The translations under genes were made by a program, and so were the position numbers. Positions 1 through 64,000 of a stretch of 64,000 bases of DNA are shown piece after piece (the first letter of the stretch is position 1; every line of letters begins with the position of its first letter). The notes beneath the pieces were generated by a model. That model was not told the origin of the DNA, did not search any database, and saw only the letters and a list, made by a program, of their open reading frames with translations. Source of the stretch: Paracoccus sp. (in: a-proteobacteria) (lineage in GTDB: Bacteria; Pseudomonadota; Alphaproteobacteria; Rhodobacterales; Rhodobacteraceae). The DNA is taken from positions 1 to 64,000 of the forward strand of contig NZ_JAUNTJ010000004.1 of NCBI RefSeq assembly GCF_030538755.1, read 5' to 3'.

Positions 1-51
1 CAGCACGAAGCCGCCTGATCAACGAAATCCAAAGCGGTAGAAACCGGGCGG

Positions 52-222
52 TTACTTCATACCGGCTTTGATGGCCGACCATTCAGCGGGGGTCAGCTGT
101 TCCTGACCCGTAATAACTTCGCTTGCACCTCCGACAGCACGGTTCGTACCCAGCACCGCACCCGCCACCGCCAGATAACATGCGCCTGCACTGGCCGCGC
201 CGCAGTCGTCGTCGGTGGCCAC
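52..222 (-). pseudogene. truncated pretoxin fragment (copy 1)
   Basis: From a GTG at 220-222 this frame encodes about 56 residues that match the first 56 residues of the toxin gene at 997-1623 almost exactly (same start, same run up to SAIKAGMK). It then hits TAA at 52-54. The homology to the other copies stops at base 55, so the truncation is a rearrangement junction and not a point mutation. A TAA two codons upstream of the GTG closes the frame on the 5' side. I read it as the leftover of a third toxin module whose toxin and immunity parts were lost or lie outside the window. Confidence 0.6.
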
Positions 223-300
223 AGATTACGTCCCGCAGGGATGGCCATCACCGCAATCCTCGCAGGGGCCGAGGCCGTCTACTTCACCAAGCAGAACCTC
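55..300. repeat. toxin-module repeat, unit 1
   Basis: Unit 1 of a three-copy dispersed direct repeat. Bases 55-222 align without gaps to 1456-1623 (offset 1401), and similarity continues into the plus-strand small gene to about 300. It carries the start of the minus-strand pretoxin and the start of the plus-strand small gene, 18 bp apart. Confidence 0.7.
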
Positions 301-449
301 GGAAAGATCGGATTCCAAGATACCGTCCAGCTTATCAAAAACGACCGCACCAGCTATTGGTGCAGCCGCCAGGAGGCCCCAAACCCATACAGGACGCAAC
401 AGTCGGATATTTCTACCCCATCAGGATGGAGGGTTTTCAAATAGAATGA
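241..449 (+). pseudogene. small conserved protein, copy 1, frameshifted
   Basis: This copy starts like the intact copies at 1642 and 2806 (MAITAILAGAEAVYFTKQNL). After the conserved YWC motif the frame is lost between about 375 and 392. The original frame stops at 442-444, while the +1 frame carries the expected ending (PIQDAT, then GYFYPIRMEGFQIE) and stops at 447-449. The second conserved cysteine has become tyrosine. The indel and this substitution indicate a decaying copy. It overlaps the 3' end of the convergent immunity gene by a few bases. Confidence 0.6.
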
Positions 450-1000
450 TCAATCCACAAAGCGTGAAAGCCCCCTCGATAGGAAACCTGCTCCTCTACA
501 TCTTCTATTAAATGTGACATGTGTAAATGTGAGACCCCAGATGGCTCCGATACACCAAACCGTTCAAATAATGTTATCCCAGTCTCCGCAGTCCGCTCAG
601 CAAACCCAGAAATGTCCACGTTGCGATACAGCAATTTATTCCACCTATCCGTTGATAAGACGATCCCGACTTCGGACCCCCAAAGGTTTGGCTCTGTAAT
701 GATACAATAAGTCCGGACAATTTCAGGAAAAGCACCCGAGGAAAACACCATTTCTCTGCCCTCATTGCTGATCGCTTCCATCTTGCAAATCAAGCACTGG
801 ACGCAGAATGCTCGAATGGCACGATTTTGATAAGAATCTTCAATAAGTTTATATGGGAATGGCAATTTCCAAGAAAAATAGTCAGGAGTCGCCTCTTTTA
901 TAGGCATACCTCCAATAGATTCAGCTGAAGAAGCCCAATCGAACAGGTTATTCATAAACGACCTAAGATCTGCGGCATGCCCGCCAAAGGCATCACTCAC
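437..1000 (-). CDS. putative immunity protein (DUF3916-like)
   Basis: A 187-residue cytosolic protein with no signal peptide or membrane segment. Its ATG overlaps the stop codon of the toxin gene upstream (bases 997-1000), the usual coupling for a toxin and its immunity protein. The spacing of DYFSWKLPFPYKL, a central RAFCVQCL helix and PNLWGSEVG recalls the DUF3916 family, whose members occur beside polymorphic toxins. That match is from memory and would need a profile search. By eye the gene is clearly more AT-rich than the housekeeping genes in the window, which fits acquired material. Predicted role: binding and neutralising the toxin encoded at 997-1623. Confidence 0.55.
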   Translation of the reverse strand: MSDAFGGHAADLRSFMNNLFDWASSAESIGGMPIKEATPDYFSWKLPFPYKLIEDSYQNRAIRAFCVQCLICKMEAISNEGREMVFSSGAFPEIVRTYCIITEPNLWGSEVGIVLSTDRWNKLLYRNVDISGFAERTAETGITLFERFGVSEPSGVSHLHMSHLIEDVEEQVSYRGGFHALWIDHSI

Positions 1001-1623
1001 GGCAGAATCCGATCCGCTGGAAGATTTCCAAGATTTTTACCGGCAAGATCAACTTTAATCCTGGGATTTCCCCTCGCATCAAAAACCTCAAGATGATTCT
1101 TGTGTAATCCGTCAAGATAGAACTGATCGCCTTTACGAATCTTACTTCCATCTTGCAGAACGATGTCCGCATCAGCCTTATAAACTCTCTGCCCCTGATA
1201 GACCTTAGCAGTCCTGCTCGAGGCGGACTTAAACACACGACCCGTTATTGTATCAAAAAACGCATTGATATTATGAACAGGCACACTTGGTAAGTCTGCG
1301 CCAACCGATTTTGGAACGCTGACTGTCCTATTTGTTGCCACCTCCTTCGCGGCAATGACGGCTCCGCCTTTGGTAATGATGGCAACGCCTTGGACGATAG
1401 TAACCGTTGCAACGCCAGTTTCAACCCAGCCGATCAGCTGTCTTGCGTCTTCAGGCTTCATACCGGCTTTGATAGCCGACCATTCAGCGGGGGTCAGCTG
1501 TTCCTGACCCGTAATAACTTCGCTTGCACCTCCGACAGCACGGTTCGTACCCAGCACCGCACCCGCCACCGCCAGATAACATGCGCCTGCACTGGCCGCG
1601 CCGCAGTCGTCGTCGGTGGCCAC
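997..1623 (-). CDS. orphan polymorphic-toxin C-terminal module 1
   Basis: 208 residues from a GTG at 1621-1623; an in-frame TAA two codons earlier rules out a longer protein. Residues 1-99 are a hydrophobic alanine/glycine/valine-rich pretoxin segment shared with the module at 2130-2801 and ending in VATNR. Residues 100-208 are unique. The C-terminal part has Asp171, His174, His177 and Glu179 in YLDGLHKNHLEVFD followed by RGN. This is loosely like the D-x-x-H / H-x-E-V-x-D arrangement of colicin-E3-type ribonuclease domains, so a nuclease toxin is plausible but unproven. There is no filamentous haemagglutinin, RHS or secretion domain, so it is an orphan module that would need recombination with a full-length carrier to be delivered. 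The immunity gene follows with a 4-base overlap. Confidence 0.6.
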   Translation of the reverse strand: MATDDDCGAASAGACYLAVAGAVLGTNRAVGGASEVITGQEQLTPAEWSAIKAGMKPEDARQLIGWVETGVATVTIVQGVAIITKGGAVIAAKEVATNRTVSVPKSVGADLPSVPVHNINAFFDTITGRVFKSASSRTAKVYQGQRVYKADADIVLQDGSKIRKGDQFYLDGLHKNHLEVFDARGNPRIKVDLAGKNLGNLPADRILP

Positions 1624-1690
1624 AGATTACGTCCCGCAGGGATGGCCATCACCGCAATCCTTGCAGGGGCCGGGGCCGTCTACTTCACAA
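1329..1690. repeat. toxin-module repeat, unit 2
   Basis: Unit 2 of the repeat. From 1329 to about 1597 it is nearly identical to 2531-2796. From 1456 onward it also matches unit 1. The left boundary falls exactly at the VATNR codons of the toxin gene, so the repeat corresponds to the constant pretoxin half of the gene and the variable toxin half is excluded. Confidence 0.75.
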
Positions 1691-1860
1691 AGCAAAACCT
1701 CGATACCGCCAGCTTCACCGACGCAATCCAACGCATCCAAAACGACGATGACGCATTCTGGTGCAAACGCGCAGCGGCAAGCATCGTCCAGGACGCAACT
1801 GGCGCATACTTCTGCGCAATCAGAATGGAAAAATATCAGTCAGAGGAAGGCGGGGAGTGA
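1642..1860 (+). CDS. small conserved protein of unknown function, copy 2
   Basis: 72 residues. The N-terminus (MAITAILAGAGAVYF) is hydrophobic enough for a single membrane segment or short signal sequence. A hydrophilic part follows with a conserved AFWC and a later YFC before AIRMEKYQ. Copy 3 at 2806 differs from it mainly at third codon positions, so selection has acted on this reading frame and not only on the antisense pretoxin. It starts 18 bp from the divergent toxin gene and ends 3 bp before the convergent immunity gene. The AGGG just before the ATG is too close to be a good ribosome site, so expression is uncertain. I do not recognise the family. Confidence 0.6.
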   Translation: MAITAILAGAGAVYFTKQNLDTASFTDAIQRIQNDDDAFWCKRAAASIVQDATGAYFCAIRMEKYQSEEGGE

Positions 1861-1863
1861 AAA

Positions 1864-2133
1864 TTACGTCAAGCCATCGGACAAACCAAAATTATCAAGA
1901 AAATCTGATAAATACTGGCGTTGAAAATCGTTGACCTCTGCCCCCACCATTTCTCGGATAATTGCCGCGAACCTTGCCAACTCAAGCCCTTCGATCTGCT
2001 GAAGGGATGCGCCAACACTTTCCATCAAAGCAACAGCATAGTCGCTGTTTATCTGTGAATCATCAGCCGTTTCCAGCTGAAACAACAGTTCGGAAAGCGT
2101 TCCCGTCAAAGCCCTTTCTAGTGAATCTGTCAT
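1864..2133 (-). CDS. putative immunity protein of toxin module 2
   Basis: 89 residues, acidic and probably helical, starting in a 4-base ATGA overlap with the end of the toxin gene at 2130. Size, acidity, position and overlap all fit a dedicated immunity protein for the nuclease-like toxin upstream. I see no known motif and no membrane segment, so the function rests on context alone. It shares no visible similarity with the other immunity protein at 437-1000, as expected if each toxin has its own antidote. Confidence 0.55.
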   Translation of the reverse strand: MTDSLERALTGTLSELLFQLETADDSQINSDYAVALMESVGASLQQIEGLELARFAAIIREMVGAEVNDFQRQYLSDFLDNFGLSDGLT

Positions 2134-2801
2134 TCTGGCACCACCCTCACGGTTATGTTCGAAACATTCAGATCGTTAAACATTCTGGTCGCACGATCCG
2201 CTTGCGCTTGCGTCGGTACTTCCCAACGTCCAGTTAGGCCATTTTGTTGTAGAGCCTCAGATTGCCGAAGAACTTGGTCTTTTGCTTTTTGCGTGGTGAC
2301 GACGGACAACTTTCTGTCGATCAAAACGTCGCCATCAACACCATCGAAGCGCACAGACGTCGTCTGTCCGTCGGACGTAGTTCTTGATAGCGCCGGTGCC
2401 TGACCCTTGTGGGTTTCAATATTTGAACGAGACCCCATAGCGCCTTCATCATAAGCCCGAGCCCTCGGGCTCATACTGGCACCTTCATCTACCCAAGCAA
2501 CCTTCTCGTTAGCCAAGCTACCGATTGGTCTATTTGTTGCCACTTCCTTCGCGGTAATGACGGCTCCGCCTTTGGTAATGATGGCAACGCCATGGACGAT
2601 AGTAACCGTTGCAACGCCAGTTTCAACCCAGCCGATCAGCTGTCTTGCGTCTTCAGGCTTCATACCGGCTTTGATAGCCGACCATTCAGCGGGGGTCAGC
2701 TGTTCCTGACCCGTAATAACTTCGCTTGCACCTCCGACAGCACGGTTCGTGCCCAGCACCGCCCCCGCCACCGCCAGATAACATGCGCCTGTACTGGCCA
2801 C
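2130..2801 (-). CDS. orphan polymorphic-toxin C-terminal module 2 (PD-(D/E)xK-like)
   Basis: 223 residues from a GTG at 2799-2801. Residues 1-91 are the shared pretoxin segment, with an internal deletion near the start relative to the other copy. After VATNR the sequence is unrelated to module 1. The toxin part carries FDGVDGDVLIDRKL, with Asp156/Asp158 followed by Asp162-x-Lys164. This fits the D...(D/E)-x-K core of restriction-endonuclease-fold toxins, and SEALQQNGLTGRWEVP behind it fits the following helix and strand. A DNA- or RNA-cutting toxin is the likely role. Like module 1 it lacks any delivery domain, and it is followed by its own overlapping immunity gene. Confidence 0.6.
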   Translation of the reverse strand: MASTGACYLAVAGAVLGTNRAVGGASEVITGQEQLTPAEWSAIKAGMKPEDARQLIGWVETGVATVTIVHGVAIITKGGAVITAKEVATNRPIGSLANEKVAWVDEGASMSPRARAYDEGAMGSRSNIETHKGQAPALSRTTSDGQTTSVRFDGVDGDVLIDRKLSVVTTQKAKDQVLRQSEALQQNGLTGRWEVPTQAQADRATRMFNDLNVSNITVRVVPE

Positions 2802-2850
2802 AGGAATGGCCGTCGCCGCCCTGCTCGCGGGGGTCGGGGCCGTCTACTTC
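2531..2850. repeat. toxin-module repeat, unit 3
   Basis: Unit 3 of the repeat, nearly identical to 1329-1597 up to about 2796. A block of roughly 38 bases present in units 1 and 2 is missing around the divergent start region, which shortens the gap between the toxin GTG and the small-gene ATG to 4 bp. The sequence then continues into copy 3 of the small gene with lower identity. Confidence 0.7.
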
Positions 2851-3030
2851 ACCAAACAGAACCTCGACACTGCAAACTTCAACGACGCAATCGGGCTGAT
2901 CCAGAACGATACCCGCGCCTTCTGGTGCGACCGCGCAGGGGTCGTCACGCCAATCCAGGACGCAACGGGCGGGTACTTCTGCCCAGTCCGAATGGAAAAG
3001 TATCAGGCGCCAGAGAAAGGTGATCAATGA
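2806..3030 (+). CDS. small conserved protein of unknown function, copy 3
   Basis: 74 residues, aligned end to end with copy 2: hydrophobic start (MAVAALLAGVGAVYF), then TKQNLDTANFNDAIGLIQND, AFWC, a short variable stretch, and QDATGGYFCPVRMEKYQ. Two cysteines and a tryptophan are kept. It is the only copy followed by an ordinary gene, with corA starting 43 bp downstream on the same strand. It may be the ancestral chromosomal copy into which toxin modules later recombined (inference). No family recognised. Confidence 0.6.
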   Translation: MAVAALLAGVGAVYFTKQNLDTANFNDAIGLIQNDTRAFWCDRAGVVTPIQDATGGYFCPVRMEKYQAPEKGDQ

Positions 3031-3073
3031 CACACACCCTAGTCAGGCGGCAGACTGTAGCCAGAGGTCCGCC

Positions 3074-4030
3074 ATGCTGCACGCCTATCTGCCCGACAAT
3101 GGCGGCCTTCGCCCGCTGACCGGCGAGGATCTGACCCCGGCGCTGTGGGTCGATCTGTATCGCCCGCTGGATCGCCAGACCCGCCAGGTCGAGGAACTGG
3201 GCATCAGCGTTCCGACGCTGGCCGATATGGAAGAAATCGAAATCTCGAACCGGCTGTATCGCGAAGACGGCGTGGAATACATGACGGCGGTGCTGCCCGG
3301 CGAACTGCCCGATGGCAGCCGCGTCGCCATGCCAGTCACATTCATCCTGACGCCGCAGCGGCTGATTACCGTGCGCCACCACGAACCGCGCCCGTTCAAG
3401 ACCTTTCCCGACCGCGCGGGCCGGGCAACGATGGGCTGCGCCAGCCCCGACCGGCTGTTTCTGGGCCTGATCGAAGACATCGTGGCGCGGCTGGCCGATA
3501 TTCTGGAACATGCCGGCAAAGAACTGGAACAGACCACATCCGACGTTTTCCATAACGGCGGCCATGCGCGCACCGAGCAGTTGCAAGCCGCGCTGGTGCA
3601 GGTCGGGCGCACATCGGATCTGATTGCCAAGGTGCGGCTGGGGCTGCTGTCGCTGGAACGGGTGCTGGCGTTTTATGTCGTCGCCGCGCCCGGACGGCCC
3701 GACAGCGGGCGGATCAAACCAGTGGTGAAATCCTTGCAGCGCGATATTCAGGCGCTTGAGGTTCACGCCGACTTCCTGTCCTCGCGCATCGGCCTGACAG
3801 CGGATGCCACGCTGGGGATGATTAACCTGCAACAGAACAACGCCGTGCGGATGCTGTCGGTGGTCGCGGCATTGTTCCTGCCGCCCACGCTGATCGCCAG
3901 CATCTACGGGATGAACTTTGAACATATGCCGGAACTGGCCAGCCGCTGGGGCTATTACATCGCGCTTGGGTTGATGCTGCTGACCAGTCTGGCGACATGG
4001 CTGTTGATGCGGTGGAAGCGCTGGCTGTGA
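3074..4030 (+). CDS. corA: CorA-family divalent-cation transporter
   Basis: 318 residues, close to the usual 316-330. The large N-terminal cytoplasmic domain is followed by two C-terminal membrane helices. The family signature GMN is present in ASIYGMNFEHMPEL between helix 1 (about residues 258-280) and helix 2 (about 292-312), and the protein ends in basic residues (RWKRWL). Family role: homopentameric channel for Mg2+, and Co2+ or Ni2+ in some members, in the inner membrane. The start chosen is ATG 3074; an earlier ATG at 3020 would run through the end of the preceding small gene and adds no CorA-like sequence. Transcribed separately from ugpBAEC. Confidence 0.92.
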   Translation: MLHAYLPDNGGLRPLTGEDLTPALWVDLYRPLDRQTRQVEELGISVPTLADMEEIEISNRLYREDGVEYMTAVLPGELPDGSRVAMPVTFILTPQRLITVRHHEPRPFKTFPDRAGRATMGCASPDRLFLGLIEDIVARLADILEHAGKELEQTTSDVFHNGGHARTEQLQAALVQVGRTSDLIAKVRLGLLSLERVLAFYVVAAPGRPDSGRIKPVVKSLQRDIQALEVHADFLSSRIGLTADATLGMINLQQNNAVRMLSVVAALFLPPTLIASIYGMNFEHMPELASRWGYYIALGLMLLTSLATWLLMRWKRWL

Positions 4031-4132
4031 CGGCGCGTCCGGCTGTCATATTTCTGTCGCATTTGCGTCATTCTTTTGTCATACCTCGCCGGTAGGCCGT
4101 GCAGGTCAAAGCAACTCCGACGGGGAAAACAG

Positions 4133-5452
4133 ATGACACGGATGTTTACGGCATCGGCCATCGCGCTGATCGCTTCGCTGACAGCCGCCGAGGCGCGGAC
4201 CGAAATTCAGTGGTGGCACGCCATGGGCGGCGAGCTGGGCGAAAAGCTGGAGGCCATCGCCACCGCCTTTAACGAAAGCCAGCAGGATTACACCATCACG
4301 CCCGCCTATAAGGGCACCTATCCCGAAACCATGACCGCCGCGATCGCCGCATTCCGCGCGCAGCAACAGCCCGCCATCGTGCAGGTGTTCGAGGTCGGCA
4401 CCGGCACCATGATGGCCGCCGAAGGCGCCATCGTTCCGGTTTACCAACTGATGCAAAACGCGGGCGAGCCGTTTGACCCGGCCAGCTATCTGCCCGCCGT
4501 CGTCGGCTATTACACCGATACCGATGGCAACATGCTGTCGCTGCCGTTCAACAGCTCGACCCCGATTCTGTATTACAACAAGGACGTGTTCGAAAAGGCC
4601 GGGCTGGATCGCGACACCCCGCCCAAAACCTGGGCCGAGGTCGAAGCATTCTCGAAACAGATCAAGGAATCCGGCGCGGCAAGCTGTGGTTTCACCACCG
4701 GCTGGGTGTCGTGGATTCAGACCGAAAACTTCAGCGCATGGCATAACCAGCCCATCGGCACCGGCCAGAACGGCTTTGACGGGCTGGATTCGCGGCTGTC
4801 GCTGAACGGCCCGGTGCAGGTCAAGCATTGGGGCAACCTGAAACGCTGGGCCGATGAGGGCATCTTCAAATATGGCGGCCCGGTGGGCGGCAATGACGCC
4901 CCGCCGATGTTCTATTCGCAGGAATGCGCGATGATTATGAACTCCAGCGCCAGCCGCGCCGGGGTCATCGCCAATGCGACTGACTTCGAACTGGGCTTTG
5001 GCATGTTGCCCTATTACGACGACGTCGAGGGCGCGCCGCAGAACACCATCATCGGCGGCGCAACCCTGTGGGTGCTGTCCGGCCGCCCCGAGGCGGAATA
5101 TACCGGCGTGGCCAGGTTCTTTACCTATCTGACCAGCCCCGAGGTGCAGGCAAGCTGGCATCAGGACACCGGCTATCTGCCGATCACGCAGGCCGCCTAT
5201 GACCTGTCGCGCGAACAGGGCTATTATCAGGCCAACCCCGGCGCGGAAGTCAGCCTTGAGGAAATCACCCTGAACGAGCCGACCGAAAATTCCAAAGGTC
5301 TGCGCTTTGGCAATTATGTTCAGATCCGCGGCGTGATCGACGAGGAATTCGAACAGATGCTGTCGGGCAGCAAGGATGCTCAGGCTGCGCTGGACGCGGT
5401 GGTATCGCGCGGCGATGCGCTGCTGCAAGAATTCCAGGCCCAGAACCAGTAA
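4133..5452 (+). CDS. ugpB: sn-glycerol-3-phosphate-binding protein UgpB
   Basis: 439 residues. A signal peptide ([21 protein letters not shown]) precedes a mature protein starting with [11 protein letters not shown], typical of UgpB. Extracellular solute-binding family 1; the residues WWHAMGG and YKGTYPET near the N-terminus, and GASCGFT (normally AACGFT) in the middle, follow the E. coli protein. It binds glycerol 3-phosphate or its phosphodiesters in the periplasm for UgpAE-UgpC. The ATG at 4133 has GGGGA upstream and directly starts the signal peptide; an upstream ATG at 4076 would add a non-signal extension. First gene of ugpBAEC. Confidence 0.93.
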
Positions 5453-5461
5453 CACGACAGC

Positions 5462-5484
5462 GGCGCCCGCGATATGCGGGCGCC
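5462..5484 (+). terminator. intercistronic hairpin between ugpB and ugpA
   Basis: A perfect 9-bp GC stem, GGCGCCCGC (5462-5470) and GCGGGCGCC (5476-5484), with a GATAT loop, followed by TCCTTT. Lying between the binding-protein gene and the permease genes, it probably protects the 3' end of ugpB mRNA or attenuates transcription so that the binding protein is made in excess. Confidence 0.7.
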
Positions 5485-5501
5485 TCCTTTCGGGACCAGC
5501 C

Positions 5502-6380
5502 ATGAAACGCACCGTTTTCAACAACCAGCTTTTGCCGTGGCTGCTGCTGGCCCCGCAACTGGCGATTACCTTTGTGTTTTTCCTGTGGCCCGCCGCGCAG
5601 GCCGTCTTTCAGAGCTTTCTGCGGCAGGATGCGTTCGGCATCCGCACCACCTTTGTCGGGCTGGCCAATTACCGCGCGCTGCTGAACAGCCCGGAATATC
5701 TGAACTCGCTGCAAGTCACGGCGATCTTCGCGGTATCGGTCACGGCGCTGTCGATGCTGACCGCGCTGCTGATGGCGCTGGCGGTGGACCGGATGATCCG
5801 CTCGACCCGCATCTATACGACGCTGCTGGTCTGGCCCTATGCGGTGGCCCCGGCGGTGGCGGGCATCCTGTGGTGGTTCATCTTCAACCCCACGGTCGGC
5901 ATTCTGCCCTATGTTCTGGGCGGCATCGGTTACAACTGGAACCACGTCAGTTCGAAAACCGATGCGATGATCCTTGTGGTGATCGCAAGCGCGTGGAAAC
6001 AGGTCAGCTACAACTTTCTGTTCTTCGTCGCCGGGCTGCAATCCATCCCCGCATCCCTGCGCGAGGCGGCGGCCATCGACGGCGCAGGCCCGGTGCGGCG
6101 GTTCTTTGACATCACCTTTCCGATGCTGTCACCCACCACGTTTTTCCTGCTGGTGGTCAATATCGTCTATGCCATGTTCGATACCTTTGCGGTGATCGAC
6201 GCCACCACGCGCGGCGGCCCTGCACAGGGCACCAATATCATGGTTTACAAGGTCTATTTCGACGGCTTCATCGGCCAGAACATGGGGTCCAGCGCCGCGC
6301 AATCGGTGTTCCTGATGCTGATCGTCATCACCCTGACCATTATCCAGTTCCGCTGGGTCGAAAAGAAGGTCGCCTACTGA
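5502..6380 (+). CDS. ugpA: glycerol-3-phosphate ABC permease UgpA
   Basis: 292 residues with six predicted membrane helices, nearly the length of E. coli UgpA (295). The binding-protein-dependent permease loop that contacts the ATPase is visible as [21 protein letters not shown] in the C-terminal third. The first residues [20 protein letters not shown] match the family start; the ATG lies 18 bp after the hairpin. The stop codon shares one base with the ugpE start (TGATG), so the two permeases are translationally coupled. Confidence 0.93.
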
Positions 6381-7228
6381 TGGTCGAAAACCGCCCCGGC
6401 CTGAACCTGCTGGCCCATCTGGTGCTGATCCTTGGCGTTGCCGCCGTCGCGCTGCCGGTATGGATCGCCTTTGTCGCATCCACCCATACCGCGACCGACT
6501 TCATGTCGGGCACGATCCCGATGTGGCCCGGACCGCATCTGGCTGAAAACTATGGCAGAATGTTGGATCGTGGCGTATCCACATCGGGCACGCCGCCGGT
6601 GGCCTCGATGATGTGGAACAGCCTTGTGATGGCGCTGTGCATTGCCATCGGCAAGATCATCATTTCCGTGACCTCGGCCTTTGCCATCGTCTATTTCCGC
6701 TTTCCGTTCAGGATGCTGGCATTCTGGTGCATCTTCATCACCCTGATGCTGCCGGTCGAGGTGCGGATCGTGCCGACCTTCAAGGTGGTGGCCGATCTGG
6801 GGATGCTGAACAGCTTTGCCGGCCTGTCGATCCCGCTGATCGCATCGGCCACGGCGACGTTTCTGTTCCGGCAGGTGTTCCTGACCATCCCGGACGAGCT
6901 GACCGAGGCCGCGCGCATCGACGGCGCAGGCCCGATGAAGTTCTTTCGCGACATCCTGATCCCGCTGTCGCGCACCAATATGGCGGCGCTGTTCGTGATC
7001 CTGTTCATCTATGGCTGGAACCAGTATCTGTGGCCGCTGCTGATTACCACCGATGCGAAATATTACACCATCGTCGCCGGTATCCGCCGCATGGCCGATG
7101 CGGTGGACGGGTTGCCGCAATGGCATCTGGTGATGGCAACCGCGATGCTGGCCATGCTGCCGCCGGTGATCGTGGTGGTCACGATGCAAAAGCTGTTCGT
7201 CAAAGGTCTGGTCGAGACGGAGAAATAA
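6380..7228 (+). CDS. ugpE: glycerol-3-phosphate ABC permease UgpE
   Basis: 282 residues, six membrane helices, partner of UgpA in the importer. The EAA loop reads [16 protein letters not shown], followed by [11 protein letters not shown], which is typical of UgpE and related MalG-type permeases. It begins inside the ugpA stop codon and is followed two bases later by ugpC. Confidence 0.93.
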
Positions 7229-7229
7229 C

Positions 7230-8249
7230 ATGGCATCCATTACCCTGACCGATCTTGGCAAGGTTTATACCGGCGGCACCCGCGCCGTGGGCGATGTGAA
7301 TATCGACATCGCCGATGGCGAGATGATCGTGCTGGTCGGCCCCTCGGGCTGTGGCAAATCCACGCTGCTGCGCATGGTGGCGGGGCTGGAAACCATCAGC
7401 GAAGGCACGGTGAAGATCGGCGACCGCGTGGTGAACAACGTCGAACCCGCCGACCGCGATATTGCGATGGTGTTTCAGAACTATGCGCTTTACCCGCATA
7501 TGACCGTGCGCCAGAACCTCGCCTATGGGTTGAAAAACCGCCGCACGCCCCGCGCCGAAATCGACCGCCGCGTGGATGAGGCCGCCGCCATCCTGCAAAT
7601 CGGCCCTTTCCTTGATCGCAAGCCCCGCGCCCTGTCCGGCGGCCAGCGTCAGCGCGTCGCCATGGGTCGCGCCATCGTGCGCGAACCGGCGGCGTTTCTG
7701 TTCGACGAGCCGCTGTCGAACCTCGATGCCAAGCTGCGGGTGCAGATGCGGCTGGAAATCCGCGAATTGCAGCGACGGCTGCGCACGACCAGCCTGTATG
7801 TGACCCATGACCAGCTAGAGGCGATGACGCTGGCCGACCGTCTGGTGGTGCTGAACGCGGGCCGCGTGGAACAGATCGGCACACCGATTGACGTTTACCG
7901 CCGCCCCGCCTCTGCCTTTGTCGCCGGTTTCATCGGCAGCCCGGCGATGAACCTGATCCCCGCCCGCGCCGTGCCGCACCTGCCCGGCAGCGCCCATGCC
8001 GGCCTGATCGGCATCCGCCCCGAGGATCTGGCCCCAACCCCCGGCGGCCCGATCGAGATGACCATTTCAGCGGTCGAGGAACTGGGCGCGCAGCGTCTGG
8101 TCCATGGCCGGGTCAATGGCGAGCTGCTGACCGTCACCCTGCCCCCCGGCGCAGAGCTGCCCCCGGTGCTGCACCTGTCCGCCGCCCCCGAAGCACTGCA
8201 CCTGTTCGATGCAGAAACGGGCCAGCGCATCGGCCGGGACGGGGGCTGA
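7230..8249 (+). CDS. ugpC: glycerol-3-phosphate ABC ATPase UgpC
   Basis: 339 residues of the MalK/UgpC type. Walker [10 protein letters not shown] is at residues 37-45, the signature LSGGQRQR near 134-141, Walker [13 protein letters not shown] just after, and the H-loop THDQ near 190. A C-terminal TOBE-like regulatory domain (from about 235) includes IGIRPEDL. It powers UgpBAE; ATPases of this group can also serve other sugar importers. Last gene of the operon, with no ugpQ phosphodiesterase following. Confidence 0.92.
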
Positions 8250-8266
8250 ACCGGGTTGGGCCGGAT

Positions 8267-8289
8267 GGCAGGATCACCTTTCACCTGCC
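8267..8289. terminator. weak hairpin between convergent operons
   Basis: GGCAGG (8267-8272) and CCTGCC (8284-8289) can pair across an 11-base loop in the 112-bp gap where ugpC and the betaine operon converge. There is no T-run, so it is only a possible bidirectional terminator. Confidence 0.3.
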
Positions 8290-8361
8290 TGAACGCGACA
8301 CTGGTTGCCTTCAATCAGGGGCGCCCCCTCACAAGATGACGGCAAGGCGATACGGAAACTG

Positions 8362-9192
8362 TCAGCCTGCCCGCCGCCGCCGTTGCAGCGCCCCCTTGGA
8401 AAGCCGGTCAAGCAGCAACGCCACCGCGACGATGGCCAAACCTGCGCGCAGGCCAAGGCCCATTTCCATCCGCGTCAGACCGCGCGTCACCTCGGCCCCC
8501 AACCCTCCGGCACCGACAAGACCTGCCAGAACCACCATGGCCAGCGACAGCAGGATGCACTGGTTCAGACCGACCAACAGCGTGGGCATGGCGGCCGGAA
8601 GCTCGATCTTCCACAGAATGGTGCGAGGCCGGGCGCCAATCGCCTCGCCCAATTCTTTCAGGTCGTTCGGCACGCCACGAAAGGCCAGCGTCGTCAGGCG
8701 CAGCATCGGCGGGATGCCATAGACAATCGTGGCAATGATGGCGGGAACCTTGCCCAAGCTGAAAATCATCACGGCCGGAATCAGATAAACCCACGGCGGC
8801 ACGGTCTGCATCACATCGAGGACCGGGCGCAGGGCCGCTTCGACCCAGGGGTGTCGTGCGGCCATGATGCCAAGGGGAAAAGCGATGGCCACAGCAACTG
8901 TCACGGCGACGACGACCAGCGCGATGGTCTGCATCGAGCCAGTCCATAGCCCCATCAGCCAGCAGAACCCCAAACAGCAGGCCGACAGCACAGCAACGCG
9001 ATAACCTGCGACGAAAAAGGCCAGCACAGCGACCACAGCGATCAGCGCATAGGGCGGCAGCAGCAACAGCACGCCCTCGATGCTGCCCAGCACCGTCTCG
9101 ATCAATCGGGATACAGATGCAAAGAAGCCATGGAAGTTTCTGTTCAACCATTCGACAAGGGGGGCGAGGAAGGCTCCGGGATTAAAGGTCAT
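8362..9192 (-). CDS. betaine/choline-type ABC permease, second subunit
   Basis: 276 residues of the ProW/OpuAB family with several membrane helices and the EAA-type loop ELGEAIGARPRTILWKIELP. A long N-terminal region precedes the core helices, as in ProW. Its ATG overlaps the stop of the preceding permease gene (ATGA at 9189-9192). It is homologous to the gene at 9189-10016, so the importer has two different permease subunits where many bacteria use a homodimer. Last gene of the operon. Confidence 0.85.
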   Translation of the reverse strand: MTFNPGAFLAPLVEWLNRNFHGFFASVSRLIETVLGSIEGVLLLLPPYALIAVVAVLAFFVAGYRVAVLSACCLGFCWLMGLWTGSMQTIALVVVAVTVAVAIAFPLGIMAARHPWVEAALRPVLDVMQTVPPWVYLIPAVMIFSLGKVPAIIATIVYGIPPMLRLTTLAFRGVPNDLKELGEAIGARPRTILWKIELPAAMPTLLVGLNQCILLSLAMVVLAGLVGAGGLGAEVTRGLTRMEMGLGLRAGLAIVAVALLLDRLSKGALQRRRRAG

Positions 9193-10016
9193 TTCGCCCT
9201 CGCAAGGTTTTGGGTGACGCGATCCAGCACCATCGTCAGCACGACAATCGCGATCGACGCATTGATCGAAGTGGCGATGTCCAGGGTGCGGATAGCGCCG
9301 TAGATCGTCTGGCCAAGGCCCCCCGAACCGACGATCCCCGCGATCACCACCATGCCAAAGGCCATCATCAGGCTTTGATTCACGCCCGCCATGATCGAGG
9401 GCATGGCGAAGGGCAGCCGGATTTTCCAGAACATCTGTGCAGGCGTCACGCCGCTGGCATGGCCCAGTTCGATGAACTCATTGGGCGTCTGGCGAATACC
9501 CAGCGAGGTCAGCCGGATTGCTGGCGGCATCGCCACGATGACAGTCGCGACCAAAGCCGTCGCCGGACCAAAGCCCAAAAGCGCGATGGCCGGCAGCAGG
9601 TAGATATAGGGCGGCATGGTCTGGATCAGATCCAGCACCGGCACCAGCGCCCGGTCAAGCCTTGGCATCAATCCGGCCACCACGCCAAGCGGCAGGCTGA
9701 TGGCCAGTGCGATGACGCTGGCCGCAACGACCAGCGCCAGCGTCTCCATGGTTTCGGGCCACAGCCCCATGGCAGCGCAGGCGACCAGCGCGATGACGGT
9801 GGCAATCCCCGCCCAAAGGCTCAGCACGCGCCAAACCAACAGCCCGGCGATCACGGCGGCAAGGTAGAACGGCGGCAGCATCAGCAACCACAGCACGCCG
9901 CCATACAACCCTTCCAGAACAGCGCGGGCACCATCGAAGATAAAGGCAGCATGATCGGTCAGCCAGAACAGCGCATTGTCAACGGCGGTGTCAAACGTGG
10001 TGACGAAATTCTCCAT
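9189..10016 (-). CDS. betaine/choline-type ABC permease, first subunit
   Basis: 275 residues, ProW family, with the conserved loop IELGHASGVTPAQMFWKIRLP and VGSGGLGQTIYGAI near the C-terminus. It lies between the ATPase gene (9 bp upstream) and the second permease gene (overlapping), and has an AAGGGGGC ribosome site before the ATG. Role: inner-membrane half of an importer for quaternary amines such as glycine betaine or choline. Confidence 0.87.
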   Translation of the reverse strand: MENFVTTFDTAVDNALFWLTDHAAFIFDGARAVLEGLYGGVLWLLMLPPFYLAAVIAGLLVWRVLSLWAGIATVIALVACAAMGLWPETMETLALVVAASVIALAISLPLGVVAGLMPRLDRALVPVLDLIQTMPPYIYLLPAIALLGFGPATALVATVIVAMPPAIRLTSLGIRQTPNEFIELGHASGVTPAQMFWKIRLPFAMPSIMAGVNQSLMMAFGMVVIAGIVGSGGLGQTIYGAIRTLDIATSINASIAIVVLTMVLDRVTQNLARAK

Positions 10017-10025
10017 GACGCCCCC

Positions 10026-11081
10026 TTAATGCGCGGCGACGGCGGCATCGCCGCGCACACCCAGCAACAGATTGCGTATGGTGACGATGCCAACAGGCTT
10101 GCCGCCGTCCTCGACGCAAATCGCATCGCTGCCGGTCCGGGTGATCTGGCCAATCAGCGTGTCGATATCCGCCTCGGGCGAGCAGCGCGGCAACCCTTCG
10201 ACGGCGCCCTGCCATTGTTCGTGCGGGACCATGACCGAATGCGCCTTGACCAGATGCAGGCGCGAGATACCGGCAACGAAATCGGCAACATACTGGTCGG
10301 CCGGATTCATCACGATCTCTTCGGCATTGCCGGTCTGGATGATGACCCCATCCTTCATGATCGCGATGCGATCACCGATCCGCATCGCCTCATCCAGATC
10401 GTGGGTGATGAATACGGCCGACTTGCCCAGATCCTTGGTCAGTTGCCGGAATTCATCCTGCAACTGCCGCCGGATCAGCGGGTCCAGCGCGGAAAACGGC
10501 TCGTCCATCAGGATGATTTCGGGATCAGAGGTCAGCGCACGCGCCAGCCCGACCCGCTGCTGCATACCGCCCGACAGTTCTGAAGGGTAGCGCAGCTTCC
10601 AGTCCGACAGGCCGACCTTGTTCAGCGCCGCCTCGGCGGCACGGTTGCGTTCGTCGCGCGGCACACCCTGCACCTCTAACCCGAAGGCCGCATTTTCCAG
10701 CACGGTGCGCTGCGGCAACAAGGCTACGCTTTGGAAAACCATGCCGATATGACGGGCGCGGGTTTCGCGCAGGGTGGCGGCGTCCATGGCGGCGATGTCG
10801 CGCCCCTTGACCAGAACCTTGCCCAGGCTCGGCTCGATCAGCCGGTTAAGCAGTCGGATCAGCGTGGACTTGCCCGACCCCGACAAGCCCATGATGCAAA
10901 AGATCTCGCCCCGCCGCACCTGAATGCTGGCATCAGAGACCCCGACCACGCAGTTGAACTCTTTCAGAACGTCCTGCTTGCCGATGCCCCGCCGGGTGAT
11001 TGCCCTGATCGCCTCTTGGCTGCGGTTGCCGAATACTTTCCAGACCGACTGACAGTCGATAAGCACCTCGGTATTTCCCAT
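10026..11081 (-). CDS. betaine/choline-type ABC ATPase (ProV-like)
   Basis: 351 residues. Walker A GLSGSGKST is at 65-73, the signature LSGGMQQRVGLARAL about 174-188, and Walker B IILMDEPFSALDPLIR follows. The extended N-terminus (residues 1-55) and the C-terminal CBS-like segment (about 290-345, with GKPVGIVTIRNLL) are characteristic of ProV/OpuAA, where the CBS part senses ionic strength. Only about one CBS repeat is evident, so gating may differ from the tandem-CBS proteins. It follows the binding-protein gene after a GC hairpin. Confidence 0.9.
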   Translation of the reverse strand: MGNTEVLIDCQSVWKVFGNRSQEAIRAITRRGIGKQDVLKEFNCVVGVSDASIQVRRGEIFCIMGLSGSGKSTLIRLLNRLIEPSLGKVLVKGRDIAAMDAATLRETRARHIGMVFQSVALLPQRTVLENAAFGLEVQGVPRDERNRAAEAALNKVGLSDWKLRYPSELSGGMQQRVGLARALTSDPEIILMDEPFSALDPLIRRQLQDEFRQLTKDLGKSAVFITHDLDEAMRIGDRIAIMKDGVIIQTGNAEEIVMNPADQYVADFVAGISRLHLVKAHSVMVPHEQWQGAVEGLPRCSPEADIDTLIGQITRTGSDAICVEDGGKPVGIVTIRNLLLGVRGDAAVAAH

Positions 11082-11129
11082 GTCTTTCCCTGCCGCCTTA
11101 CCTTCTGGTTACTGCCCGTGGTGTTTCGG

Positions 11130-11148
11130 GGCGGCCCGTGGGGCCGCC
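11130..11148 (-). terminator. intercistronic hairpin after the betaine-binding protein gene
   Basis: A perfect 8-bp stem, GGCGGCCC (11130-11137) and GGGCCGCC (11141-11148), with a 3-base loop, sits just after the binding-protein stop and before the ATPase gene. It is the same arrangement as in ugpB-ugpA, and probably sets the excess of binding protein over transporter. Confidence 0.65.
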
Positions 11149-11156
11149 TTTCAGCC

Positions 11157-12008
11157 TTAGTAGGATTTGATGTTTTCCCAGCGTTTCAACAGATCCTCAT
11201 GCGCGACGGTCCATTCGGCCACGGCCTCGTCCATGGTCTTGCCGTCGTTCACGGCGGCATTGATCCGGGCGATCTCGGCAATCGGAACATAGACGCTGGC
11301 AATAATTTCCCGCGCTTCGGGGTTCGCCTCGGCGAAACCTTTCTGGCCGATCCAGTAATAGCTTTGCGGCGGGGCAAAGATGCCCTTCGGATCGTCAAGA
11401 AACTTGGTGTCGAATTGCAGGGCCATCCATGTCGGTTCCCACAGCATGACGGCGATCCAGTCCTGACGGTCCACGGCAGATTTCAGCGCGGCAGTCATGG
11501 CCGCGGTGCTGCCTTCGACCAGTTGCAGCGTCAGCCCGTATTGATCGACCGCATCGGCGGCCTCGCGCATCAGCCCGGCCCCCGGTTCGATACCGATGAT
11601 CTTTCCGCCAAAGCTGTCGGCATGTTCGTTCAGCTGTTCGACGGAATCGATCGGAACATATTTGGGCACGGCAATGCCCTGATAAAGCCCGTGCGACACA
11701 GGCGACAGCTTTTCCAGCCGGTTCATGTTTCTCTGCCAATAGTCGTGGGCGACGTAATCGGTCTGCGAGGCCATGATCTGGATGTCGCCCCTGGTCAGCG
11801 CGGCATAGGCGATCCCCCATTCGGAAAACTCGGTTACTTCGACGGTGTAACCCTTGTCTTCCAGCACCTTTCTGGTGATCCCGGTGATCGGGGTCAGGTC
11901 TTCCCAGATGATCGTGCCCATCTTGATGGTCCTGTCCTGGGCCAGGACCGGCGATGCAAGCCCCAGCGCGACCGCGCCGGCAGCAAGTGCCTTGAATATT
12001 TTACGCAT
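11157..12008 (-). CDS. glycine betaine/choline-type periplasmic binding protein
   Basis: 283 residues of the OpuAC/ProX fold. The signal peptide ends at LASPVLAQ, and the mature part begins DRTIKMGTIIWEDLTPIT. Several tryptophans and tyrosines (IIWEDL, FSEWGIAY, MLWEPTWMA, SYYWIGQ) could form the aromatic cage that binds trimethylammonium groups. The start has GGAGG five bases upstream. First gene of the four-gene importer; the 242-bp upstream region carries the CTAATGC motif described separately. The true substrate (betaine, choline, carnitine or a betaine derivative) cannot be told from sequence. Confidence 0.85.
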   Translation of the reverse strand: MRKIFKALAAGAVALGLASPVLAQDRTIKMGTIIWEDLTPITGITRKVLEDKGYTVEVTEFSEWGIAYAALTRGDIQIMASQTDYVAHDYWQRNMNRLEKLSPVSHGLYQGIAVPKYVPIDSVEQLNEHADSFGGKIIGIEPGAGLMREAADAVDQYGLTLQLVEGSTAAMTAALKSAVDRQDWIAVMLWEPTWMALQFDTKFLDDPKGIFAPPQSYYWIGQKGFAEANPEAREIIASVYVPIAEIARINAAVNDGKTMDEAVAEWTVAHEDLLKRWENIKSY

Positions 12009-12216
12009 AAGAGCCTCCGCTGTTTGTTTATTGGTTTCCGGCGAACCGGCTGGCGAACATCATCATTCCCCGGCCACGGCTGACGCCCTGGCGCATGGCT
12101 CGCCTCCGTTTCCAAAAGAATGAAAGGGATGGCCGGGCTTCAGGACGCCCCCACATCCCATAACAAGGATTTATCCAGCCTCGTCCGTTTCCGGGCAAAC
12201 GAGAATTTGCTTCTAT

Positions 12217-12238
12217 GCCGCATTAGCTAAACTGCGGC
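12217..12238. promoter_or_regulatory. palindromic CTAATGC site upstream of the betaine importer
   Basis: GCCGCA (12217-12222) and TGCGGC (12233-12238) flank TTAGCTAA (12223-12230). On the minus strand it reads TTAGCTAATGC. The CTAATGC heptamer recurs upstream of the DapA-like gene at about 17077-17083. CTAAT is the known core of GcvA-type LysR operators, and a GcvA-like gene is next door. The outer arms could alternatively form a terminator hairpin for that gene, which ends 12 bp away. The rest of the 12009-12250 gap shows nothing else I can name. Confidence 0.4.
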
Positions 12239-12250
12239 AAAACGCCCCGA

Positions 12251-13195
12251 TCAGCCCGCATCAGCGCGCAATGAGCCTAAAAGATGGGCTACAAACCCCG
12301 CCACTGCGGGATGTTCCATGGATTTCTGTTTGCAATTCAGGAAATTCCCGCGCCCGGCGGTGATCGGTGCGGGATGGGCAAAGACCAGATGGCCCTGCGC
12401 TATGTCACGCTGAACCATGTGATGCCAGCCCAGCATCACCCCTTGACCCCGCAGCGCGGCATTCATCAGCAGGCTGACCTTGTTCGTCGAAAGGCTGGAT
12501 GGCCCCTTGTTCCATTCTGCCCCTTGCGCCCGGAACCACTCGGCCCAGCCCAGCGGCTGCCAGCCGATGGCCTCGGCGCTCCAATGCCGGTCGTCCAGAT
12601 GCAACAGGTTCACGCCGTTCAGGCTGACCGCATCATCAAACGGGCCGTGGCGGTCCAGAAATTCGGGGCTGCATACCGGCTGCGCGATTTCCGGGAACAG
12701 GAAATGCAGTTCTTCACCAACCTCGCAGCGTTCGTTACCGCAGAGGATGGCAATATCCACATCGGCATAATTGCGCAGCGCGTCATCGGCGTCAGACGCC
12801 AGAACCGCAAAGCCCACTTCGGGATGAGAGGCGCGGAAACTGTCGATAAGCGGCTGTAGCCAGAACAGCGCCATCCCGTCCGTCGCCGAGATGGTAACGG
12901 TTCGCGGCCCTTCCTCTCCGGTCAGCATCGTGACGGCGGCGCTGATCGTGTCCAGCCCCGCCGTCACGGCAGTGAACAGGCCCGCCCCCTGTGGCGTCAG
13001 TTCCAGTGCATTGTGTTTGCGGACGAACAGCGGCACGTCCAGCGCCCGTTCCAGCAGGCGGATCTGCTGACTGACGGCGCCTTGGGTGACGTTCAATTCC
13101 TTGGCAGCCAGCGTAAAGCTCAGATGTTTGGCGGCCACCTCGAATGTTGCGAATGACCCCAGTGATGGCAGATAGCGACGCTTGCTTGGCGGCAT
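12251..13195 (-). CDS. LysR-family regulator, GcvA-like
   Basis: 314 residues. The N-terminal winged helix (about 8-66) reads SFATFEVAAKHLSFTLAAKEL then NVTQGAVSQQIRLLE, very close to the GcvA subgroup; the substrate-binding domain spans about 95-300. It lies 22 bp after the FAD oxidase gene, so it is probably the last gene of the DapA-PuuC-PuuB unit and also sits just upstream of the betaine importer. That position suggests it controls both. The inducer is unknown. Confidence 0.88.
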   Translation of the reverse strand: MPPSKRRYLPSLGSFATFEVAAKHLSFTLAAKELNVTQGAVSQQIRLLERALDVPLFVRKHNALELTPQGAGLFTAVTAGLDTISAAVTMLTGEEGPRTVTISATDGMALFWLQPLIDSFRASHPEVGFAVLASDADDALRNYADVDIAILCGNERCEVGEELHFLFPEIAQPVCSPEFLDRHGPFDDAVSLNGVNLLHLDDRHWSAEAIGWQPLGWAEWFRAQGAEWNKGPSSLSTNKVSLLMNAALRGQGVMLGWHHMVQRDIAQGHLVFAHPAPITAGRGNFLNCKQKSMEHPAVAGFVAHLLGSLRADAG

Positions 13196-13217
13196 GGCTT
13201 CCCCTTTGACAACGGGG

Positions 13218-14564
13218 TTATTCTAGCCTTGCCTGCCATTCTTTCCAGCGCATATAGGCGTTTGCGCCGATCGTATCGAAAGGGTGCGGCGGCAGACGGC
13301 CCGGCTCGGTCTCGGCTGCGAAAAAATCGGTCACGTCGCTTGTCCGACCACAGGCCAGTTCTGCCGCACCGATTCCGGTCAATGTGCCGCGTGCGGTGCC
13401 CAATCCGTTCTGCACACAGGCAGCGTAAAGCCCCGGCTCCAGTTCGCGCATGACCGAAACGGCATTCCTCGACAGGCACAGGTGCCCCGACCAGGCATGT
13501 TCAAAGCGCACCCCCCGCAGCATCGGAAAGCGGTCGTCGAACTTTTTGCGCATGGCACGCACCAGCCGGGCAAGATCATTGGCGCTTGTCTGCATGTCGG
13601 GCCGGTAATACCCGCCTTGCCGGATAATGATGCGATGGCCGCCTTGCGCCGCGCCAATCCGGCGCACCGTGGTCCCCATCGGATCGGCAGGGGTGGCACC
13701 CCAGCATTCATGCCCGCCAAGTGCCCGCAACGCTTGGGGCGACAGTTCTTCGGTCATGCAGCCATTCAGCATGATGTGCATCAACCGGCCACGCCCAAAG
13801 CCAAAGCTTTCGAGATGTCCGTTATTTGCCATGACAAGCTTTTGCGCCCGCACCCTGCCCTGCGCGGTCGCCACCTCCCACCCTTGCGCCATGCTTTCGA
13901 TGCTCAGCACCGGCGACCGCTCATGGATGCGCACACCGGCACGCTCAAGCCCGGCGGCGATCCCCTGCACATAGCCCGCAGGTTGCAACATGGCCGTGCC
14001 AGGCGTGAAAAGCCCGTTCTGGTAATAGGTCGAGCCGGTGATCTCGGTCATCTGCCGGGCATCGAGAACCTCATGCACCTCGCCCATCTGGCGCAGATGG
14101 GCGGCATAGCTGATATTGGCTGCGATGCCCGGTGCCGAAGCGGCGGCGTTGATCTTTCCCGACCGTTGGAAATAACCGGCGGGGACAGCATATTCCGCAA
14201 CCGCCTGCGCCGCAAAGTCGATAGCGTGACGGTTCAGTTGCGTCAGTTGCCGGTTATAGCCGTCACCCGAACCGGCGTAATCGCTGGATGTCAGCTCATG
14301 CGGAAGATCAATCATAAAGCCCGAGTTGCGCCCGGTGCCGCCTTCGGCCACCTGTGCGGCATCCAGAATCACGACGTCCAGATCAGGGTCGATCTGTTTA
14401 AGACGCCGCGCAGCCGACAGGCCCGCAAAGCCGGCACCGATGATCGCAATATCGCACCCCGTGGCCCCCTCCAGCCGCGCCCGTGGCGGGACCGGGGGCA
14501 GGATAACGCTCCACCCTGCCGGGCCATTGAAGACCGGGGTGCGTATGGCCTTGTGCCGCGCCAT
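13218..14564 (-). CDS. FAD-dependent amine/amino-acid oxidase (PuuB/DadA-like)
   Basis: 448 residues of the DAO fold. The FAD-binding GAGFAG is at 43-48 in CDIAIIGAGFAGLSAARRL, and EGGTGRNSGFM follows, typical of the PuuB/OrdL group. The C-terminal region has WSGHLCLSRNAVS and QNGLGTARGTLTG. Such enzymes oxidise a C-N bond in gamma-glutamylputrescine, N-methyl amino acids or betaine-derived amines, giving an aldehyde or imine. Its start shares a base with the stop of the aldehyde dehydrogenase gene (TGATG), so product and consumer are made together. Confidence 0.85.
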   Translation of the reverse strand: MARHKAIRTPVFNGPAGWSVILPPVPPRARLEGATGCDIAIIGAGFAGLSAARRLKQIDPDLDVVILDAAQVAEGGTGRNSGFMIDLPHELTSSDYAGSGDGYNRQLTQLNRHAIDFAAQAVAEYAVPAGYFQRSGKINAAASAPGIAANISYAAHLRQMGEVHEVLDARQMTEITGSTYYQNGLFTPGTAMLQPAGYVQGIAAGLERAGVRIHERSPVLSIESMAQGWEVATAQGRVRAQKLVMANNGHLESFGFGRGRLMHIMLNGCMTEELSPQALRALGGHECWGATPADPMGTTVRRIGAAQGGHRIIIRQGGYYRPDMQTSANDLARLVRAMRKKFDDRFPMLRGVRFEHAWSGHLCLSRNAVSVMRELEPGLYAACVQNGLGTARGTLTGIGAAELACGRTSDVTDFFAAETEPGRLPPHPFDTIGANAYMRWKEWQARLE

Positions 14565-16069
14565 CAGTCCAGCGACGTGTCGGAATGATCGGTCAGGTCC
14601 AGCCAGATGGTCTTAAGCTGGGTATATTGATCGTGCGCATGAATGGAATTGTCGCGCCCGCCAAAGCCGGATTGTTTATAGCCGCCAAAGGGCGTGCTGA
14701 TGTCCCCTTCGCCAAAGCTGTTCACCGTCACCGTTCCCGCGCGCAGCATCCGCGCGCCCCTTAAGGCGCGCTTGCCATTGGCCGAAAAGATCGAGGCGGC
14801 AAGGCCATATTCGGTATCATTGGCAACCGAGATCGCCTCTTCGAAACTGCCGACCGGAACAACCGTCAGGATCGGGCCAAAGATTTCCTCGACTGCCAGC
14901 GCGGAATCCCGTGCCGCCTGAACCACGGTCGGCTCGATAAAGCCCTCGGATACGATCTGCCCACCCAAAAGGATTTTCTCGTTTTTGGCGATGTTCAGAT
15001 AGGTGCTGACCTTGTTGAAATGCGCCTTGCTGACCAACGCGCCGATACGCACCTGCGGGTCCAGCGGATCACCAACGATCCATTCGCGGGCATGGGCGAT
15101 CACGCGCTCGATCAAGGCGTCCTGAATGTCGCGGTGGACAATCAGCCGCGACCCGGCGGAACAGTTCTGCCCCATATTCCAGAAGGCGCCGTTGACGACA
15201 TGTGCGGCGACGGCATCCAGATCCTCGGCGTCGTCCAGCACGATACAGGGGTTCTTGCCCCCCAGTTCCAGCACCACTTCTTTCAGGTTGCTGTCCGCCG
15301 CGTAATGCAGAAAGCGCCGCCCCGTCCCTGTCGAGCCGGTAAAGCTGACCATATCCACGTCGGGATGTCGGCCCAGCGGCTCGCCCACGTCCTCGCCAGA
15401 GCCGGTAACGACATTCAGCACGCCGCGCGGCAACCCGGCCTCGGCCGCCAGTTCGGCCACGCATAACGCGGTCAGCGTGGTCTCGGCGGCGGGTTTGACC
15501 ACGACGGAACAGCCAGCGGCAAGCGCGGGGCCAATTTTCCACGCCAGCATCAGCAACGGAAAGTTCCATGGCAGCACCAGACCCACCACGCCCACCGGCT
15601 CGCGCACAATCATCGCGATATGGTCATCCGAGGCCGGGGCCACCTGATCGTAGATCTTGTCAATCAGTTCGGCATGCCACCGGATGACATGGATCGTTTC
15701 CGGCACATCGACGGTTTCGCAGTCATAAATGGTTTTGCCCGCATCAAGGCTTTCCAGAACTGCCAACTCGCGCGCGTTTTGTTCCATCAGCCTGGCAAGG
15801 CGCAACAGCACTTTCTTGCGTTCGGCAGGGGGAATGCGCGACCAGCGGCCATCCTCAAAGGACTCGCGCGCCCTGGCAACGGCAAGGTCCACATCCTCGG
15901 CCCCGCAGGCGGCGATCTCGGTCAGCGTCTCGCCGGTGGCGGGGTTCACAGTGGGAAAAGTCCTGCCCGAGATGGCAGGGCGGAAAGCGCCGTCGATAAA
16001 GGCATTCTGCGGCAAATCCAGCGACTGCGCGATAGCCTTGTATTCCCGAGTGGTCAGAAGATCGCCCAT
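14564..16069 (-). CDS. NAD(P)+ aldehyde dehydrogenase, PuuC-like
   Basis: 501 residues, the usual length. Catalytic Glu268 lies in VVLELGGKNP and Cys303 in MGQNCSAGSR; the NAD-binding stretch VLPWNFPLLMLAWKIGPALA and FTGSTGTGR are complete. Overall it follows E. coli PuuC (gamma-glutamylaminobutyraldehyde dehydrogenase), including the end TPFGGYKQSGFGGRD then QYTQLKTIW. The start is ATG 16069, two bases after the DapA-like gene; the reading frame stays open upstream but overlaps that gene. Together with the FAD oxidase it oxidises an amine to an acid via the aldehyde. Confidence 0.9.
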   Translation of the reverse strand: MGDLLTTREYKAIAQSLDLPQNAFIDGAFRPAISGRTFPTVNPATGETLTEIAACGAEDVDLAVARARESFEDGRWSRIPPAERKKVLLRLARLMEQNARELAVLESLDAGKTIYDCETVDVPETIHVIRWHAELIDKIYDQVAPASDDHIAMIVREPVGVVGLVLPWNFPLLMLAWKIGPALAAGCSVVVKPAAETTLTALCVAELAAEAGLPRGVLNVVTGSGEDVGEPLGRHPDVDMVSFTGSTGTGRRFLHYAADSNLKEVVLELGGKNPCIVLDDAEDLDAVAAHVVNGAFWNMGQNCSAGSRLIVHRDIQDALIERVIAHAREWIVGDPLDPQVRIGALVSKAHFNKVSTYLNIAKNEKILLGGQIVSEGFIEPTVVQAARDSALAVEEIFGPILTVVPVGSFEEAISVANDTEYGLAASIFSANGKRALRGARMLRAGTVTVNSFGEGDISTPFGGYKQSGFGGRDNSIHAHDQYTQLKTIWLDLTDHSDTSLD

Positions 16070-16071
16070 AG

Positions 16072-16989
16072 TCAGTTCCCTTCCGTGATTGCCTTGATGG
16101 CTGTTTTCAGTGTGCCGATCACCTGTTCCAGCGCGCGCTTTTCGTCCTTGTTCAGCCCGCGCAGCGGCGGACGCACCGGCCCGGCAGACACGCCCGAAAC
16201 CTCGACGCCGTGCTTGACGCACTGGATGAACTTGCCGCCCTGTTCCAGCACCCGCATCAACGGCAGCATTGCCGACATGATGCGACGGCCCATATCGAAA
16301 TCGCCCCGCACGACGCAGGCCTGATAAAGCGCCACATGTTCGTGGGGCAGAAAGTTGGAGCCGGCGCAAATCCAACTGCGCGCCCCCCATGCAAAGAACT
16401 CTAACGCCTGATCGTCCATGCCGCAGGACATCTGGATATGGGGATAGTCGCGTGCCAGCAGATGGACACGGTTAATATCGCCCGAGCTTTCCTTGATGCC
16501 GATGACATTCCTTGAACGACCGACGCGGTCCAGAAACTCTGGCCCCATCTCGACGCTCATCCTGCCGGGATAGTTGTAAAGGATGATGGGCAGATCCGCG
16601 GCACGGTCGATGGCCAGCGCATTCAATGCGTTCTCGCGCTCGGTCGGGACGGAATAGGGCGGCGTGCCCAGCAAAATCGCATCGGCCCCCATCTCGCGCG
16701 CGCCCTGCGCCAAAGCGATGGAATCGGGGGTGCGCATAGCCCCGGTGCCGACAATGACAGGCAACCGCCCCGCGCTGCGTTCGGTGATGAAACGGGCAAG
16801 CGTCAACCGCTCTTCGACGGTTTCGGCATAGTTTTCGCCGGTGGAACCGCCCGAAATCAGCCCATGGACCCCTGCCGCGATCAGCCGCTCGACAAGATCG
16901 GCCAGCGCGTCCAGATCGAACGATCCATCCTGTTTGAACGGCGTGATAAGCGGCGTATAGATGCCTTCCAGCTTCATGCGGGGGATCAT
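16072..16989 (-). CDS. DapA-family (dihydrodipicolinate synthase/NAL) lyase
   Basis: 305 residues, a TIM-barrel class I aldolase. GGSTGE is at 47-52, the proton-relay Tyr138 in LYNYPGR, and the Schiff-base Lys166 in VIGIKESSGD. The start is ATG 16989, preceded by a perfect AGGAGG; a longer frame upstream lacks a site. The family includes DapA, N-acetylneuraminate lyase, ketoglutarate-semialdehyde dehydratase and hydroxyproline-pathway enzymes. In this catabolic operon, beside an aldehyde dehydrogenase, a lyase or dehydratase is more likely than lysine biosynthesis. First gene of the operon. Confidence 0.85.
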   Translation of the reverse strand: MIPRMKLEGIYTPLITPFKQDGSFDLDALADLVERLIAAGVHGLISGGSTGENYAETVEERLTLARFITERSAGRLPVIVGTGAMRTPDSIALAQGAREMGADAILLGTPPYSVPTERENALNALAIDRAADLPIILYNYPGRMSVEMGPEFLDRVGRSRNVIGIKESSGDINRVHLLARDYPHIQMSCGMDDQALEFFAWGARSWICAGSNFLPHEHVALYQACVVRGDFDMGRRIMSAMLPLMRVLEQGGKFIQCVKHGVEVSGVSAGPVRPPLRGLNKDEKRALEQVIGTLKTAIKAITEGN

Positions 16990-17316
16990 GTCGCTACCTC
17001 CTGTCGAAAGATCGTCCTTGGCAACAGGGGTAAGTCCGCCTCGCCCGCACCGCAAAGGAGAAGTTTAACGGGTCAGGCATTAGAAAAACTAAGTGAGCTT
17101 TCCGCGATCTTCGCCCGATCCGATCTTTCGATCTTCTTGATGTCAGGCTGCCAAGGGGAAACGGGCAGGTATGATATTCCAAGGCCAGTATCTGCAAGCT
17201 GCGGCGGCGACCGGCCTGCACCGGCAGGACCGCAAGGCATCGCAGCAACAAAGAACCGGCAGATCAGCGGAAAGGCCGATCCTGCCATATGGCGGTTAAT
17301 TGACAGCCCCTTGGGA
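16990..17316. promoter_or_regulatory. intergenic region with CTAATGC operator-like site
   Basis: This 327-bp gap separates the end of the glutamine synthetase gene from the DapA-like gene. I see no convincing gene in it. At 17080-17092 TTAG and CTAA form an inverted repeat around AAAAA; on the minus strand it reads CTTAG, T5, CTAATGCC. It shares CTAATGC with the site upstream of the betaine importer. It lies about 90 bp upstream of the DapA-like start, a usual distance for a LysR-type activator site. Confidence 0.4.
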
Positions 17317-18648
17317 TCAAACCGTATCCAGATACAGTTCGACTGTTTCTTCGTCTGACAGTTCGGCCATATAGTGCAGTTCCTGCCGCTTGGTCATGAC
17401 GAAATTGTCGATCAGATGCGCCGAAAAGATGCGGCGCATTTCGGGGCAGTCGGCAAAGGCGTCGATGGCGGCGGCCCATGTTTCCGGCAGTTGGTCCATC
17501 TGCTTGTCATAGGCGTTGCCACGAAAGGCCGGGGGCGGCTCGGTCTTGTCCTCAAGCCCGTTCAGGGCCGCGCCAAGAACCGCCGCGATGGTCAGATAGG
17601 GGTTCACGTCGCCCCCCGCCACGCGATGTTCGATCCGCCGCGCCTTTGGCCCCGATGACGGAATGCGGATCGCGCCGGTGCGGTTTTCATAGGCCCAGCC
17701 GATGCCGGTGGGCGCATGAGCGTTCGGCACCAGCCGGTCATAGCTGTTTTCATGCGGCGCAAACAGCAGCGTCGATCCGGGCATGGCGCGCAGGCAACCG
17801 GCGACGGCATGGCGCAGCTCGGCCGTGCCATCGTCGCCGCCGTTGTCAAAGATATTGCGGCCATCTTTGGTCAGGATCGAAAAATGCATGTGCATCCCGT
17901 TGCCGGACCACATGTCATAGGGCTTGGCCATGAAGCTGGCGGCAAAGCCGTATTCCCGCGCGATGCCCTTGACCAGCATCTTGAAGAACCAAGCGTCATC
18001 AGCGGCCTTCAGCGCGTCGCCCTGATGCATCAGGTTGATTTCAAACTGCCCCGGCCCGGCCTCGGATATGGCGGTGTCGGCGGGAATATCCATCGACTCG
18101 CAGGCATCATAAAGGCGGGTGAAGAACTGATCGAAGGCATCCAGCGCCTTGAGCGACAGCACCTCGCCGCCGGTGCGCCGCTTGCCCGAACGCGGGCTGG
18201 GGGGCACGCGCAACTGCCGACCGGAATCGTCGATCAGATAGAACTCCAGCTCGGTCGCGACCACCGGCACCAGACCGGCGGCATCGTATCGTTCGACCAC
18301 GCGGGCCAGCGCCTGACGCGGATCGCCCTCATACGGGCGGCCATCGGGGTGGAACATCCACAAAGGCAGCAGCGCGGTCGGCGCATCCAGCCAAGGCATC
18401 GGCAGAAAGCCGCGTTCCGTCGGCAACAGCACCCCGTCAGGGTCGCCCGACTGAAACACCAGCGGGCTGTCCTCGATGTCTTCGCCCCAGATGTCGAGGT
18501 TCAGCACCGAATAGGGAAACTTGGTCCCCTCGGCCAGAACCTTGTCGGCAAAGCGCGCCGGAACCCGTTTCCCGCGCGCCACCCCGTTCAGGTCGGCGGC
18601 GGCGATGCGGATGGTGCGCACCTCGGGGTGATCCCTCAGCCAGTCCAT
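17317..18648 (-). CDS. glutamine synthetase-family ligase (PuuA-like)
   Basis: 443 residues, a little shorter than GlnA (about 470) and close to PuuA. The ATP/metal motifs are present: ATELEFYL (first Glu pair), EAGPGQFEINL, NGMHMHFSI, PNAHAPTGIGWAYENR and RIEHRVAGGDVNPYL. No GlnA adenylylation tyrosine region is evident. PuuA-type enzymes gamma-glutamylate an amine, protecting it for later oxidation. It is the last gene of the amino-acid importer operon, 4 bp after a permease, and immediately precedes the PuuC/PuuB-like operon, which supports a gamma-glutamylated amine pathway. Confidence 0.85.
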   Translation of the reverse strand: MDWLRDHPEVRTIRIAAADLNGVARGKRVPARFADKVLAEGTKFPYSVLNLDIWGEDIEDSPLVFQSGDPDGVLLPTERGFLPMPWLDAPTALLPLWMFHPDGRPYEGDPRQALARVVERYDAAGLVPVVATELEFYLIDDSGRQLRVPPSPRSGKRRTGGEVLSLKALDAFDQFFTRLYDACESMDIPADTAISEAGPGQFEINLMHQGDALKAADDAWFFKMLVKGIAREYGFAASFMAKPYDMWSGNGMHMHFSILTKDGRNIFDNGGDDGTAELRHAVAGCLRAMPGSTLLFAPHENSYDRLVPNAHAPTGIGWAYENRTGAIRIPSSGPKARRIEHRVAGGDVNPYLTIAAVLGAALNGLEDKTEPPPAFRGNAYDKQMDQLPETWAAAIDAFADCPEMRRIFSAHLIDNFVMTKRQELHYMAELSDEETVELYLDTV

Positions 18649-18652
18649 GATG

Positions 18653-19480
18653 TTACCTTATCAGTTGCGGGCGGTATCTGATCCGCCGTGCTGCCCCCGG
18701 AAGATGCCGGTTCAGACGCCGGTTGACCAGCCCGAACAGCGAAATCAGCAGCAGAGTCAGCAAGATGAAATAAGCCGCCACAATCGGATAGGCGACAAAG
18801 GGGTTGAAGGTGCGTTCCGCGAAATAGCGCGCATAATACAGCGCATCGCCCTGTTGCTGAAACGCCGGAAAGCCGGAAAAGAACACCAGCGTCGTGGCGT
18901 GAAACAGAAAGATCGCCTCGTTCGTGTAAGAGGGCCACGCCAGCCGCATCATCGTCGGCCACAGCACGCGGCGGAATTTCGTCCAGCCGGACATGCCATA
19001 GGCATCCGCCGCCTCGATGTCGCCCTTGGGCACCGACATCAGCGCGCCGTGAAAGATCTGCGCGGAATAGGCGGTGGTGTTCAGGATCAGCACGATCAGC
19101 GCCCCGGCCCATGCCTTGGTCATCCAACTGGTCTGAACGGTGATCCCGAACAGATCAATTCCGGCGCGAGGCAACAGAACCAGCGCCTCATAGGCCAGAA
19201 AGAACTGGATGAATAGCGGGCTGCCACGGAACAGAAAGATAAAGCCCTCGGCCGGGGCACGCAGCCACGGGCTGGTGCTGGCCTTGGCCAAGGCGATGAC
19301 ATTGGCCAGAAAAAAGCCGGTCAGCAGCGCGAAAAAGGCGAAATAGACGTTCCAGATCAGCCCCGACCCGATCAGCACGACCTGCTGACACAGATCAATG
19401 TCAGCGCGGGGCAACAACCGTTCGCCCATACCGATGGACCGCAGGGCATAATCGGTGATGGTCTGGGTGCAACTGCTCAT
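18653..19480 (-). CDS. polar amino acid ABC permease (HisM-like)
   Basis: 275 residues with about five membrane helices and the family loop IEAADAYGMSGWTKFRRVLWP in the second half. GSPLFIQFFLAYE is typical of the His/Glu/Gln/Arg group. Its start overlaps the stop of the sister permease (19477-19480). It forms the inner-membrane channel together with that protein. Confidence 0.88.
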   Translation of the reverse strand: MSSCTQTITDYALRSIGMGERLLPRADIDLCQQVVLIGSGLIWNVYFAFFALLTGFFLANVIALAKASTSPWLRAPAEGFIFLFRGSPLFIQFFLAYEALVLLPRAGIDLFGITVQTSWMTKAWAGALIVLILNTTAYSAQIFHGALMSVPKGDIEAADAYGMSGWTKFRRVLWPTMMRLAWPSYTNEAIFLFHATTLVFFSGFPAFQQQGDALYYARYFAERTFNPFVAYPIVAAYFILLTLLLISLFGLVNRRLNRHLPGAARRIRYRPQLIR

Positions 19481-20358
19481 GCCGCGGCCCCCTTGCGCAT
19501 CGCTTCGCCCGCCATCGTGGCCTGCCCGGTGGACAGGCGGCGGTTCAGGCTGGTGATGACCCGCTCTGACACCCAGGTCATCAGCAGATAGAACACCAGA
19601 ATCGCCAGAAAATAATACAGCCGCCAGTCGGGGTGCGGATAGGCAAAGGCGCTGGTTTTCACCCCGCCCAGATCACGCGCCCAATATACAATGTCCTCGA
19701 CCCCCAGCAGGAACAGCAAGGGCGTGGCCTTGATGAGAATCATCCACAGGTTCGACAGGCCGGGGATGGCATAGGTCCACATCTGCGGCACCAGAATGCG
19801 GCGCGTGACCTGACGCTGGCTCATGCCATAGGCTTCGGCGGTTTCCAGTTGCGCGCGCGGCACCGCCTGCATCGCGCCATACAGCACATTCGCGGCAAAA
19901 GCGCCGAACACCACCGAAAAGGCAATGATCGCCAGCAGCAGGCCATACGCCTGATGCACCCAGTCGGCGGCACTGGACAGCGGCACCTTGGCGGCGGCGC
20001 AGACCAGAAATTCGTTGCCCTGCCGCACCGGGATCGACGGATCGCAGTAAAACCGGCTTTTCACATATTCGATGCCCTGATCCAGCGCGATCGGCACGAA
20101 CAGAAAGAACACAATGTCAGGGATACCCCGCACCATCGAGGTATAGATCCGCCCGAACCAGCGCAGCGGCGCAAAGCCTGAACGGCTGGCCATCGCGCCC
20201 CCAAACCCGAACAGCAGCGCCACCGGCGCCGTGATCGCCAGCAGCAACAGCACCGTGCCAAAGCTGGCATAGAACAGCAGATGCTTGCCCGAAGTCAGGT
20301 AGCACGACAGCCAGACCAGACCATCCAGCGATTTCGGATCGGCGCAGTATTGAAACAT
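19477..20358 (-). CDS. polar amino acid ABC permease (HisQ-like)
   Basis: 293 residues, longer than HisQ (228). An insertion of about 45 residues (around 85-130) containing two cysteines (FYCDPS, LVCAAA) lies in a loop that should face the periplasm; such an insert is known in opine/octopine-type permeases. The ATPase-contact loop ETAEAYGMSQRQVTRRILVP is intact. It follows the binding-protein gene after a GC hairpin. Confidence 0.85.
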   Translation of the reverse strand: MFQYCADPKSLDGLVWLSCYLTSGKHLLFYASFGTVLLLLAITAPVALLFGFGGAMASRSGFAPLRWFGRIYTSMVRGIPDIVFFLFVPIALDQGIEYVKSRFYCDPSIPVRQGNEFLVCAAAKVPLSSAADWVHQAYGLLLAIIAFSVVFGAFAANVLYGAMQAVPRAQLETAEAYGMSQRQVTRRILVPQMWTYAIPGLSNLWMILIKATPLLFLLGVEDIVYWARDLGGVKTSAFAYPHPDWRLYYFLAILVFYLLMTWVSERVITSLNRRLSTGQATMAGEAMRKGAAA

Positions 20359-20371
20359 ATGTCCCCGCAGA

Positions 20372-20397
20372 CACCGCCCGGTTCAGGCCGGGCGGTG
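20372..20397 (-). terminator. intercistronic hairpin after the amino-acid-binding protein gene
   Basis: A perfect 10-bp stem, CACCGCCCGG (20372-20381) and CCGGGCGGTG (20388-20397), with a 6-base loop, lies between the binding-protein stop and the permease start. It is the third binding-protein junction of this window with such a structure. Confidence 0.7.
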
Positions 20398-20416
20398 CGA
20401 TCAGCCCATGGCGCGA

Positions 20417-21148
20417 TTATTCAAAAGTTCCGGCGGCTTCGCCGAACCATTTGGTAATCATCGCGTTCAGCGTGCCGTCGGCCTTCATCGTTTCGATGGC
20501 GGCGTCGAATTTCGCCTTCAGCTCGGTGTCGGATTTGCGCATCCCGATGGCGATGCCCTTGCCCACGACAACCGTTTCCCCTTCTGCGACCCAGACCAGT
20601 TGCCCGCCGGATTCGTTCACGAAGGGGGCCAGAAAGTCCTTGTCGGCGAACACGGCATCAGCCTCGCCGTTGCGGACGGCGGCGATGGTTTCATCGCCCG
20701 TGGCATATTCCAGCAGCGTCGCACCGCTTTCGGCGACATAGCCCGCCTGAATGGTATTGGTCTGCGCCGCGACGATCCCGCCCATATCCGCATCGGCGGT
20801 CAGCGCGGCATAGGCGGACGGAGGCGGCGGAGTATAGGGTTCGGAAAAGGCGATGACCTGTTCGCGTTCGTCCGAAATGTTCATCCCGGCCATGATCGTG
20901 TCATAATTGCCCGAGACGAGGTTCGGAATGATCGAATCCCAGTCGTTGCGAACCCAGGTGCAGTTCAGCTCGGCGCGTTTGCACAGCTCGTTGCCCAGTT
21001 CGACCTCGAACCCGTCCACCTGCCCGGCATCATTGACGAAGTTATAGGGGGGATAGGCGCCCTCGGTGCCCATACGAACCACATCCTGCGCCATCGCCCC
21101 CCCGGCGGTCAGCGCCAGTGCGGCGGCTGCAAACATCAGTTTTTTCAT
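20417..21148 (-). CDS. amino-acid periplasmic binding protein (ArgT/HisJ family)
   Basis: 243 residues. Signal peptide MKKLMFAAAALALTAGGAMAQ, then DVVRMGTEGAYPPYNFVND, the standard start of solute-binding family 3. RNDWDSIIPNLVSGNYDTIMAGMNIS is the ligand-binding signature. AGGAGAG precedes the ATG. Substrate probably a basic or opine-like amino acid given the permeases, not proven. Confidence 0.88.
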   Translation of the reverse strand: MKKLMFAAAALALTAGGAMAQDVVRMGTEGAYPPYNFVNDAGQVDGFEVELGNELCKRAELNCTWVRNDWDSIIPNLVSGNYDTIMAGMNISDEREQVIAFSEPYTPPPPSAYAALTADADMGGIVAAQTNTIQAGYVAESGATLLEYATGDETIAAVRNGEADAVFADKDFLAPFVNESGGQLVWVAEGETVVVGKGIAIGMRKSDTELKAKFDAAIETMKADGTLNAMITKWFGEAAGTFE

Positions 21149-21168
21149 TTTTCACTCTCCTGTTGGGA

Positions 21169-21963
21169 TCAGGCCACCATGGTGGCGCTGAGAAACTGGC
21201 GCAGCCGTTCCGATTGCGGTGCGCCGAAAAGCTGGCCGGGCGGGCCTTGTTCTTCGATCAGGCCCTGATGCAGAAACACGACATGATCCGACACATCGGC
21301 CGCCAGCCGCATGTCATGGGTGACAAGAATCATGGTGCGATGTTCGGCGGCCAGATCCTTGATGACCTTGACCACCTCTTGCTGCAATTCCGGGTCCAGC
21401 GCGCTGGTCGGTTCGTCCAGCAACAGCGCATCGGGCTGCATGCACAACGCGCGGGCAATGGCGGCACGCTGTTGCTGGCCGCCCGACAGTTGCGCGGGCC
21501 ATGCCCCGGCCTTGTCGCCGATCCCGACCTTGGCCAGCAAGGCGCGGGCGCGCGGTTCGACCTCGGCCGGGTTCTGGCGCAGCACGGTGACAGGCGCTTC
21601 CATCACGTTTTGCAGGATGGTCATGTGCGACCACAGATTGAACTGCTGAAACACCATCGACAGATTGGTGCGCAGCCGCGTCACCTGCGCACGGTCGGCA
21701 GGCGTGCGATCCCCGCCCTGACCGCGCCAGCGCACCGCATCGCCCTTGAACAGGATGTCGCCCTGCTGGCTTAGCTCAAGCAGATTGCAACAGCGCAGCA
21801 AGGTCGATTTGCCCGAGCCGGACGACCCGATCAGGCTGATGACCTGCCCCCGGCGCGCAGTCAGGGAAACCCCCTTGATTACCTCAAGCGGGCCATAGGA
21901 TTTATGAAGATCCCGGATTTCAATGACCGGAGAATCGGAAAGGGCGTCAGCATTCATATCCAT
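21169..21963 (-). CDS. amino acid ABC ATPase (HisP/GlnQ-like)
   Basis: 264 residues from ATG 21963 (MDMNADALSD); a longer frame upstream lacks similarity and a ribosome site. Walker A is GSSGSGKST near residue 45, the signature LSGGQQQRAAIARAL, Walker B LLLDEPTSALDPE, and HDM follows. The insert WRGQGGDRTPADRAQ before RTNLSMVFQQFNLW is of HisP type. First gene of a five-gene operon ending in the glutamine synthetase. Confidence 0.87.
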   Translation of the reverse strand: MDMNADALSDSPVIEIRDLHKSYGPLEVIKGVSLTARRGQVISLIGSSGSGKSTLLRCCNLLELSQQGDILFKGDAVRWRGQGGDRTPADRAQVTRLRTNLSMVFQQFNLWSHMTILQNVMEAPVTVLRQNPAEVEPRARALLAKVGIGDKAGAWPAQLSGGQQQRAAIARALCMQPDALLLDEPTSALDPELQQEVVKVIKDLAAEHRTMILVTHDMRLAADVSDHVVFLHQGLIEEQGPPGQLFGAPQSERLRQFLSATMVA

Positions 21964-22087
21964 CGTGTCGCCATGTGGCGGCATTTGGATTTTGATTGCA
22001 ACGGTTTCCTGACGGCGCACTGGCGGCATTTTCAGCAATTGCCGCCAGACCCGGCACCGATGCCGCCCCCGCTGGCAGGACGGGCAG

Positions 22088-22327
22088 TCAGAGAATCTCG
22101 ACCCGGTAGCGTTCGATCACCGTATTCGCCAGCAGGCTTTCGCACATGCGGGCGACCTCGGTTTCGGCAGCGGCGGGATCGGTGGCGGTCAGGTCCAGTT
22201 CGATGACCTTGCCCTGCCGGACGCCGCTGACGCCCTTGTGGCCCAGACCGGCCAGCGCATGGCGGATCGCCTCGCCCTGGGGGTCAAGAACGCCGTCTTT
22301 CAACATGATGGTCACGCGGGCTTTCAT
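22088..22327 (-). CDS. purS: phosphoribosylformylglycinamidine synthase subunit PurS
   Basis: 79 residues, full PurS length. MKARVTIMLKDGVLDPQGEAI and GVRQGKVIELDL match the family. It joins PurL and PurQ in converting FGAR to FGAM in purine synthesis. It lies 14 bp after purC. The expected purQ does not follow; the next gene is the amino-acid ABC ATPase after a 124-bp gap, so purQ must be elsewhere. Confidence 0.95.
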   Translation of the reverse strand: MKARVTIMLKDGVLDPQGEAIRHALAGLGHKGVSGVRQGKVIELDLTATDPAAAETEVARMCESLLANTVIERYRVEIL

Positions 22328-22341
22328 CGCGGGGCGTCCTT

Positions 22342-23106
22342 TCAGTTAATCAGCGTCGGTTTGGTCAGCCCCGCGCCATTCGCGGGCATCAGACCCAGAC
22401 GGCGCGCCACCTCGGTATAGGCATCGGTCAGATTGCCCAGATCGCGGCGGAACACGTCCTTGTCCAGCTTTTGGTTGGTTTTCACATCCCACAGCCGGCA
22501 GGAATCGGGGCTGATTTCATCGGCGACGATCAGGCGCATGAAATCGCCGTCCCAGATGCGCCCGACCTCGATCTTGAAGTCGATCAGCTTGATACCGACG
22601 CCATAGAACACGCCCGACAGGAAATCGTTGACCCGCAGCGCCAGCGATACGATGTCGTCCAGATCCTGCTGCCCGGCCCAGCCAAAGGCGATGATGTATT
22701 CTTCCGACACGAACGGATCGCCCAGTTCGTCGTTCTTGAAACTGTATTCCACGATGGGCCGGGGCAGCGGCGTGCCTTCCTCGATACCCAGCCGTTTCGC
22801 GATCGAGCCGGCGGCGAAATTGCGCACGATCACCTCAAGCGGGATGATCTCGACCTGACGGATCAGCTGTTCACGCATGTTGATGCGGCGGATAAAGTGG
22901 TTGGGGATGCCGATATTCGTCAGCCCCTGCATGAAATATTCCGACAGGCGGTTGTTCAGCACCCCCTTGCCCTCGATCACGGCCTTTTTCTGGGCATTGA
23001 AGGCGGTGGCATCATCCTTGAAATATTGCACAAGGGTGCCGGGTTCCGGGCCTTCATACAGAATTTTCGCCTTGCCTTCGTAGATTTTCTTGCGCCGAGG
23101 TGCCAT
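22342..23106 (-). CDS. purC: SAICAR synthetase PurC
   Basis: 254 residues. [13 protein letters not shown] at the start, [33 protein letters not shown] and the signature LIDFKIEVG with [12 protein letters not shown] are all present. It ligates aspartate to CAIR in purine synthesis. ATG 23106 starts the canonical [12 protein letters not shown]; the frame is open further upstream but unlike the family. Confidence 0.95.
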
Positions 23107-23244
23107 TGGCCGCCCGTCCTTTCGACCGTGCTGTTCCTGCGGCTTATCGCAGATGCGGCGAAAGGGGGCAATACGGGGTTGCGGCACCGTCCCCGCGCGG
23201 GCATATCTGCATCAACTCAGTGTAATCTGCCGAGGGGAAGGGCA

Positions 23245-23562
23245 ATGACCACTTTCGACGACCGCGAACGCGCCTATGAAACCAAATTCGCGCATGACGC
23301 CAACCTGCGCTTCAAGGCAGAGGCGCGGCGCAACCGCCTGCTGGGCGAATGGGCCGCCGAACTGCTGGGCAAAACCGGCGACGAGGCACAGACCTATGCC
23401 ATGACCGTCGTGACCGCCGATTTCGAAGAACCGGGCGACGAAGACGTTTACCGCAAACTGGCCGCCGATCTGGACGGCAAGGCAGACGAACGCACGATCC
23501 GCACGAAAATGCAGGATCTGATGGATACAGCCCGCCAGCAGGTCGCGGCAGAATCGGAATAA
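23245..23562 (+). CDS. F1-ATPase inhibitor, zeta subunit (DUF1476)
   Basis: 105 residues, all helical and highly charged. MTTFDDRERAYETKFAHD then LRFKAEARRNRLLGEWAAE is the family hallmark. In Paracoccus denitrificans the homologue is the zeta subunit that blocks ATP hydrolysis by F1Fo, using its N-terminal helix; the N-terminal residues here are preserved. GAGGGGAAGGGC precedes the ATG. It is transcribed alone, divergent from purC. Confidence 0.9.
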   Translation: MTTFDDRERAYETKFAHDANLRFKAEARRNRLLGEWAAELLGKTGDEAQTYAMTVVTADFEEPGDEDVYRKLAADLDGKADERTIRTKMQDLMDTARQQVAAESE

Positions 23563-23650
23563 TCCGACACACCGGATCACCCGGCAAACCACAGACAACC
23601 CGGCAACGGCCCCAGGGCCTTTGCCGACCGATTTCTGAAAACCAGACGCG

Positions 23651-23681
23651 CTTCCTGTTTGCCCAAATACGCACCTTTGGG
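23651..23681 (-). repeat. gene-end repeat, copy A
   Basis: On the minus strand this reads CCCAAAGGTGCGTATTTGGG then CAAACAGGAAG, differing by one base in 31 from 49577-49607. It lies just downstream of the MATE gene in that gene's orientation. Confidence 0.7.
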
Positions 23682-23713
23682 CACGCCCCCGCCAGCCAGA
23701 CCAAGGCCGGTGG

Positions 23714-25042
23714 TTACAGGCCAGCCGCCGCCTCGGCGCGGGGGTAATAGCGCGCCATGGCCAGCGCCCGCGTCAGGTTCAGCACCATCAGCGCCGCCCA
23801 CAGCCCGTGATTGCCGAATGCCGCAGGCAGCAGGATCAGCGCCGGCACATAAACCGCCACCGACTGCACCATCGCCGCCCGCATCTCGCGCGTCAGGGTG
23901 GCACCGATAAAGATGCCGTCCAGCATCCAGCTGCCCACACCGATCAGCGGCGCAATCGCCAGCCATGGCAGAAACGCCCGCGCCGACTGCCGCACATCGG
24001 GCGCAGTGGTCAGCAGGTCGATGATCCACGGCCCGGCCAGCAGAAACACCGCGCCCAGCATCAGCGCCCCGCCAAAGCCCCATTGCGCCGTCATCTGCGA
24101 CGCGCGACGCACCCGCCCCGGCTGCCGCGCCCCGACCGCCTGCCCGACAAGGCTTTCGGCGGCAAAGGCAAAGCCGTCCAGCGCATAGGCGGTGATAGCC
24201 AGAAACTGCAACAGCACCTGATTGGCCGCCAGCGCCACCTCGCCCTGCCCGGCTGACAGGAACATAAAGCTGGTAAAGCTGAATTGCAGCAGAACCGAGC
24301 GGACCATGATGTTCCCGTTCACCTGCATCAGCCGCGCCATGCTCTCGGCCGCGAACAGCCCGCGCACCACAACGCGGCGCAGCACCGGGCGGGCCAGCCA
24401 CAGCCCCAGCAGCAGCCCCGACCACTCTGCGATCAGCGTGGCCGCGGCCACCCCGCCGACGCCATAGCCAAGCCCCAGCACGAACCACAGATCCAGCGCC
24501 ACGTTCAGCCCGTTCTGCACCAGTTGCAGCGCCAGCACCGCCCGCGTCCGCTCAACCGCGATCAGCCAGCCGGTGATCGCATACAGCGCGATGGTCGCGG
24601 GCGCGCCCCAGATGCGGATCGCCAGATAGTCGCGCGCAAGGGCCTCGACCTCGGGCGGGGCGGGGGCGATACGAAAAGCGGCCCAGAACAGCGGTATCTG
24701 CAACAGGATAAACACCAGCCCCGCGCCCAGCCCGATGGCCAGCGCCCGTGCCAGATGCGCGCCGGTTTCGGCCCGGTCGCCCGCGCCATGGCTTTGCGCG
24801 ATCAGGCCGGTGGTGCCCATGCGCAGAAAACCGAACACCCAATACAGCGTGCTCAGAATCACCGCACCCAGACCCACCGCACCGATGGGCGCCGCCTGCC
24901 CCAACTGCCCGATCACGCCGGTATCGACCAGCCCCAGCAAGGGCACGGTGATGTTGGCAATCACGATGGGCAGCGCAATGGCCAGCACCCGCCGATGGGT
25001 CAACGGCTGCGGCGGCGATGGCGGCGGCACGATCTCAGCCAC
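23714..25042 (-). CDS. MATE-family efflux protein
   Basis: 442 residues with about twelve membrane helices in two halves. LPIVIANITVPLLGLVDTGVIGQLG is the usual first helix, and the second half repeats the pattern. Closest in style to the DinF-type branch, since it starts in the same way and has VGQAVGARQ. It exports cationic or other small compounds using Na+ or H+. It starts with GTG inside the 3' end of the thioesterase gene, so it is coupled to it. Confidence 0.87.
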   Translation of the reverse strand: MAEIVPPPSPPQPLTHRRVLAIALPIVIANITVPLLGLVDTGVIGQLGQAAPIGAVGLGAVILSTLYWVFGFLRMGTTGLIAQSHGAGDRAETGAHLARALAIGLGAGLVFILLQIPLFWAAFRIAPAPPEVEALARDYLAIRIWGAPATIALYAITGWLIAVERTRAVLALQLVQNGLNVALDLWFVLGLGYGVGGVAAATLIAEWSGLLLGLWLARPVLRRVVVRGLFAAESMARLMQVNGNIMVRSVLLQFSFTSFMFLSAGQGEVALAANQVLLQFLAITAYALDGFAFAAESLVGQAVGARQPGRVRRASQMTAQWGFGGALMLGAVFLLAGPWIIDLLTTAPDVRQSARAFLPWLAIAPLIGVGSWMLDGIFIGATLTREMRAAMVQSVAVYVPALILLPAAFGNHGLWAALMVLNLTRALAMARYYPRAEAAAGL

Positions 25043-25538
25043 TCTGCCGCATCAGGAAATGCCCTGTCGCCTGCGCAAACAGGCGCGAGCGGTTGTCCTG
25101 CCACGCCTCGACATGAACCGAGGCATAGCGCCGCCCCGACCGCACCACCCGCGCCCGCGCAAAGGCGTCGCGCGGCAGGCCGGATCGCAGGTAATCCACG
25201 GTAAAGTCGATGGTCTTGGGCAGGCGCGGCAGGCTGTCGGGCACGGCGGCATCAGGGGCGATCCGGCCCGATTCCAGATCCTCCCACATGGCGGTCCAGG
25301 CCAGTTCGATGATGGCCGTCACCTCCAGAAACGCCGCCGTGACGCCGCCGTGAATGGCGGGCAACAGCGGGTTGCCGATCAGCTTGTGGTCAAAGGGCAG
25401 AACGGCGGTCAGCTCATCCCCGCGCCGGTCGAAACGGATGCCCAGCCAGTTCGCATAGGGCACCCCGCCGACCAGCCCGGCCAGGGCACTGTCGCGCCGC
25501 GATTTGATCTGCGCCAAAGGTTCGTTGCGATCCGCCAT
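25035..25538 (-). CDS. PaaI-type hotdog thioesterase, first copy
   Basis: 167 residues. The hotdog helix NPLLPAIHGGVTAAFLEVTAI carries the HGG motif, and KTIDFTVDYLRSG is the conserved central strand. Start ATG 25538 (MADRNEPL), one base after the neighbouring thioesterase stop. It hydrolyses acyl-CoA thioesters; substrate unknown. An internal extension around residues 85-105 distinguishes it from its neighbour. Confidence 0.85.
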   Translation of the reverse strand: MADRNEPLAQIKSRRDSALAGLVGGVPYANWLGIRFDRRGDELTAVLPFDHKLIGNPLLPAIHGGVTAAFLEVTAIIELAWTAMWEDLESGRIAPDAAVPDSLPRLPKTIDFTVDYLRSGLPRDAFARARVVRSGRRYASVHVEAWQDNRSRLFAQATGHFLMRQSG

Positions 25539-25539
25539 C

Positions 25540-25980
25540 CTATTGCCCCACGGTAAAGGCCCCCGTCGCGGCCGCGACGGGGTTATCGGCATCGTCATCC
25601 ATCGCAAAGGCGCGGACAAAGGCGACGCTGCGGGTCATGTGGTAACACTCGGCCCGCGCCGTCAGCCTCTGCCCCGGAACGGCCGGGCGCATATAGTCGA
25701 TGCGCAGGTCGATGGTCGCGGTGGATTGCGGCTGGTTGGGGTGACACATGACCGCCGCGCCGCAACAGGTATCCATCAGCGCCGACACGACGCCGCCATG
25801 CACCACCCCGGTGCGCGGATCGCCGACCAGATGTTCGGCCCAGGGCATCGAGATAACCGCCCGCCCCTGCCCCAGATCGTCGATACGGATGTCCAGCGCC
25901 TGCACATGGGGGATGGATTCGAAAAACTCTCGGGCAATGCGCACCCGCGCGCCCTGATCTGGTCCTGCCGGGGTCGTCAT
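25540..25980 (-). CDS. PaaI-type hotdog thioesterase, second copy
   Basis: 146 residues with the canonical RTGVVHGGVVSALMDTCCG helix and TIDLRIDYMRPA strand. It is the first gene of a thioesterase-thioesterase-MATE operon, divergent from the MerR regulator of the fatty-acid operon, so it may be co-regulated with acyl-CoA metabolism. An in-frame GTG two codons upstream is an alternative start. Confidence 0.87.
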   Translation of the reverse strand: MTTPAGPDQGARVRIAREFFESIPHVQALDIRIDDLGQGRAVISMPWAEHLVGDPRTGVVHGGVVSALMDTCCGAAVMCHPNQPQSTATIDLRIDYMRPAVPGQRLTARAECYHMTRSVAFVRAFAMDDDADNPVAAATGAFTVGQ

Positions 25981-26113
25981 GGCCACCTCGTTATCACGTT
26001 AGCGAATTATCGCTGCCCACGGCACAATCTCAAGCCCGTTTCCCGACGCAGTTGGTTGAGGTTGACGCCGCGTCGCGCTAGAATCCCTGCGGAGACATGC
26101 ACGGGATGCAAAG

Positions 26114-26503
26114 ATGCCGGACAGCGAACTCATCACTTTCAAGGATATGTGCGCGCGGTTTGACGTGACCCCCCGCACGCTGCGCTATTACGAATATATC
26201 GAACTGCTGAACCCGAAAAAAGTCGGCAGATCAAGATTTTATGGCCCACGAGAGGTGGCGCGCATGACCCTGATCCTGCGTGGCCGCAAATTCGGATTTT
26301 CGCTGGAAGATATCCGGCAATGGCTGGACATCTATCAGCTTAAAGGGTCCAAGGAACAGTTCCAGCACTTCCTGAAACTGGCCGATGACCAGTTGGACGT
26401 GATCGACCGGCAGATGGCCGATCTGCAATCGGCGCGCGCCGATCTGGTCGCGCTGCGCGACGAAACCCGCGAATTGCTGTCGCAGGCGACCGCAGCGGTC
26501 TGA
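26114..26503 (+). CDS. MerR-family regulator 1
   Basis: 129 residues. The MerR helix-turn-helix is FKDMCARFDVTPRTLRYYEYI (residues 9-29), followed by RSRFYGPREVARMTLILRGRKFGFSLEDIRQW and a C-terminal coiled coil (about 80-125). No cysteines for metal binding, so an acyl-CoA or similar effector is likelier, as for LiuR-type MerR regulators of acyl-CoA catabolism. In the 133-bp upstream gap GACGCCGCGTC (palindromic) is a possible operator. Confidence 0.88.
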   Translation: MPDSELITFKDMCARFDVTPRTLRYYEYIELLNPKKVGRSRFYGPREVARMTLILRGRKFGFSLEDIRQWLDIYQLKGSKEQFQHFLKLADDQLDVIDRQMADLQSARADLVALRDETRELLSQATAAV

Positions 26504-26538
26504 ACATACGACCGGCAGGGCGTGACGCTGCGTTCTTC

Positions 26539-26554
26539 TTTACGTGAACGTCAA
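26539..26554 (+). promoter_or_regulatory. LiuR-like MerR operator
   Basis: TTTACGTGAACGTCAA lies between the two MerR genes. It agrees well with the TTTACGTNNACGTNAA-type site reported for LiuR-family MerR regulators in proteobacteria. It sits 59 bp before the start of the second regulator and is positioned to control that gene and the acyl-CoA dehydrogenase operon. Confidence 0.6.
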
Positions 26555-26612
26555 CTTGTCGCAATCTGATTTCATGGACCCGATCAACATCGGGGTGGAG
26601 GAAGGCCCCGTC

Positions 26613-27002
26613 ATGACAGACGAATTGATGACGATCCGTCAGATGTGTGATGCGTTCAACGTAACGCCGCGCACCCTGCGTTTCTACGAGGCGCGGGAAC
26701 TGATTTTCCCCGAACGGCGCGGCCAGCACCGTTTGTATGACCGCCGCGACCGCGCCCGGCTGACGCTGATCCTGCGCGGCAAGCGGTTCGGCTTTTCGCT
26801 GGAACAGATCGCGCAACTGCTGGCGCTGTATGAACCCGGCGCCAACCACACCCAGATCGCCGCCACGATTCCGGTCGCGCGCCAGCGGCTGATCGACATG
26901 CAGCAGCAATATATCGAACTGGAAAGCGCCATAGACGAGCTGAAGGCTCAGATTGCCGACGCCGAAGCACGGCTGGCCGCGATGCCCAAGACAACAGGAT
27001 AA
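26613..27002 (+). CDS. MerR-family regulator 2
   Basis: 129 residues from ATG 26613, which has a strong GGAGGAAGG seven bases upstream; earlier ATGs at 26544 and 26574 add residues absent from the first regulator. [21 protein letters not shown] is nearly the same helix-turn-helix as in regulator 1, and [20 protein letters not shown] repeats its second half. The two genes are tandem duplicates that have diverged in the effector-binding coiled coil. It is followed 4 bp later by the acyl-CoA dehydrogenase. Confidence 0.88.
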
Positions 27003-27006
27003 ACCC

Positions 27007-28779
27007 ATGCCGATCTATCACGCCCCTACCCGCGACATGCAATTCATCCTGCACGATGTGCTGAACGTGTCGCAGGCCGGTCTGCCCGGCTATGACGATC
27101 TGGATCGCGACTTTACCGAAGCCGTCCTGGATGCCGCCGGCAAGCTGGCGCAGGATGTGCTGACCCCGCTGAACGCAACCGGCGACCAGCAGGGCTGCGT
27201 GCTGGAAAACGGCGTGGTGCGCACGCCTGAGGGCTTTGACGCCGCGTTTCAGGCGATGAAGGACGGCGGCTGGACGGCGCTGGATTGCGACCCCGAATAT
27301 GGCGGTCAGGGGATGCCCTATATCATGGGTCTGGCCACGGGCGAGATGTTCGTATCGGCCAACATGGCCTTCAACATGTATCAGGGCCTGACCCATGGCG
27401 CCTATTCCGCCATCCACACTCACGGCACGCCCGAACAAAAGGCGATGTATCTGCCCAAGATGGTGTCCTGCGACTGGACCGGCACCATGAACCTGACCGA
27501 GCCGCATTGCGGCACCGATCTGGGCCTGCTGCGCACGCGCGCCGAACCGCAGGATGACGGCAGCTATCTGATTACCGGGCAGAAAATCTTTATCTCGGCC
27601 GGCGATCACGACCTGTCGGAAAACGTCATCCATCTGGTGCTGGCCAAAGCCCCCGGCGGCGGCGAAGGCACGCGCGGCATCAGCCTGTTCATCGTGCCCA
27701 AGTTTCTGGTGAACGAGGATGGCAGTCTGGGCGAGCGCAACGGCGTCAGCGTCGGCAATATCGAACACAAGATGGGCATTCATGCCAACTCGACCTGCGT
27801 GATGAACTATGACGCGGCCAAGGGCTGGCTGCTGGGCGATCTGCACAAGGGGATGCGCGCCATGTTCACCATGATGAACGAAGCGCGTCTGGGTGTCGGC
27901 CTGCAAGGCTATGCCGTCGCCGTGGCCGCCTATCAGAACGCCGTTGAATACGCCAAAGATCGCCTGCAAGGGCGCGCGGTGACGGGGGCTGAAAACCCGT
28001 CCGGTCCGGCTGATCCGCTGATCGTGCACCCCGACATCCGCCGCAGCCTGATGGATCAGAAATCCTTCCTTGAAGGCGCACGGATGTTGGCCTTCTGGGC
28101 GGCGCATCTGATTGACAAGGCGCATAGTGGCGATGCGGATGCCGATGGTCTGGTTGGCCTGCTGACCCCGGTCATCAAGGGTTTCCTGACCGACAAGGGC
28201 TTTGATACCGCCGTTCTGGCGCAGCAGGTTTACGGCGGCCACGGTTATATCGAAGAACACGGGATGAGCCAGTTCGTCCGCGACGCCCGTATTACGATGA
28301 TTTACGAAGGTGCGAATGGCGTGCAGGCGCTGGATCTGGTGGGGCGCAAGCTGGCCACTGATGGCGGCAAACATGTCTTGGCGTTCTTTGAAATGGTCAA
28401 AGCCTTCTGCAAGGAAAACGGCGATGGGCCGCTGGCGGCCGATTTCATCGAACCGCTGAAGGCCGCATCCAAGGACCTGCAAGCCGCCACGATGTTCTTT
28501 ATGCAGAACGGGATGAAGAACCCGAACGCGGCACTGTCCGGGTCGTATGACTTCATGCACTTGTTCGGCCACACGGCGCTTGGCCTGATGTGGGCGCGCA
28601 TGGCGGTGGCGGCGCAGGCGGCACTGGACGCGGGCACCGGGGACGCCGATTTCATGAACACCAAGCTGGCGACCGGGCGTTACTATATGGCGCGGCAATT
28701 GCCGATGACCCGCACCCTGCTGGCGCGGATCGAAAGCGGTGCCGATCCGGTCATGGCGCTGGACGCCGACCAGTTCTGA
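27007..28779 (+). CDS. acyl-CoA dehydrogenase, long (DmdC/AidB-like) form
   Basis: 590 residues, the length of the extended acyl-CoA dehydrogenase subfamily with a C-terminal acetyl-DH-like domain (also found in DmdC). Substrate/FAD motifs include [19 protein letters not shown] and [11 protein letters not shown]; the catalytic base is the Glu at about residue 434 in [19 protein letters not shown]. First step of beta-oxidation: acyl-CoA to trans-2-enoyl-CoA. DmdC acts on methylmercaptopropionyl-CoA, but no other DMSP gene is nearby, so general fatty-acid oxidation is likelier. Confidence 0.9.
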
Positions 28780-28789
28780 GGCCGGTTGG

Positions 28790-29419
28790 ATGAGCCTTGC
28801 GCCAGCCCTCCCCCCCTCTGCCGCGCGCGCGCCGCGACGGTTCGGGCGTGTGGTGCTGGCGCTTGTGGCGGTTGCGTTGCTGGGGGCCTGTGTCCCCGGC
28901 CCGGCAATCCGCAGCACGACGCTGTATCCCATCGCAGCTTCGCCGCTGCCAGGGGATGAGCGGCAGGCGCTGGCCCGCCGCGCCTTCGCCTATGACCAGT
29001 TGCTGATGCAGGGCAATCCGCCCGCCCTGCGACAGTTCCACCCGCCGCGGATGGCCGATGCGCTGGCCGCAGACAATGAGCGTGCGCTTGCACGGATGAT
29101 TCAGGCCAGCGATCAGGCATTTGGCGATACGGTGCCGGGGGTGCTGGTGGTCGGGCGGATGCGGGTTGACCGGGCCGGGATCGGCACGACGGATGACGGC
29201 ACGCCCTTTGCGCTGATCCCCACCCTTACGCTGATCGCCTTTGGTCGCCCCGGCGGCAGCGGGGCATCGACCGTGGTGCAGGGCGTCACCCTTGCCTTTC
29301 ATCAGGACGGGCAATGGTATTTCCTGCGCCTGACCAGCGCGCAAACGAATGAAGCCCTGCGCCGCGCCTATCCACAGTTCCGAGGCGTCCCGTTGCCCTA
29401 TCCGGCAGGTGACGCGTGA
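28790..29419 (+). CDS. predicted lipoprotein of unknown function
   Basis: 209 residues. A basic N-terminus, a hydrophobic stretch and the lipobox LLGAC (Cys at about residue 34) indicate a membrane-anchored lipoprotein. The rest has no motif I know; it ends LRRAYPQFRGVPLPYPAGDA. The next exported protein ends its domain with a similar YPQFAGMP, which suggests the two are distantly related or share a domain. It is placed 10 bp after the acyl-CoA dehydrogenase, inside a beta-oxidation operon, which is odd for an exported protein. Confidence 0.7.
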   Translation: MSLAPALPPSAARAPRRFGRVVLALVAVALLGACVPGPAIRSTTLYPIAASPLPGDERQALARRAFAYDQLLMQGNPPALRQFHPPRMADALAADNERALARMIQASDQAFGDTVPGVLVVGRMRVDRAGIGTTDDGTPFALIPTLTLIAFGRPGGSGASTVVQGVTLAFHQDGQWYFLRLTSAQTNEALRRAYPQFRGVPLPYPAGDA

Positions 29420-29513
29420 TGGGCAGAACGACCAAATCGCACCGCCGCTGGCACCACACAGCGACAACGCCCCGGCCCCGATCCGCCCGACCGGCGTTTT
29501 CTTGGCCGTCGAT

Positions 29514-29538
29514 ATGCGTATTTAAACAAACAGGAAGC
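29514..29538 (+). repeat. gene-end repeat, copy B
   Basis: ATGCGTATTTAAACAAACAG followed by GAAGC, about 95 bp after the lipoprotein gene and in the same orientation. Member of the family seen at 23651, 49577 and 57132. Confidence 0.65.
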
Positions 29539-29690
29539 GGCGGAAGTGCGCCCCGGCCCCCAGACCTTCCGATCCGAATGGGATGTCTCACCGCTGACCG
29601 GGGCGGCTTCCCGTTTGACGGTCATCGGCTCGCCAGCCTGTTCCGCATCTGTGACCTTAGCGCGCAATTCTTAAGAAACCGTGTGCAGGC

Positions 29691-29713
29691 ATCCTGTTTG
29701 TCTAAATACGCAT
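29691..29713 (-). repeat. gene-end repeat, copy C (inverted)
   Basis: The minus strand reads ATGCGTATTTAGACAAACAG then GAT. It is the only copy not placed after a gene end on its own strand, and it faces copy B across 150 bp. Confidence 0.6.
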
Positions 29714-29727
29714 TCCCCCGCTCTCTC

Positions 29728-30246
29728 TTGGCGATTGGTCTGATCTTGTTAAAACTGACCGCACCGGCCATGGCGCAGGACTGCGACGGTCTGGCCCATG
29801 CGCTGGCCGACTATGCCCGTATAAAACCCGCCGATGGCATCGCGCCGCTGTTGCCCTTTCTGCCCCAACGGCTGTTGCAGCAGATGGCGGCTGAAAGGGG
29901 CCAGAGCTTGCCCGAACTGTTGCTGGACATGGCCGCGCCGCCGCCCGAGCCGCTGCGCATCAGCATTGAAATCGCACCAATGGACCCCGATTCGGCACAG
30001 TGGCACAAAGCCACCGGGGGCGATGACTATGCGCTGTTGCCGATGCAGACGGTCGTGACCGGCGCGCAAGGCACCTGCACCACCCAGACCACCGCCATCG
30101 CCTTTGATGAAGGCCGGAACTGGCGGATTCTGGACATTGGCGATGACGTGAACCGTGCCAACTTTCTGACCCTTTATCCACAATTTGCAGGAATGCCTGC
30201 CCCGCACAGCACGATGCTGTGCGACCCGCCACAGGAGGAACCATGA
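29728..30246 (+). CDS. predicted exported protein of unknown function
   Basis: About 172 residues from a TTG at 29728, which gives a short signal peptide MAIGLILLKLTAPAMAQ ahead of DCDGLAHALADYARI. A GTG at 29683 would also be in frame but would translate the repeat at 29691-29713, so I prefer the downstream start. The mature protein has paired cysteines (QDCDG, GTCTTQT, MLCDPP), fitting the oxidising periplasm. It ends LTLYPQFAGMP, recalling the end of the preceding lipoprotein. The stop overlaps the thiolase start (ATGA), so it belongs to the operon. Confidence 0.6.
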   Translation: MAIGLILLKLTAPAMAQDCDGLAHALADYARIKPADGIAPLLPFLPQRLLQQMAAERGQSLPELLLDMAAPPPEPLRISIEIAPMDPDSAQWHKATGGDDYALLPMQTVVTGAQGTCTTQTTAIAFDEGRNWRILDIGDDVNRANFLTLYPQFAGMPAPHSTMLCDPPQEEP

Positions 30247-31454
30247 CAGACGCTTATATCTATGACGCGGCCCGCACTCCGCGCGGCAAGGGTCGCCCTG
30301 ACGGGGCCTTGCACGAAGTCACTTCGGTCGCCTTGTCGGCGCGGCTGCTGAACGCCATGGCCGAACGCAATGGCCTGTCGGGCCACGCGGTCGAGGATGT
30401 GATCTGGGGCAATGTCACGCAGGTCAAGGAACAGGGCGGCTGTCTGGCGCGCTCGGCGGTGCTGGCATCGGACCTTGACGAAAGCATCCCCGGCCTGTCG
30501 ATCAACCGTTTCTGCGCCTCGGGGATGGAGGCGGTGAATCTGGCCGCCAACCAGATCAGGGGCGGCGCGGGCGATGCCTATCTGGCCGGCGGCGTGGAAA
30601 TGATGAGCCGCGTCCCCATGGGCAGCGACGGCGCGGCGATTGCCGTGGACCCCAGCCTGACCTTTCCGACCTACTTCGTCCCGCAGGGGATCAGCGCCGA
30701 CATCATCGCCACCGAATACGGCTTTACCCGCGAACAGGCCGACGCTCTGGCCGTCGAATCGCAGCGCCGCGCGGCAAAGGCGTGGGAGGAAAACCGTTTC
30801 GCCAAATCCATCGTGCCGGTGATCGACCAGAACGGCCTGACCATTCTGGACCGCGACGAATACATGCGCCCCGGCACCACGGTCGAGGATCTGGCCAAAC
30901 TCAAGGCCAGCTTTGCCGAGATGGGGCAGATCATGCCCGGTTTCGACAAGGTGGCGATGCTGAAATATCCGCATCTGGCGCAGATCAACCATATCCACCA
31001 CGCGGGCAATTCCTCGGGCATCGTGGACGGGGCGGCGGCTGTGCTGATCGGGAACAAGGCGTTTGGCGAAAAGCATGGCCTGCGCCCTCGCGCCCGCATC
31101 CGCGCCACCGCCAAGATCGGCACCGATCCCACGATCATGCTGACCGGCCCGGTCCCCGTGACCGAAAAGATCCTGCGCGACAGCGGCATGAGCATTGGCG
31201 ACATCGACCTGTTCGAAGTGAACGAAGCCTTCGCCTCGGTCGTGCTGCGTTTTATGCAGGCGTTTGACGTGGATGCGGCCAAGGTGAACGTCAATGGCGG
31301 CGCGATGGCCATGGGGCATCCCTTGGGCGCGACAGGTGCCATCATCATCGGCACCCTGCTGGACGAGCTGGAACGCCACGACCTGTCCACCGGGCTGGCC
31401 ACGCTGTGCATCGCGTCGGGCATGGGCGCGGCGACGATTATCGAACGTGTATAA
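30243..31454 (+). CDS. acetyl-CoA C-acyltransferase (thiolase)
   Basis: 403 residues. The acylated Cys is at about residue 90 in INRFCASGMEAVNLA; the His lies in GGAMAMGHPLGATGA (about 359) and the second Cys in LCIASGMGA (about 387). Complete thiolase, FadA/FadI side of the family by its length and by HIHHAGNSSGIVDGAAA. Last step of beta-oxidation, releasing acetyl-CoA. Start ATG 30243 after AGGAGG, in overlap with the exported-protein gene; 12 bp to the FadJ-like gene. Confidence 0.92.
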   Translation: MTDAYIYDAARTPRGKGRPDGALHEVTSVALSARLLNAMAERNGLSGHAVEDVIWGNVTQVKEQGGCLARSAVLASDLDESIPGLSINRFCASGMEAVNLAANQIRGGAGDAYLAGGVEMMSRVPMGSDGAAIAVDPSLTFPTYFVPQGISADIIATEYGFTREQADALAVESQRRAAKAWEENRFAKSIVPVIDQNGLTILDRDEYMRPGTTVEDLAKLKASFAEMGQIMPGFDKVAMLKYPHLAQINHIHHAGNSSGIVDGAAAVLIGNKAFGEKHGLRPRARIRATAKIGTDPTIMLTGPVPVTEKILRDSGMSIGDIDLFEVNEAFASVVLRFMQAFDVDAAKVNVNGGAMAMGHPLGATGAIIIGTLLDELERHDLSTGLATLCIASGMGAATIIERV

Positions 31455-31466
31455 GGGGCAACGGAT

Positions 31467-33650
31467 ATGACCGATTTCACCATGAAAACCGGCGACGACG
31501 GCGTTGCCATCATCACCTGGGACGTTCAGGGCAAGTCGATGAACGTGCTGTCGCTGGACGGCGCACAGGCGCTGAACAGCCTGATCGACAGCGCGCTGGC
31601 CGATGAGGCTGTGAAAGGCATCGTCATCACCAGCGGCAAGCCTGATTTCGCCGCCGGGATGGACCTGAACGTGGTCGCTCAGATGAAAGAGGGCGGGGCG
31701 CAGGCCGTGTTCGACGGCATCATGACCCTGCACGGCGTGCTGCGCAAAATCGAGCGTGCGGGGATGGACCCGAAAACCCTGAAAGGCGGCAAGCCGATTG
31801 CCGCCGCCCTGCCCGGCACCGCGCTTGGCATCGGGCTGGAACTGCCGCTGTCCACGCATCGCATCTTTGCCGCCGACAACCCCAAGGCGAAAATCGGCCT
31901 GCCCGAAATCATGGTCGGCATCTTCCCCGGCGCGGGCGGCACGACGCGGCTGGTGCGCAAGCTGGGCGCGATGGGGGCGGCTCCCTTTCTGCTGGAAGGC
32001 AAGCTGTCCGACCCGAAAAAGGCCAAGGCCGCCGGGATCATCGACGAGGTGGTGGACGATCCGCTGGCCGCCGCCCGTGACTGGGTGCTGAACGCCAAGG
32101 ATGCCGATCTGGTCAAGCCGTGGGACGCCAAGGGTTACAAGATGCCCGGCGGCGAACCCTATCACCCGGCGGGCTTTATGACATTCGTCGGCGCGTCTGC
32201 CATGGTGCATGGCAAGACCAACGGCGTCTATCCGGCGGCCAAGGCGCTGCTGAGCGCGGTTTACGAAGGTGCGCAGGTCAATTTCGACACCGCCCTGCGG
32301 GTTGAGGCGCGCTGGTTTACCAAGGTGCTGATGAACCCCTCGGCCAGCGCGATGATCCGCAGCCTGTTCATCAACAAAGAGGCGCTGGAAAAAGGCGCGA
32401 ACCGCCCCGATGCGCCCGACCAGAAGGTGCGCAAGGTCGGCATTCTGGGCGCGGGCATGATGGGCGCGGGCATTGCCTATGTGTCGGCCATGGCGGGCAT
32501 TCAGGTCGTGCTGATCGACGCGGCGCAAGACGCGGCCGAGCGCGGCAAGGCCTATTCCACCGGCCTGCTGGACAAGGCGATCAGCCGCAAAAAGGCCACC
32601 GAGGACAAAAAGACCGAGGTGCTGGCCCGCATCACGCCGACCACCGATTACGCCGCGCTGGCGGGCTGTGATCTGATCGTGGAAGCCGTGTTCGAAGACC
32701 CCGCCATCAAGGCCGAGGTCACGAAAAAGGCCGAGGCGGTGATCCCGGCGGATGCGATCTTTGCCACCAACACCTCGACCCTGCCGATTTCCGATCTGGC
32801 CAAGGCTTCCAGCCGCCCGGATCAGTTCATCGGCATCCACTTCTTTTCCCCGGTGGACAAGATGCTGCTGGTCGAGATCATCAAGGGCAAGCAGACCGGC
32901 GATGTCGCGGTGGCCAAGGCGCTGGATTTCGTGCGCCAGATCCGCAAGACGCCCATCGTGGTCAACGACGCACGGTTCTTTTATGCCAACCGCTGCATCA
33001 TCCCCTATATCAACGAAGGCATCCGCATGGTGGGCGAGGGCGTGAACCCCACGCTGATCGAAAACGCCGCCAAGATGATGGGGATGCCGCTGGGGCCGCT
33101 GCAACTGGTGGATGAAACCTCGATTGATCTGGGCGTCAAGATCGCCAAGGCCACCCGCGCGGCCATGGGCGATGCCTATCCCGATGACGCGGTGGATGCG
33201 GTGATCTTCAAGCTGGCCGATCAGGGCCGGATGGGGCGCAAGGCCAAGGCCGGTTTCTATGACTATGACGAGGCGGGCAAGCGTCAGGCCCTGTGGTCTG
33301 GCCTTGATACCGCATGGCCGCAGGCCACCGACCAGCCCGAACTGACCGAGGTGCAGCACCGCCTGATGTTCGCCCAATCGCTGGAGGCGGTGCGGGCGCT
33401 GCAAGATGGCGTGCTGGAAGATATTCGCGAAGGCGATGTCGGCGCGATCCTTGGCTGGGGCTTTGCCCCCTGGACCGGCGGGCCGTTCAGCTGGCTGGAT
33501 ATGCTGGGCGCGGCGCGGGCGGCGGAAATCGCCGATGGTCTGGCCGCCCGTCACGGCGCGCGATTCGAAACCCCGGCCCTGCTGCGCGAGATGGCGGAAA
33601 AGGGCGACAGTTTCTATGACCGCTTTGGCCCGCAGGCCAAGGCAGCCTAA
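31467..33650 (+). CDS. fadJ: multifunctional enoyl-CoA hydratase / 3-hydroxyacyl-CoA dehydrogenase
   Basis: 727 residues. The N-terminal crotonase domain (about 1-190) has AGMDLNVV and LPGTALGIGLELPLSTHRI, and GLPEIMVGIFPGAGGTTRL with the catalytic Glu region. The dehydrogenase begins at about 328 with GAGMMGAGIAYVSAMAG (NAD site), followed by NTSTLPISDLA and IHFFSPVDKMLLVEII. The start (AIITWDVQGKSMNVLS) is nearer FadJ than FadB. It catalyses the hydration and oxidation steps between the dehydrogenase and thiolase encoded just upstream. Confidence 0.92.
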   Translation: MTDFTMKTGDDGVAIITWDVQGKSMNVLSLDGAQALNSLIDSALADEAVKGIVITSGKPDFAAGMDLNVVAQMKEGGAQAVFDGIMTLHGVLRKIERAGMDPKTLKGGKPIAAALPGTALGIGLELPLSTHRIFAADNPKAKIGLPEIMVGIFPGAGGTTRLVRKLGAMGAAPFLLEGKLSDPKKAKAAGIIDEVVDDPLAAARDWVLNAKDADLVKPWDAKGYKMPGGEPYHPAGFMTFVGASAMVHGKTNGVYPAAKALLSAVYEGAQVNFDTALRVEARWFTKVLMNPSASAMIRSLFINKEALEKGANRPDAPDQKVRKVGILGAGMMGAGIAYVSAMAGIQVVLIDAAQDAAERGKAYSTGLLDKAISRKKATEDKKTEVLARITPTTDYAALAGCDLIVEAVFEDPAIKAEVTKKAEAVIPADAIFATNTSTLPISDLAKASSRPDQFIGIHFFSPVDKMLLVEIIKGKQTGDVAVAKALDFVRQIRKTPIVVNDARFFYANRCIIPYINEGIRMVGEGVNPTLIENAAKMMGMPLGPLQLVDETSIDLGVKIAKATRAAMGDAYPDDAVDAVIFKLADQGRMGRKAKAGFYDYDEAGKRQALWSGLDTAWPQATDQPELTEVQHRLMFAQSLEAVRALQDGVLEDIREGDVGAILGWGFAPWTGGPFSWLDMLGAARAAEIADGLAARHGARFETPALLREMAEKGDSFYDRFGPQAKAA

Positions 33651-33675
33651 AACGACCGCCTTTTAACGAAAATAT

Positions 33676-33699
33676 GGGCGCGGACATGGTTCCGCGCCC
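33676..33699 (+). terminator. terminator of the beta-oxidation operon
   Basis: GGGCGCGGA (33676-33684) and TCCGCGCCC (33691-33699) form a perfect 9-bp stem with a 6-base loop, followed by a short TTT. Confidence 0.7.
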
Positions 33700-33808
33700 T
33701 TTGCCATGGAACTTTCATCCCGCTATCCCGTTGATCCGTCGCAAAAGCCGCCTATGCTGCGGGCGATGTTTCATGGCCGCACCACAGGCCCGTAACAAGG
33801 ATGACAGG

Positions 33809-34978
33809 ATGACCGAGGAAACCCGCCTTCGCGCTCAGGCTACGCTGGACGAAATCGAACAAGTCACAGCCGTTGTCTTGCCCGAACCCGCAGCCGAGGT
33901 TGTGCCGCTGACGCAGGCCACGCCGCCCGTGGCCGATGAAATCCGCAAGCGGATGGACGAAATCAACATCCACGACACCGGCTCGGTCGTGCATTTCGGC
34001 AGCCGCGCACAGGCGGGCTTGCAGGAAATCAGCCAAAAGATGCTGGCCGACGTCAAGAACAAGGACATCGGCCCCGCGGGCGAATCGCTGCGCGATATCG
34101 TGACGACGATCCGCGGCTTTTCCGTCAGCGAACTGGACGTGCGTCGCGAACGGTCGTGGTGGGAACGCCTGCTGGGCCGCGCCGCGCCCTTTGCCAAATT
34201 CGTGGCGAATTACGAACAGGTGCAGGGGCAGATCGACCGCATCACCACCGATCTGGAAACCCACGAACAGCGCCTGCTGGTGGACATCAAGTCGCTGGAC
34301 GTTCTGTATGACCGCACGCTGGCCTTCTATGACGAACTGGCGCTGTATATCGCCGCGGGCGAAGAAAAGCTGCGCGAGATGGACAGCGCCATTATCCCCG
34401 CCAAAGAGGCCGAGTTGAAGGCCGCAGGCGAGGATCAGCAGGTGATGGAGGCGCAGGAACTGCGCGATCTGCGCAGCGTGCGCGACGATCTGGAACGCCG
34501 TGTCCACGACCTGAAACTGACCCGTCAGGTCACGATGCAGTCGCTGCCCTCGATCCGGCTGGTGCAGGAAAACGACAAATCGCTGGTGACAAAGATCAAC
34601 AGCACGCTGGTGAACACCGTGCCGCTGTGGGAAACCCAGCTTGCGCAGGCCGTCACCATCCAGCGCAGTGCCGAGGCAGCGCGGGCCGTCAAAGGGGCCA
34701 CCGATCTGACCAACGAGCTGCTGACCCGCAATGCCGAAAACCTGCGCCAGGCCAACACTGCGATCCGCACCGAAATGGAACGCGGCGTGTTCGACATTGA
34801 ATCGGTGCGCACCGCCAATGCCGAACTGATCGCCACCATCGAAGACAGCCTGCGCATCGCCGACGAAGGCAAGGCCCGCCGCGTCGCCGCCGAGGCCGAG
34901 CTGCAAAAGATGGAGGGCGAGCTGCGCGACACGCTGGCCTCGGCCCGCGCCCGTCAGACCGCCCCCGCGCAGGGCTGA
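33809..34978 (+). CDS. TelA-family protein (toxic-anion resistance family)
   Basis: 389 residues, soluble, largely helical coiled coil. SWWERLLGRAAPFAKFVANYEQVQGQID and the helical array through LRDLRSVRDDLERRVHDLKL are typical of TelA/KlaA; QSLPSIRLVQENDKSLVTKI is the most conserved segment. ATG 33809 is chosen because the ATG at 33801 meets a stop after two codons. TelA was named from plasmid tellurite resistance, but chromosomal homologues often sit with SPFH and zinc-ribbon genes, as here. First gene of a four-gene cluster; the exact function is unknown. Confidence 0.88.
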   Translation: MTEETRLRAQATLDEIEQVTAVVLPEPAAEVVPLTQATPPVADEIRKRMDEINIHDTGSVVHFGSRAQAGLQEISQKMLADVKNKDIGPAGESLRDIVTTIRGFSVSELDVRRERSWWERLLGRAAPFAKFVANYEQVQGQIDRITTDLETHEQRLLVDIKSLDVLYDRTLAFYDELALYIAAGEEKLREMDSAIIPAKEAELKAAGEDQQVMEAQELRDLRSVRDDLERRVHDLKLTRQVTMQSLPSIRLVQENDKSLVTKINSTLVNTVPLWETQLAQAVTIQRSAEAARAVKGATDLTNELLTRNAENLRQANTAIRTEMERGVFDIESVRTANAELIATIEDSLRIADEGKARRVAAEAELQKMEGELRDTLASARARQTAPAQG

Positions 34979-34984
34979 TAACGG

Positions 34985-36019
34985 ATGCGGCGCGGCGGCC
35001 TTTGGGGTGGACTGGCACTGGCGGCTTTGCTGGCGGGATGCGGCGCGCGCGCGCCCGAACCGGCCAGCGAACCGCCCGCCCCTGCCCCGGTGGCCGCGCC
35101 CACCCCGCCTGCGCCCAAGCCCGACCAGCCGGCCCGGCCCACGCAGGCGGAACTGATGCAGGCACGGGCCGATGCCGCGCGCCAGACCAATCAGGCCGCA
35201 ACCACTGGCGCAACGGCGGCCAGCCGCAACATGCGGCTTTATCTGGCCACCGCCGAGGCCGGTCTGCTGTCGCGCGGCAAGCTGCGGATGGAGACCAACC
35301 CCCGCGATGCCCGCTTTGATGCCGCCACGCTGGCGCAGAACTTTTTCAGGATCGCGCTGCGCAACGAATATGCCCCCAATGGCCGCCGTCACCCGGACGG
35401 GCAGGAAACGCCCGCGCCGCTGCGCCGCTGGTCGCAACCGATCCGGCTGCAACTGGAATTCGGCGCTTCGTCAGATATGGCTGCCCGGCGGCGCGATCAG
35501 GCCGAAATCGGTGCCTATGCCGCGCGGCTGGCGCGGGCCTCGGGCCATCCGGTCAGCCTGACCGGCGAGGGCGGGAATTTCATCGTCCTGATCCTGTCCG
35601 AAAGCGAACGCCGCGCCATCGGTCCCCGGCTGGAACGGCTGATCCCCGGCATCCCTGCCGAAGATGTCGCCGCGATCCGCAACCTGTCGCCGCAGAATTA
35701 CTGCGCCGCCTTTGCCTATTCGCGCAGCGGCGGGCCGAATTATGTGAACGCAGTCGCCATCCTGCGCGCCGAACTGCCCGCCCGCCTGCGCACATCCTGC
35801 ATCCACGAGGAACTGGCGCAGGGCATGGGCCTTGCCGCCGACAGCCTGCGCGCGCGCCCCTCGATCTTTAACGATGACGAGGAATTCGCCCGCCTGACCC
35901 GGCATGACGAACTGCTGCTGCGCATCCTCTATGACCCGCGCCTGCGCCCCGGCATGACGCAGGCGCAGGCCGAACCCATCGTTCACCGCATTGCCGCCGA
36001 ACTGCCGGGGGGTGCATGA
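34985..36019 (+). CDS. DUF2927-family lipoprotein
   Basis: 344 residues. Lipobox LLAGC with Cys19, then a proline/alanine-rich linker (about 25-60), then the DUF2927 domain. The conserved end is ripe with candidate functional residues: SCIHEELAQGMGLAAD (about 270-285) and SIFNDDEEFARLTRHDELLL. The HEE arrangement resembles a metal-binding or protease site, but no activity is established. It starts 6 bp after telA, so an envelope component is encoded with the cytosolic TelA protein. Confidence 0.85.
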   Translation: MRRGGLWGGLALAALLAGCGARAPEPASEPPAPAPVAAPTPPAPKPDQPARPTQAELMQARADAARQTNQAATTGATAASRNMRLYLATAEAGLLSRGKLRMETNPRDARFDAATLAQNFFRIALRNEYAPNGRRHPDGQETPAPLRRWSQPIRLQLEFGASSDMAARRRDQAEIGAYAARLARASGHPVSLTGEGGNFIVLILSESERRAIGPRLERLIPGIPAEDVAAIRNLSPQNYCAAFAYSRSGGPNYVNAVAILRAELPARLRTSCIHEELAQGMGLAADSLRARPSIFNDDEEFARLTRHDELLLRILYDPRLRPGMTQAQAEPIVHRIAAELPGGA

Positions 36020-36107
36020 TCGACCCGCGCCCTGCCCGCATCCCGGCGACAGCCCCTGACACGCCCCGGCGTTTCCCTGACCGACCAACCTTCCACGGAG
36101 GCGACCC

Positions 36108-37250
36108 ATGGTCCTCGACTTTCTGACCGGCGAATTCATTGATGTGATCGAATGGGTGGACAACACCCGTGACACCATGGTCTGGCGCTATGAAACGCGC
36201 GGCCGGGCGATCAAATACGGCGCCAAGCTGACCGTGCGCGAGGGGCAGGCCGCCGTCTTTATCCACGAAGGCCAGCTGGCCGATGTGTTCGGCCCCGGCC
36301 TGTATATGCTGGAAACCAACAACATGCCGATCCTGACCCGGTTGCAGCACTGGGATCACGGCTTTCGCAGCCCGTTCAAATCGGAAATCTATTTCGTCAA
36401 CACGACGCGGTTCAACGATCTGAAATGGGGCACGCGCAACCCGATCATCGCCCGCGACCCCGAATTCGGCCCGGTTCGCCTGCGCGCCTTTGGCACCTAT
36501 TCGATGCGCGTGACCGACCCCGGCGTGTTCATGCGTGAAATCGTCGGCACCGATGGCGATTTCACCCGTGACGAAATCGCATTCCAGTTGCGCAACATCA
36601 TCGTGCAGGAATTTTCGCGCATGATCGCCGGATCGGGCATTCCGGTGCTGGATATGGCGGCGAACACCGATCAACTGGGCAAGATGGTCGCCAAGGCGAT
36701 CGCGCCCACCGTCGCGGCCTATGGCCTGACCATCCCCGAATTCTATATCGAAAACATCAGCCTGCCCGATCAGGTGGAAAAGATGCTGGATCAGCGCACC
36801 AGCATGGGCATCGTCGGCGATCTGGACCGTTTCGGGCAATATGCCGCGTCAGAGGCCATGCTGAACGCCTCGCAGAACGCGGGCGGGGCGGGGGCCGGGT
36901 TCGGTGCGGCGATGGGGGCCGCGCTTGGCATGGGCGGGCGCGGGCCTTGGGGTGCCGTGCCCGCGCAGCAACAGCACACCCCGCAGGCCGGCGGCGCTGC
37001 GGCCGCACCGCCGCCGCTGCCGGGCAAGTCGGTGGAAACCGTCTGGCACGTCGCCATCGGTGGCAAGGCCGAGGGGCCGTATGGTCGCGGCCATCTGGGT
37101 CGCATGGCCGCCGAGGGGCAGTTCGGGCGCGATACCCTGGTCTGGACGCCGGGGCAGGATGGCTGGCAGCCCGCCGATGATGTGCCGGAACTGGCGCAGC
37201 TTTTCACCATGCTGCCGCCTCCGGTGCCTTCGGCCCCCAAGGCCGACTAA
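36108..37250 (+). CDS. SPFH-domain protein with C-terminal GYF_2 domain
   Basis: 380 residues. An SPFH/band-7 domain (about 25-250) of the YdjI 'virion core' type begins after FIDVIEWVDNTRDTMVWRYE; LREGQAAVFIHEGQLADVFGPG style residues are clear. A glycine/alanine-rich linker (260-305) leads to a GYF_2 domain (about 312-365) with WHVAIGGKAEGPYGRGHLGR and a later DGWQPADDV. No N-terminal membrane anchor is seen, so it probably assembles on the membrane through partners. GGAGGCGACCC precedes the ATG. Three bases to the next gene. Confidence 0.85.
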   Translation: MVLDFLTGEFIDVIEWVDNTRDTMVWRYETRGRAIKYGAKLTVREGQAAVFIHEGQLADVFGPGLYMLETNNMPILTRLQHWDHGFRSPFKSEIYFVNTTRFNDLKWGTRNPIIARDPEFGPVRLRAFGTYSMRVTDPGVFMREIVGTDGDFTRDEIAFQLRNIIVQEFSRMIAGSGIPVLDMAANTDQLGKMVAKAIAPTVAAYGLTIPEFYIENISLPDQVEKMLDQRTSMGIVGDLDRFGQYAASEAMLNASQNAGGAGAGFGAAMGAALGMGGRGPWGAVPAQQQHTPQAGGAAAAPPPLPGKSVETVWHVAIGGKAEGPYGRGHLGRMAAEGQFGRDTLVWTPGQDGWQPADDVPELAQLFTMLPPPVPSAPKAD

Positions 37251-37253
37251 GCC

Positions 37254-38531
37254 GTGCCGACGCCGCGCAGCGAATACCGCTGGCCCTGTGAAAGCTGCGG
37301 CGCCAGCCTGCGCTTTCAGCCCGGCCAGCGGGATCTGATTTGCGACCATTGCGGCCATCGCCAAAGCATCGGCGAAGGCCCGGCCCGCGCCCCCGCGCGC
37401 CAGCCGCAAGGCGGGTCCGAGGGCGAAGATGCCATTCTGCTGGACCCGTCCACGGGCCGCGCCCTGCAATGGGATGCGCAGCACAAGGCCCCCGATCTGC
37501 GGGAAATCCCGCTGGAAAAGGGGCTGCGGCTGGATGCTGCCGGGGCCGACATCGTGCAGCAGGTCCGCACCTTGTCCTGCCCCAATTGCGGCGCCAAGGT
37601 CGAGGCCGACCCGGATCGCCACGCCACCGCCTGCCCCTTTTGCGCCACTCCGGTCGTAACCGACACCGGCGCGACCCGGCAGATCAAACCGCAAGGCGTG
37701 CTGCCCTTTGTCGTGACCGAGGAACAGGCCAAGGCCGCGCTGGACGACTGGCTGGGCAGCCTGTGGTTCGCGCCCTCGGGGCTGACCGCCTATGCGCGGC
37801 GCGGGCGGCGGATGACCGGGGTCTATTCCCCGTTCTGGACCTTCGACGCCGCCACCCGCAGCCAATACAGTGGCCAGCGCGGCGATGCCTATTACGAAAC
37901 CGTTTACGTCACGCAGGAAATCAACGGTCGCCGTCAGCAGGTGCCGCGGCAGGTGCGACGGGTGCGCTGGTCGCGCGCCTCGGGTCAGGTCGCGCGGGAT
38001 TTCAACGATGTGCTGGTGCTGGCCTCGACCTCGCTGCCGCGCCGGTTCACCGACGGGCTGACGCCGTGGGATCTGTCGCATCTGACCGAATACCGCCCCG
38101 ATTATCTGGCCGGGCTGACCGCCGAGGGCTATACGATCCCGCTGGCCGAGGGGCATGGCATCGCACGGCAGGAAATGGCCGGGGTGATCGCCATGGACGT
38201 GCGCCGCGCCATCGGCGGCGATGAACAGCGGGTCGAACGGATCGCCACCGATTTCCGCGACGAAACCTTTAAACATATCCTGCTGCCGGTCTGGACGGCG
38301 GCCTATAAATACAACGGCAACAGCTATCGTTTTGTGGTGAACGGCCAGTCGGGGCGGGTGCAGGGCGAACGCCCCTATTCGGTGTGGAAGATCGCGCTGG
38401 CCGTCATTCTGGCGCTGCTGGTGATGGCCGCCGTGCTGTTCGTCGCGCAAGAAAGCGGCTATGTCCAGTTCAGCGGCGGCAGCGGGATCAGCATCGACGC
38501 GCCGGGCGGCTATGTGATCCGGGGGTATTAG
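37254..38531 (+). CDS. zinc-ribbon membrane protein
   Basis: 425 residues from a GTG three bases after the SPFH gene. Two CxxC zinc ribbons are visible: Cys12/Cys15 with Cys30/Cys33 and Cys109/Cys112 with Cys127/Cys130. A middle domain of about 200 residues (GVYSPFWTFDAATRSQYSG, LPVWTAAYKYNGNSYRFVVNG) is followed by one membrane helix near 377-400 and a short glycine-rich periplasmic tail. Such TFIIB-like zinc-ribbon proteins often accompany SPFH proteins of the YdjI type. Likely membrane partner of the SPFH assembly; biochemical role unknown. Confidence 0.82.
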   Translation: MPTPRSEYRWPCESCGASLRFQPGQRDLICDHCGHRQSIGEGPARAPARQPQGGSEGEDAILLDPSTGRALQWDAQHKAPDLREIPLEKGLRLDAAGADIVQQVRTLSCPNCGAKVEADPDRHATACPFCATPVVTDTGATRQIKPQGVLPFVVTEEQAKAALDDWLGSLWFAPSGLTAYARRGRRMTGVYSPFWTFDAATRSQYSGQRGDAYYETVYVTQEINGRRQQVPRQVRRVRWSRASGQVARDFNDVLVLASTSLPRRFTDGLTPWDLSHLTEYRPDYLAGLTAEGYTIPLAEGHGIARQEMAGVIAMDVRRAIGGDEQRVERIATDFRDETFKHILLPVWTAAYKYNGNSYRFVVNGQSGRVQGERPYSVWKIALAVILALLVMAAVLFVAQESGYVQFSGGSGISIDAPGGYVIRGY

Positions 38532-38591
38532 CGGGCCGCGCGGCGAACATCCTGGGGCAACGCGACAGCAGCCGCTGCGGGACCACCCCGC

Positions 38592-38756
38592 TTAACGGTC
38601 GCGGCGCAGGGCCTCGTCTGCGATGCCCGCAGGGGCCGCCAGCACCGCGCCGATCCCCAGCCCGGTGCAGGTGGCCTTGTCGAAAAACTGACAGTTCCCG
38701 CAGCCCGCCAGCCCCAGCAGCGCAGGCAGGATCAACAGACGTGCGCGCCAACCCAT
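38592..38756 (-). CDS. small lipoprotein
   Basis: 54 residues from ATG 38756: MGWRARLLILPALLGLAGC is a lipoprotein signal peptide with Cys19. The mature part is only about 36 residues with two more cysteines (NCQFF, ATCTG) and a hydrophobic stretch (GLGIGAVLAAPAG). A purine-rich G-run upstream can serve as ribosome site. Convergent with the zinc-ribbon gene. No family recognised. Confidence 0.6.
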   Translation of the reverse strand: MGWRARLLILPALLGLAGCGNCQFFDKATCTGLGIGAVLAAPAGIADEALRRDR

Positions 38757-38832
38757 GCAGCCCCCCCCTTTTTGCCCGATCCTTTCAAAAGGCTGCGGGC
38801 AAGGCAACGGGCGGCGGGCAGCGGCGGGCGAA

Positions 38833-39477
38833 TCAATGCGCCAGCATCTCGGCCACGATCTGATCGGCGGTCAGATCGGCGGGGTAATAGGTGGGCCAGT
38901 TGCTCAGCTCGGTCAGCAACTGGTCGCGGTCATCGCCCCAATAGAGGTGATAGTGATCCGATGCCTCGGGCGCGATGCGGTGATCGCTGAACTGGATAAA
39001 GCGCGGCGCGGCATCATCGCCGCCGGTTTTCGCAAAGACATAGCGCACGCCGCGGTTGCCCTTTTCATAAGCCAGAATCACATAGCCATCATCGGCATAT
39101 TGCCCGGTGACGGCCTGATCGCCGCGATGGAATGTCACACTGTCGCCCTGAATGGCGATGCGGTCTACATCGGTGCGATAGCCGGTGTCGTAATAGGCGC
39201 GGTAGTCCGCCGCCGTCTTGTCGCCATGCGCGGCCTTGTCGGCCATCACCGGGTCCAGCGCGCCGCTGGTCAGGTAGGGATAGACCGACTGCCACTCGCC
39301 CACCCAATCCGACAAGGCGCGGTGCTGCACCTGCCCGTCTTGGAAATAGCCCTTGTGGATCTGCTGCGCAGCATCGTCATGGCTGTGGTCATGGGTTCCA
39401 TGGGCAAACCCCGGCCCGGTCAGCATCAGCCCGGCTGTGACAGCCGCGATCAGGAAGGTGGGATTGAGATAGCGCAT
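38833..39477 (-). CDS. zinT: periplasmic zinc-binding protein ZinT
   Basis: 214 residues. The signal peptide ends at GPGFAH, followed by a His-rich stretch (HGTHDHSHDD). DWVGEWQSVYPYLTSGALDPV, the triad FIQFSDHRIAP and SDHYHLYWGD, and NWPTYYPADLTADQIVAEML are ZinT hallmarks; the His residues form the metal site. ZinT collects Zn2+ in the periplasm, usually passing it to ZnuA. No znuABC is nearby. A Zur-like palindrome lies 12 bp before the start. Confidence 0.93.
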   Translation of the reverse strand: MRYLNPTFLIAAVTAGLMLTGPGFAHGTHDHSHDDAAQQIHKGYFQDGQVQHRALSDWVGEWQSVYPYLTSGALDPVMADKAAHGDKTAADYRAYYDTGYRTDVDRIAIQGDSVTFHRGDQAVTGQYADDGYVILAYEKGNRGVRYVFAKTGGDDAAPRFIQFSDHRIAPEASDHYHLYWGDDRDQLLTELSNWPTYYPADLTADQIVAEMLAH

Positions 39478-39488
39478 TCCGGCCTCAT

Positions 39489-39509
39489 ATACGTTACGAT
39501 ATAACGTAT
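39489..39509. promoter_or_regulatory. Zur-like operator upstream of zinT
   Basis: ATACGTTA (39489-39496) and TAACGTAT (39502-39509) form a perfect inverted repeat around CGATA. The centre GTTACGATATAAC resembles the proteobacterial Zur consensus GTTATAATATAAC (11 of 13 positions). Its place directly before zinT supports repression under zinc sufficiency. Confidence 0.7.
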
Positions 39510-39625
39510 CAAAACATATCCCGCATCCCGCTGCAATCCCCCCGCCGCAATCATGCGACTCTCGTGCGGGGCCTCTACCGCTCGGGCGTGTTAACCGCTA
39601 ACATCCGGCAAATTTGGGGGTGAGC

Positions 39626-40540
39626 ATGATCCTGTGTGCAGGCGAATCGTTGATCGACATGGTGCCGGATGGCGCGGGCGCATTTCTGCCGCTGCCGGGC
39701 GGGGCGGTGTATAACACCACGGTCGCACTGGGCCGTCTGGGTTGCCCGACCGCCTATTTCTGGCCGATCAGCCGCGATCCGTTTGGCGAACAACTGCTGC
39801 GCCCGCTGGCCGAGGCCGGGATCAGCACCGACCTGTGCCCACGCACCGACCGGCTGACCACGCTGGCCTTTGTCACCCTGACCGGGGGCGAGGCGCGCTA
39901 TTCCTTTTACGACGACGGTTCGGCGGGCCGGATGCTGACCCAGGCCGACCTGCCGCCACTGCCCGGCGAGGTGACGGCGCTGTTCGCGGGCGGCATCAGC
40001 CTTGTGCCCGACCCGTGCGGTGCGGCGGTCGAGGCGCTGATCGCGCGCGAACACGCCCGCCTGCCGGTGATGCTGGACCCGAACATCCGCCCGTTTTTCA
40101 TCAGCGACCCCGATGCCTATCGCGCACGGCTGAACCGGCTGCTGCCGATGGCGGATATTGTCAAACTATCCGCCGATGATCTGGACTGGCTGTTTCCCGA
40201 TCTGCCGCCCGAGGATGCGGCCCGCAGCGTGCTGGACATGGGGCCGCGCATCGTGCTGCAAACCGGCGGCGAGGCGGGTGCCCGCGCGCATTGGCACGGC
40301 CCGACCGTTGCCGCCCCGGCGGTGCAGGTGCAGGTGGCCGACACCATCGGCGCGGGCGATACCTTTAACGCCGGGGTGCTGGCCAGCCTGTCGCAGCAGG
40401 GTGTTCTGACGAAACAGGGGCTGGCCGCGCTGACGCCCGATCAGTTGCGCGCGGCGTTGAGCCTTGGCGCCCGTGCGGCGGCTGTCACCGTATCGCGCGC
40501 GGGCGCAAACCCGCCATGGGCGCGCGAACTGGATCTGTAA
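39626..40540 (+). CDS. PfkB-family sugar kinase (fructokinase-like)
   Basis: 304 residues. CAGESLIDMVP at the start, PGGAVYNTTVALGRLG (substrate-binding), KLSADDLDWLF, and the ATP/anion-hole motif VADTIGAGDTFNAGVLA with the catalytic Asp. Family members phosphorylate fructose or related sugars. It stands alone between zinT and hflX with no sugar transporter, so the substrate is open. ATG 39626 chosen; an in-frame start 12 bp earlier is possible. Confidence 0.87.
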   Translation: MILCAGESLIDMVPDGAGAFLPLPGGAVYNTTVALGRLGCPTAYFWPISRDPFGEQLLRPLAEAGISTDLCPRTDRLTTLAFVTLTGGEARYSFYDDGSAGRMLTQADLPPLPGEVTALFAGGISLVPDPCGAAVEALIAREHARLPVMLDPNIRPFFISDPDAYRARLNRLLPMADIVKLSADDLDWLFPDLPPEDAARSVLDMGPRIVLQTGGEAGARAHWHGPTVAAPAVQVQVADTIGAGDTFNAGVLASLSQQGVLTKQGLAALTPDQLRAALSLGARAAAVTVSRAGANPPWARELDL

Positions 40541-40559
40541 AGAATTGCAAGGGCGGGCG

Positions 40560-41858
40560 TTACAGCGCCCCGAAGGCCCGCTTTTGCCGGTCAGACCAGC
40601 GCAGGTGCAGGCGCTGACCGTCTTCGGTGGCCTGTTCTGCCTGAACCACGCCGGCCTCATGCAGCCACGCGCGGCGGCGGCCATCGTCAAAGGGCAGAAG
40701 CAGCGTTTCATCGAACAGGGGTTCGTCCAGCGCCTCGGCCAGACGGGCGTCGATGGCGGCGATCAGATCGTCCAGCCCCTCGCCGGTCAGGGCGCTGACG
40801 GCCTGCACGCCCTCGGTCCTTGCATCGGTGCGGCGCAGCGCCTCGCGCGCGTCGGGCGGCAGGGCGTCGATCTTGTTCCAGACCTCGATCTGCGGGAATG
40901 TGTCATCCACGCCCAGATTGCCCAGAATATCGGCCACATCGGCGGCCTGTTCGGCGGTTTCGGGGTGGCTGATGTCGCGCACATGCAGGATCAGATCGGC
41001 CTCGAGCACTTCTTCCAGCGTGGCGCGAAAGGCGGCGACCAGTTCATGCGGCAGATCGCTGATAAAACCCACCGTATCCGACAGAATCACCTGCCGCCCC
41101 CCGGCCAGACGGATGCCGCGCATCGTCGGGTCCAGCGTGGCGAACAGCATGTCCTTGGCCATGACATCGGCCCCGGTCAGGCGGTTGAACAGCGTCGATT
41201 TCCCGGCGTTGGTATAGCCGACCAGCGCGACGATGGGATAAGGCACCTTGGCCCGCGCAGCGCGGTGCAGGCTGCGGGTTTTCACCACCCGTTCCAACTG
41301 GCGGCGCAGGCGGACCATCTGTTCGTCGATGGCGCGGCGGTCGGCCTCGATCTGGGTTTCGCCGGGGCCGCCGACAAAGCCAAGCCCGCCGCGCTGCCGC
41401 TCAAGGTGGGTCCAGGCCCGCACCAGCCGCGTGCGCTGATAGGCCAGTGCCGCCAGTTCCACCTGCAACACGCCTTCGCGCGTGCGGGCACGGTCGGCAA
41501 AGATTTCCAGAATCAGGCCGGTGCGATCCAGCAGCTTGACGTCCCACGCCTTTTCCAGATTGCGCTGCTGCACCGGACTGACCGGGCCATCGACCAGCAC
41601 CAGTTCCGCCCCGGCCGCGCGCAGGGCGGCGCCCAGTTCATCCACCTTGCCACTGCCGAACAGGGTGGCCGGGGTGACAGCGCGCAGCCGCGCCACCTCG
41701 GCCCCGACGATTTCGGTGCCGGGCAGCGCATGGGCCAGCGCCACCGCCTCGGCCAGTGCATGTTCGGGGGTGCGGCGCTGATTGCGCGCCTGACCCAGAT
41801 CCGGGTGAATCACATAGGCGCGGGTGGGCAAAGCCTCGGTCGAGGTGGGCTGCGCCAA
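40560..41858 (-). CDS. hflX: ribosome-associated GTPase HflX
   Basis: 432 residues. The glycine-rich N-terminal HflX domain (LFGSGKVDELGA, QRNLEKAWDVKLLDRTGLIL) is followed by LAALAYQRTRLVR and GGPGETQIEADRR, then the GTPase with G1 GYTNAGKSTLFNRL (about 212), DTVGFISDLP and NKID. It splits stalled ribosomes. It starts with TTG directly after the hfq stop codon (TGATTG), a weak start that should keep its level below that of Hfq. Confidence 0.93.
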   Translation of the reverse strand: MAQPTSTEALPTRAYVIHPDLGQARNQRRTPEHALAEAVALAHALPGTEIVGAEVARLRAVTPATLFGSGKVDELGAALRAAGAELVLVDGPVSPVQQRNLEKAWDVKLLDRTGLILEIFADRARTREGVLQVELAALAYQRTRLVRAWTHLERQRGGLGFVGGPGETQIEADRRAIDEQMVRLRRQLERVVKTRSLHRAARAKVPYPIVALVGYTNAGKSTLFNRLTGADVMAKDMLFATLDPTMRGIRLAGGRQVILSDTVGFISDLPHELVAAFRATLEEVLEADLILHVRDISHPETAEQAADVADILGNLGVDDTFPQIEVWNKIDALPPDAREALRRTDARTEGVQAVSALTGEGLDDLIAAIDARLAEALDEPLFDETLLLPFDDGRRRAWLHEAGVVQAEQATEDGQRLHLRWSDRQKRAFGAL

Positions 41859-42092
41859 TCAGTCCTCGCCTTCATACAGGCTGATTGGCTGACCGGGCAT
41901 GATGGTGCTGATCGCATGTTTATAGACAAGCTGCGACTGGCCGTCGCGGCGCAACAACACGCAAAAGTTGTCAAACCAGGTTATGACCCCCTGCAACTTT
42001 ACGCCGTTGATAAGAAAGATCGTGACCGGCACTTTTGCCTTGCGGACGTGGTTGAGGAACGCGTCCTGAAGGTTTTGCTTGTCGCCAGCCAT
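41859..42092 (-). CDS. hfq: RNA chaperone Hfq
   Basis: 77 residues from ATG 42092 ([14 protein letters not shown]). Sm1 and Sm2 motifs are complete: [40 protein letters not shown] then STIMP. An in-frame ATG at 42104 would add MEKP but has no ribosome site; GGAAAA stands before 42092. It forms the hexameric ring that pairs small RNAs with mRNAs. Operon with hflX. Confidence 0.95.
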
Positions 42093-42104
42093 TGGTTTTT
42101 CCAT

Positions 42105-42383
42105 TCGTGTTGTTGGCCTGTTTCCTTAACATTTAGGGCAAGCGAACGACCCATGCAAGCGGCACGGGCTGCACGACGTGCAGGTAAAAACTTGCATTAT
42201 AGGCATTAATTTCCCCCTAAAGATGAATGCCGTAGCGTTTTGAACCTTTTGACTAATATTTCCCTATACTTTTAGCCATGACGGGATTATGGCGATTCCC
42301 GGCTATCATAGGGCCATGACACCCGGATCACCGGCACACGGCATTCGAGAGTCGATTCAGTTTGCGTTTCAGGAGTAGTCACG
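42105..42383. promoter_or_regulatory. AT-rich divergent promoter region (hfq / exported protein)
   Basis: This 279-bp region is clearly AT-rich against the surrounding GC-rich DNA. TTGAAC (42240-42245) and TATACT (42265-42270) are possible -35 and -10 boxes towards the plus-strand gene, but their 19-bp spacing is long. CAGGAG precedes the ATG at 42384. No other structure is evident. Confidence 0.35.
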
Positions 42384-43064
42384 ATGTCGAGAATCGTAAA
42401 ATATCTGGCAATTGCTACAACAGCTTCGGTCATGGCGGTATCCGCTCAGGCCGCGACCATGGATCTTGTCCACGAGGGCGACGACCTGTGGGGGCAGCCG
42501 TCTTTGCATGAAGACGTGTTTGTCACCTATGGTGGTGTGCGCTGGGGCGTGGGTGCAGGCGTCATGCGCCTGATGGATACCGTCAGCGGATCGGCGATCA
42601 TCGCCTTTTGCGTGGACGTAACCCGCCTGATTACCAACCAGCCGGGCGAATATCAGGTCAGCGACAGCTGGTTTGCCCCTGCCGTCACCGCCAACATTCA
42701 GGCGCTGTTCAACACCGCCTATGCCACGGTGGACAGCGCGGCCAGCGCGGCCGGGTTCCAGATGGCCCTGTGGGAAATCATCACCGAACAAGAAGGCAAT
42801 GCGCTGAGCCGCACCGCGGGCGCCTTCAAGGTGCGCGGCACGGTCGAGGCCAATGCCTATGCCGACAGCTATCTGGCTGGCCTGACCGGCCCGGAAACGC
42901 AGCAATACCGGCTGACCTTTCTGGACAGCATGACCAGCGCACCGGCCGGCTATGGTCAGGATCTGGTCGCCGTCGCCCCGGTGCCGCTGCCCGCCAGCGT
43001 TCTTTTGCTGGGTGGTGCGCTGGCCGGGATGGGCGCGCTGCGCCGCCGCAAGAACAACGCCTGA
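42384..43064 (+). CDS. exported protein with VPLPA-type C-terminal sorting signal
   Basis: 226 residues. Signal peptide (ATTASVMAVSAQAA), then a domain with AFCVDVTRLI and, later, AGFQMALWEIITEQEGNAL. This layout matches thioester-like (TQXA-type) domains of PEP-CTERM proteins, in which a Cys and a Gln pair. The tail PVPLPASVLLLGGALAGMGAL plus RRRK is the VPLPA-CTERM signal: motif, membrane helix, basic end. That signal directs membrane processing in Rhodobacterales. Transcribed alone with a strong terminator. Possible surface adhesin; not proven. Confidence 0.82.
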   Translation: MSRIVKYLAIATTASVMAVSAQAATMDLVHEGDDLWGQPSLHEDVFVTYGGVRWGVGAGVMRLMDTVSGSAIIAFCVDVTRLITNQPGEYQVSDSWFAPAVTANIQALFNTAYATVDSAASAAGFQMALWEIITEQEGNALSRTAGAFKVRGTVEANAYADSYLAGLTGPETQQYRLTFLDSMTSAPAGYGQDLVAVAPVPLPASVLLLGGALAGMGALRRRKNNA

Positions 43065-43096
43065 GCCGCAACAGTCCGGCACAGCTTGCAACCAGA

Positions 43097-43121
43097 GGGG
43101 TGCCCGCCGGGCACCCCTTTT
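43097..43121. terminator. rho-independent terminator of the VPLPA-sorted gene
   Basis: GGGGTGCCC (43097-43105) and GGGCACCCC (43109-43117) with a 3-base loop, followed by TTTTCGTTT. It ends the plus-strand gene and may also act for convergent trkH. Confidence 0.85.
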
Positions 43122-43125
43122 CGTT

Positions 43126-44721
43126 TCACCGCCGCCAGAAATCCGGCGTCAGCAGCGCCAGAACCGCCAGCGTTTCCAGCCGCCCGATAATCATCGCCCC
43201 GGCCAGCACGGCCTTGGTTGCCGGGGCCAGCCCGGACCAGCCGCTCCACGGGGCCGAGGCGATGCCGGCCGTTCCCTCGAAGGCGGGGGTCAGCGGGATC
43301 GCCCCGGCCAGCGGGCCGGTGTTGGTCAGCGCGGCGATGGACAGGATGGTGGCTGTGTCGAACTCGATCCGCTGCATCGACACCAGCGCCACGACCACCG
43401 CGATGCTGATTGCGAACAGCATGAAGAACAGAAACGCCAGATAGGCACCTTCGCCGCGCAACTGCCGCCCCATGCGCCCGCCCCCTGCGACGGAACGGGG
43501 ATGGATGATCCGCTGCATTTCCCGTTCGCCGTGGCGGGCCAGCGCATAGACGCGCAGCAGCTTGACCCCGCCCGCCGTCGTGGCCACGCCGCCGCCGAAC
43601 ATCGCCAGCCCGGCCAGCATCAGCCCCGGCGCGGTCAGCCCCGACCAGGTGCGCGCGCCTTCCCACTGGACGCTGTTCCAGCCGGTGGTGGTCAGAAAGG
43701 ACAGCGCGTTGAACATCGCCCCCCATGCCGCCCCCGCCGCGCGGGCCAGATCGGCCAGCAGCGAGCGCTCATCCGCCGCGCCGGTTTCGATCACGGCGAT
43801 AAAGTGCCGGGCCAGCAGCACCACGGCAACCGCCACCACCACCCCGGCGGCGATGCGCAATTCGGGGTCGTCGTGCATCCGCTCGCTGGCGCGCAGCTCG
43901 CCCCCGCCGGGCCAAAAGCGCCGCGACAGCGCCGGGATCAGGAACAGGAACACCAGCATTTCCCCGATGATCCCCGAGGTCTGCCCCACCGGCCCGCTGA
44001 CCGGCGTGATGCCCGAGGTCGCCAGCGTCCCCATCGCGCGGCACAGCGCCAACAGCGCATCGTCGCCCGCCAGCAGCAACAGCACCCACAGCGCCAGCGT
44101 CAGCGCCGCATAGACCGGCGCCACCGTTTCCGCCGCCCGCCAGACCCGCAGCGAGGGGTCGATGCGCGGCGCGTGCAGGGCCGCGCTGGACAACCGGACG
44201 CGGTGATCGACATCCAGACCCTGATCCTGCGGCGATGCCATCAGCTCGAACCCGCCAAGGCGCAGCGGGGCCAGAATGGCAATGGCGGCGATCAGGATGA
44301 ACAGCCCGCCCAGCCAGCCGACCACCGCCCGCCACAGGTGCAACGGCGCAGGCAGCAGATCGGCGGAATACAGCGTCGCGCCGGTGGTGGTCAGGCTGGA
44401 CACCATTTCCCACCAGGCGTTGAACAGGCCGGTATCCGGCTGGCTGGCGGCAAAGGGCACCGCCAGCATCACCGGCACCAGCGCCATGGCCGCCGCCATG
44501 GTCAGCAGATTGCCCCGCGCCACAGACCCGCGCCGGTTGCCCTGCACCGCCAGTGCGACCATGCCCGTCAGCGTCATGAACAGCAGCGAGGCATAGAAAA
44601 AATTGCGCGCGATGGCGTGCTGATCCAGCGTCAGCGCATAGGCGGCGGGCACCAGCATCGCCAGCGCGCCGATAAAGGCAATCGGCAAAATCAGCGGCAG
44701 GCGGATCAGCACAGCCATCAC
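43126..44721 (-). CDS. trkH: TrkH-family potassium uptake protein
   Basis: 531 residues, many membrane helices in the four-fold pore-loop arrangement. Filter-type segments appear as SLTTTGATLY, GTLATSGITPVSG, LSFLTTTGWNSVQW and ALTNTGPLAGA. GMVALAVQGNRRGSVARGN follows the first helices. With TrkA it takes up K+ at the inner membrane. It lies 6 bp after trkA. Confidence 0.9.
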   Translation of the reverse strand: MMAVLIRLPLILPIAFIGALAMLVPAAYALTLDQHAIARNFFYASLLFMTLTGMVALAVQGNRRGSVARGNLLTMAAAMALVPVMLAVPFAASQPDTGLFNAWWEMVSSLTTTGATLYSADLLPAPLHLWRAVVGWLGGLFILIAAIAILAPLRLGGFELMASPQDQGLDVDHRVRLSSAALHAPRIDPSLRVWRAAETVAPVYAALTLALWVLLLLAGDDALLALCRAMGTLATSGITPVSGPVGQTSGIIGEMLVFLFLIPALSRRFWPGGGELRASERMHDDPELRIAAGVVVAVAVVLLARHFIAVIETGAADERSLLADLARAAGAAWGAMFNALSFLTTTGWNSVQWEGARTWSGLTAPGLMLAGLAMFGGGVATTAGGVKLLRVYALARHGEREMQRIIHPRSVAGGGRMGRQLRGEGAYLAFLFFMLFAISIAVVVALVSMQRIEFDTATILSIAALTNTGPLAGAIPLTPAFEGTAGIASAPWSGWSGLAPATKAVLAGAMIIGRLETLAVLALLTPDFWRR

Positions 44722-44727
44722 CGCCCC

Positions 44728-46104
44728 TCAGAAAAAGTCGATCGAGACTTGCAGCAGGCCCTCGACCTGCGGAACGTCTTTGGTCAGCACAAAGATCAGC
44801 ACGATGTCGCCTTCCTCGACGCGCAGATCGGGCGCGGGCTTCATCACCCGTCCGCCCTTTTGCACCGCCCCCAGCAGGGCACCTTCGGGAAAGTCGATGT
44901 CGCGGATCGTCCGCCCGGCGATGGACGAGGTGGACAGCACCTGCGCCTCGATCACCTCGGCTTCGGCATCACCGATGGAATAGATGTCGCGCACCCGTCC
45001 GCGACGGATGTGGCGCAGGATGCTGGACACGGTGGTCGCGCGCGGGTTGATATAGGCGTCGATGTCCAGCGCCGCCATCAGCGGCACCAGCGTCGGATCG
45101 TTAATCAGCGCAATCGCCATCCCCGCCCCCGCCTGCTTGGCCCGGACCGAGGCAAGGATGTTCGTCTTGTCGTCATCGGTGATCGCCAGCACGGCATCGG
45201 CGCGCGGCACGGCGGCTTCGTCCAGCAGTTCGGCGGACAGGCCGTCGCCGTGCAGCACGATGGTGCGTTCCAGCGCATCGGCGGCATATTCGGCGCGGGG
45301 GCGGTCACGCTCGATCACCTTGGCGCGGATGCGTTCGGGCAAGGCTTCGATCCGGCGCGCGACCGACAGCCCGACATTGCCCGCGCCGATGATGACGATG
45401 CGTTCCTGCCGGGCGGTCGGCTTGCCGAATACCTCAAGCGTGCGCTGAATATCGGGGGCCTGCGTAAAGACATAGATCTGGTCGCCCGCGAACAACTGGT
45501 CGCCCGGTTCGGGCGCGAACAGCCGCCCCTCGCGCCGGACACCGGCCACCACGGCACTGAGGCTGGAAAACAGCTCGGTCAACTGCCGCAGGGGGGTATT
45601 CAGCGCCGGGCAATCGTCGTCCAGCACGATACCCAGCAGATGCACCCGACCGTCCATGAAATTCTCGGCGTCAAAGGTCGAGGGGGCCGACAGGCGCTGC
45701 ATGGCGGCGGCGGCGACCTCTCGTTCCGGGCTGATGATGACGTCGATGGGCAGGTGGTCGATGCGATACAGGTCGGAATAGATCGCATCCAGATAAGCGG
45801 ACGACCGCAGCCGGGCAATCTTGCGCGGGATGCGGAACACGGAATGCGCCACCTGACATGTGACCATGTTCACTTCGTCGGAATGGGTGGCGGCGATAAT
45901 CAGATCGGCGTCGCGCGCCCCCGCCCGGTCCAGCACATCGGGATGACTGGCAAAGCCGGTGACGCCCTGCACGTCCAGCGCATCGGTGGCACGCCGGATC
46001 AGTTCGGCGCTGGTGTCGATGACAGTGACATCATTACGCTCGCCGGCCAGATGCCGTGCGATCTGCCAGCCGACCTGCCCTGCCCCGCAGATGATGATCT
46101 TCAT
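44728..46104 (-). CDS. trkA: Trk potassium channel regulator TrkA
   Basis: 458 residues, exactly the length of E. coli TrkA. Two RCK units are visible: the first NAD-binding motif MKIIICGAGQVGWQIARHL at the start and the second IVIIGAGNVGLSVARRIE near 230, each followed by a TrkA_C domain. It binds NAD(H)/ATP and gates TrkH. First gene of trkA-trkH; ATG 46104 begins the canonical motif. Confidence 0.94.
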   Translation of the reverse strand: MKIIICGAGQVGWQIARHLAGERNDVTVIDTSAELIRRATDALDVQGVTGFASHPDVLDRAGARDADLIIAATHSDEVNMVTCQVAHSVFRIPRKIARLRSSAYLDAIYSDLYRIDHLPIDVIISPEREVAAAAMQRLSAPSTFDAENFMDGRVHLLGIVLDDDCPALNTPLRQLTELFSSLSAVVAGVRREGRLFAPEPGDQLFAGDQIYVFTQAPDIQRTLEVFGKPTARQERIVIIGAGNVGLSVARRIEALPERIRAKVIERDRPRAEYAADALERTIVLHGDGLSAELLDEAAVPRADAVLAITDDDKTNILASVRAKQAGAGMAIALINDPTLVPLMAALDIDAYINPRATTVSSILRHIRRGRVRDIYSIGDAEAEVIEAQVLSTSSIAGRTIRDIDFPEGALLGAVQKGGRVMKPAPDLRVEEGDIVLIFVLTKDVPQVEGLLQVSIDFF

Positions 46105-46267
46105 GCAGCACCTCTGACCGTTCAGCCCTGTGGTAGGACAGACCGCAGGGGGGCGCAACATCGACCGACACCGCCCGCAGGCGCGAAACGGTTGCCGTGG
46201 CGGGGGGCCGGCGTGCTAGGCTGCGCCCTGCCATATGCCACATGCCAGAACCGGGGGCACCCTGCCG

Positions 46268-46795
46268 ATGATCGACCTGACCTCTTCGCTGTTGCTGACC
46301 ATCGACCTTCAGGCGCGGCTGATGCCCGCGATCCATGACGCGCCGCAGGTGCTGCGCAATGCCGCCCGGCTGGTGCAGGCCGCCGGGATGCTGGGCGTGC
46401 CGCAGGTGGTGACGGAACAAAACCCCGCCGGTCTGGGCGCGACGGTGTCCGAAATCCCGACCGCAGCGGCGCAGGTGCTGTCCAAGTTCAGCTTTGGCGC
46501 CTGTGACGAGCCGGGATTTCTGGATCACATCCCCACCGACGCGCAGGTGATCGTCAGCGGCTGCGAAACCCATGTCTGCGTGCTTCAGACCGTGCTGGGG
46601 CTGCTGGACAGCGGGCGGGATGTCTATGTGGTGGCCGATGCCGCCGGGTCGCGCAGCCCGGAAAACAAGGCCGCCGCCCTGACCCGCATGGCCCGTCAGG
46701 GCGCAGAGGTCGTGACAACCGAAATGGTGCTGTTCGAATGGATGCGCAGCGCGCGGCACCCGCAATTCCGCCAGATCGCCGCGCTGATAAAGTAA
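46268..46795 (+). CDS. isochorismatase-family hydrolase (YcaC-like)
   Basis: 175 residues. Asp13 in LLLTIDLQARL, a Lys in LSKFSFGAC and Cys103 in VSGCETHVCV form the cysteine-hydrolase triad; a cis-peptide region precedes the Cys. Family members hydrolyse amides or isochorismate; this short form is like YcaC. Next to tRNA-Thr, in no operon. Confidence 0.85.
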   Translation: MIDLTSSLLLTIDLQARLMPAIHDAPQVLRNAARLVQAAGMLGVPQVVTEQNPAGLGATVSEIPTAAAQVLSKFSFGACDEPGFLDHIPTDAQVIVSGCETHVCVLQTVLGLLDSGRDVYVVADAAGSRSPENKAAALTRMARQGAEVVTTEMVLFEWMRSARHPQFRQIAALIK

Positions 46796-46808
46796 CGCCG
46801 GGGGCTTG

Positions 46809-46883
46809 TGGTGCCGGTTGAGGGATTTGAACCCCCGACCCCCTGATTACAAATCAGACGCTCTACCACTGAGCTAAACCGGC
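46809..46883 (-). tRNA. tRNA-Thr (anticodon UGU)
   Basis: The minus strand gives a complete cloverleaf: acceptor GCCGGTT pairs with AACCGGC, D-loop TAGCTCAGTGGTAGAGC, anticodon arm TCTGA-TTTGTAA-TCAGG with anticodon TGT, T-arm GGGGGTTCAAATCCCTC, then A and an encoded CCA (46809-46811). Reads ACA and related threonine codons. Confidence 0.95.
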
Positions 46884-46910
46884 AGCCTGCCTGCGCCGGA
46901 TAGCGCGACT

Positions 46911-48590
46911 TCAGCCTTTGCGCAAGCCAAGGTTGGCCCGCGCCAGCAGCGCCACGGCGATCATGCCCACGCCCATGACCAGAATCGCGGCGGGGGCGGC
47001 GTTGCCCAGATCCTCGAGGCTGGCGCGTTCGTGGACGCGGGTGGCCAGCGTCTCATAGTTGAACGGGCGCAGCAGCAGGGTGGCGGGCAGCTCCTTGGCG
47101 CAATCGACGAAAACCAGCAGCAGCGCCGACCCGACCGAGCCTTTCATCAGCGGCAGAAACACCCGCCGCAGCACCCCGGCCGAGTTCTGCCCCAGCGACC
47201 GCGCCGCCATCGGCAGCGAGGGCGGGATGCGGGTAAAGGCCCCGTCCGCCGCCCCCTGCGCGATGGCGAAAAAGCGCACCAGATAGGCCAGCACGATGGC
47301 CGCAGCCGAACCCGTCAGAATCAGCCCCGGATCGGTGCCGGTCGCGGCCAGCACCGCATCCGCCACCCGGTGATCCAGCGCAGCCAGCGGAAACAGGATG
47401 CCCACCGCCAGCACCGCACCCGGCGCGGCATAGCCGATGGTCGTGACCGGCAACAGCAGCCGCGGCAGGCTGCGCCCCGACAGCCGCACTCCGTAAACCA
47501 TAATCAGCGCCAGCGCGACGGTCAGCACCGCGGCCACCCCGCCCGCCGTCACCGTATGCCACAGCGCCCGCCCCAGCCCCGGCGTCAGCCAGCCCTGCGG
47601 ATAGGCCAGCGCATAGTTCAGGATCACCCCGACCGGCAGCACAAACCCCAGCGCAAAGGGAAAGGTGCAGGCCGCCGTCGCCGCCCAGGCACCCGCACCG
47701 GTCAGTTGCTGGCGGATGATCGGGCGGGATTGGCGCGCGCTTTGATGATAGCGGGCCTCGCGGCGGGCAATGCGTTCCCACACCGCCAGCGTTGCGATCA
47801 CGATCAGCATCACGCAGGCGATCTGCGCCGCGCCGCCGGGGTTGCGCGCCTCTAGCCATGTGGCAAAGATGCCGGTGTTCAGCGTATGCACCCCGAAATA
47901 GCTGACCACCCCGTAATCGGCGACCGCCTCCATCATGGCGATGGTGGTGCCTGCCGCGATGGCGGGGCGCGCCAGCGGCAGGCCGACGCGCCAGAACAGC
48001 CCCCACGGGCCGGTGCCAAGGGCGCGCGCGACCTCGTATGCGCTGCCCGATTGTTCATGCAGCGCGCTTCGGGTGAACAGATAGACATAAGGGTAAAGCG
48101 AGGCCGCCAGCACCAGCACCGCCGCCCAGCGCGACCGGATCGAGGGAAACCAGTAATCGCGGCTGCTGGTCCAGCCAAAGGCTTCGCGCAGGGCGATCTG
48201 CACCGGGCCGCTGTAATCCAGAAAATCGGCCAGCGCATAGGCGCCGATATAGGCGGGCACCGCCAGAGGCAGCAGCAACAGCCATTCCAGCCCGCGCCGC
48301 CCCGGAAACTGATACATGCTGACCAGCCAGGCCGCGCCCGTCCCCATCGCCGCCGCCAGAATGCCGGTGCCGACCGCCAGAATCAGCGTATTGGTGACAT
48401 AGCGCGGCAATGTCGTGGCCAGCAGATGCGGCCAGATGTTTTCGGTCGGGTTCAGCGCCATCACCGCCACGGTAATGACCGGCATCAGCACCAGCGCCGC
48501 GATCAAGACCGCCGCCACCGACCACAGCGGCCCCGCACGGTGGCGCAGTTCCTCGGACATGGCAGGGGGTGTGATGCTGGCGCTGCTCAT
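46911..48590 (-). CDS. FbpB/ThiP-type ABC permease (iron(III)-like), fused two-domain
   Basis: 559 residues with about twelve membrane helices and two permease modules, each with an ATPase-contact loop (SAYEVARALGTGPWGLFWRVGLP and SLPMAARSLGQNSAGVLRRVFLP). VDCAKELPATLLLRPFNYETLA is the typical FbpB/SfuB ending. It should import ferric iron with a periplasmic binding protein and an FbpC-type ATPase, neither of which is encoded nearby. Transcribed alone, upstream of tRNA-Thr. Confidence 0.87.
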   Translation of the reverse strand: MSSASITPPAMSEELRHRAGPLWSVAAVLIAALVLMPVITVAVMALNPTENIWPHLLATTLPRYVTNTLILAVGTGILAAAMGTGAAWLVSMYQFPGRRGLEWLLLLPLAVPAYIGAYALADFLDYSGPVQIALREAFGWTSSRDYWFPSIRSRWAAVLVLAASLYPYVYLFTRSALHEQSGSAYEVARALGTGPWGLFWRVGLPLARPAIAAGTTIAMMEAVADYGVVSYFGVHTLNTGIFATWLEARNPGGAAQIACVMLIVIATLAVWERIARREARYHQSARQSRPIIRQQLTGAGAWAATAACTFPFALGFVLPVGVILNYALAYPQGWLTPGLGRALWHTVTAGGVAAVLTVALALIMVYGVRLSGRSLPRLLLPVTTIGYAAPGAVLAVGILFPLAALDHRVADAVLAATGTDPGLILTGSAAAIVLAYLVRFFAIAQGAADGAFTRIPPSLPMAARSLGQNSAGVLRRVFLPLMKGSVGSALLLVFVDCAKELPATLLLRPFNYETLATRVHERASLEDLGNAAPAAILVMGVGMIAVALLARANLGLRKG

Positions 48591-48673
48591 GCGCGATGGC
48601 TAGCGCAAAGCGGTTTCCCTGTCCACGAAGCGCGGCTAAGTTGCACGCCGGACAAGACGAAGGGGCTGCCACC

Positions 48674-49543
48674 ATGCAGATGGTCTATCATATCGGCGTG
48701 CATGGCACGGACGGCGACAGAATGCTGAAAACGCTGCTGAACAATCGCGGCCGTCTGCTGCGCGACGGCACCGAGGTCGTCACCCCCAACCGCCATCGCG
48801 GCGTCTTTGAGGAAGCCCTTGCCGCCCTGAACGGCGGCCCGGCCACGCCGGAAATGGAACAGATCATGCTGGACGCGGTGCTGGACAGCGACGATCCGCA
48901 GCGCATCATCTGCACCAGCCCCGGCTTTCTGGGCGTGCCCTCGCGCGCGATCGGCCCCGAGGGGCTGTATCCGCAGGCAGGCGCGCGAATCGCTGCGCTG
49001 GCCAATCTGTTTCCGTCCGGCGGGGCGGAGTTCTTTGTCGCGATCCGCAACCCGGCAACGCTGATTGCCGATGTTCTGGCCCTGCACGGCGGCGATTACA
49101 CCAGCCTGATGGGCGGGGTCGATCCGCTGTCGCTGTCATGGCTGACCGCCATGCAGCGGATGGCCGCCGGGGCGCAGGGGCGGCGCCTGGTCGTCTGGTG
49201 CCACGAAGATGCGCCGATCATCTGGCCTGACATCGTGCGGCTGGTCGGCGGCCTGCCTGCATCCGAGCCTCTGCCCGGCGGGCTGTTGTATATGCACGAG
49301 CTGCTGGGCGATCAGGGGTTGCGCGAATTGCGCGGCGCATTGTCCGGGCGGGAACTGCCGGTCAGCCAGCGGCGCGACCTGTATGCCGAGCATCTGCAAC
49401 GCAACGTCCTGCCGCATATGGTGGAGCAAGAGATCACCCTGCCCGGCTGGACGCAGGATACCGTCGATCAGGTCAGCGCGCGCTATTATCAGGATATTCC
49501 CCGGATCGCGGCCCTGCCCGGCGTTGAATTCATCCTTGCCTGA
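48674..49543 (+). CDS. sulfotransferase-like protein, unassigned
   Basis: 289 residues, no signal peptide or membrane segment. The start VYHIGVHGTDGDRMLKTLL resembles the nucleotide-binding strand-loop-helix of sulfotransferase-like proteins but lacks a clear PAPS phosphate loop. Later RRLVVWCHEDAPIIWPDIVR and TLPGWTQDTVDQVSARYYQD are notable. Proteins of this sort are common in Rhodobacterales and often unassigned. ATG 48674. Divergent from the permease gene. Confidence 0.55.
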   Translation: MQMVYHIGVHGTDGDRMLKTLLNNRGRLLRDGTEVVTPNRHRGVFEEALAALNGGPATPEMEQIMLDAVLDSDDPQRIICTSPGFLGVPSRAIGPEGLYPQAGARIAALANLFPSGGAEFFVAIRNPATLIADVLALHGGDYTSLMGGVDPLSLSWLTAMQRMAAGAQGRRLVVWCHEDAPIIWPDIVRLVGGLPASEPLPGGLLYMHELLGDQGLRELRGALSGRELPVSQRRDLYAEHLQRNVLPHMVEQEITLPGWTQDTVDQVSARYYQDIPRIAALPGVEFILA

Positions 49544-49576
49544 GGCCGGCGACGCCGCGCCGGCCCATCCGTCGCG

Positions 49577-49607
49577 CCCGAAGGTGCGTATTTGGGCAAA
49601 CAGGAAG
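49577..49607 (+). repeat. gene-end repeat, copy D
   Basis: CCCGAAGGTGCGTATTTGGG then CAAACAGGAAG, 33 bp after the sulfotransferase-like gene and in its orientation. One base differs from copy A in 31. Confidence 0.7.
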
Positions 49608-49641
49608 CCGTGGTCTGTTTACCTGAAGCGCCGGTTTGGCG

Positions 49642-49893
49642 TCACGCCATGCCAAGCGCCTGTTTATACATTTCAAGGATCGCTTCTTCTTCGGCGATGT
49701 CGTCGCGGTCGCGTTTGCGCAGCGCGATGACCTTTTTCATCACCTTGGTGTCATAGCCGCGCGCCTTGGCCTCGGCCATGATTTCCTTTTGCCGTTCGGT
49801 CACGTCCTTTTTTTCTGCTTCCAGTTGCTCATACTGTTCGATGAACTGGCGCAGCTCTTCGGCGGCTACGGCGTAGTTGCGTTCGTCCTGCAT
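49642..49893 (-). CDS. DUF2312 (GapR-like) DNA-binding protein
   Basis: 83 residues, helical and charged. AAEELRQFIEQYEQLEAEKKD then VTERQKEIMAEAKARGYDTKVMKKVI matches GapR of Caulobacter, which clamps overtwisted DNA ahead of polymerases. The conserved lysines in helix 2 and 3 are kept. ATG 49893. Single gene convergent with the preceding one. Confidence 0.88.
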   Translation of the reverse strand: MQDERNYAVAAEELRQFIEQYEQLEAEKKDVTERQKEIMAEAKARGYDTKVMKKVIALRKRDRDDIAEEEAILEMYKQALGMA

Positions 49894-49989
49894 CGGTTGT
49901 CCCTTGTGCCTGCTTGGTGGCGCAGGCATAGGCGCTCTGGCCGCGCCGCGCAATCGGTGAGGCCGGGACCGGGCGACAAGGAGGGGACC

Positions 49990-50214
49990 ATGACCATATT
50001 CGACGCGCTGATCTGGGGGGGGACCGTGCTGACCGTGATCGGGTTGGCCGGGCTGATCTGGTGCATCCTGACCGCGATGCGGCTGCGCCGGGGCGGGGTC
50101 GGCGACGATGCGATCCGCGCCGGAATGCAGCGCGTGGTCGCCATGAACATGGCCGCGCTGGCCGCATCCACCATCGGGCTGATGCTGGTCGTGGCCGGGA
50201 TCATGCTGGGGTGA
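49990..50214 (+). CDS. small two-helix membrane protein
   Basis: 74 residues with two membrane helices (about 8-30 and 50-72) joined by a basic loop (RLRRGGVGDDAIRAG). GAGGGGACC precedes the ATG. Members of this size are common beside dtd in Rhodobacterales from memory; the role is unknown. Confidence 0.7.
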   Translation: MTIFDALIWGGTVLTVIGLAGLIWCILTAMRLRRGGVGDDAIRAGMQRVVAMNMAALAASTIGLMLVVAGIMLG

Positions 50215-50310
50215 TTGACTGACATTCACTGTTCGCAATGTTAAATCGGCGCTTTGGATCAGAGAGGGTCATGCAGCCGGAATGGCCCTGTTCAGCATGG
50301 TGAGAAACAG

Positions 50311-50760
50311 ATGAGAGCCTTGGTTCAGCGTGTCAGCCACGCATCGGTCACGGTGGATGGTGACGTGATGGGGCAGATCGGGCCGGGCCTGCTGGTGCTG
50401 GTCTGCGCCATGCAGGGCGACGATGACATCGCAGCCGACAAGCTGGCCGCGCGCGTCGCCAGGCTGCGTATTTTCCGCGACGAGGCCGACCGGATGAACA
50501 GATCGGTGCAGGACATCGGCGGTGCCTGTCTGGTGGTCAGCCAGTTCACGCTGGCCGCCGACACCCGCAGCGGCAACCGGCCGGGGTTTTCCGCCGCCGC
50601 GCCGCCGCAGCAGGGGCAGCGGCTGTATGAACGCTTTGCGCAGGCGCTGCGCGATCTGGGCCTGCCGGTGGAAACCGGGCGCTTTGGCGCGGATATGAAG
50701 GTGGCGCTGCTGAACGACGGTCCGGTCACGATCTGGCTGGACACGGCAGAGCGCGCTTGA
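50311..50760 (+). CDS. dtd: D-aminoacyl-tRNA deacylase
   Basis: 149 residues, full length. [17 protein letters not shown] start, catalytic [17 protein letters not shown] (about 79-95) and [11 protein letters not shown] (about 137) are intact. It removes D-amino acids and glycine from mischarged tRNA. ATG 50311 gives the canonical start. Confidence 0.95.
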
Positions 50761-50974
50761 CTTTGCGCCCGTTATCCCCCATCTGCCACAAGTCGCCGCC
50801 CGCTGCCGCGTGAGCAGCCGCGTATCTTGCGCATCGGCCCGACGCTTATTTTTTTTCAAGTTCCCACGTCACGCAGGGTTCTTGCGGGTTCCTATCCGGC
50901 CCGCCCCTACGATGACCGCGCCACTGGGCGCCACATGCCCGCGCATCCGATGGGGGAGCGGGGCCGAAAGAATT
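50761..50974 (+). promoter_or_regulatory. 214-bp leader of the DEAD-box helicase gene
   Basis: No gene is convincing here. A T-run (TTATTTTTTTTCAAG, about 50847-50861) interrupts otherwise GC-rich DNA. Long leaders are usual for cold-inducible helicase genes, but I see no cold-box motif. Confidence 0.3.
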
Positions 50975-52384
50975 ATGATGACGACCGATACCCGCCCGCA
51001 GCGTTCGGGCAAACCGCGTTTCAACCGCAACAGCAACACCAGCAATGGTCCCGGCAAACCGGGCGGTTTCCGCCGTGGCGGCAAGCCGCGCCATGCCGCG
51101 CCCGAGGAAAAGTTCATCCGCCGGGCGATCCCCGACATCGACACACCCTTCACTCAGATGGGTATCGACGCGCGCGTGGCGATCAACCTGCCGGAAATGG
51201 GCATCGAAACGCCCTCGCCGATCCAGCGCGATGCGATTCCGCAGATTGTCGCGGGGCGCGATCTGATGGGGCTGGCGCAGACCGGCACCGGCAAGACGGC
51301 GGCCTTTGGTCTGCCGATGCTGACCCGCATTCTGGCGCAGGGCCGCAAGCCCGAACCCAAGACCTGCCGCGCCCTGATCCTTGCGCCCACGCGCGAACTG
51401 GCGACGCAGATCTATCAGAACATCGAAGCCTATGCGCATGGCACCGCGATCCGCAGCTTTCGCGTGGTGGGCGGCGCCTCGATCAATGTGCAGGTTGACC
51501 GGCTGGGCCGCGGCCTTGACGTGGTGATCGCCACTCCGGGCCGCCTGATCGACCTGATCGAGCGTGGCGCGGTCGATTTCAGCCGCACCGAATATCTGGT
51601 GCTGGACGAGGCCGACCAGATGCTGGACATCGGCTTTATCCACGCGCTGCGCCGGATTGCGAAACTGCTGCCCGCGTCCCGCCAGACCCTGCTGTTTTCG
51701 GCCACCATGCCGAAACTGATGGAGGAACTGGCCGACACCTATCTGAACGATCCGGTCCGCGTGGCGGTGAACCCGCCCGGTCAGGCCGCGAAAAAGATCG
51801 ACCAGGGGGTGCATTTCGTAACGCAGGGCGACAAGGCGACGCTGCTGGCCGAATACCTGTCGAAACATCCGGGCGAGCTGGCCATCGTCTTTGGCCGCAC
51901 CAAGCACGGCAGCGAAAAGCTGGCCAAGCTGCTGGAGAAATGGGGCTTTTCCGTTGGGGCGATCCACGGCAACAAAAGTCAGGGTCAGCGCGAACGCGCA
52001 TTGTCCGATTTTCGCGCCGGCAAATCGCAGGTGCTGGTGGCGACCGATGTGGCCGCGCGTGGCATCGACATTCCCGACGTGGCGCATGTCTATAACTATG
52101 ACCTGCCGAATGTGGCGGATAACTATGTCCACCGCATCGGCCGCACGGCCCGCGCCGGGCGCGATGGCCGCGCCGTCGCCTTTTGCGCGCCGGGTGAGTT
52201 GGGTGAGTTGCGCGACATCGAAAAGGCGATGAAGGCGCAGATCCCCGTCATCGGCGGCGAGCGCCCGCCCGAGGCAGCCTCCGCCCCCAAATCGCGCGGC
52301 AAGGCCCGCCCGGCAGGCCCCGGCGGGCAAAAACGCCCGGCCCGTCGCCCGTCGCGCGCGCCCAAATCAGCGCAAAAGGGCTGA
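50975..52384 (+). CDS. DEAD-box RNA helicase (RhlE-like)
   Basis: 469 residues. Walker A AQTGTGKT near residue 101, motif II VLDEADQM, motif III FSATMP, and motif VI HRIGRTARAGRDG are present. The N-terminus (about 1-45) is basic, glycine- and asparagine-rich, and the C-terminus (about 430-469) is basic and proline-rich, both unstructured RNA-binding tails. RhlE-type helicases act in ribosome assembly and mRNA decay at low temperature. A second ATG lies one codon later. Confidence 0.92.
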   Translation: MMTTDTRPQRSGKPRFNRNSNTSNGPGKPGGFRRGGKPRHAAPEEKFIRRAIPDIDTPFTQMGIDARVAINLPEMGIETPSPIQRDAIPQIVAGRDLMGLAQTGTGKTAAFGLPMLTRILAQGRKPEPKTCRALILAPTRELATQIYQNIEAYAHGTAIRSFRVVGGASINVQVDRLGRGLDVVIATPGRLIDLIERGAVDFSRTEYLVLDEADQMLDIGFIHALRRIAKLLPASRQTLLFSATMPKLMEELADTYLNDPVRVAVNPPGQAAKKIDQGVHFVTQGDKATLLAEYLSKHPGELAIVFGRTKHGSEKLAKLLEKWGFSVGAIHGNKSQGQRERALSDFRAGKSQVLVATDVAARGIDIPDVAHVYNYDLPNVADNYVHRIGRTARAGRDGRAVAFCAPGELGELRDIEKAMKAQIPVIGGERPPEAASAPKSRGKARPAGPGGQKRPARRPSRAPKSAQKG

Positions 52385-52398
52385 GAACTGCCCAAAGG

Positions 52399-52417
52399 CC
52401 GGGGGTTTCACCCCCGG
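52399..52417 (+). terminator. hairpin after the helicase gene, with repeat variant
   Basis: CCGGGGG (52399-52405) and CCCCCGG (52411-52417) form a 7-bp stem. It is followed at about 52424-52446 by GGATATTTGGGGACCAAAGA, a relative of the gene-end repeats and of the ATATTTGG-CCAAAGAT motif common after Rhodobacterales genes. Confidence 0.6.
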
Positions 52418-52464
52418 ACCCCCAGGATATTTGGGGACCAAAGATACAGCCGTTCGACTAAGTA

Positions 52465-55400
52465 TCAGGCCACCAGGGCTTCGGCGTGTTTCAGATCGAC
52501 GCTGACAAGCTGGCTGACGCCCTGTTCCACCATGGTCACGCCGAACAGGCGGTCCATGCGTGACATGGTGACGGCGTGGTGGGTGATAATCAGAAAGCGG
52601 GTGTCCGTGCGGCGGGTCATTTCGTCGAGCATGTCGCAAAAGCGGCTGACGTTGGCATCGTCCAGCGGGGCATCCACTTCGTCCAGAACGCAGATCGGGG
52701 CGGGGTTGGCAAGGAAGACCGCAAAGATCAGCGCCAGCGCGGTCAGCGTCTGTTCGCCGCCCGACAGCAGGCTGAGCGTGGCCAGTTTCTTGCCCGGTGG
52801 CTGGCACATGATTTCCAGCCCGGCCTCTAGCGGGTCGTCGGATTCGACCAGCACCAGCCGCGCCTCGCCGCCGCCGAACAGGGTGGTGAACAGGGTGCTG
52901 AAGTTGCTGTTCACCGTGTCAAAGGCCGCCAGCAGCCGTTCGCGCCCCTCGCGGTTCAGGCTGCCGATACCGGCGCGCAATTTGTGGATCGCCTCGACCA
53001 GATCGGCCTTTTCACCGGCCAGACGCTCGCGTTCGGTTTCCAGTTCCTGCTTGTCCTGATCGGCGCGCAGGTTCACCGCGCCAAGGCTGTCGCGCTGGCT
53101 GCGCAGGCGGGCGATCTGATCCTCCAGCACGGTGGCCGGGGTTTCGGTTGCCGCATCATCCAAGGTGGCGCGCAGGGCGTCGGGGGTGCCGCCGTCGGTT
53201 TCCTCGGCGATGCGGGCGCGGGCGGCGGCTTCGCCATCGCGGGCGGCATCGCTGCGGGCCTGACGGCTGGCGCGGTCTTCGCGCGCGTCAGAGGCGGCGC
53301 GTTCAGCCTCGCGTTCGGCCTGTGCGGCATCGCGCAGCGCCGTGTCGGCGGCGTCAAGCGCAGCGCGGGCGCGGCTCTGGCGGCTGTCGGCCAATGTCTG
53401 CCGTTCGTTCAGCGAGGCGCGGCGGGCGGCCAGTTCGGCCGGCTGCGCCTGCGCCGTCACCAGTTCCGCCGCCGCCGCGTCGCGCCGCTGGGACAGTTCG
53501 GCGGCCCGGGTTCCGGCATCGGTCAGGCGCAACTGCCAGCCGCTGGTTTCCTTGGCGATCTCTTGCAGGCGCTTGATCCGGGCGTTCCCTTCGCGCCGCA
53601 ATTCATCCAGCGCGGAGCGGCGGGACAGGGTGGCGATGCGCGCCGCCTCGACCCCGGTGCGGGCGTGTTCCACGGCCTCTGCCGCTGCGGCGCGGTCGGG
53701 CAGATCGGCCAGCGCGCGATCCGCCTGCGCCAGCCGCGCCCCGGCATCGGCGGCGTCGGCGCGGTGGCGGGCCAGTTCCGCACGGGCGGATTCCGCGCGC
53801 GAGCGGGCCAGCGACAGGTCCGATTCCGCGCGCGACGCAGCGCGGGCGGCATCGGACAGGGCGCGGTCGGCATCGCGGCGGGTGTCGCGGGCAGTTTTTT
53901 CGGCCCCGGCGGCGGCGGTCAGGGCAGCGCGGGCGGACTCATGCGTGGCGGCGGCGGTTTCGGCGGCGCGGGCAGCGGCCTCGGCCTGAGTGGTGATCGC
54001 CTTGAGTTCATTGACCTTTTGCAGATGCAGCACCGCAGATGACGAAGCATCGCCCGCCATGATCCGCAACCCGTCCCAGCGATACAGATCGCCGCCCGGC
54101 GTGACCAGCCGCTGACCGGGCCGCAGCGCCGTTTGCAGCGCGGCGACATCGCCATCGGCAATGCCGGTCTGCGACAGCCGCCGGGCCAACGCAGGCGGGG
54201 CGGTGACATGCGGGGCCAGCGGCGCGACGCCGGGCGGCAGCGGCTGCGCCGGATCAAGCGGCGGCAAGCCGTGCCAGCCTGTCCCCGCCTCGGTCAGCGC
54301 CGCGCGCAGGTCATCGCCCAAGGCCGCACCCAAGGCCGCCTCATAGCCGGGGGCGACGGTGATCTGATCCAGCACCGCATCGCCCCCGGCGCGGCCCCGG
54401 TCCACCAGCCGCCGCAGCGTTGCCAGTTCGGCGGCCAGCGCAGCGGCTTCGCCCTCGGCCCCGGCGCGGGCGGCACGGGCCTGCGATTCGGCGGCCTCGG
54501 CCTCGGCACGGGCGGATTCGGCGGTGGTCAGCGCGATTTCGGCATCCTCGGCATGGGTGCGGGCCTGCGCCTGCGCCGCCTCGGCCTGCTGCAAGGCGGT
54601 CTCGGCCACGGCCCCCGCCTCGGCGGCGCGGGTGGCGGCGGTTTCGGCCTGATCGGCGGCGCGGGTGGCACGGGCCAGCATGTCGCGCAGATCACCCGCC
54701 AACCGCTGCGCCGACTGGTGCTGCGCGTCCAGCCGCGCGCTGGCGCCGGTCAGTTCAGCCAGTTTCGATTCCATCGCGGTCAGCGCCTCGGCCGCCTGAT
54801 CGGCGACGGTTCCGGCATCGGTCAGCCGTGTATCATGGCCCTGATGCGCCTTGTCGATTTCGGCCTTTTCCCACGCCAGACGTTCCACCATCTGCCCGGC
54901 ATCGCGGTTCAGCGCCGCTTCGCGATCAATGTCGCGATCAAGCTGAGCGATCCGCTTGCCCAAGGCGTCAATGGCATCGGCGGCGCGGGATTCGGCCTCG
55001 TCCAGCGCCTCGGCCTCGACCAGAAGGCGCGACAGGACGGCGGCGGCGATCTGTTCTTCTTCGCGCAAGGGGGGCAGCGCCGCTTCCGCCTGTTCGCGCA
55101 GCGCGGTGGCAGCGCGGGCCGCAGATTCGGCGGCGGCGGCGGCGGATGTGGCCGCTGACAGCGCATCGGCAGCGGCGGCGCGGGCGGCCTCTGCCTCGGC
55201 CCAGCGGCGGTAAAGCAGCGCGCCTTCGGCCTGACGCAAGGCCGCGCCGATGTCGCGATATTTCGCCGCCGCGCGCGCCTGACGCGCCAGCGATGCGGCC
55301 TGCGTGGACAGTTGATCCAGCGTGTCATCGACGCGGGTCAGGTTGGTTTCCGCGCCGTTCAGTTTCAGTTCCGCCTCGTGCCGGCGCTGATAGAGACCCG

Positions 55401-55911
55401 AGATCCCCGCCGCTTCCTCCAGAATACGCCGCCGCGCCTTGGGCCTGGCGTTAATCAATTCGCTGATCTGCCCCTGCCGGACCAGCGCCGGGCTGTGCGC
55501 CCCGGTCGAGGCATCCGCGAACAGCATCTGCACATCGCGCGCCCGCACCTCGCGCCCGTTGATGCGATAGGCCGATCCGGCGTCGCGGGTGATGCGGCGC
55601 ACGATGTCGATCTGGTCATCGGCGTTGAAGCCCGCCGGGGCCAGATGGTCGCGGTTGTCGATGGTCAGCACGACTTCGGCCTGCGCGCGGGCGGGGCGGC
55701 GGGTGGTGCCGGCGAAAATCACGTCCTCCATCCCTTCGCCGCGCATGGCGGTGGGGCGGTTTTCGCCCATGACCCAGCGCAAGGCTTCGAGCAGGTTCGA
55801 CTTGCCGCAGCCATTCGGGCCGACAACGCCGGTCAGCCCCTCGCGGATGGCCAGATCCGTGGGGTCGACAAAGCTTTTGAAGCCGTTCAGGCGCAGGCGG
55901 TCAAAACGCAA
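52465..55911 (-). CDS. smc: chromosome segregation ATPase SMC
   Basis: 1148 residues. The N-terminal head has MRFDRLRLNGFKSFVDPTDL and Walker A GPNGCGKS (31-38); QGQISELINARPKARRRILEE is the family linker. Two long coiled coils, alanine-rich here, flank the hinge (about 500-640, with GGDLYRWDGL). The C-terminal head has LSGGEQTLTALALIFAVFL (about 1050) and Walker B CVLDEVDAPLDDANV. With ScpAB it compacts and segregates the chromosome. Transcribed alone. The coiled coil gives high alanine and codon bias and many false open frames on the other strand. Confidence 0.96.
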   Translation of the reverse strand: MRFDRLRLNGFKSFVDPTDLAIREGLTGVVGPNGCGKSNLLEALRWVMGENRPTAMRGEGMEDVIFAGTTRRPARAQAEVVLTIDNRDHLAPAGFNADDQIDIVRRITRDAGSAYRINGREVRARDVQMLFADASTGAHSPALVRQGQISELINARPKARRRILEEAAGISGLYQRRHEAELKLNGAETNLTRVDDTLDQLSTQAASLARQARAAAKYRDIGAALRQAEGALLYRRWAEAEAARAAAADALSAATSAAAAAESAARAATALREQAEAALPPLREEEQIAAAVLSRLLVEAEALDEAESRAADAIDALGKRIAQLDRDIDREAALNRDAGQMVERLAWEKAEIDKAHQGHDTRLTDAGTVADQAAEALTAMESKLAELTGASARLDAQHQSAQRLAGDLRDMLARATRAADQAETAATRAAEAGAVAETALQQAEAAQAQARTHAEDAEIALTTAESARAEAEAAESQARAARAGAEGEAAALAAELATLRRLVDRGRAGGDAVLDQITVAPGYEAALGAALGDDLRAALTEAGTGWHGLPPLDPAQPLPPGVAPLAPHVTAPPALARRLSQTGIADGDVAALQTALRPGQRLVTPGGDLYRWDGLRIMAGDASSSAVLHLQKVNELKAITTQAEAAARAAETAAATHESARAALTAAAGAEKTARDTRRDADRALSDAARAASRAESDLSLARSRAESARAELARHRADAADAGARLAQADRALADLPDRAAAAEAVEHARTGVEAARIATLSRRSALDELRREGNARIKRLQEIAKETSGWQLRLTDAGTRAAELSQRRDAAAAELVTAQAQPAELAARRASLNERQTLADSRQSRARAALDAADTALRDAAQAEREAERAASDAREDRASRQARSDAARDGEAAARARIAEETDGGTPDALRATLDDAATETPATVLEDQIARLRSQRDSLGAVNLRADQDKQELETERERLAGEKADLVEAIHKLRAGIGSLNREGRERLLAAFDTVNSNFSTLFTTLFGGGEARLVLVESDDPLEAGLEIMCQPPGKKLATLSLLSGGEQTLTALALIFAVFLANPAPICVLDEVDAPLDDANVSRFCDMLDEMTRRTDTRFLIITHHAVTMSRMDRLFGVTMVEQGVSQLVSVDLKHAEALVA

Positions 55912-56066
55912 AATTAGGGTCCGTCAGAATCGGTGCCATCAGCCGCAGATTGTCCGCCCGCCCCGCGCCCAAGTCAACAGCGCCGCAAGATATAGCGGGC
56001 AAAACCCCGCCGCCCCACAAGATACGAGGGGGTGGCGCAACCGGCGTTTTGCGTTAATCAGCCGCC

Positions 56067-56423
56067 ATGCTTGGTGCTTTGGCGACAATTCTTGGCTTTC
56101 AACTGGTGGGCGAGGTGCTGTCGCGCCTTGCCGGAGCGCCGCTGCCCGGCCCGGTGGTGGGGCTGTTGCTGCTGGTCGCAAGCTGCCTGATCCGCCCGGC
56201 ACTGGCCGACCGGCTGCGGCCGGTGGTGCAGGGGCTGCTGGCGCATCTGTCGCTGTTCTTTGTGCCGGCGGGCGTGGGGGTAATCGCGCATCTGCCGCTG
56301 ATCCGCACCCATGGTGCCGGGCTGGCGCTGGCGCTGATCCTGTCCACGGTGCTGGCCATCGCGGTCGGGGCGCAGGTCTTTGCGGCGGTGGCGCGGCTGA
56401 CGCAGGTGCCCGACGATGAATGA
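56067..56423 (+). CDS. CidA/LrgA-family holin-like protein
   Basis: 118 residues with four hydrophobic segments. AGAPLPGPVVGLLLLVASCL and FFVPAGVGVIAHLPLI are the family motifs. It overlaps the LrgB gene by 8 bp and forms a pair with it. In Gram-positives these affect murein turnover and metabolite (pyruvate, glycolate) transport; here the role is inferred from the family. ATG 56067 fits the family length. Confidence 0.9.
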   Translation: MLGALATILGFQLVGEVLSRLAGAPLPGPVVGLLLLVASCLIRPALADRLRPVVQGLLAHLSLFFVPAGVGVIAHLPLIRTHGAGLALALILSTVLAIAVGAQVFAAVARLTQVPDDE

Positions 56424-57132
56424 CGCCGCGCTGATCTGGTCTTACCTGTCGCAGGGGCCGCTGATGTGGCTGACGGCCACGCTGGTCGCCTATCTGATCG
56501 GGGACGCCTGTTTTCACCTGTCGGGCCGCCGAAGCTGGGTGAACCCGGTGATGATCGCAGTCGCCGTTCTGGGCGCGCTGCTGATGGCGACGGGCACCAG
56601 CTATGCCACCTATTTCGAGGGCGCGCAATTCGTGCATTTCATGCTTGGCCCGGCGACCGTGGCACTGGGGCTGCCGCTGTTCGACAACCTGCGCCGGGTG
56701 CGTCGGGCGGCGCTGCCGATGATTGCCGCGCTGGTTTCCGGATCGGTGACGGCGGTGGTGTCGGCCCTGCTGATCGGGCGCATGATGGGCCTGCCGCACG
56801 AGGTTCTGGCCTCGCTGGCACCGAAATCGACCACCGCGCCGGTGGCCATCGGGGTGGCCGAACAGATCGGTGGCCAGCCGACGCTGACCGCCGTTCTGGT
56901 GCTGCTGACCGGCATGATCGGCGCGATCGTGGCCACGCCCCTGCTGAACCTGCTGCGGGTGCGCGACTGGCGCGCGCGCGGCTTTGCCGTGGGTGTGGCG
57001 GCGCATGGCATCGGCACCGCCCGCGCCTTTCAGGTGCATCAGACGGCGGGCGCCTTTTCCGGCATCGGCATGGGCCTGAACGCGGTGCTGACGGCGATCA
57101 TTGCGCCACTGATGCTGCGTCTGTTCGGGTAA
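56416..57132 (+). CDS. LrgB/CidB-family membrane protein
   Basis: 238 residues, about eight membrane helices. FMLGPATVALGLPLFDNLRRV, LAPKSTTAPVAIGVAEQIGG and GVAAHGIGTARAFQ are conserved LrgB motifs. It overlaps the cidA-like gene and probably works with it, as in plant PLGG1 where the two are fused. The gene-end repeat begins at its stop codon. Confidence 0.92.
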   Translation: MNDAALIWSYLSQGPLMWLTATLVAYLIGDACFHLSGRRSWVNPVMIAVAVLGALLMATGTSYATYFEGAQFVHFMLGPATVALGLPLFDNLRRVRRAALPMIAALVSGSVTAVVSALLIGRMMGLPHEVLASLAPKSTTAPVAIGVAEQIGGQPTLTAVLVLLTGMIGAIVATPLLNLLRVRDWRARGFAVGVAAHGIGTARAFQVHQTAGAFSGIGMGLNAVLTAIIAPLMLRLFG

Positions 57133-57158
57133 TGCGTATTTAAGACAAACAGGAAGCC
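57132..57158 (+). repeat. gene-end repeat, copy E
   Basis: ATGCGTATTTAAGACAAACA then GGAAGCC, starting at the stop codon of the lrgB-like gene in its orientation. Confidence 0.65.
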
Positions 57159-57188
57159 GGGTGCTGTGTGCCGATGGGGCGGGCCGGT

Positions 57189-58349
57189 TTATTCGGGCGG
57201 GCTGGCGGACGCAGGCCCGATCCATTCAGCCCCGGTCAGGTCAGGGGCAAGCAGCGTCACACCGCCTGTGGCACCGGGGCGCAGGTGGCCCAGCCCGCTC
57301 AGCCCCATCAGTTCCGCCGGGGTTGCGCTTGCCGCCGTCAGCGCCTGTGTGCCGTCATCGCCCAGAATGCGGGTGACGCGGGGCAGCGCCTGCGGCAGCG
57401 CCATATGCACCCCGGCCAGCGATCCTTCGGCGTTCACCAGCTTGCCATCGGTGACGCTGATGACCTGACCGTAAAGGGTAAAGCGATCCGGCCCGCCCAC
57501 CGTCGGCATCGCGTCGGATACAAGGATCATGCGCCCCGCGGCTGGCCGCGCCCGCCATGCCAAGCGGATCATCTGGTCGCTGACGTGATGCCCGTCGGCG
57601 ATCAGCCCCAGCCACAGATCGCTGTCGATCAGCGCCCCGGCCACCCCCGGTTCACGCCCCGCCATCCCGGTCATGCCGTTGTAAAGATGGGTGCCCTTGC
57701 GCGCGCCTTCGGCCATGGCGCGGGCGATCTGATCGGGCGTGGCCGCCGAGTGGCCGATGGACACCACCGCGCCCATGGCCGCCAGCCGCGCGATCTGACC
57801 CGGCGCGCAGGCTTCGGGCGCGACGGTTATCAGCAGCGGAACCCCTCGGTCGCGCAGGCGGGCGACGCAGGTCAGGGTGCGGTCATCCAGCGGGCGGATG
57901 AAGCGCGGATCATGGGTGCCGCGTTTGGCCAGCGAGATATGCGGCCCCTCGATATGCAGGCCCGCAACGCCGCTCCGGTCGGGGGCCGACCACAGCGCCA
58001 GCATCGCATCGGTCGCGCGGTCCAGCACCTCGGGCGCGTCGGTTATCAGCGTGGGCAGGCAAAAGGCGCAGCCAAGCCCGCGATGCGCCGCCGCGATGGC
58101 GCGCAGCCCCTGCGGCGTGGGCGTGGTGTTCAGTAAGACACCGCCGCCGCCATTCACCTGAAGGTCGATCAGGCCCGGCGCGGCGATGCCATCGTGATGG
58201 CGCAGATCGGCCCGGCCCCCCAGATCGGCAGCCGCAGCCCATTCCAGCACCTCGGCCCCGCGCAGCCGGATCGCCACGCCGTTGCGCATGGTTTCGCCAT
58301 CGAACAGCCGTGCGGGAACCAGCCAATATGCGCCCTGATCGTCACTCAT
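57189..58349 (-). CDS. N-acetylhexosamine-6-phosphate deacetylase (NagA/AgaA)
   Basis: 386 residues. GIAAPGLIDLQVNGGGGVLLN, HIEGPH, IGHSAATPDQ, GTHLYNGMTGMAGREPG and LVSDAMPTVG are the metal and catalytic motifs (Asp in SDAMP). ATG 58349 overlaps the preceding gene by four bases; a start 18 bp earlier is possible. In an operon with AgaZ and AgaS it more likely deacetylates GalNAc-6-phosphate (AgaA) than GlcNAc-6-phosphate. Confidence 0.88.
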   Translation of the reverse strand: MSDDQGAYWLVPARLFDGETMRNGVAIRLRGAEVLEWAAAADLGGRADLRHHDGIAAPGLIDLQVNGGGGVLLNTTPTPQGLRAIAAAHRGLGCAFCLPTLITDAPEVLDRATDAMLALWSAPDRSGVAGLHIEGPHISLAKRGTHDPRFIRPLDDRTLTCVARLRDRGVPLLITVAPEACAPGQIARLAAMGAVVSIGHSAATPDQIARAMAEGARKGTHLYNGMTGMAGREPGVAGALIDSDLWLGLIADGHHVSDQMIRLAWRARPAAGRMILVSDAMPTVGGPDRFTLYGQVISVTDGKLVNAEGSLAGVHMALPQALPRVTRILGDDGTQALTAASATPAELMGLSGLGHLRPGATGGVTLLAPDLTGAEWIGPASASPPE

Positions 58350-59620
58350 GCTGCCCCCGTCTGACATGCGAAATAAGGCAGCAATATGCCCTGAACCTCG
58401 GCCAGAACAAGCGCCTCGGCCCAGGGCAGGTCATCCATCGCCGATGCGCGCGCGATGGTATCGGGGGCGAAAAACTGATCCAGCACCGGCGCGGCGGGGC
58501 GCGGGCCGGACAGCGCGGCCATCAGCCGGTCCACCGCCGCAACCGCCTGCGGGCGGGTCCAGTAATAGCGGATGCGATCTGCATAGCCGAAATGCAGCAG
58601 ATCGCGCAGCGCGTCGCCCTGCGCCTGATAATGCGCCGCCCACGGGCCGGGATCGTCGCGCATCAGAGACTCCATCACGCCGGGCAGACCAATGGCCGCG
58701 CCCTGCCATCGCGCCAGCGCATCCAGCGCATACAGCGCCCGGCGCATCGCAAAGGTCAGGGCCGGGCCGACCTTGAGAACGGCAAAATGCCGCCGGGCCA
58801 GATCGGGATAGACGGCATCGGCCTGATAGTCGGTCGAATGCGCCTCGAACGCCATGCCGGGATGCGGGTCCAGCACCGGGGACAGCAGATCGGGCTGATC
58901 CGTGTCAAAGCGGATCACATGATCGGGGGTGAATTCCAGCCCCGGCTGCACCACCAGCGCCACCATGCGCGGCCATGCCGCATCCAGACCGCGCGCGGCA
59001 AAGGCGGCGCGGTGGGCGGCAATGGTCGCCGCTGCCGCCGCCGGATCGGTGGGCGCAACATGGTCGTGGTTTTCATCGGCACGGGCACCGCCGGGCGGGG
59101 GCACTTCGGTGCCAAAGCAATAGGACAGCGCCTGCGGGTCAGGGGCCGCCCCCTCGCAGATCGCGGCCAGATCGGCGGCGCGCTCTGCCGAAACCGCATC
59201 GCCAACCTGTGCGGCTTCGCCCGCGCAGCCTTCGGAACAGTCGAGGTGGATCTTGGTGAAACCGGCGGCGACGAATTCCGCCATCAGGTCGCGCGCCTTG
59301 GCCATCGCATCCCCGGCGGGTTCACGCCGCCAGACCTGCGGGCCAAGGTGGTCGCCACCAAAGTGCAGCCGATCAGGCGCGGTGTTGTGGCGCAGGGCCA
59401 GATCGCGCACCCATTGCACGAAATCGGCCGGGCGCATCCCGGTATAGCCGCCGAACTGGTTCACCTGATTCGAGGTCGCCTCGATCAGCAGGGGCTGATC
59501 CTGCGACTGGGCCAGACGCATCGCGGCGGCCAGCACCAAAGGATGCGCCGAACAGACCGAGACCAGCGCGACGGGCTGACCCGCCCGGTTACGGTCGATG
59601 ATGTCTCGCAGCAATTTCAT
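58346..59620 (-). CDS. tagatose-bisphosphate aldolase non-catalytic subunit-like AgaZ/GatZ
   Basis: 424 residues. SVCSAHPLVLAAAMR, LIEATSNQVNQFGGYTGMRP, HFGGDHLGP and FTKIHLDCSEGCAGE are the GatZ/KbaZ hallmarks. With a GatY/KbaY partner it cleaves tagatose-1,6-bisphosphate; AgaZ alone substitutes in some proteobacteria. No catalytic partner is in the window. Overlaps both neighbours (ATGA), so it is tightly coupled. Confidence 0.88.
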   Translation of the reverse strand: MKLLRDIIDRNRAGQPVALVSVCSAHPLVLAAAMRLAQSQDQPLLIEATSNQVNQFGGYTGMRPADFVQWVRDLALRHNTAPDRLHFGGDHLGPQVWRREPAGDAMAKARDLMAEFVAAGFTKIHLDCSEGCAGEAAQVGDAVSAERAADLAAICEGAAPDPQALSYCFGTEVPPPGGARADENHDHVAPTDPAAAAATIAAHRAAFAARGLDAAWPRMVALVVQPGLEFTPDHVIRFDTDQPDLLSPVLDPHPGMAFEAHSTDYQADAVYPDLARRHFAVLKVGPALTFAMRRALYALDALARWQGAAIGLPGVMESLMRDDPGPWAAHYQAQGDALRDLLHFGYADRIRYYWTRPQAVAAVDRLMAALSGPRPAAPVLDQFFAPDTIARASAMDDLPWAEALVLAEVQGILLPYFACQTGAA

Positions 59621-60531
59621 GTTGGCTCCTTGTCTTGGCGGGCGGCGAACAGGGCGGCGCCGCGTGCGCCGCTGGCATCACCAAAGCGCGCGATGCGGAT
59701 GTGAGGGGCGCGGGTGCCGCGCAGAACCCGCGCGTCGATAAGGGCCTGCGCGCGGTCGGCCAGCCCCGGCACGGCTGACACGCCGCCGCCGATCACCACC
59801 ACGTCCGGGTCGATGGTCAGGTTCAGCACCAGCAGCAGTTCGGTCAGCAGGGCGAACCACTGATCCGCCACACCGGCCATTGCGGCATCACCGGCGGCAG
59901 CGCGGGCAAAGACCTGCGCTGCGGGGACAGGCTGGCCAGTCAGGTAGGCCGCCAGCCGGGCAATACCCTCGCCCGACAGCAGGGTTTCGTAACAGCCGCG
60001 CGCGCCGCAGCCGCAGGGCAGAACCGGCAGGTCCAGATGCGCGGGCAGGCCAAAGTGGCCCACTTCGCCCGGCAGCCCGCCCCTGCCCGTCACCAACTGC
60101 CCCCGATGCACCACGCCGCCGCCAACCCCGGTGCCGATCACCAGCCCAAAGACGGTTGCGGCCCCCTCTGCCGCGCCGCCCAAGGCTTCGGACAGGGTGA
60201 ACAGCTTGCAATCATTGGCAAAGACGATGCGCCCGCCACCCGCACGAGCCGCGATTTCCGCCGTGATGGCGCGGCCTGTGGCGGGCAGGTTGGCGGTGGT
60301 GGCGTGACCTGTCGCCGGGTCGATCACCCCCGGCAGGCCCACGCCCACCGGCAGATCGGCCCCGCCCCGGTCGCGCAGCCAGCCGCTCATCGTGACAACG
60401 GCATCGACGATACCGGCGTAGTCGCCGCGCGGCACAGGCACGCGGTGGCGCGCGATTTCCGCCATCTCGCCATCGAACAGCCGCGCCTCGATCTTGGTGC
60501 CGCCGACGTCGATGCCGCCTGCACCGATCAT
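59617..60531 (-). CDS. ROK-family amino-sugar kinase (AgaK/NagK-like)
   Basis: 304 residues. GIDVGGTKIEARLFDG binds ATP phosphate; GVGLPGVIDPATG, ANDCKLFTLSEA and GTGVGGGVVHRG follow; CGCGARGCYE is the zinc/structural ROK motif. No DNA-binding N-terminus, so an enzyme. In context it phosphorylates GalNAc or GlcNAc at C6. ATGA overlap with the SIS gene upstream. Confidence 0.88.
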   Translation of the reverse strand: MIGAGGIDVGGTKIEARLFDGEMAEIARHRVPVPRGDYAGIVDAVVTMSGWLRDRGGADLPVGVGLPGVIDPATGHATTANLPATGRAITAEIAARAGGGRIVFANDCKLFTLSEALGGAAEGAATVFGLVIGTGVGGGVVHRGQLVTGRGGLPGEVGHFGLPAHLDLPVLPCGCGARGCYETLLSGEGIARLAAYLTGQPVPAAQVFARAAAGDAAMAGVADQWFALLTELLLVLNLTIDPDVVVIGGGVSAVPGLADRAQALIDARVLRGTRAPHIRIARFGDASGARGAALFAARQDKEPT

Positions 60532-61607
60532 GCCGCGCCCCGGTCAAAGGGATACAGCGTCACGCCAGACACCACGCGCGTCAGGTTGCGCCCCGCAAAG
60601 GGATCGTCCGCGTTCAGCCCCAGCGCCTGCGCCCATTGCAGCGCAAGGATCTGCGCCGGGATCACATGCAGCGGCACCGACCACGCATCATCCAGCCCGT
60701 CGAACGGGCCAAGGCGCGTGACGAGGCCCGCATCATATTGCCGCCCCAATTCGTCGATCAGATCGGCTTCATAGCGCGCGGTCTGCGCATCCGCCGATCC
60801 CAGAACGAAAATCTGCGTGTTCCCGTTCACGACGGCCTTTGGCCCGTGGCGAAACCCCAGCGGCGTGTCAAACATCGTCAGCACCTGCCCCGCCGTCAGC
60901 TCCAACACCTTCAGCGCGCATTCACGCGCCGCCCCGGCCAAGGCCCCCGCGCCCAGAAACACCGCACGTTCCGGCAAGCCCGGCACCTGCGCGAAACCCT
61001 GCGCGATGACGGCTTCGGCCGCATCCGCGACCCGCCGCCATTGCGCCACCACGCCATCCGCAGGCGGCGCAAAAACCGACAGCGCCGACAGATACATCGT
61101 CGTATAGCTGGAGGTCATGGCAAAGCCCGCATCCTCGGTTTCGGGGGGCAGGATCAGCGCCCTGAACTGGCCCGCCGCACCATCCGGCATCGCCCGCGTG
61201 GCCAGCACCGACCCGGCGTTGCAGGTGATGTGCAGCCGGTCATGGCCCGGCGCATGGGCATCCAGCAGATCAAGCGAGCCGACGCTTTCCGAACTGTTGC
61301 CCGACCGCCCGAACGACACCACCAGCACCCGCACCCCGTCGCGCAGGTAATTCTGCGGCGTGCCGACCAGATCGGTCGAGGGCACCGCCCGGAACCGCAC
61401 CGACCCCGGCCCGGCATTCAGCGTAACCGCCAGCGATTCCCCGATAAAGGCCGAGGTGCCGGCCCCGCAGAACCACACTTCGTCATGGTTGCGCGCCGCG
61501 ATCCAGCCGCGCAGCGCATCGGCCTGCTGCGCCAATGCGGGCGCGAAATCGCGCCAGATCTGCGGTTGCTGACGGATTTCCCGTTCGGTTGCGAAATTGG
61601 TCATCAT
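60528..61607 (-). CDS. SIS-domain amino-sugar isomerase/deaminase (AgaS-like)
   Basis: 359 residues with two SIS domains. EVWFCGAGTSAFIGESLAVT and VVSFGRSGNSSESVG (sugar-phosphate site) in the first; AVFLGAGALAGAARECALKVLE and DTPLGFRHGPKAV in the second match AgaS. AgaS deaminates and isomerises galactosamine-6-phosphate to tagatose-6-phosphate. ATG ATG at 61607/61604 leaves a one-codon ambiguity. Confidence 0.87.
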   Translation of the reverse strand: MMTNFATEREIRQQPQIWRDFAPALAQQADALRGWIAARNHDEVWFCGAGTSAFIGESLAVTLNAGPGSVRFRAVPSTDLVGTPQNYLRDGVRVLVVSFGRSGNSSESVGSLDLLDAHAPGHDRLHITCNAGSVLATRAMPDGAAGQFRALILPPETEDAGFAMTSSYTTMYLSALSVFAPPADGVVAQWRRVADAAEAVIAQGFAQVPGLPERAVFLGAGALAGAARECALKVLELTAGQVLTMFDTPLGFRHGPKAVVNGNTQIFVLGSADAQTARYEADLIDELGRQYDAGLVTRLGPFDGLDDAWSVPLHVIPAQILALQWAQALGLNADDPFAGRNLTRVVSGVTLYPFDRGAA

Positions 61608-61616
61608 GGCTTCCTT

Positions 61617-62528
61617 TCAGGGCGTGGCGACGCGCACGACGGTCACGCCGCGATCCGTCAGCTTGTCGTAAATATCATCGGGGATCGCATCATCGGTCAC
61701 GATCAGATCCATGCGATCCGGCCCGCAGCAGCGGTGCAGGCGGGGCGCGCGGAATTTGGTGCTGTCGGCCAGAACCACCACCCGCGCCGACACGTCGATC
61801 ATCTGGCCGTTCTGGCGGGCCTCGGCCTCGTTATAGGTGGACAGGCCGAAATCGGGGTCGATGGCATCGGCCCCCAGAAACACGATGTCAAAACGCAGCC
61901 GGGCCAGCGTATGTTCCACCAGTTCCCCGACCAGAGACTGCGATTCAGGGCGCAGCAAGCCGCCGGGCAGCATCAGCCGGTGCTGCGCCGCGCCATGCAG
62001 CACTCCGGCGACATTCAGCCCGGTTGTCATCACGATCAGGCCGGGCGCCTCGCGCAGGTGGCGGGCAAAGACCTGCATGGTCGATCCGCCATCCAGCAGG
62101 ATCGACTGCGCACCCCCCAGATGGCGCAGCGCCTCGGCGGCGATGGCCTCTTTGCGGGGGCGGTTCATCATCGCCTTGTCGGCCAGCGCGGGTTCGATCA
62201 GGGCGGTATCGGCCCCCTCGCCCTGCGCCAGCGTCATCGCCAGCGCGATGCGGAAATCGGCCACGCCGGTGAACCCGAACCCCCGGCAAAAGCGCAGCAC
62301 GCTGGGTTCACTGACCCCGGCGCGGGCGGCGATCTGGTTCAGGGGCAGGTGCATGAATTCCTCGGGCGCGCCGATCAGATATTGGCCGACCTGCTGGTTC
62401 GCGCGGCTGAAGCCCGGCAAGGCGGCACGCACCCGTTGCAACAGGTTCGCCGCACCGGCAGGCGTGATTTCATCCGGGGGGCGGGGCATGGCGGGGCGAG
62501 AGCCCGCGCGATGGGTGTCGTCGGTCAT
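61617..62528 (-). CDS. chimeric regulator: RpiR-type HTH plus DeoR-type sensor
   Basis: 303 residues. After a short unstructured start, residues about 28-100 are an RpiR/HTH_6 domain: LLQRVRAALPGFSRANQQVG, LNQIAARAGVSEPSVLRFCR then GFGFTGVADFRIALA. The rest (about 125-300) is not the SIS domain expected behind it but a DeoR C-terminal sugar-phosphate sensor: LLDGGSTMQVFARHL, VMTTGLNVAGVL, MLPGGLLRPESQSLVGEL, FDIVFLGADAID, DFGLSTYNEAEA and VVVLADSTKF. The sensor is like AgaR. It starts directly after the ATPase stop codon (TAA-ATG) and precedes the enzyme genes it presumably controls in response to an amino-sugar phosphate. Confidence 0.85.
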   Translation of the reverse strand: MTDDTHRAGSRPAMPRPPDEITPAGAANLLQRVRAALPGFSRANQQVGQYLIGAPEEFMHLPLNQIAARAGVSEPSVLRFCRGFGFTGVADFRIALAMTLAQGEGADTALIEPALADKAMMNRPRKEAIAAEALRHLGGAQSILLDGGSTMQVFARHLREAPGLIVMTTGLNVAGVLHGAAQHRLMLPGGLLRPESQSLVGELVEHTLARLRFDIVFLGADAIDPDFGLSTYNEAEARQNGQMIDVSARVVVLADSTKFRAPRLHRCCGPDRMDLIVTDDAIPDDIYDKLTDRGVTVVRVATP

Positions 62529-63602
62529 TTACACCCCCGCCGCCAGAGCCTTGGCCAACAGGTTCCGGCCCGTGGCATCGAACGCCGCCAGCCGGTCGGC
62601 GTCGGGCGTCAGATGAACCACCTCGCCCGCGCGCACCGGATGCTGCTTGCCAAGCCGGGCGACGAATTTCTGACCATCGGCCAGACGGCCATGGGCGATG
62701 GTTTCATCGCCAAGCTGTTCCACCACCTCGACCGACAGCGCCAGATCGGCCGGGGTATCGCTGACGCGCACATCTTCGGGGCGGATGCCCAGTTCCACGG
62801 TCGCCGCCGCCGGGCCGGGCAGCGGCTGCCGCGCCCCGCCCGGCAGCACGGCGGCCCCGTCAGCCAGTTGCACCGAAACAAAGTTCATCGCCGGCTGCCC
62901 CAGAAACCCGGCGACAAAGCGGTTGGCCGGGTGGTTGAACAGTTCCAGCGGGGTGCCGACCTGTTCGACATTGCCATCGCGCATCACCACGATACGATCG
63001 GCCAGCGTCATCGCCTCGACCTGATCGTGGGTCACATAGATCATGGTATTGCCCAGCCGCGCGTGCAGTTGCGCCAGCTCCACCCGCATGTCGCCGCGCA
63101 GCGCCGCATCAAGGTTGGACAGCGGTTCGTCGAACAGAAAGATCGGCGGGTTGCGCACCAGCGTCCGCCCGATGGCGACGCGCTGACGCTGCCCGCCGGA
63201 CAGGGCCTTGGGCTTGCGATCCAGCAGGTGATCCAGTTGCAGCAGACGGGCGACCTCGGCCACGCGGGGGGCGATCTCGCGGCGCGGCCTTCCGGCGATC
63301 TTCATGCCAAAGCCCATGTTTTCGGCAACGGTCATATGCGGATACAGCGCATAGGACTGAAACACCATGCCGATGCCGCGCGCCACCGGCGGGGTTGTCG
63401 TCATATCCTGCCCGTCGATTTCCAGCCGCCCCGAGGTCACGCTTTCCAGCCCGGCGATCAGCCGCAGCAAGGTCGATTTGCCACAGCCCGAGGGGCCGAC
63501 GAGGACGATGAATTCCCCGTGCTCAATGGTCAGATCGACCGAGCCGATGACCTTGTGTGCGCCAAAGCTTTTGCTGATGCCGTTCAGTTCAACGCGCGCC
63601 AT
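62529..63602 (-). CDS. MalK/UgpC-type sugar ABC ATPase
   Basis: 357 residues. Walker [10 protein letters not shown] at 36-44, signature [15 protein letters not shown], Walker [17 protein letters not shown], and a C-terminal TOBE domain with [10 protein letters not shown]. It drives a sugar importer whose permeases and binding protein are expected further upstream, outside the window. Overlaps the preceding gene by 14 bp. Distinct from UgpC at 7230. Confidence 0.9.
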
Positions 63603-64000
63603 TCGCGGTCTCCTCGGTATGGTCGTCGGCCACCATCCTGAAATCCAGATGCGGCGGCAAAGGGTTATCGCGCAGGGCCTGCCCGCGCAGGGCGACCAGC
63701 GTGTGCCACAGATCCTGCGTCACGGTTTCGCCTTCGCGGATGGTGGCGAATTCGCGGGTCAGCAGATCGGCCAGCAGGTCGGCATCCCCCGCCTGCGCGG
63801 CGACATGGGCGCGGGCCAGATGGATACGCTCGTGATCCTGCACCTCGGCTGGCAAGGCGGCGATGAACCGCGCCAGCGCCGCCGGATCGTGCCGCCGCAG
63901 GTGATCGGCAATCTCGACCGCCAGCGAGTCAGGCGCACCGCCAGCCGCCCATGCCGCCAGATAATGTGCGGTGGCCTGCGCCGGTTCGCTTAGTGCAAGC
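63589..64000 (-). CDS. C-terminal part of a TPR/DUF5107-like protein
   Basis: The frame runs off the right edge, so only the last 136 residues are seen. It consists of short helical repeats ([47 protein letters not shown]). Towards the end are [15 protein letters not shown] and PPHLDFRMV, the latter typical of DUF5107 proteins, which accompany sugar-use operons. The TTG-initiated short form at 63855 is not a real start, since coding continues upstream. Confidence 0.6.

What the first reader, a model, noticed from the sequence alone, without database searches (positions are those of the whole stretch)
1..3030. Tandem orphan toxin/immunity modules with a constant pretoxin half and swapped toxin halves
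Seen: two minus-strand genes (997-1623, 2130-2801) share a near-identical first 91-99 codons, then differ completely after VATNR. Each is followed by its own overlapping small gene, and a third copy of the constant half is truncated at 52-222. Known: in contact-dependent and other polymorphic toxin systems, C-terminal toxin-immunity cassettes are shuffled by recombination within a constant region. Inference: this is a cassette reservoir with VATNR as the junction. Unlike classic CdiA (VENN junction), there is no carrier gene nearby and each cassette is flanked by a small gene on the opposite strand.
Basis: partly seen in the sequence, partly recalled or inferred. Interest (0 to 1): 0.75.

Follow-up and report, generated by a model that had tools for sequence, protein, structure and literature searches.

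The report
Orphan CDI toxin-immunity cassette array
A Paracoccus chromosome carries a small inserted array of spare toxin-plus-antidote cassettes that look like the interchangeable tips of a contact-dependent bacterial weapon, each next to a leftover piece of an opposite-strand gene that may help cassettes swap.

Summary
The genome falls in the genus Paracoccus. The shared 91-99 residues remotely match the cytoplasm-entry region of a 3,291-residue TPS/CdiA protein in another Paracoccus genome, between its VDNN motif and its toxin, with the same C-x7-C pair. Toxin half 1 is the C-terminal end of very large proteobacterial proteins; homologues of its partner lie just downstream there. Toxin half 2 and its partner recur as a pair in three other loci. 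Toxin-plus-partner DNA is 45-50% GC against 65% around it. So this is an orphan cdiA-CT/cdiI array, a known kind (PMC3150448), but without the VENN part and without any CdiB/CdiA found in the assembled genome. It is inserted between two chromosomal genes that are adjacent in a relative. The third unit is cut at a repeat that looks like a mobile-element end; a further toxin tail and partner lie on the other flanking contig. The opposite-strand small genes are remnants of a coiled-coil/membrane gene that stands tail-to-tail with an immunity-position gene in 8 of 10 other loci. That they serve as 3' recombination arms is inferred. Activity is untested.

The parts
1..55 (.). End of a repeated (probably mobile) element that cuts the third unit; also the contig edge
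   Evidence: 54 bp identical to the end of contig C26 and 52 bp to the start of C20, followed by different DNA each time
55..222 (-). const0: 5' part of a third constant (entry-domain) half
   Evidence: 100% identical to const1 in the 40-nt windows starting at 78 to 218; tblastn E 3.7e-32, 90%
241..444 (+). S0: degraded remnant of the opposite-strand S gene
   Evidence: profile match E 4.5e-29 with a stop inside (this copy was in the profile)
437..1000 (-). I1: predicted immunity protein (DUF3916, PF13079)
   Evidence: Pfam E 4e-11; homologues downstream of T1-type toxins in 6 of 32 loci
997..1326 (-). T1 toxin half
   Evidence: relatives in 32 loci of genome contigs, 4 of them at the end of ORFs over 2,600 aa; invariant D72, H75, E80, R106 in 15 sequences
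1327..1623 (-). const1: CdiA-CT-type entry domain, C-x7-C, ending VATNR
   Evidence: matches CdiA of G733 at 3058-3148, SW 94 versus a maximum of 71 in 2000 shuffles
1642..1860 (+). S1: C-terminal remnant of the S gene, convergent with I2
1864..2133 (-). I2: predicted immunity protein for T2
   Evidence: homologue behind the T2 homologue in P. albus (49%), G723 (83%) and L043 (43%)
2130..2528 (-). T2 toxin half
   Evidence: 79% identical fragment in a P. albus plasmid, 77% in IMG/VR contig L043
2529..2801 (-). const2: entry-domain half, first cysteine lost
   Evidence: 96% identical to const1, alignment
2806..3030 (+). S2: outermost S remnant
   Evidence: dN 0.22 and dS 1.06 against S1
3039..3046 (.). 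CTAGTCAG at the right edge of the insert, its only copy in the window; also at the left edge on contig C10 and in the empty site of G726 (possible 8-bp target duplication)
3074..4030 (+). corA-like chromosomal flank (name recalled)
   Evidence: 93% identical in G726, where a csbD-like gene precedes it with no array

Best explanation
It is an orphan cdiA-CT/cdiI array inserted between a csbD-like and a corA-like gene of a Paracoccus chromosome. Each unit encodes, on the minus strand, a CdiA-CT-type cytoplasm-entry domain, a different toxin domain and its immunity protein. Shown by sequence: the modular anatomy, homology to CDI-type proteins, foreign base composition of the toxin and partner parts, and the insertion site. 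Inferred: the cassettes do nothing offensive now because no carrier is present. The immunity genes can protect against neighbours that deliver T1, T2 or the toxin of the third unit (T0). When a cdiBA locus with a like entry domain enters the cell, homologous recombination in the entry-domain DNA (and perhaps in S on the far side) can load a new toxin and immunity pair.
For: Among 125 Paracoccus genomes the constant half matches, outside its own genome, only the post-VDNN region of a TPS/CdiA protein, with the same C-x7-C spacing. That protein has a TPS domain (E 1.7e-42) and an upstream ShlB-type transporter gene (E 4.1e-69). T1-type and I1-type genes stand together in 6 loci of Gammaproteobacteria. 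T2 and I2 recur as a pair in L039, L043 and L085. GC is 45.0% and 49.6% for toxin plus partner, against minima of 54.4% and 51.3% in equal windows of the remaining 61 kb. The empty site is in G726. A further toxin tail and immunity-like gene lie on contig C10.
Against: The constant-half match is remote: 28% over 71 aa, E 3.5e-4 for one genome, which I reckon at about 0.04 over 125. No VENN-type motif is in the array. No TPS protein or CdiB was found in the assembled genome, but about 13% is missing and the gap at the repeat is unread. T2 is not shown at the end of an intact full-length CdiA (in L043 the frames differ). I0 has only a SUKH match below the cut-off. No activity was tested.
Confidence: 0.85

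Rival explanations
1. The array is a decaying relic or pure immunity bank: cassettes displaced or acquired once, with only immunity genes (if any) under selection and no recombination role.
For: No carrier in the assembled genome; const0 cut at a repeat; S0 frame broken; only remnants of T2 in P. albus and G723.
Against: The T1 and T2 genes keep open frames of 208 and 223 codons. const2 and const0 are still 96% and 90% identical to const1 at protein level, which suggests recent duplication or conversion.
Confidence: 0.4
2. The cassettes serve another delivery route (phage-, T6SS- or Rhs-borne polymorphic toxin) and the CdiA likeness of the constant half is incidental.
For: Constant-half homology to CdiA is weak.
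Against: The match lies between the VDNN motif and the toxin end in a TPS protein, cysteine spacing is shared, and 4 of 32 T1 loci have very large ORFs. No relative of the constant half was found in viral contigs or plasmids and no PHROG matched the two toxin ORFs at E 0.1.
Confidence: 0.08
3. Each pair is an ordinary type II toxin-antitoxin operon that acts inside the cell.
For: Small toxin and partner genes that overlap by 4 nt.
Against: Toxin comes first with a shared pretoxin half; T1 homologues form the C-terminal end of very large ORFs in 4 loci.
Confidence: 0.02

Closest known systems
Orphan cdiA-CT/cdiI modules downstream of cdiBAI (Poole et al. 2011, PMC3150448; passages seen)
   Same: Tandem toxin fragments with cognate immunity genes, shared upstream segment, unrelated toxins, transfer between species, mobile-element damage
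   Different: No cdiBA locus found in this genome; cassettes start inside CdiA-CT (entry domain) and lack VENN; opposite-strand S remnant between units
CdiA-CT cytoplasm-entry domain (PMC9086364 and PMC11630599; passages seen)
   Same: Position between VENN-type motif and toxin in the G733 relative; cysteine pair; joined to unrelated toxins
   Different: Remote sequence class; receptor unknown
V. cholerae T6SS effector-immunity arrays by sequential displacement (PMC5361080; passages seen)
   Same: Arrays of displaced modules, and in two strains a short conserved region between units that usually lies downstream of effectors
   Different: Different secretion system and sequence; here the region is the 3' end of a convergent gene
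Rhs orphan recombination in Salmonella (PMC3967940; passages seen)
   Same: A segment shared by main gene and orphan (522 bp, 95%) lets an orphan toxin be loaded
   Different: Here no main gene was found

Membership tests
Orphan cdiA-CT/cdiI module | cdiA-CT fragment directly followed by its immunity gene | tested here: met
   4-nt overlaps; cognate pairing of T1/I1 types in 6 of 32 loci
Orphan cdiA-CT/cdiI module | Toxin half homologous to the C-terminus of full-length CdiA elsewhere | tested here: met
   T1: 4 of 32 loci show an ORF over 2,600 aa ending in it (L011, L018, L023, L027); these were not scanned for TPS domains. T2: only behind a CdiA-like frame in L043, judged by eye, weaker
Orphan cdiA-CT/cdiI module | VENN or other pretoxin motif at the start | tested here: not met
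   absent from 1-3030; PMC3150448 reports that some orphans lack it
Orphan cdiA-CT/cdiI module | Linked to a cdiBA locus | tested here: inconclusive
   none in the assembled genome; genome 86.8% complete and array gap unread
Orphan cdiA-CT/cdiI module | Functional toxin and immunity | not testable with these tools
   needs expression tests
CdiA-CT entry domain | Homology to the segment between pretoxin motif and toxin of a CdiA | tested here: met
   SW 94 versus a maximum of 71 in 2000 shuffles, residues 3058-3148, VDNNYL at 2899; remote, one protein only
CdiA-CT entry domain | Conserved cysteine pair | tested here: met
   C-x7-C in const1 and in G733; const2 lost the first cysteine
CdiA-CT entry domain | Dictates inner-membrane receptor use | not testable with these tools
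   -
Colicin E3-like rRNase (T1) | Match to a named colicin or Ntox profile | tested here: not met
   no such Pfam or NCBIfam model for T1 or for the 15 aligned sequences; the likeness of the D-x2-H-x4-E...R pattern is recalled only
PD-(D/E)XK nuclease (T2) | Profile or fold match | tested here: inconclusive

The most novel reading that the evidence does not exclude
In Rhodobacteraceae (and one Sinorhizobium replicon) the 3' end of a convergent coiled-coil/membrane gene, here called S, has become a standing 3' homology arm of CDI cassettes. With the entry-domain DNA as the 5' arm, toxin and immunity pairs are exchanged by two-sided recombination without loss of neighbours, and S fragments mark past exchanges.
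Probability: 0.3. Interest if true: 0.6.

Novelty: new variant of a known kind. Interest (0 to 1): 0.42.

Why it matters
Poole et al. (passages) noted that recombination at a shared segment would delete an immunity gene and intervening modules. A conserved far-side arm would offer a two-sided way out and a sequence tag for finding unannotated CDI cassettes. The array also adds an alphaproteobacterial entry-domain class and toxin types that no Pfam or NCBIfam model named here.

Tried and rejected
Type II toxin-antitoxin, phage-borne and Rhs/T6SS readings were considered (see rivals). L004, L037 and L038 (weak matches of the constant half) were read in six frames and dropped as chance: they lie over other genes in another frame, or (L004) in a repetitive intergenic stretch. 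PDB sequence hits of T1 (enolase, ribosomal, SSB and neurotoxin chains among others, E above 0.08) are noise. The NCBIfam SSB hit of 3 of 15 T1 sequences (best E 3.8e-5) probably rests on a short PNxGAVxN-like stretch, as in the PDB alignment; it was not followed. PF05860 found nothing in the 14 control genomes but did find 20 of 125 Paracoccus genomes (19 over the cut-off), G733 among them, so the zero in the own genome is meaningful within the assembled part. The CdiB query against the own genome had no positive control in the same call.

Against the S-arm idea: in G723 the S piece is 68% identical to S1 (95 of 140 aligned bases) while the adjoining I2 is 84% (228 of 270) and the toxin tail 93% (67 of 72). 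By protein score it is closer to S2 than to S1. So S and immunity gene do not always travel as one block. tblastn found no S at the P. albus, L043 and G733 loci. S was found in none of 297 other genomes of a class-wide sample. In some searches only up to 15 and 19 first-look candidates per genome were scored, so their counts are lower bounds. Four weak S hits (G695, G663, G658, G679; E 0.025-0.081) were not examined.
Full report
Setting. The window is G000:C25:1-64000 of a 3.01-Mb, 50-contig, 86.8%-complete genome, and base 1 is the contig's first base. The genus is Paracoccus by inference: the 'same genus' hit G504 has the coordinates of the Paracoccus albus plasmid NZ_CP115776.1, and contig C2 of the 'same genus' G670 has the length and hit position of the P. 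fistulariae plasmid NZ_CP067137.1.

Observation. The two minus-strand genes, their 4-nt-overlapping partners and the third truncated constant half are present. Between units 1 and 2 the DNA is 97% identical from the VATNR codons to near the start codon. Between units 0 and 1 the 40-nt windows are 39-40 of 40 identical over the constant half and the joint, then fall to 21 of 40 inside the opposite-strand gene.

What the constant half is. In the 394-genome family sample the only matches outside the own genome at E 0.001 were two that I judge to be chance (read). Among 125 Paracoccus genomes one further match came up, G733, in an open frame of 3,291 aa. That protein has a TPS secretion domain and a ShlB-type transporter gene upstream. 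Its VDNNYL motif is at 2899 and the match is at 3058-3148, before a different toxin end. The score is 94 against a maximum of 71 in 2000 shuffles. Both carry C-x7-C. The review PMC9086364 (passages) describes a CdiA-CT as an entry domain plus a toxin domain, with cysteines conserved in entry domains; PMC11630599 (passages) says the same of the two domains. So the orphans are joined at the entry/toxin boundary rather than at VENN.

What the toxin halves are. T1: 32 loci in genome contigs, a pattern-based scan. Four show ORFs over 2,600 aa ending in it (L011, L018, L023, L027; three gamma- and one betaproteobacterium). Many others are short frames, for example in Photorhabdus. Homologues of I1 (DUF3916) lie downstream on the same strand in 6 of the 32. 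Fifteen aligned sequences keep D72, H75, E80 and R106; the likeness to colicin E3 catalytic residues is recalled, and no profile supports it. T2: no named family. The pair T2 plus I2 recurs in the P. albus plasmid as a remnant with an unannotated toxin, in IMG/VR contig L043 beside a frame that looks CdiA-like by eye, and in G723 as a toxin tail plus I2. A PD-(D/E)XK nuclease is my guess from the DGVDGDVLIDRK stretch (recalled, untested).

Composition and place. T1+I1 is 45.0% GC and T2+I2 49.6%; constant halves are 57-64%; the rest of the window is 64.9%, and no equal-sized window there (50-nt steps) goes below 54.4% or 51.3% respectively. In G726, whose corA-like protein is the nearest (93%) of the 21 genomes searched, a csbD-like gene directly precedes corA with no array. 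The csbD-like gene precedes corA in 7 of 11 corA loci looked at, and none of the 11 has an S or constant-half match. In the own genome the csbD side is on contig C10. C10:57-637 encodes the tail of another toxin-like protein and an immunity-like protein with a SUKH match below the cut-off. The contig edges at C25:1 and C10:1 are 52-55-base repeats shared with other contig ends, so the third unit is cut by what look like mobile-element ends; whether it is one element or two is unknown. CTAGTCAG occurs once in the window, at the right edge (3039), and again at the left edge on C10, and stands in the empty site of G726, which would fit an 8-bp target duplication.

Carrier. No TPS domain and no CdiB were found in the assembled genome; 20 of 125 Paracoccus genomes have a TPS match.

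The opposite-strand gene S. It is found in 10 non-window places at E up to 0.001 (4, 5, 1 new). In 8 of 10 its 3' end is tail-to-tail with a gene in the immunity position. Three of these are named or homologous: I2 in G723, SUKH in G003 (no toxin gene seen behind it), DUF6990 in S. meliloti Ak57 pSymB beside a hemagglutinin-repeat cdiA. Five rest on position behind a toxin-like or CdiA-like frame, judged by eye except for the Endonuclease_NS_2 match in G387: G670, G724, G231, G387, G067. The two misses are G248, with a KptA gene in between, and a second G670 copy beside an IS5 transposase. Two weaker G723 hits (E 0.016 and 0.045) also face such genes, one of them Imm11. In G248, S is a 207-aa protein, by eye a coiled coil with a membrane segment, near a MobA/MobL relaxase gene. 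In most other places only C-terminal pieces of varying length remain. S1 and S2 differ twice as often at third as at first or second codon positions (30 against 15 and 14; dN 0.22, dS 1.06), so they descend from a real coding gene. None of 297 other genomes in a class-wide sample had S.

Mechanism. Most likely the array arrived as an insert and now offers immunity, and potentially donor toxins, for any CDI carrier with a like entry domain; this is inferred. PMC3150448 (passages) gives the precedent of functional orphan modules and states the problem that one-sided recombination deletes immunity genes. PMC3967940 (passages) shows loading through a 522-bp shared segment in Rhs. PMC5361080 (passages) describes sequential displacement, with a short conserved region between units in two strains. 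The step change in identity inside S between units 0 and 1 and its constant place fit a 3' arm; the G723 comparison is against strict co-inheritance.

Novelty. Orphan CDI arrays are known. I saw no description of S or of Paracoccus CDI arrays in seven literature searches (listings only, plus passages of five papers), in a library that lacks most subscription journals.

Noticed in passing
L045 (G733:C5) 4644-8053: Behind the full cdiBA of G733 lie further remnants: a second DUF6990 immunity gene with a 64% copy of the toxin end, and an I2-like gene (45%).
   Followed up: partly
L091 (S. meliloti Ak57 pSymB) 9911-17338: A cdiA with DUF6990 immunity gene; its cdiB-like gene is only 256 aa and stands next to an IS30 transposase; S is unannotated there, a minus-strand hypothetical being called instead.
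   Followed up: partly
L100 (G248:C23) 7075-11648: CdiA-like fragment (by eye), convergent KptA (PF01885) gene, long S and MobA/MobL relaxase side by side: a CDI remnant next to plasmid mobilisation genes.
   Followed up: no
L043 (IMGVR_UViG_2840750342_000001): A contig filed as viral carries a CdiA-like frame, a T2/I2 pair and five tandem look-alike ORFs of 417-461 aa.
   Followed up: no
window 1397-1424 and 2599-2626 (-): Promoter-like TTGAAA-16-TACTAT inside both constant halves, upstream of the toxin parts; 4 sites found in the region versus 2.2 expected, so not significant.
   Followed up: no
L039 (Paracoccus albus plasmid p1) 19980-20560: T2 fragment not listed as a gene in the record's table; its partner is called a hypothetical protein.
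   Followed up: yes
window 46809-46883: tRNA-Thr (tgt), the only tRNA found in the window.
   Followed up: no
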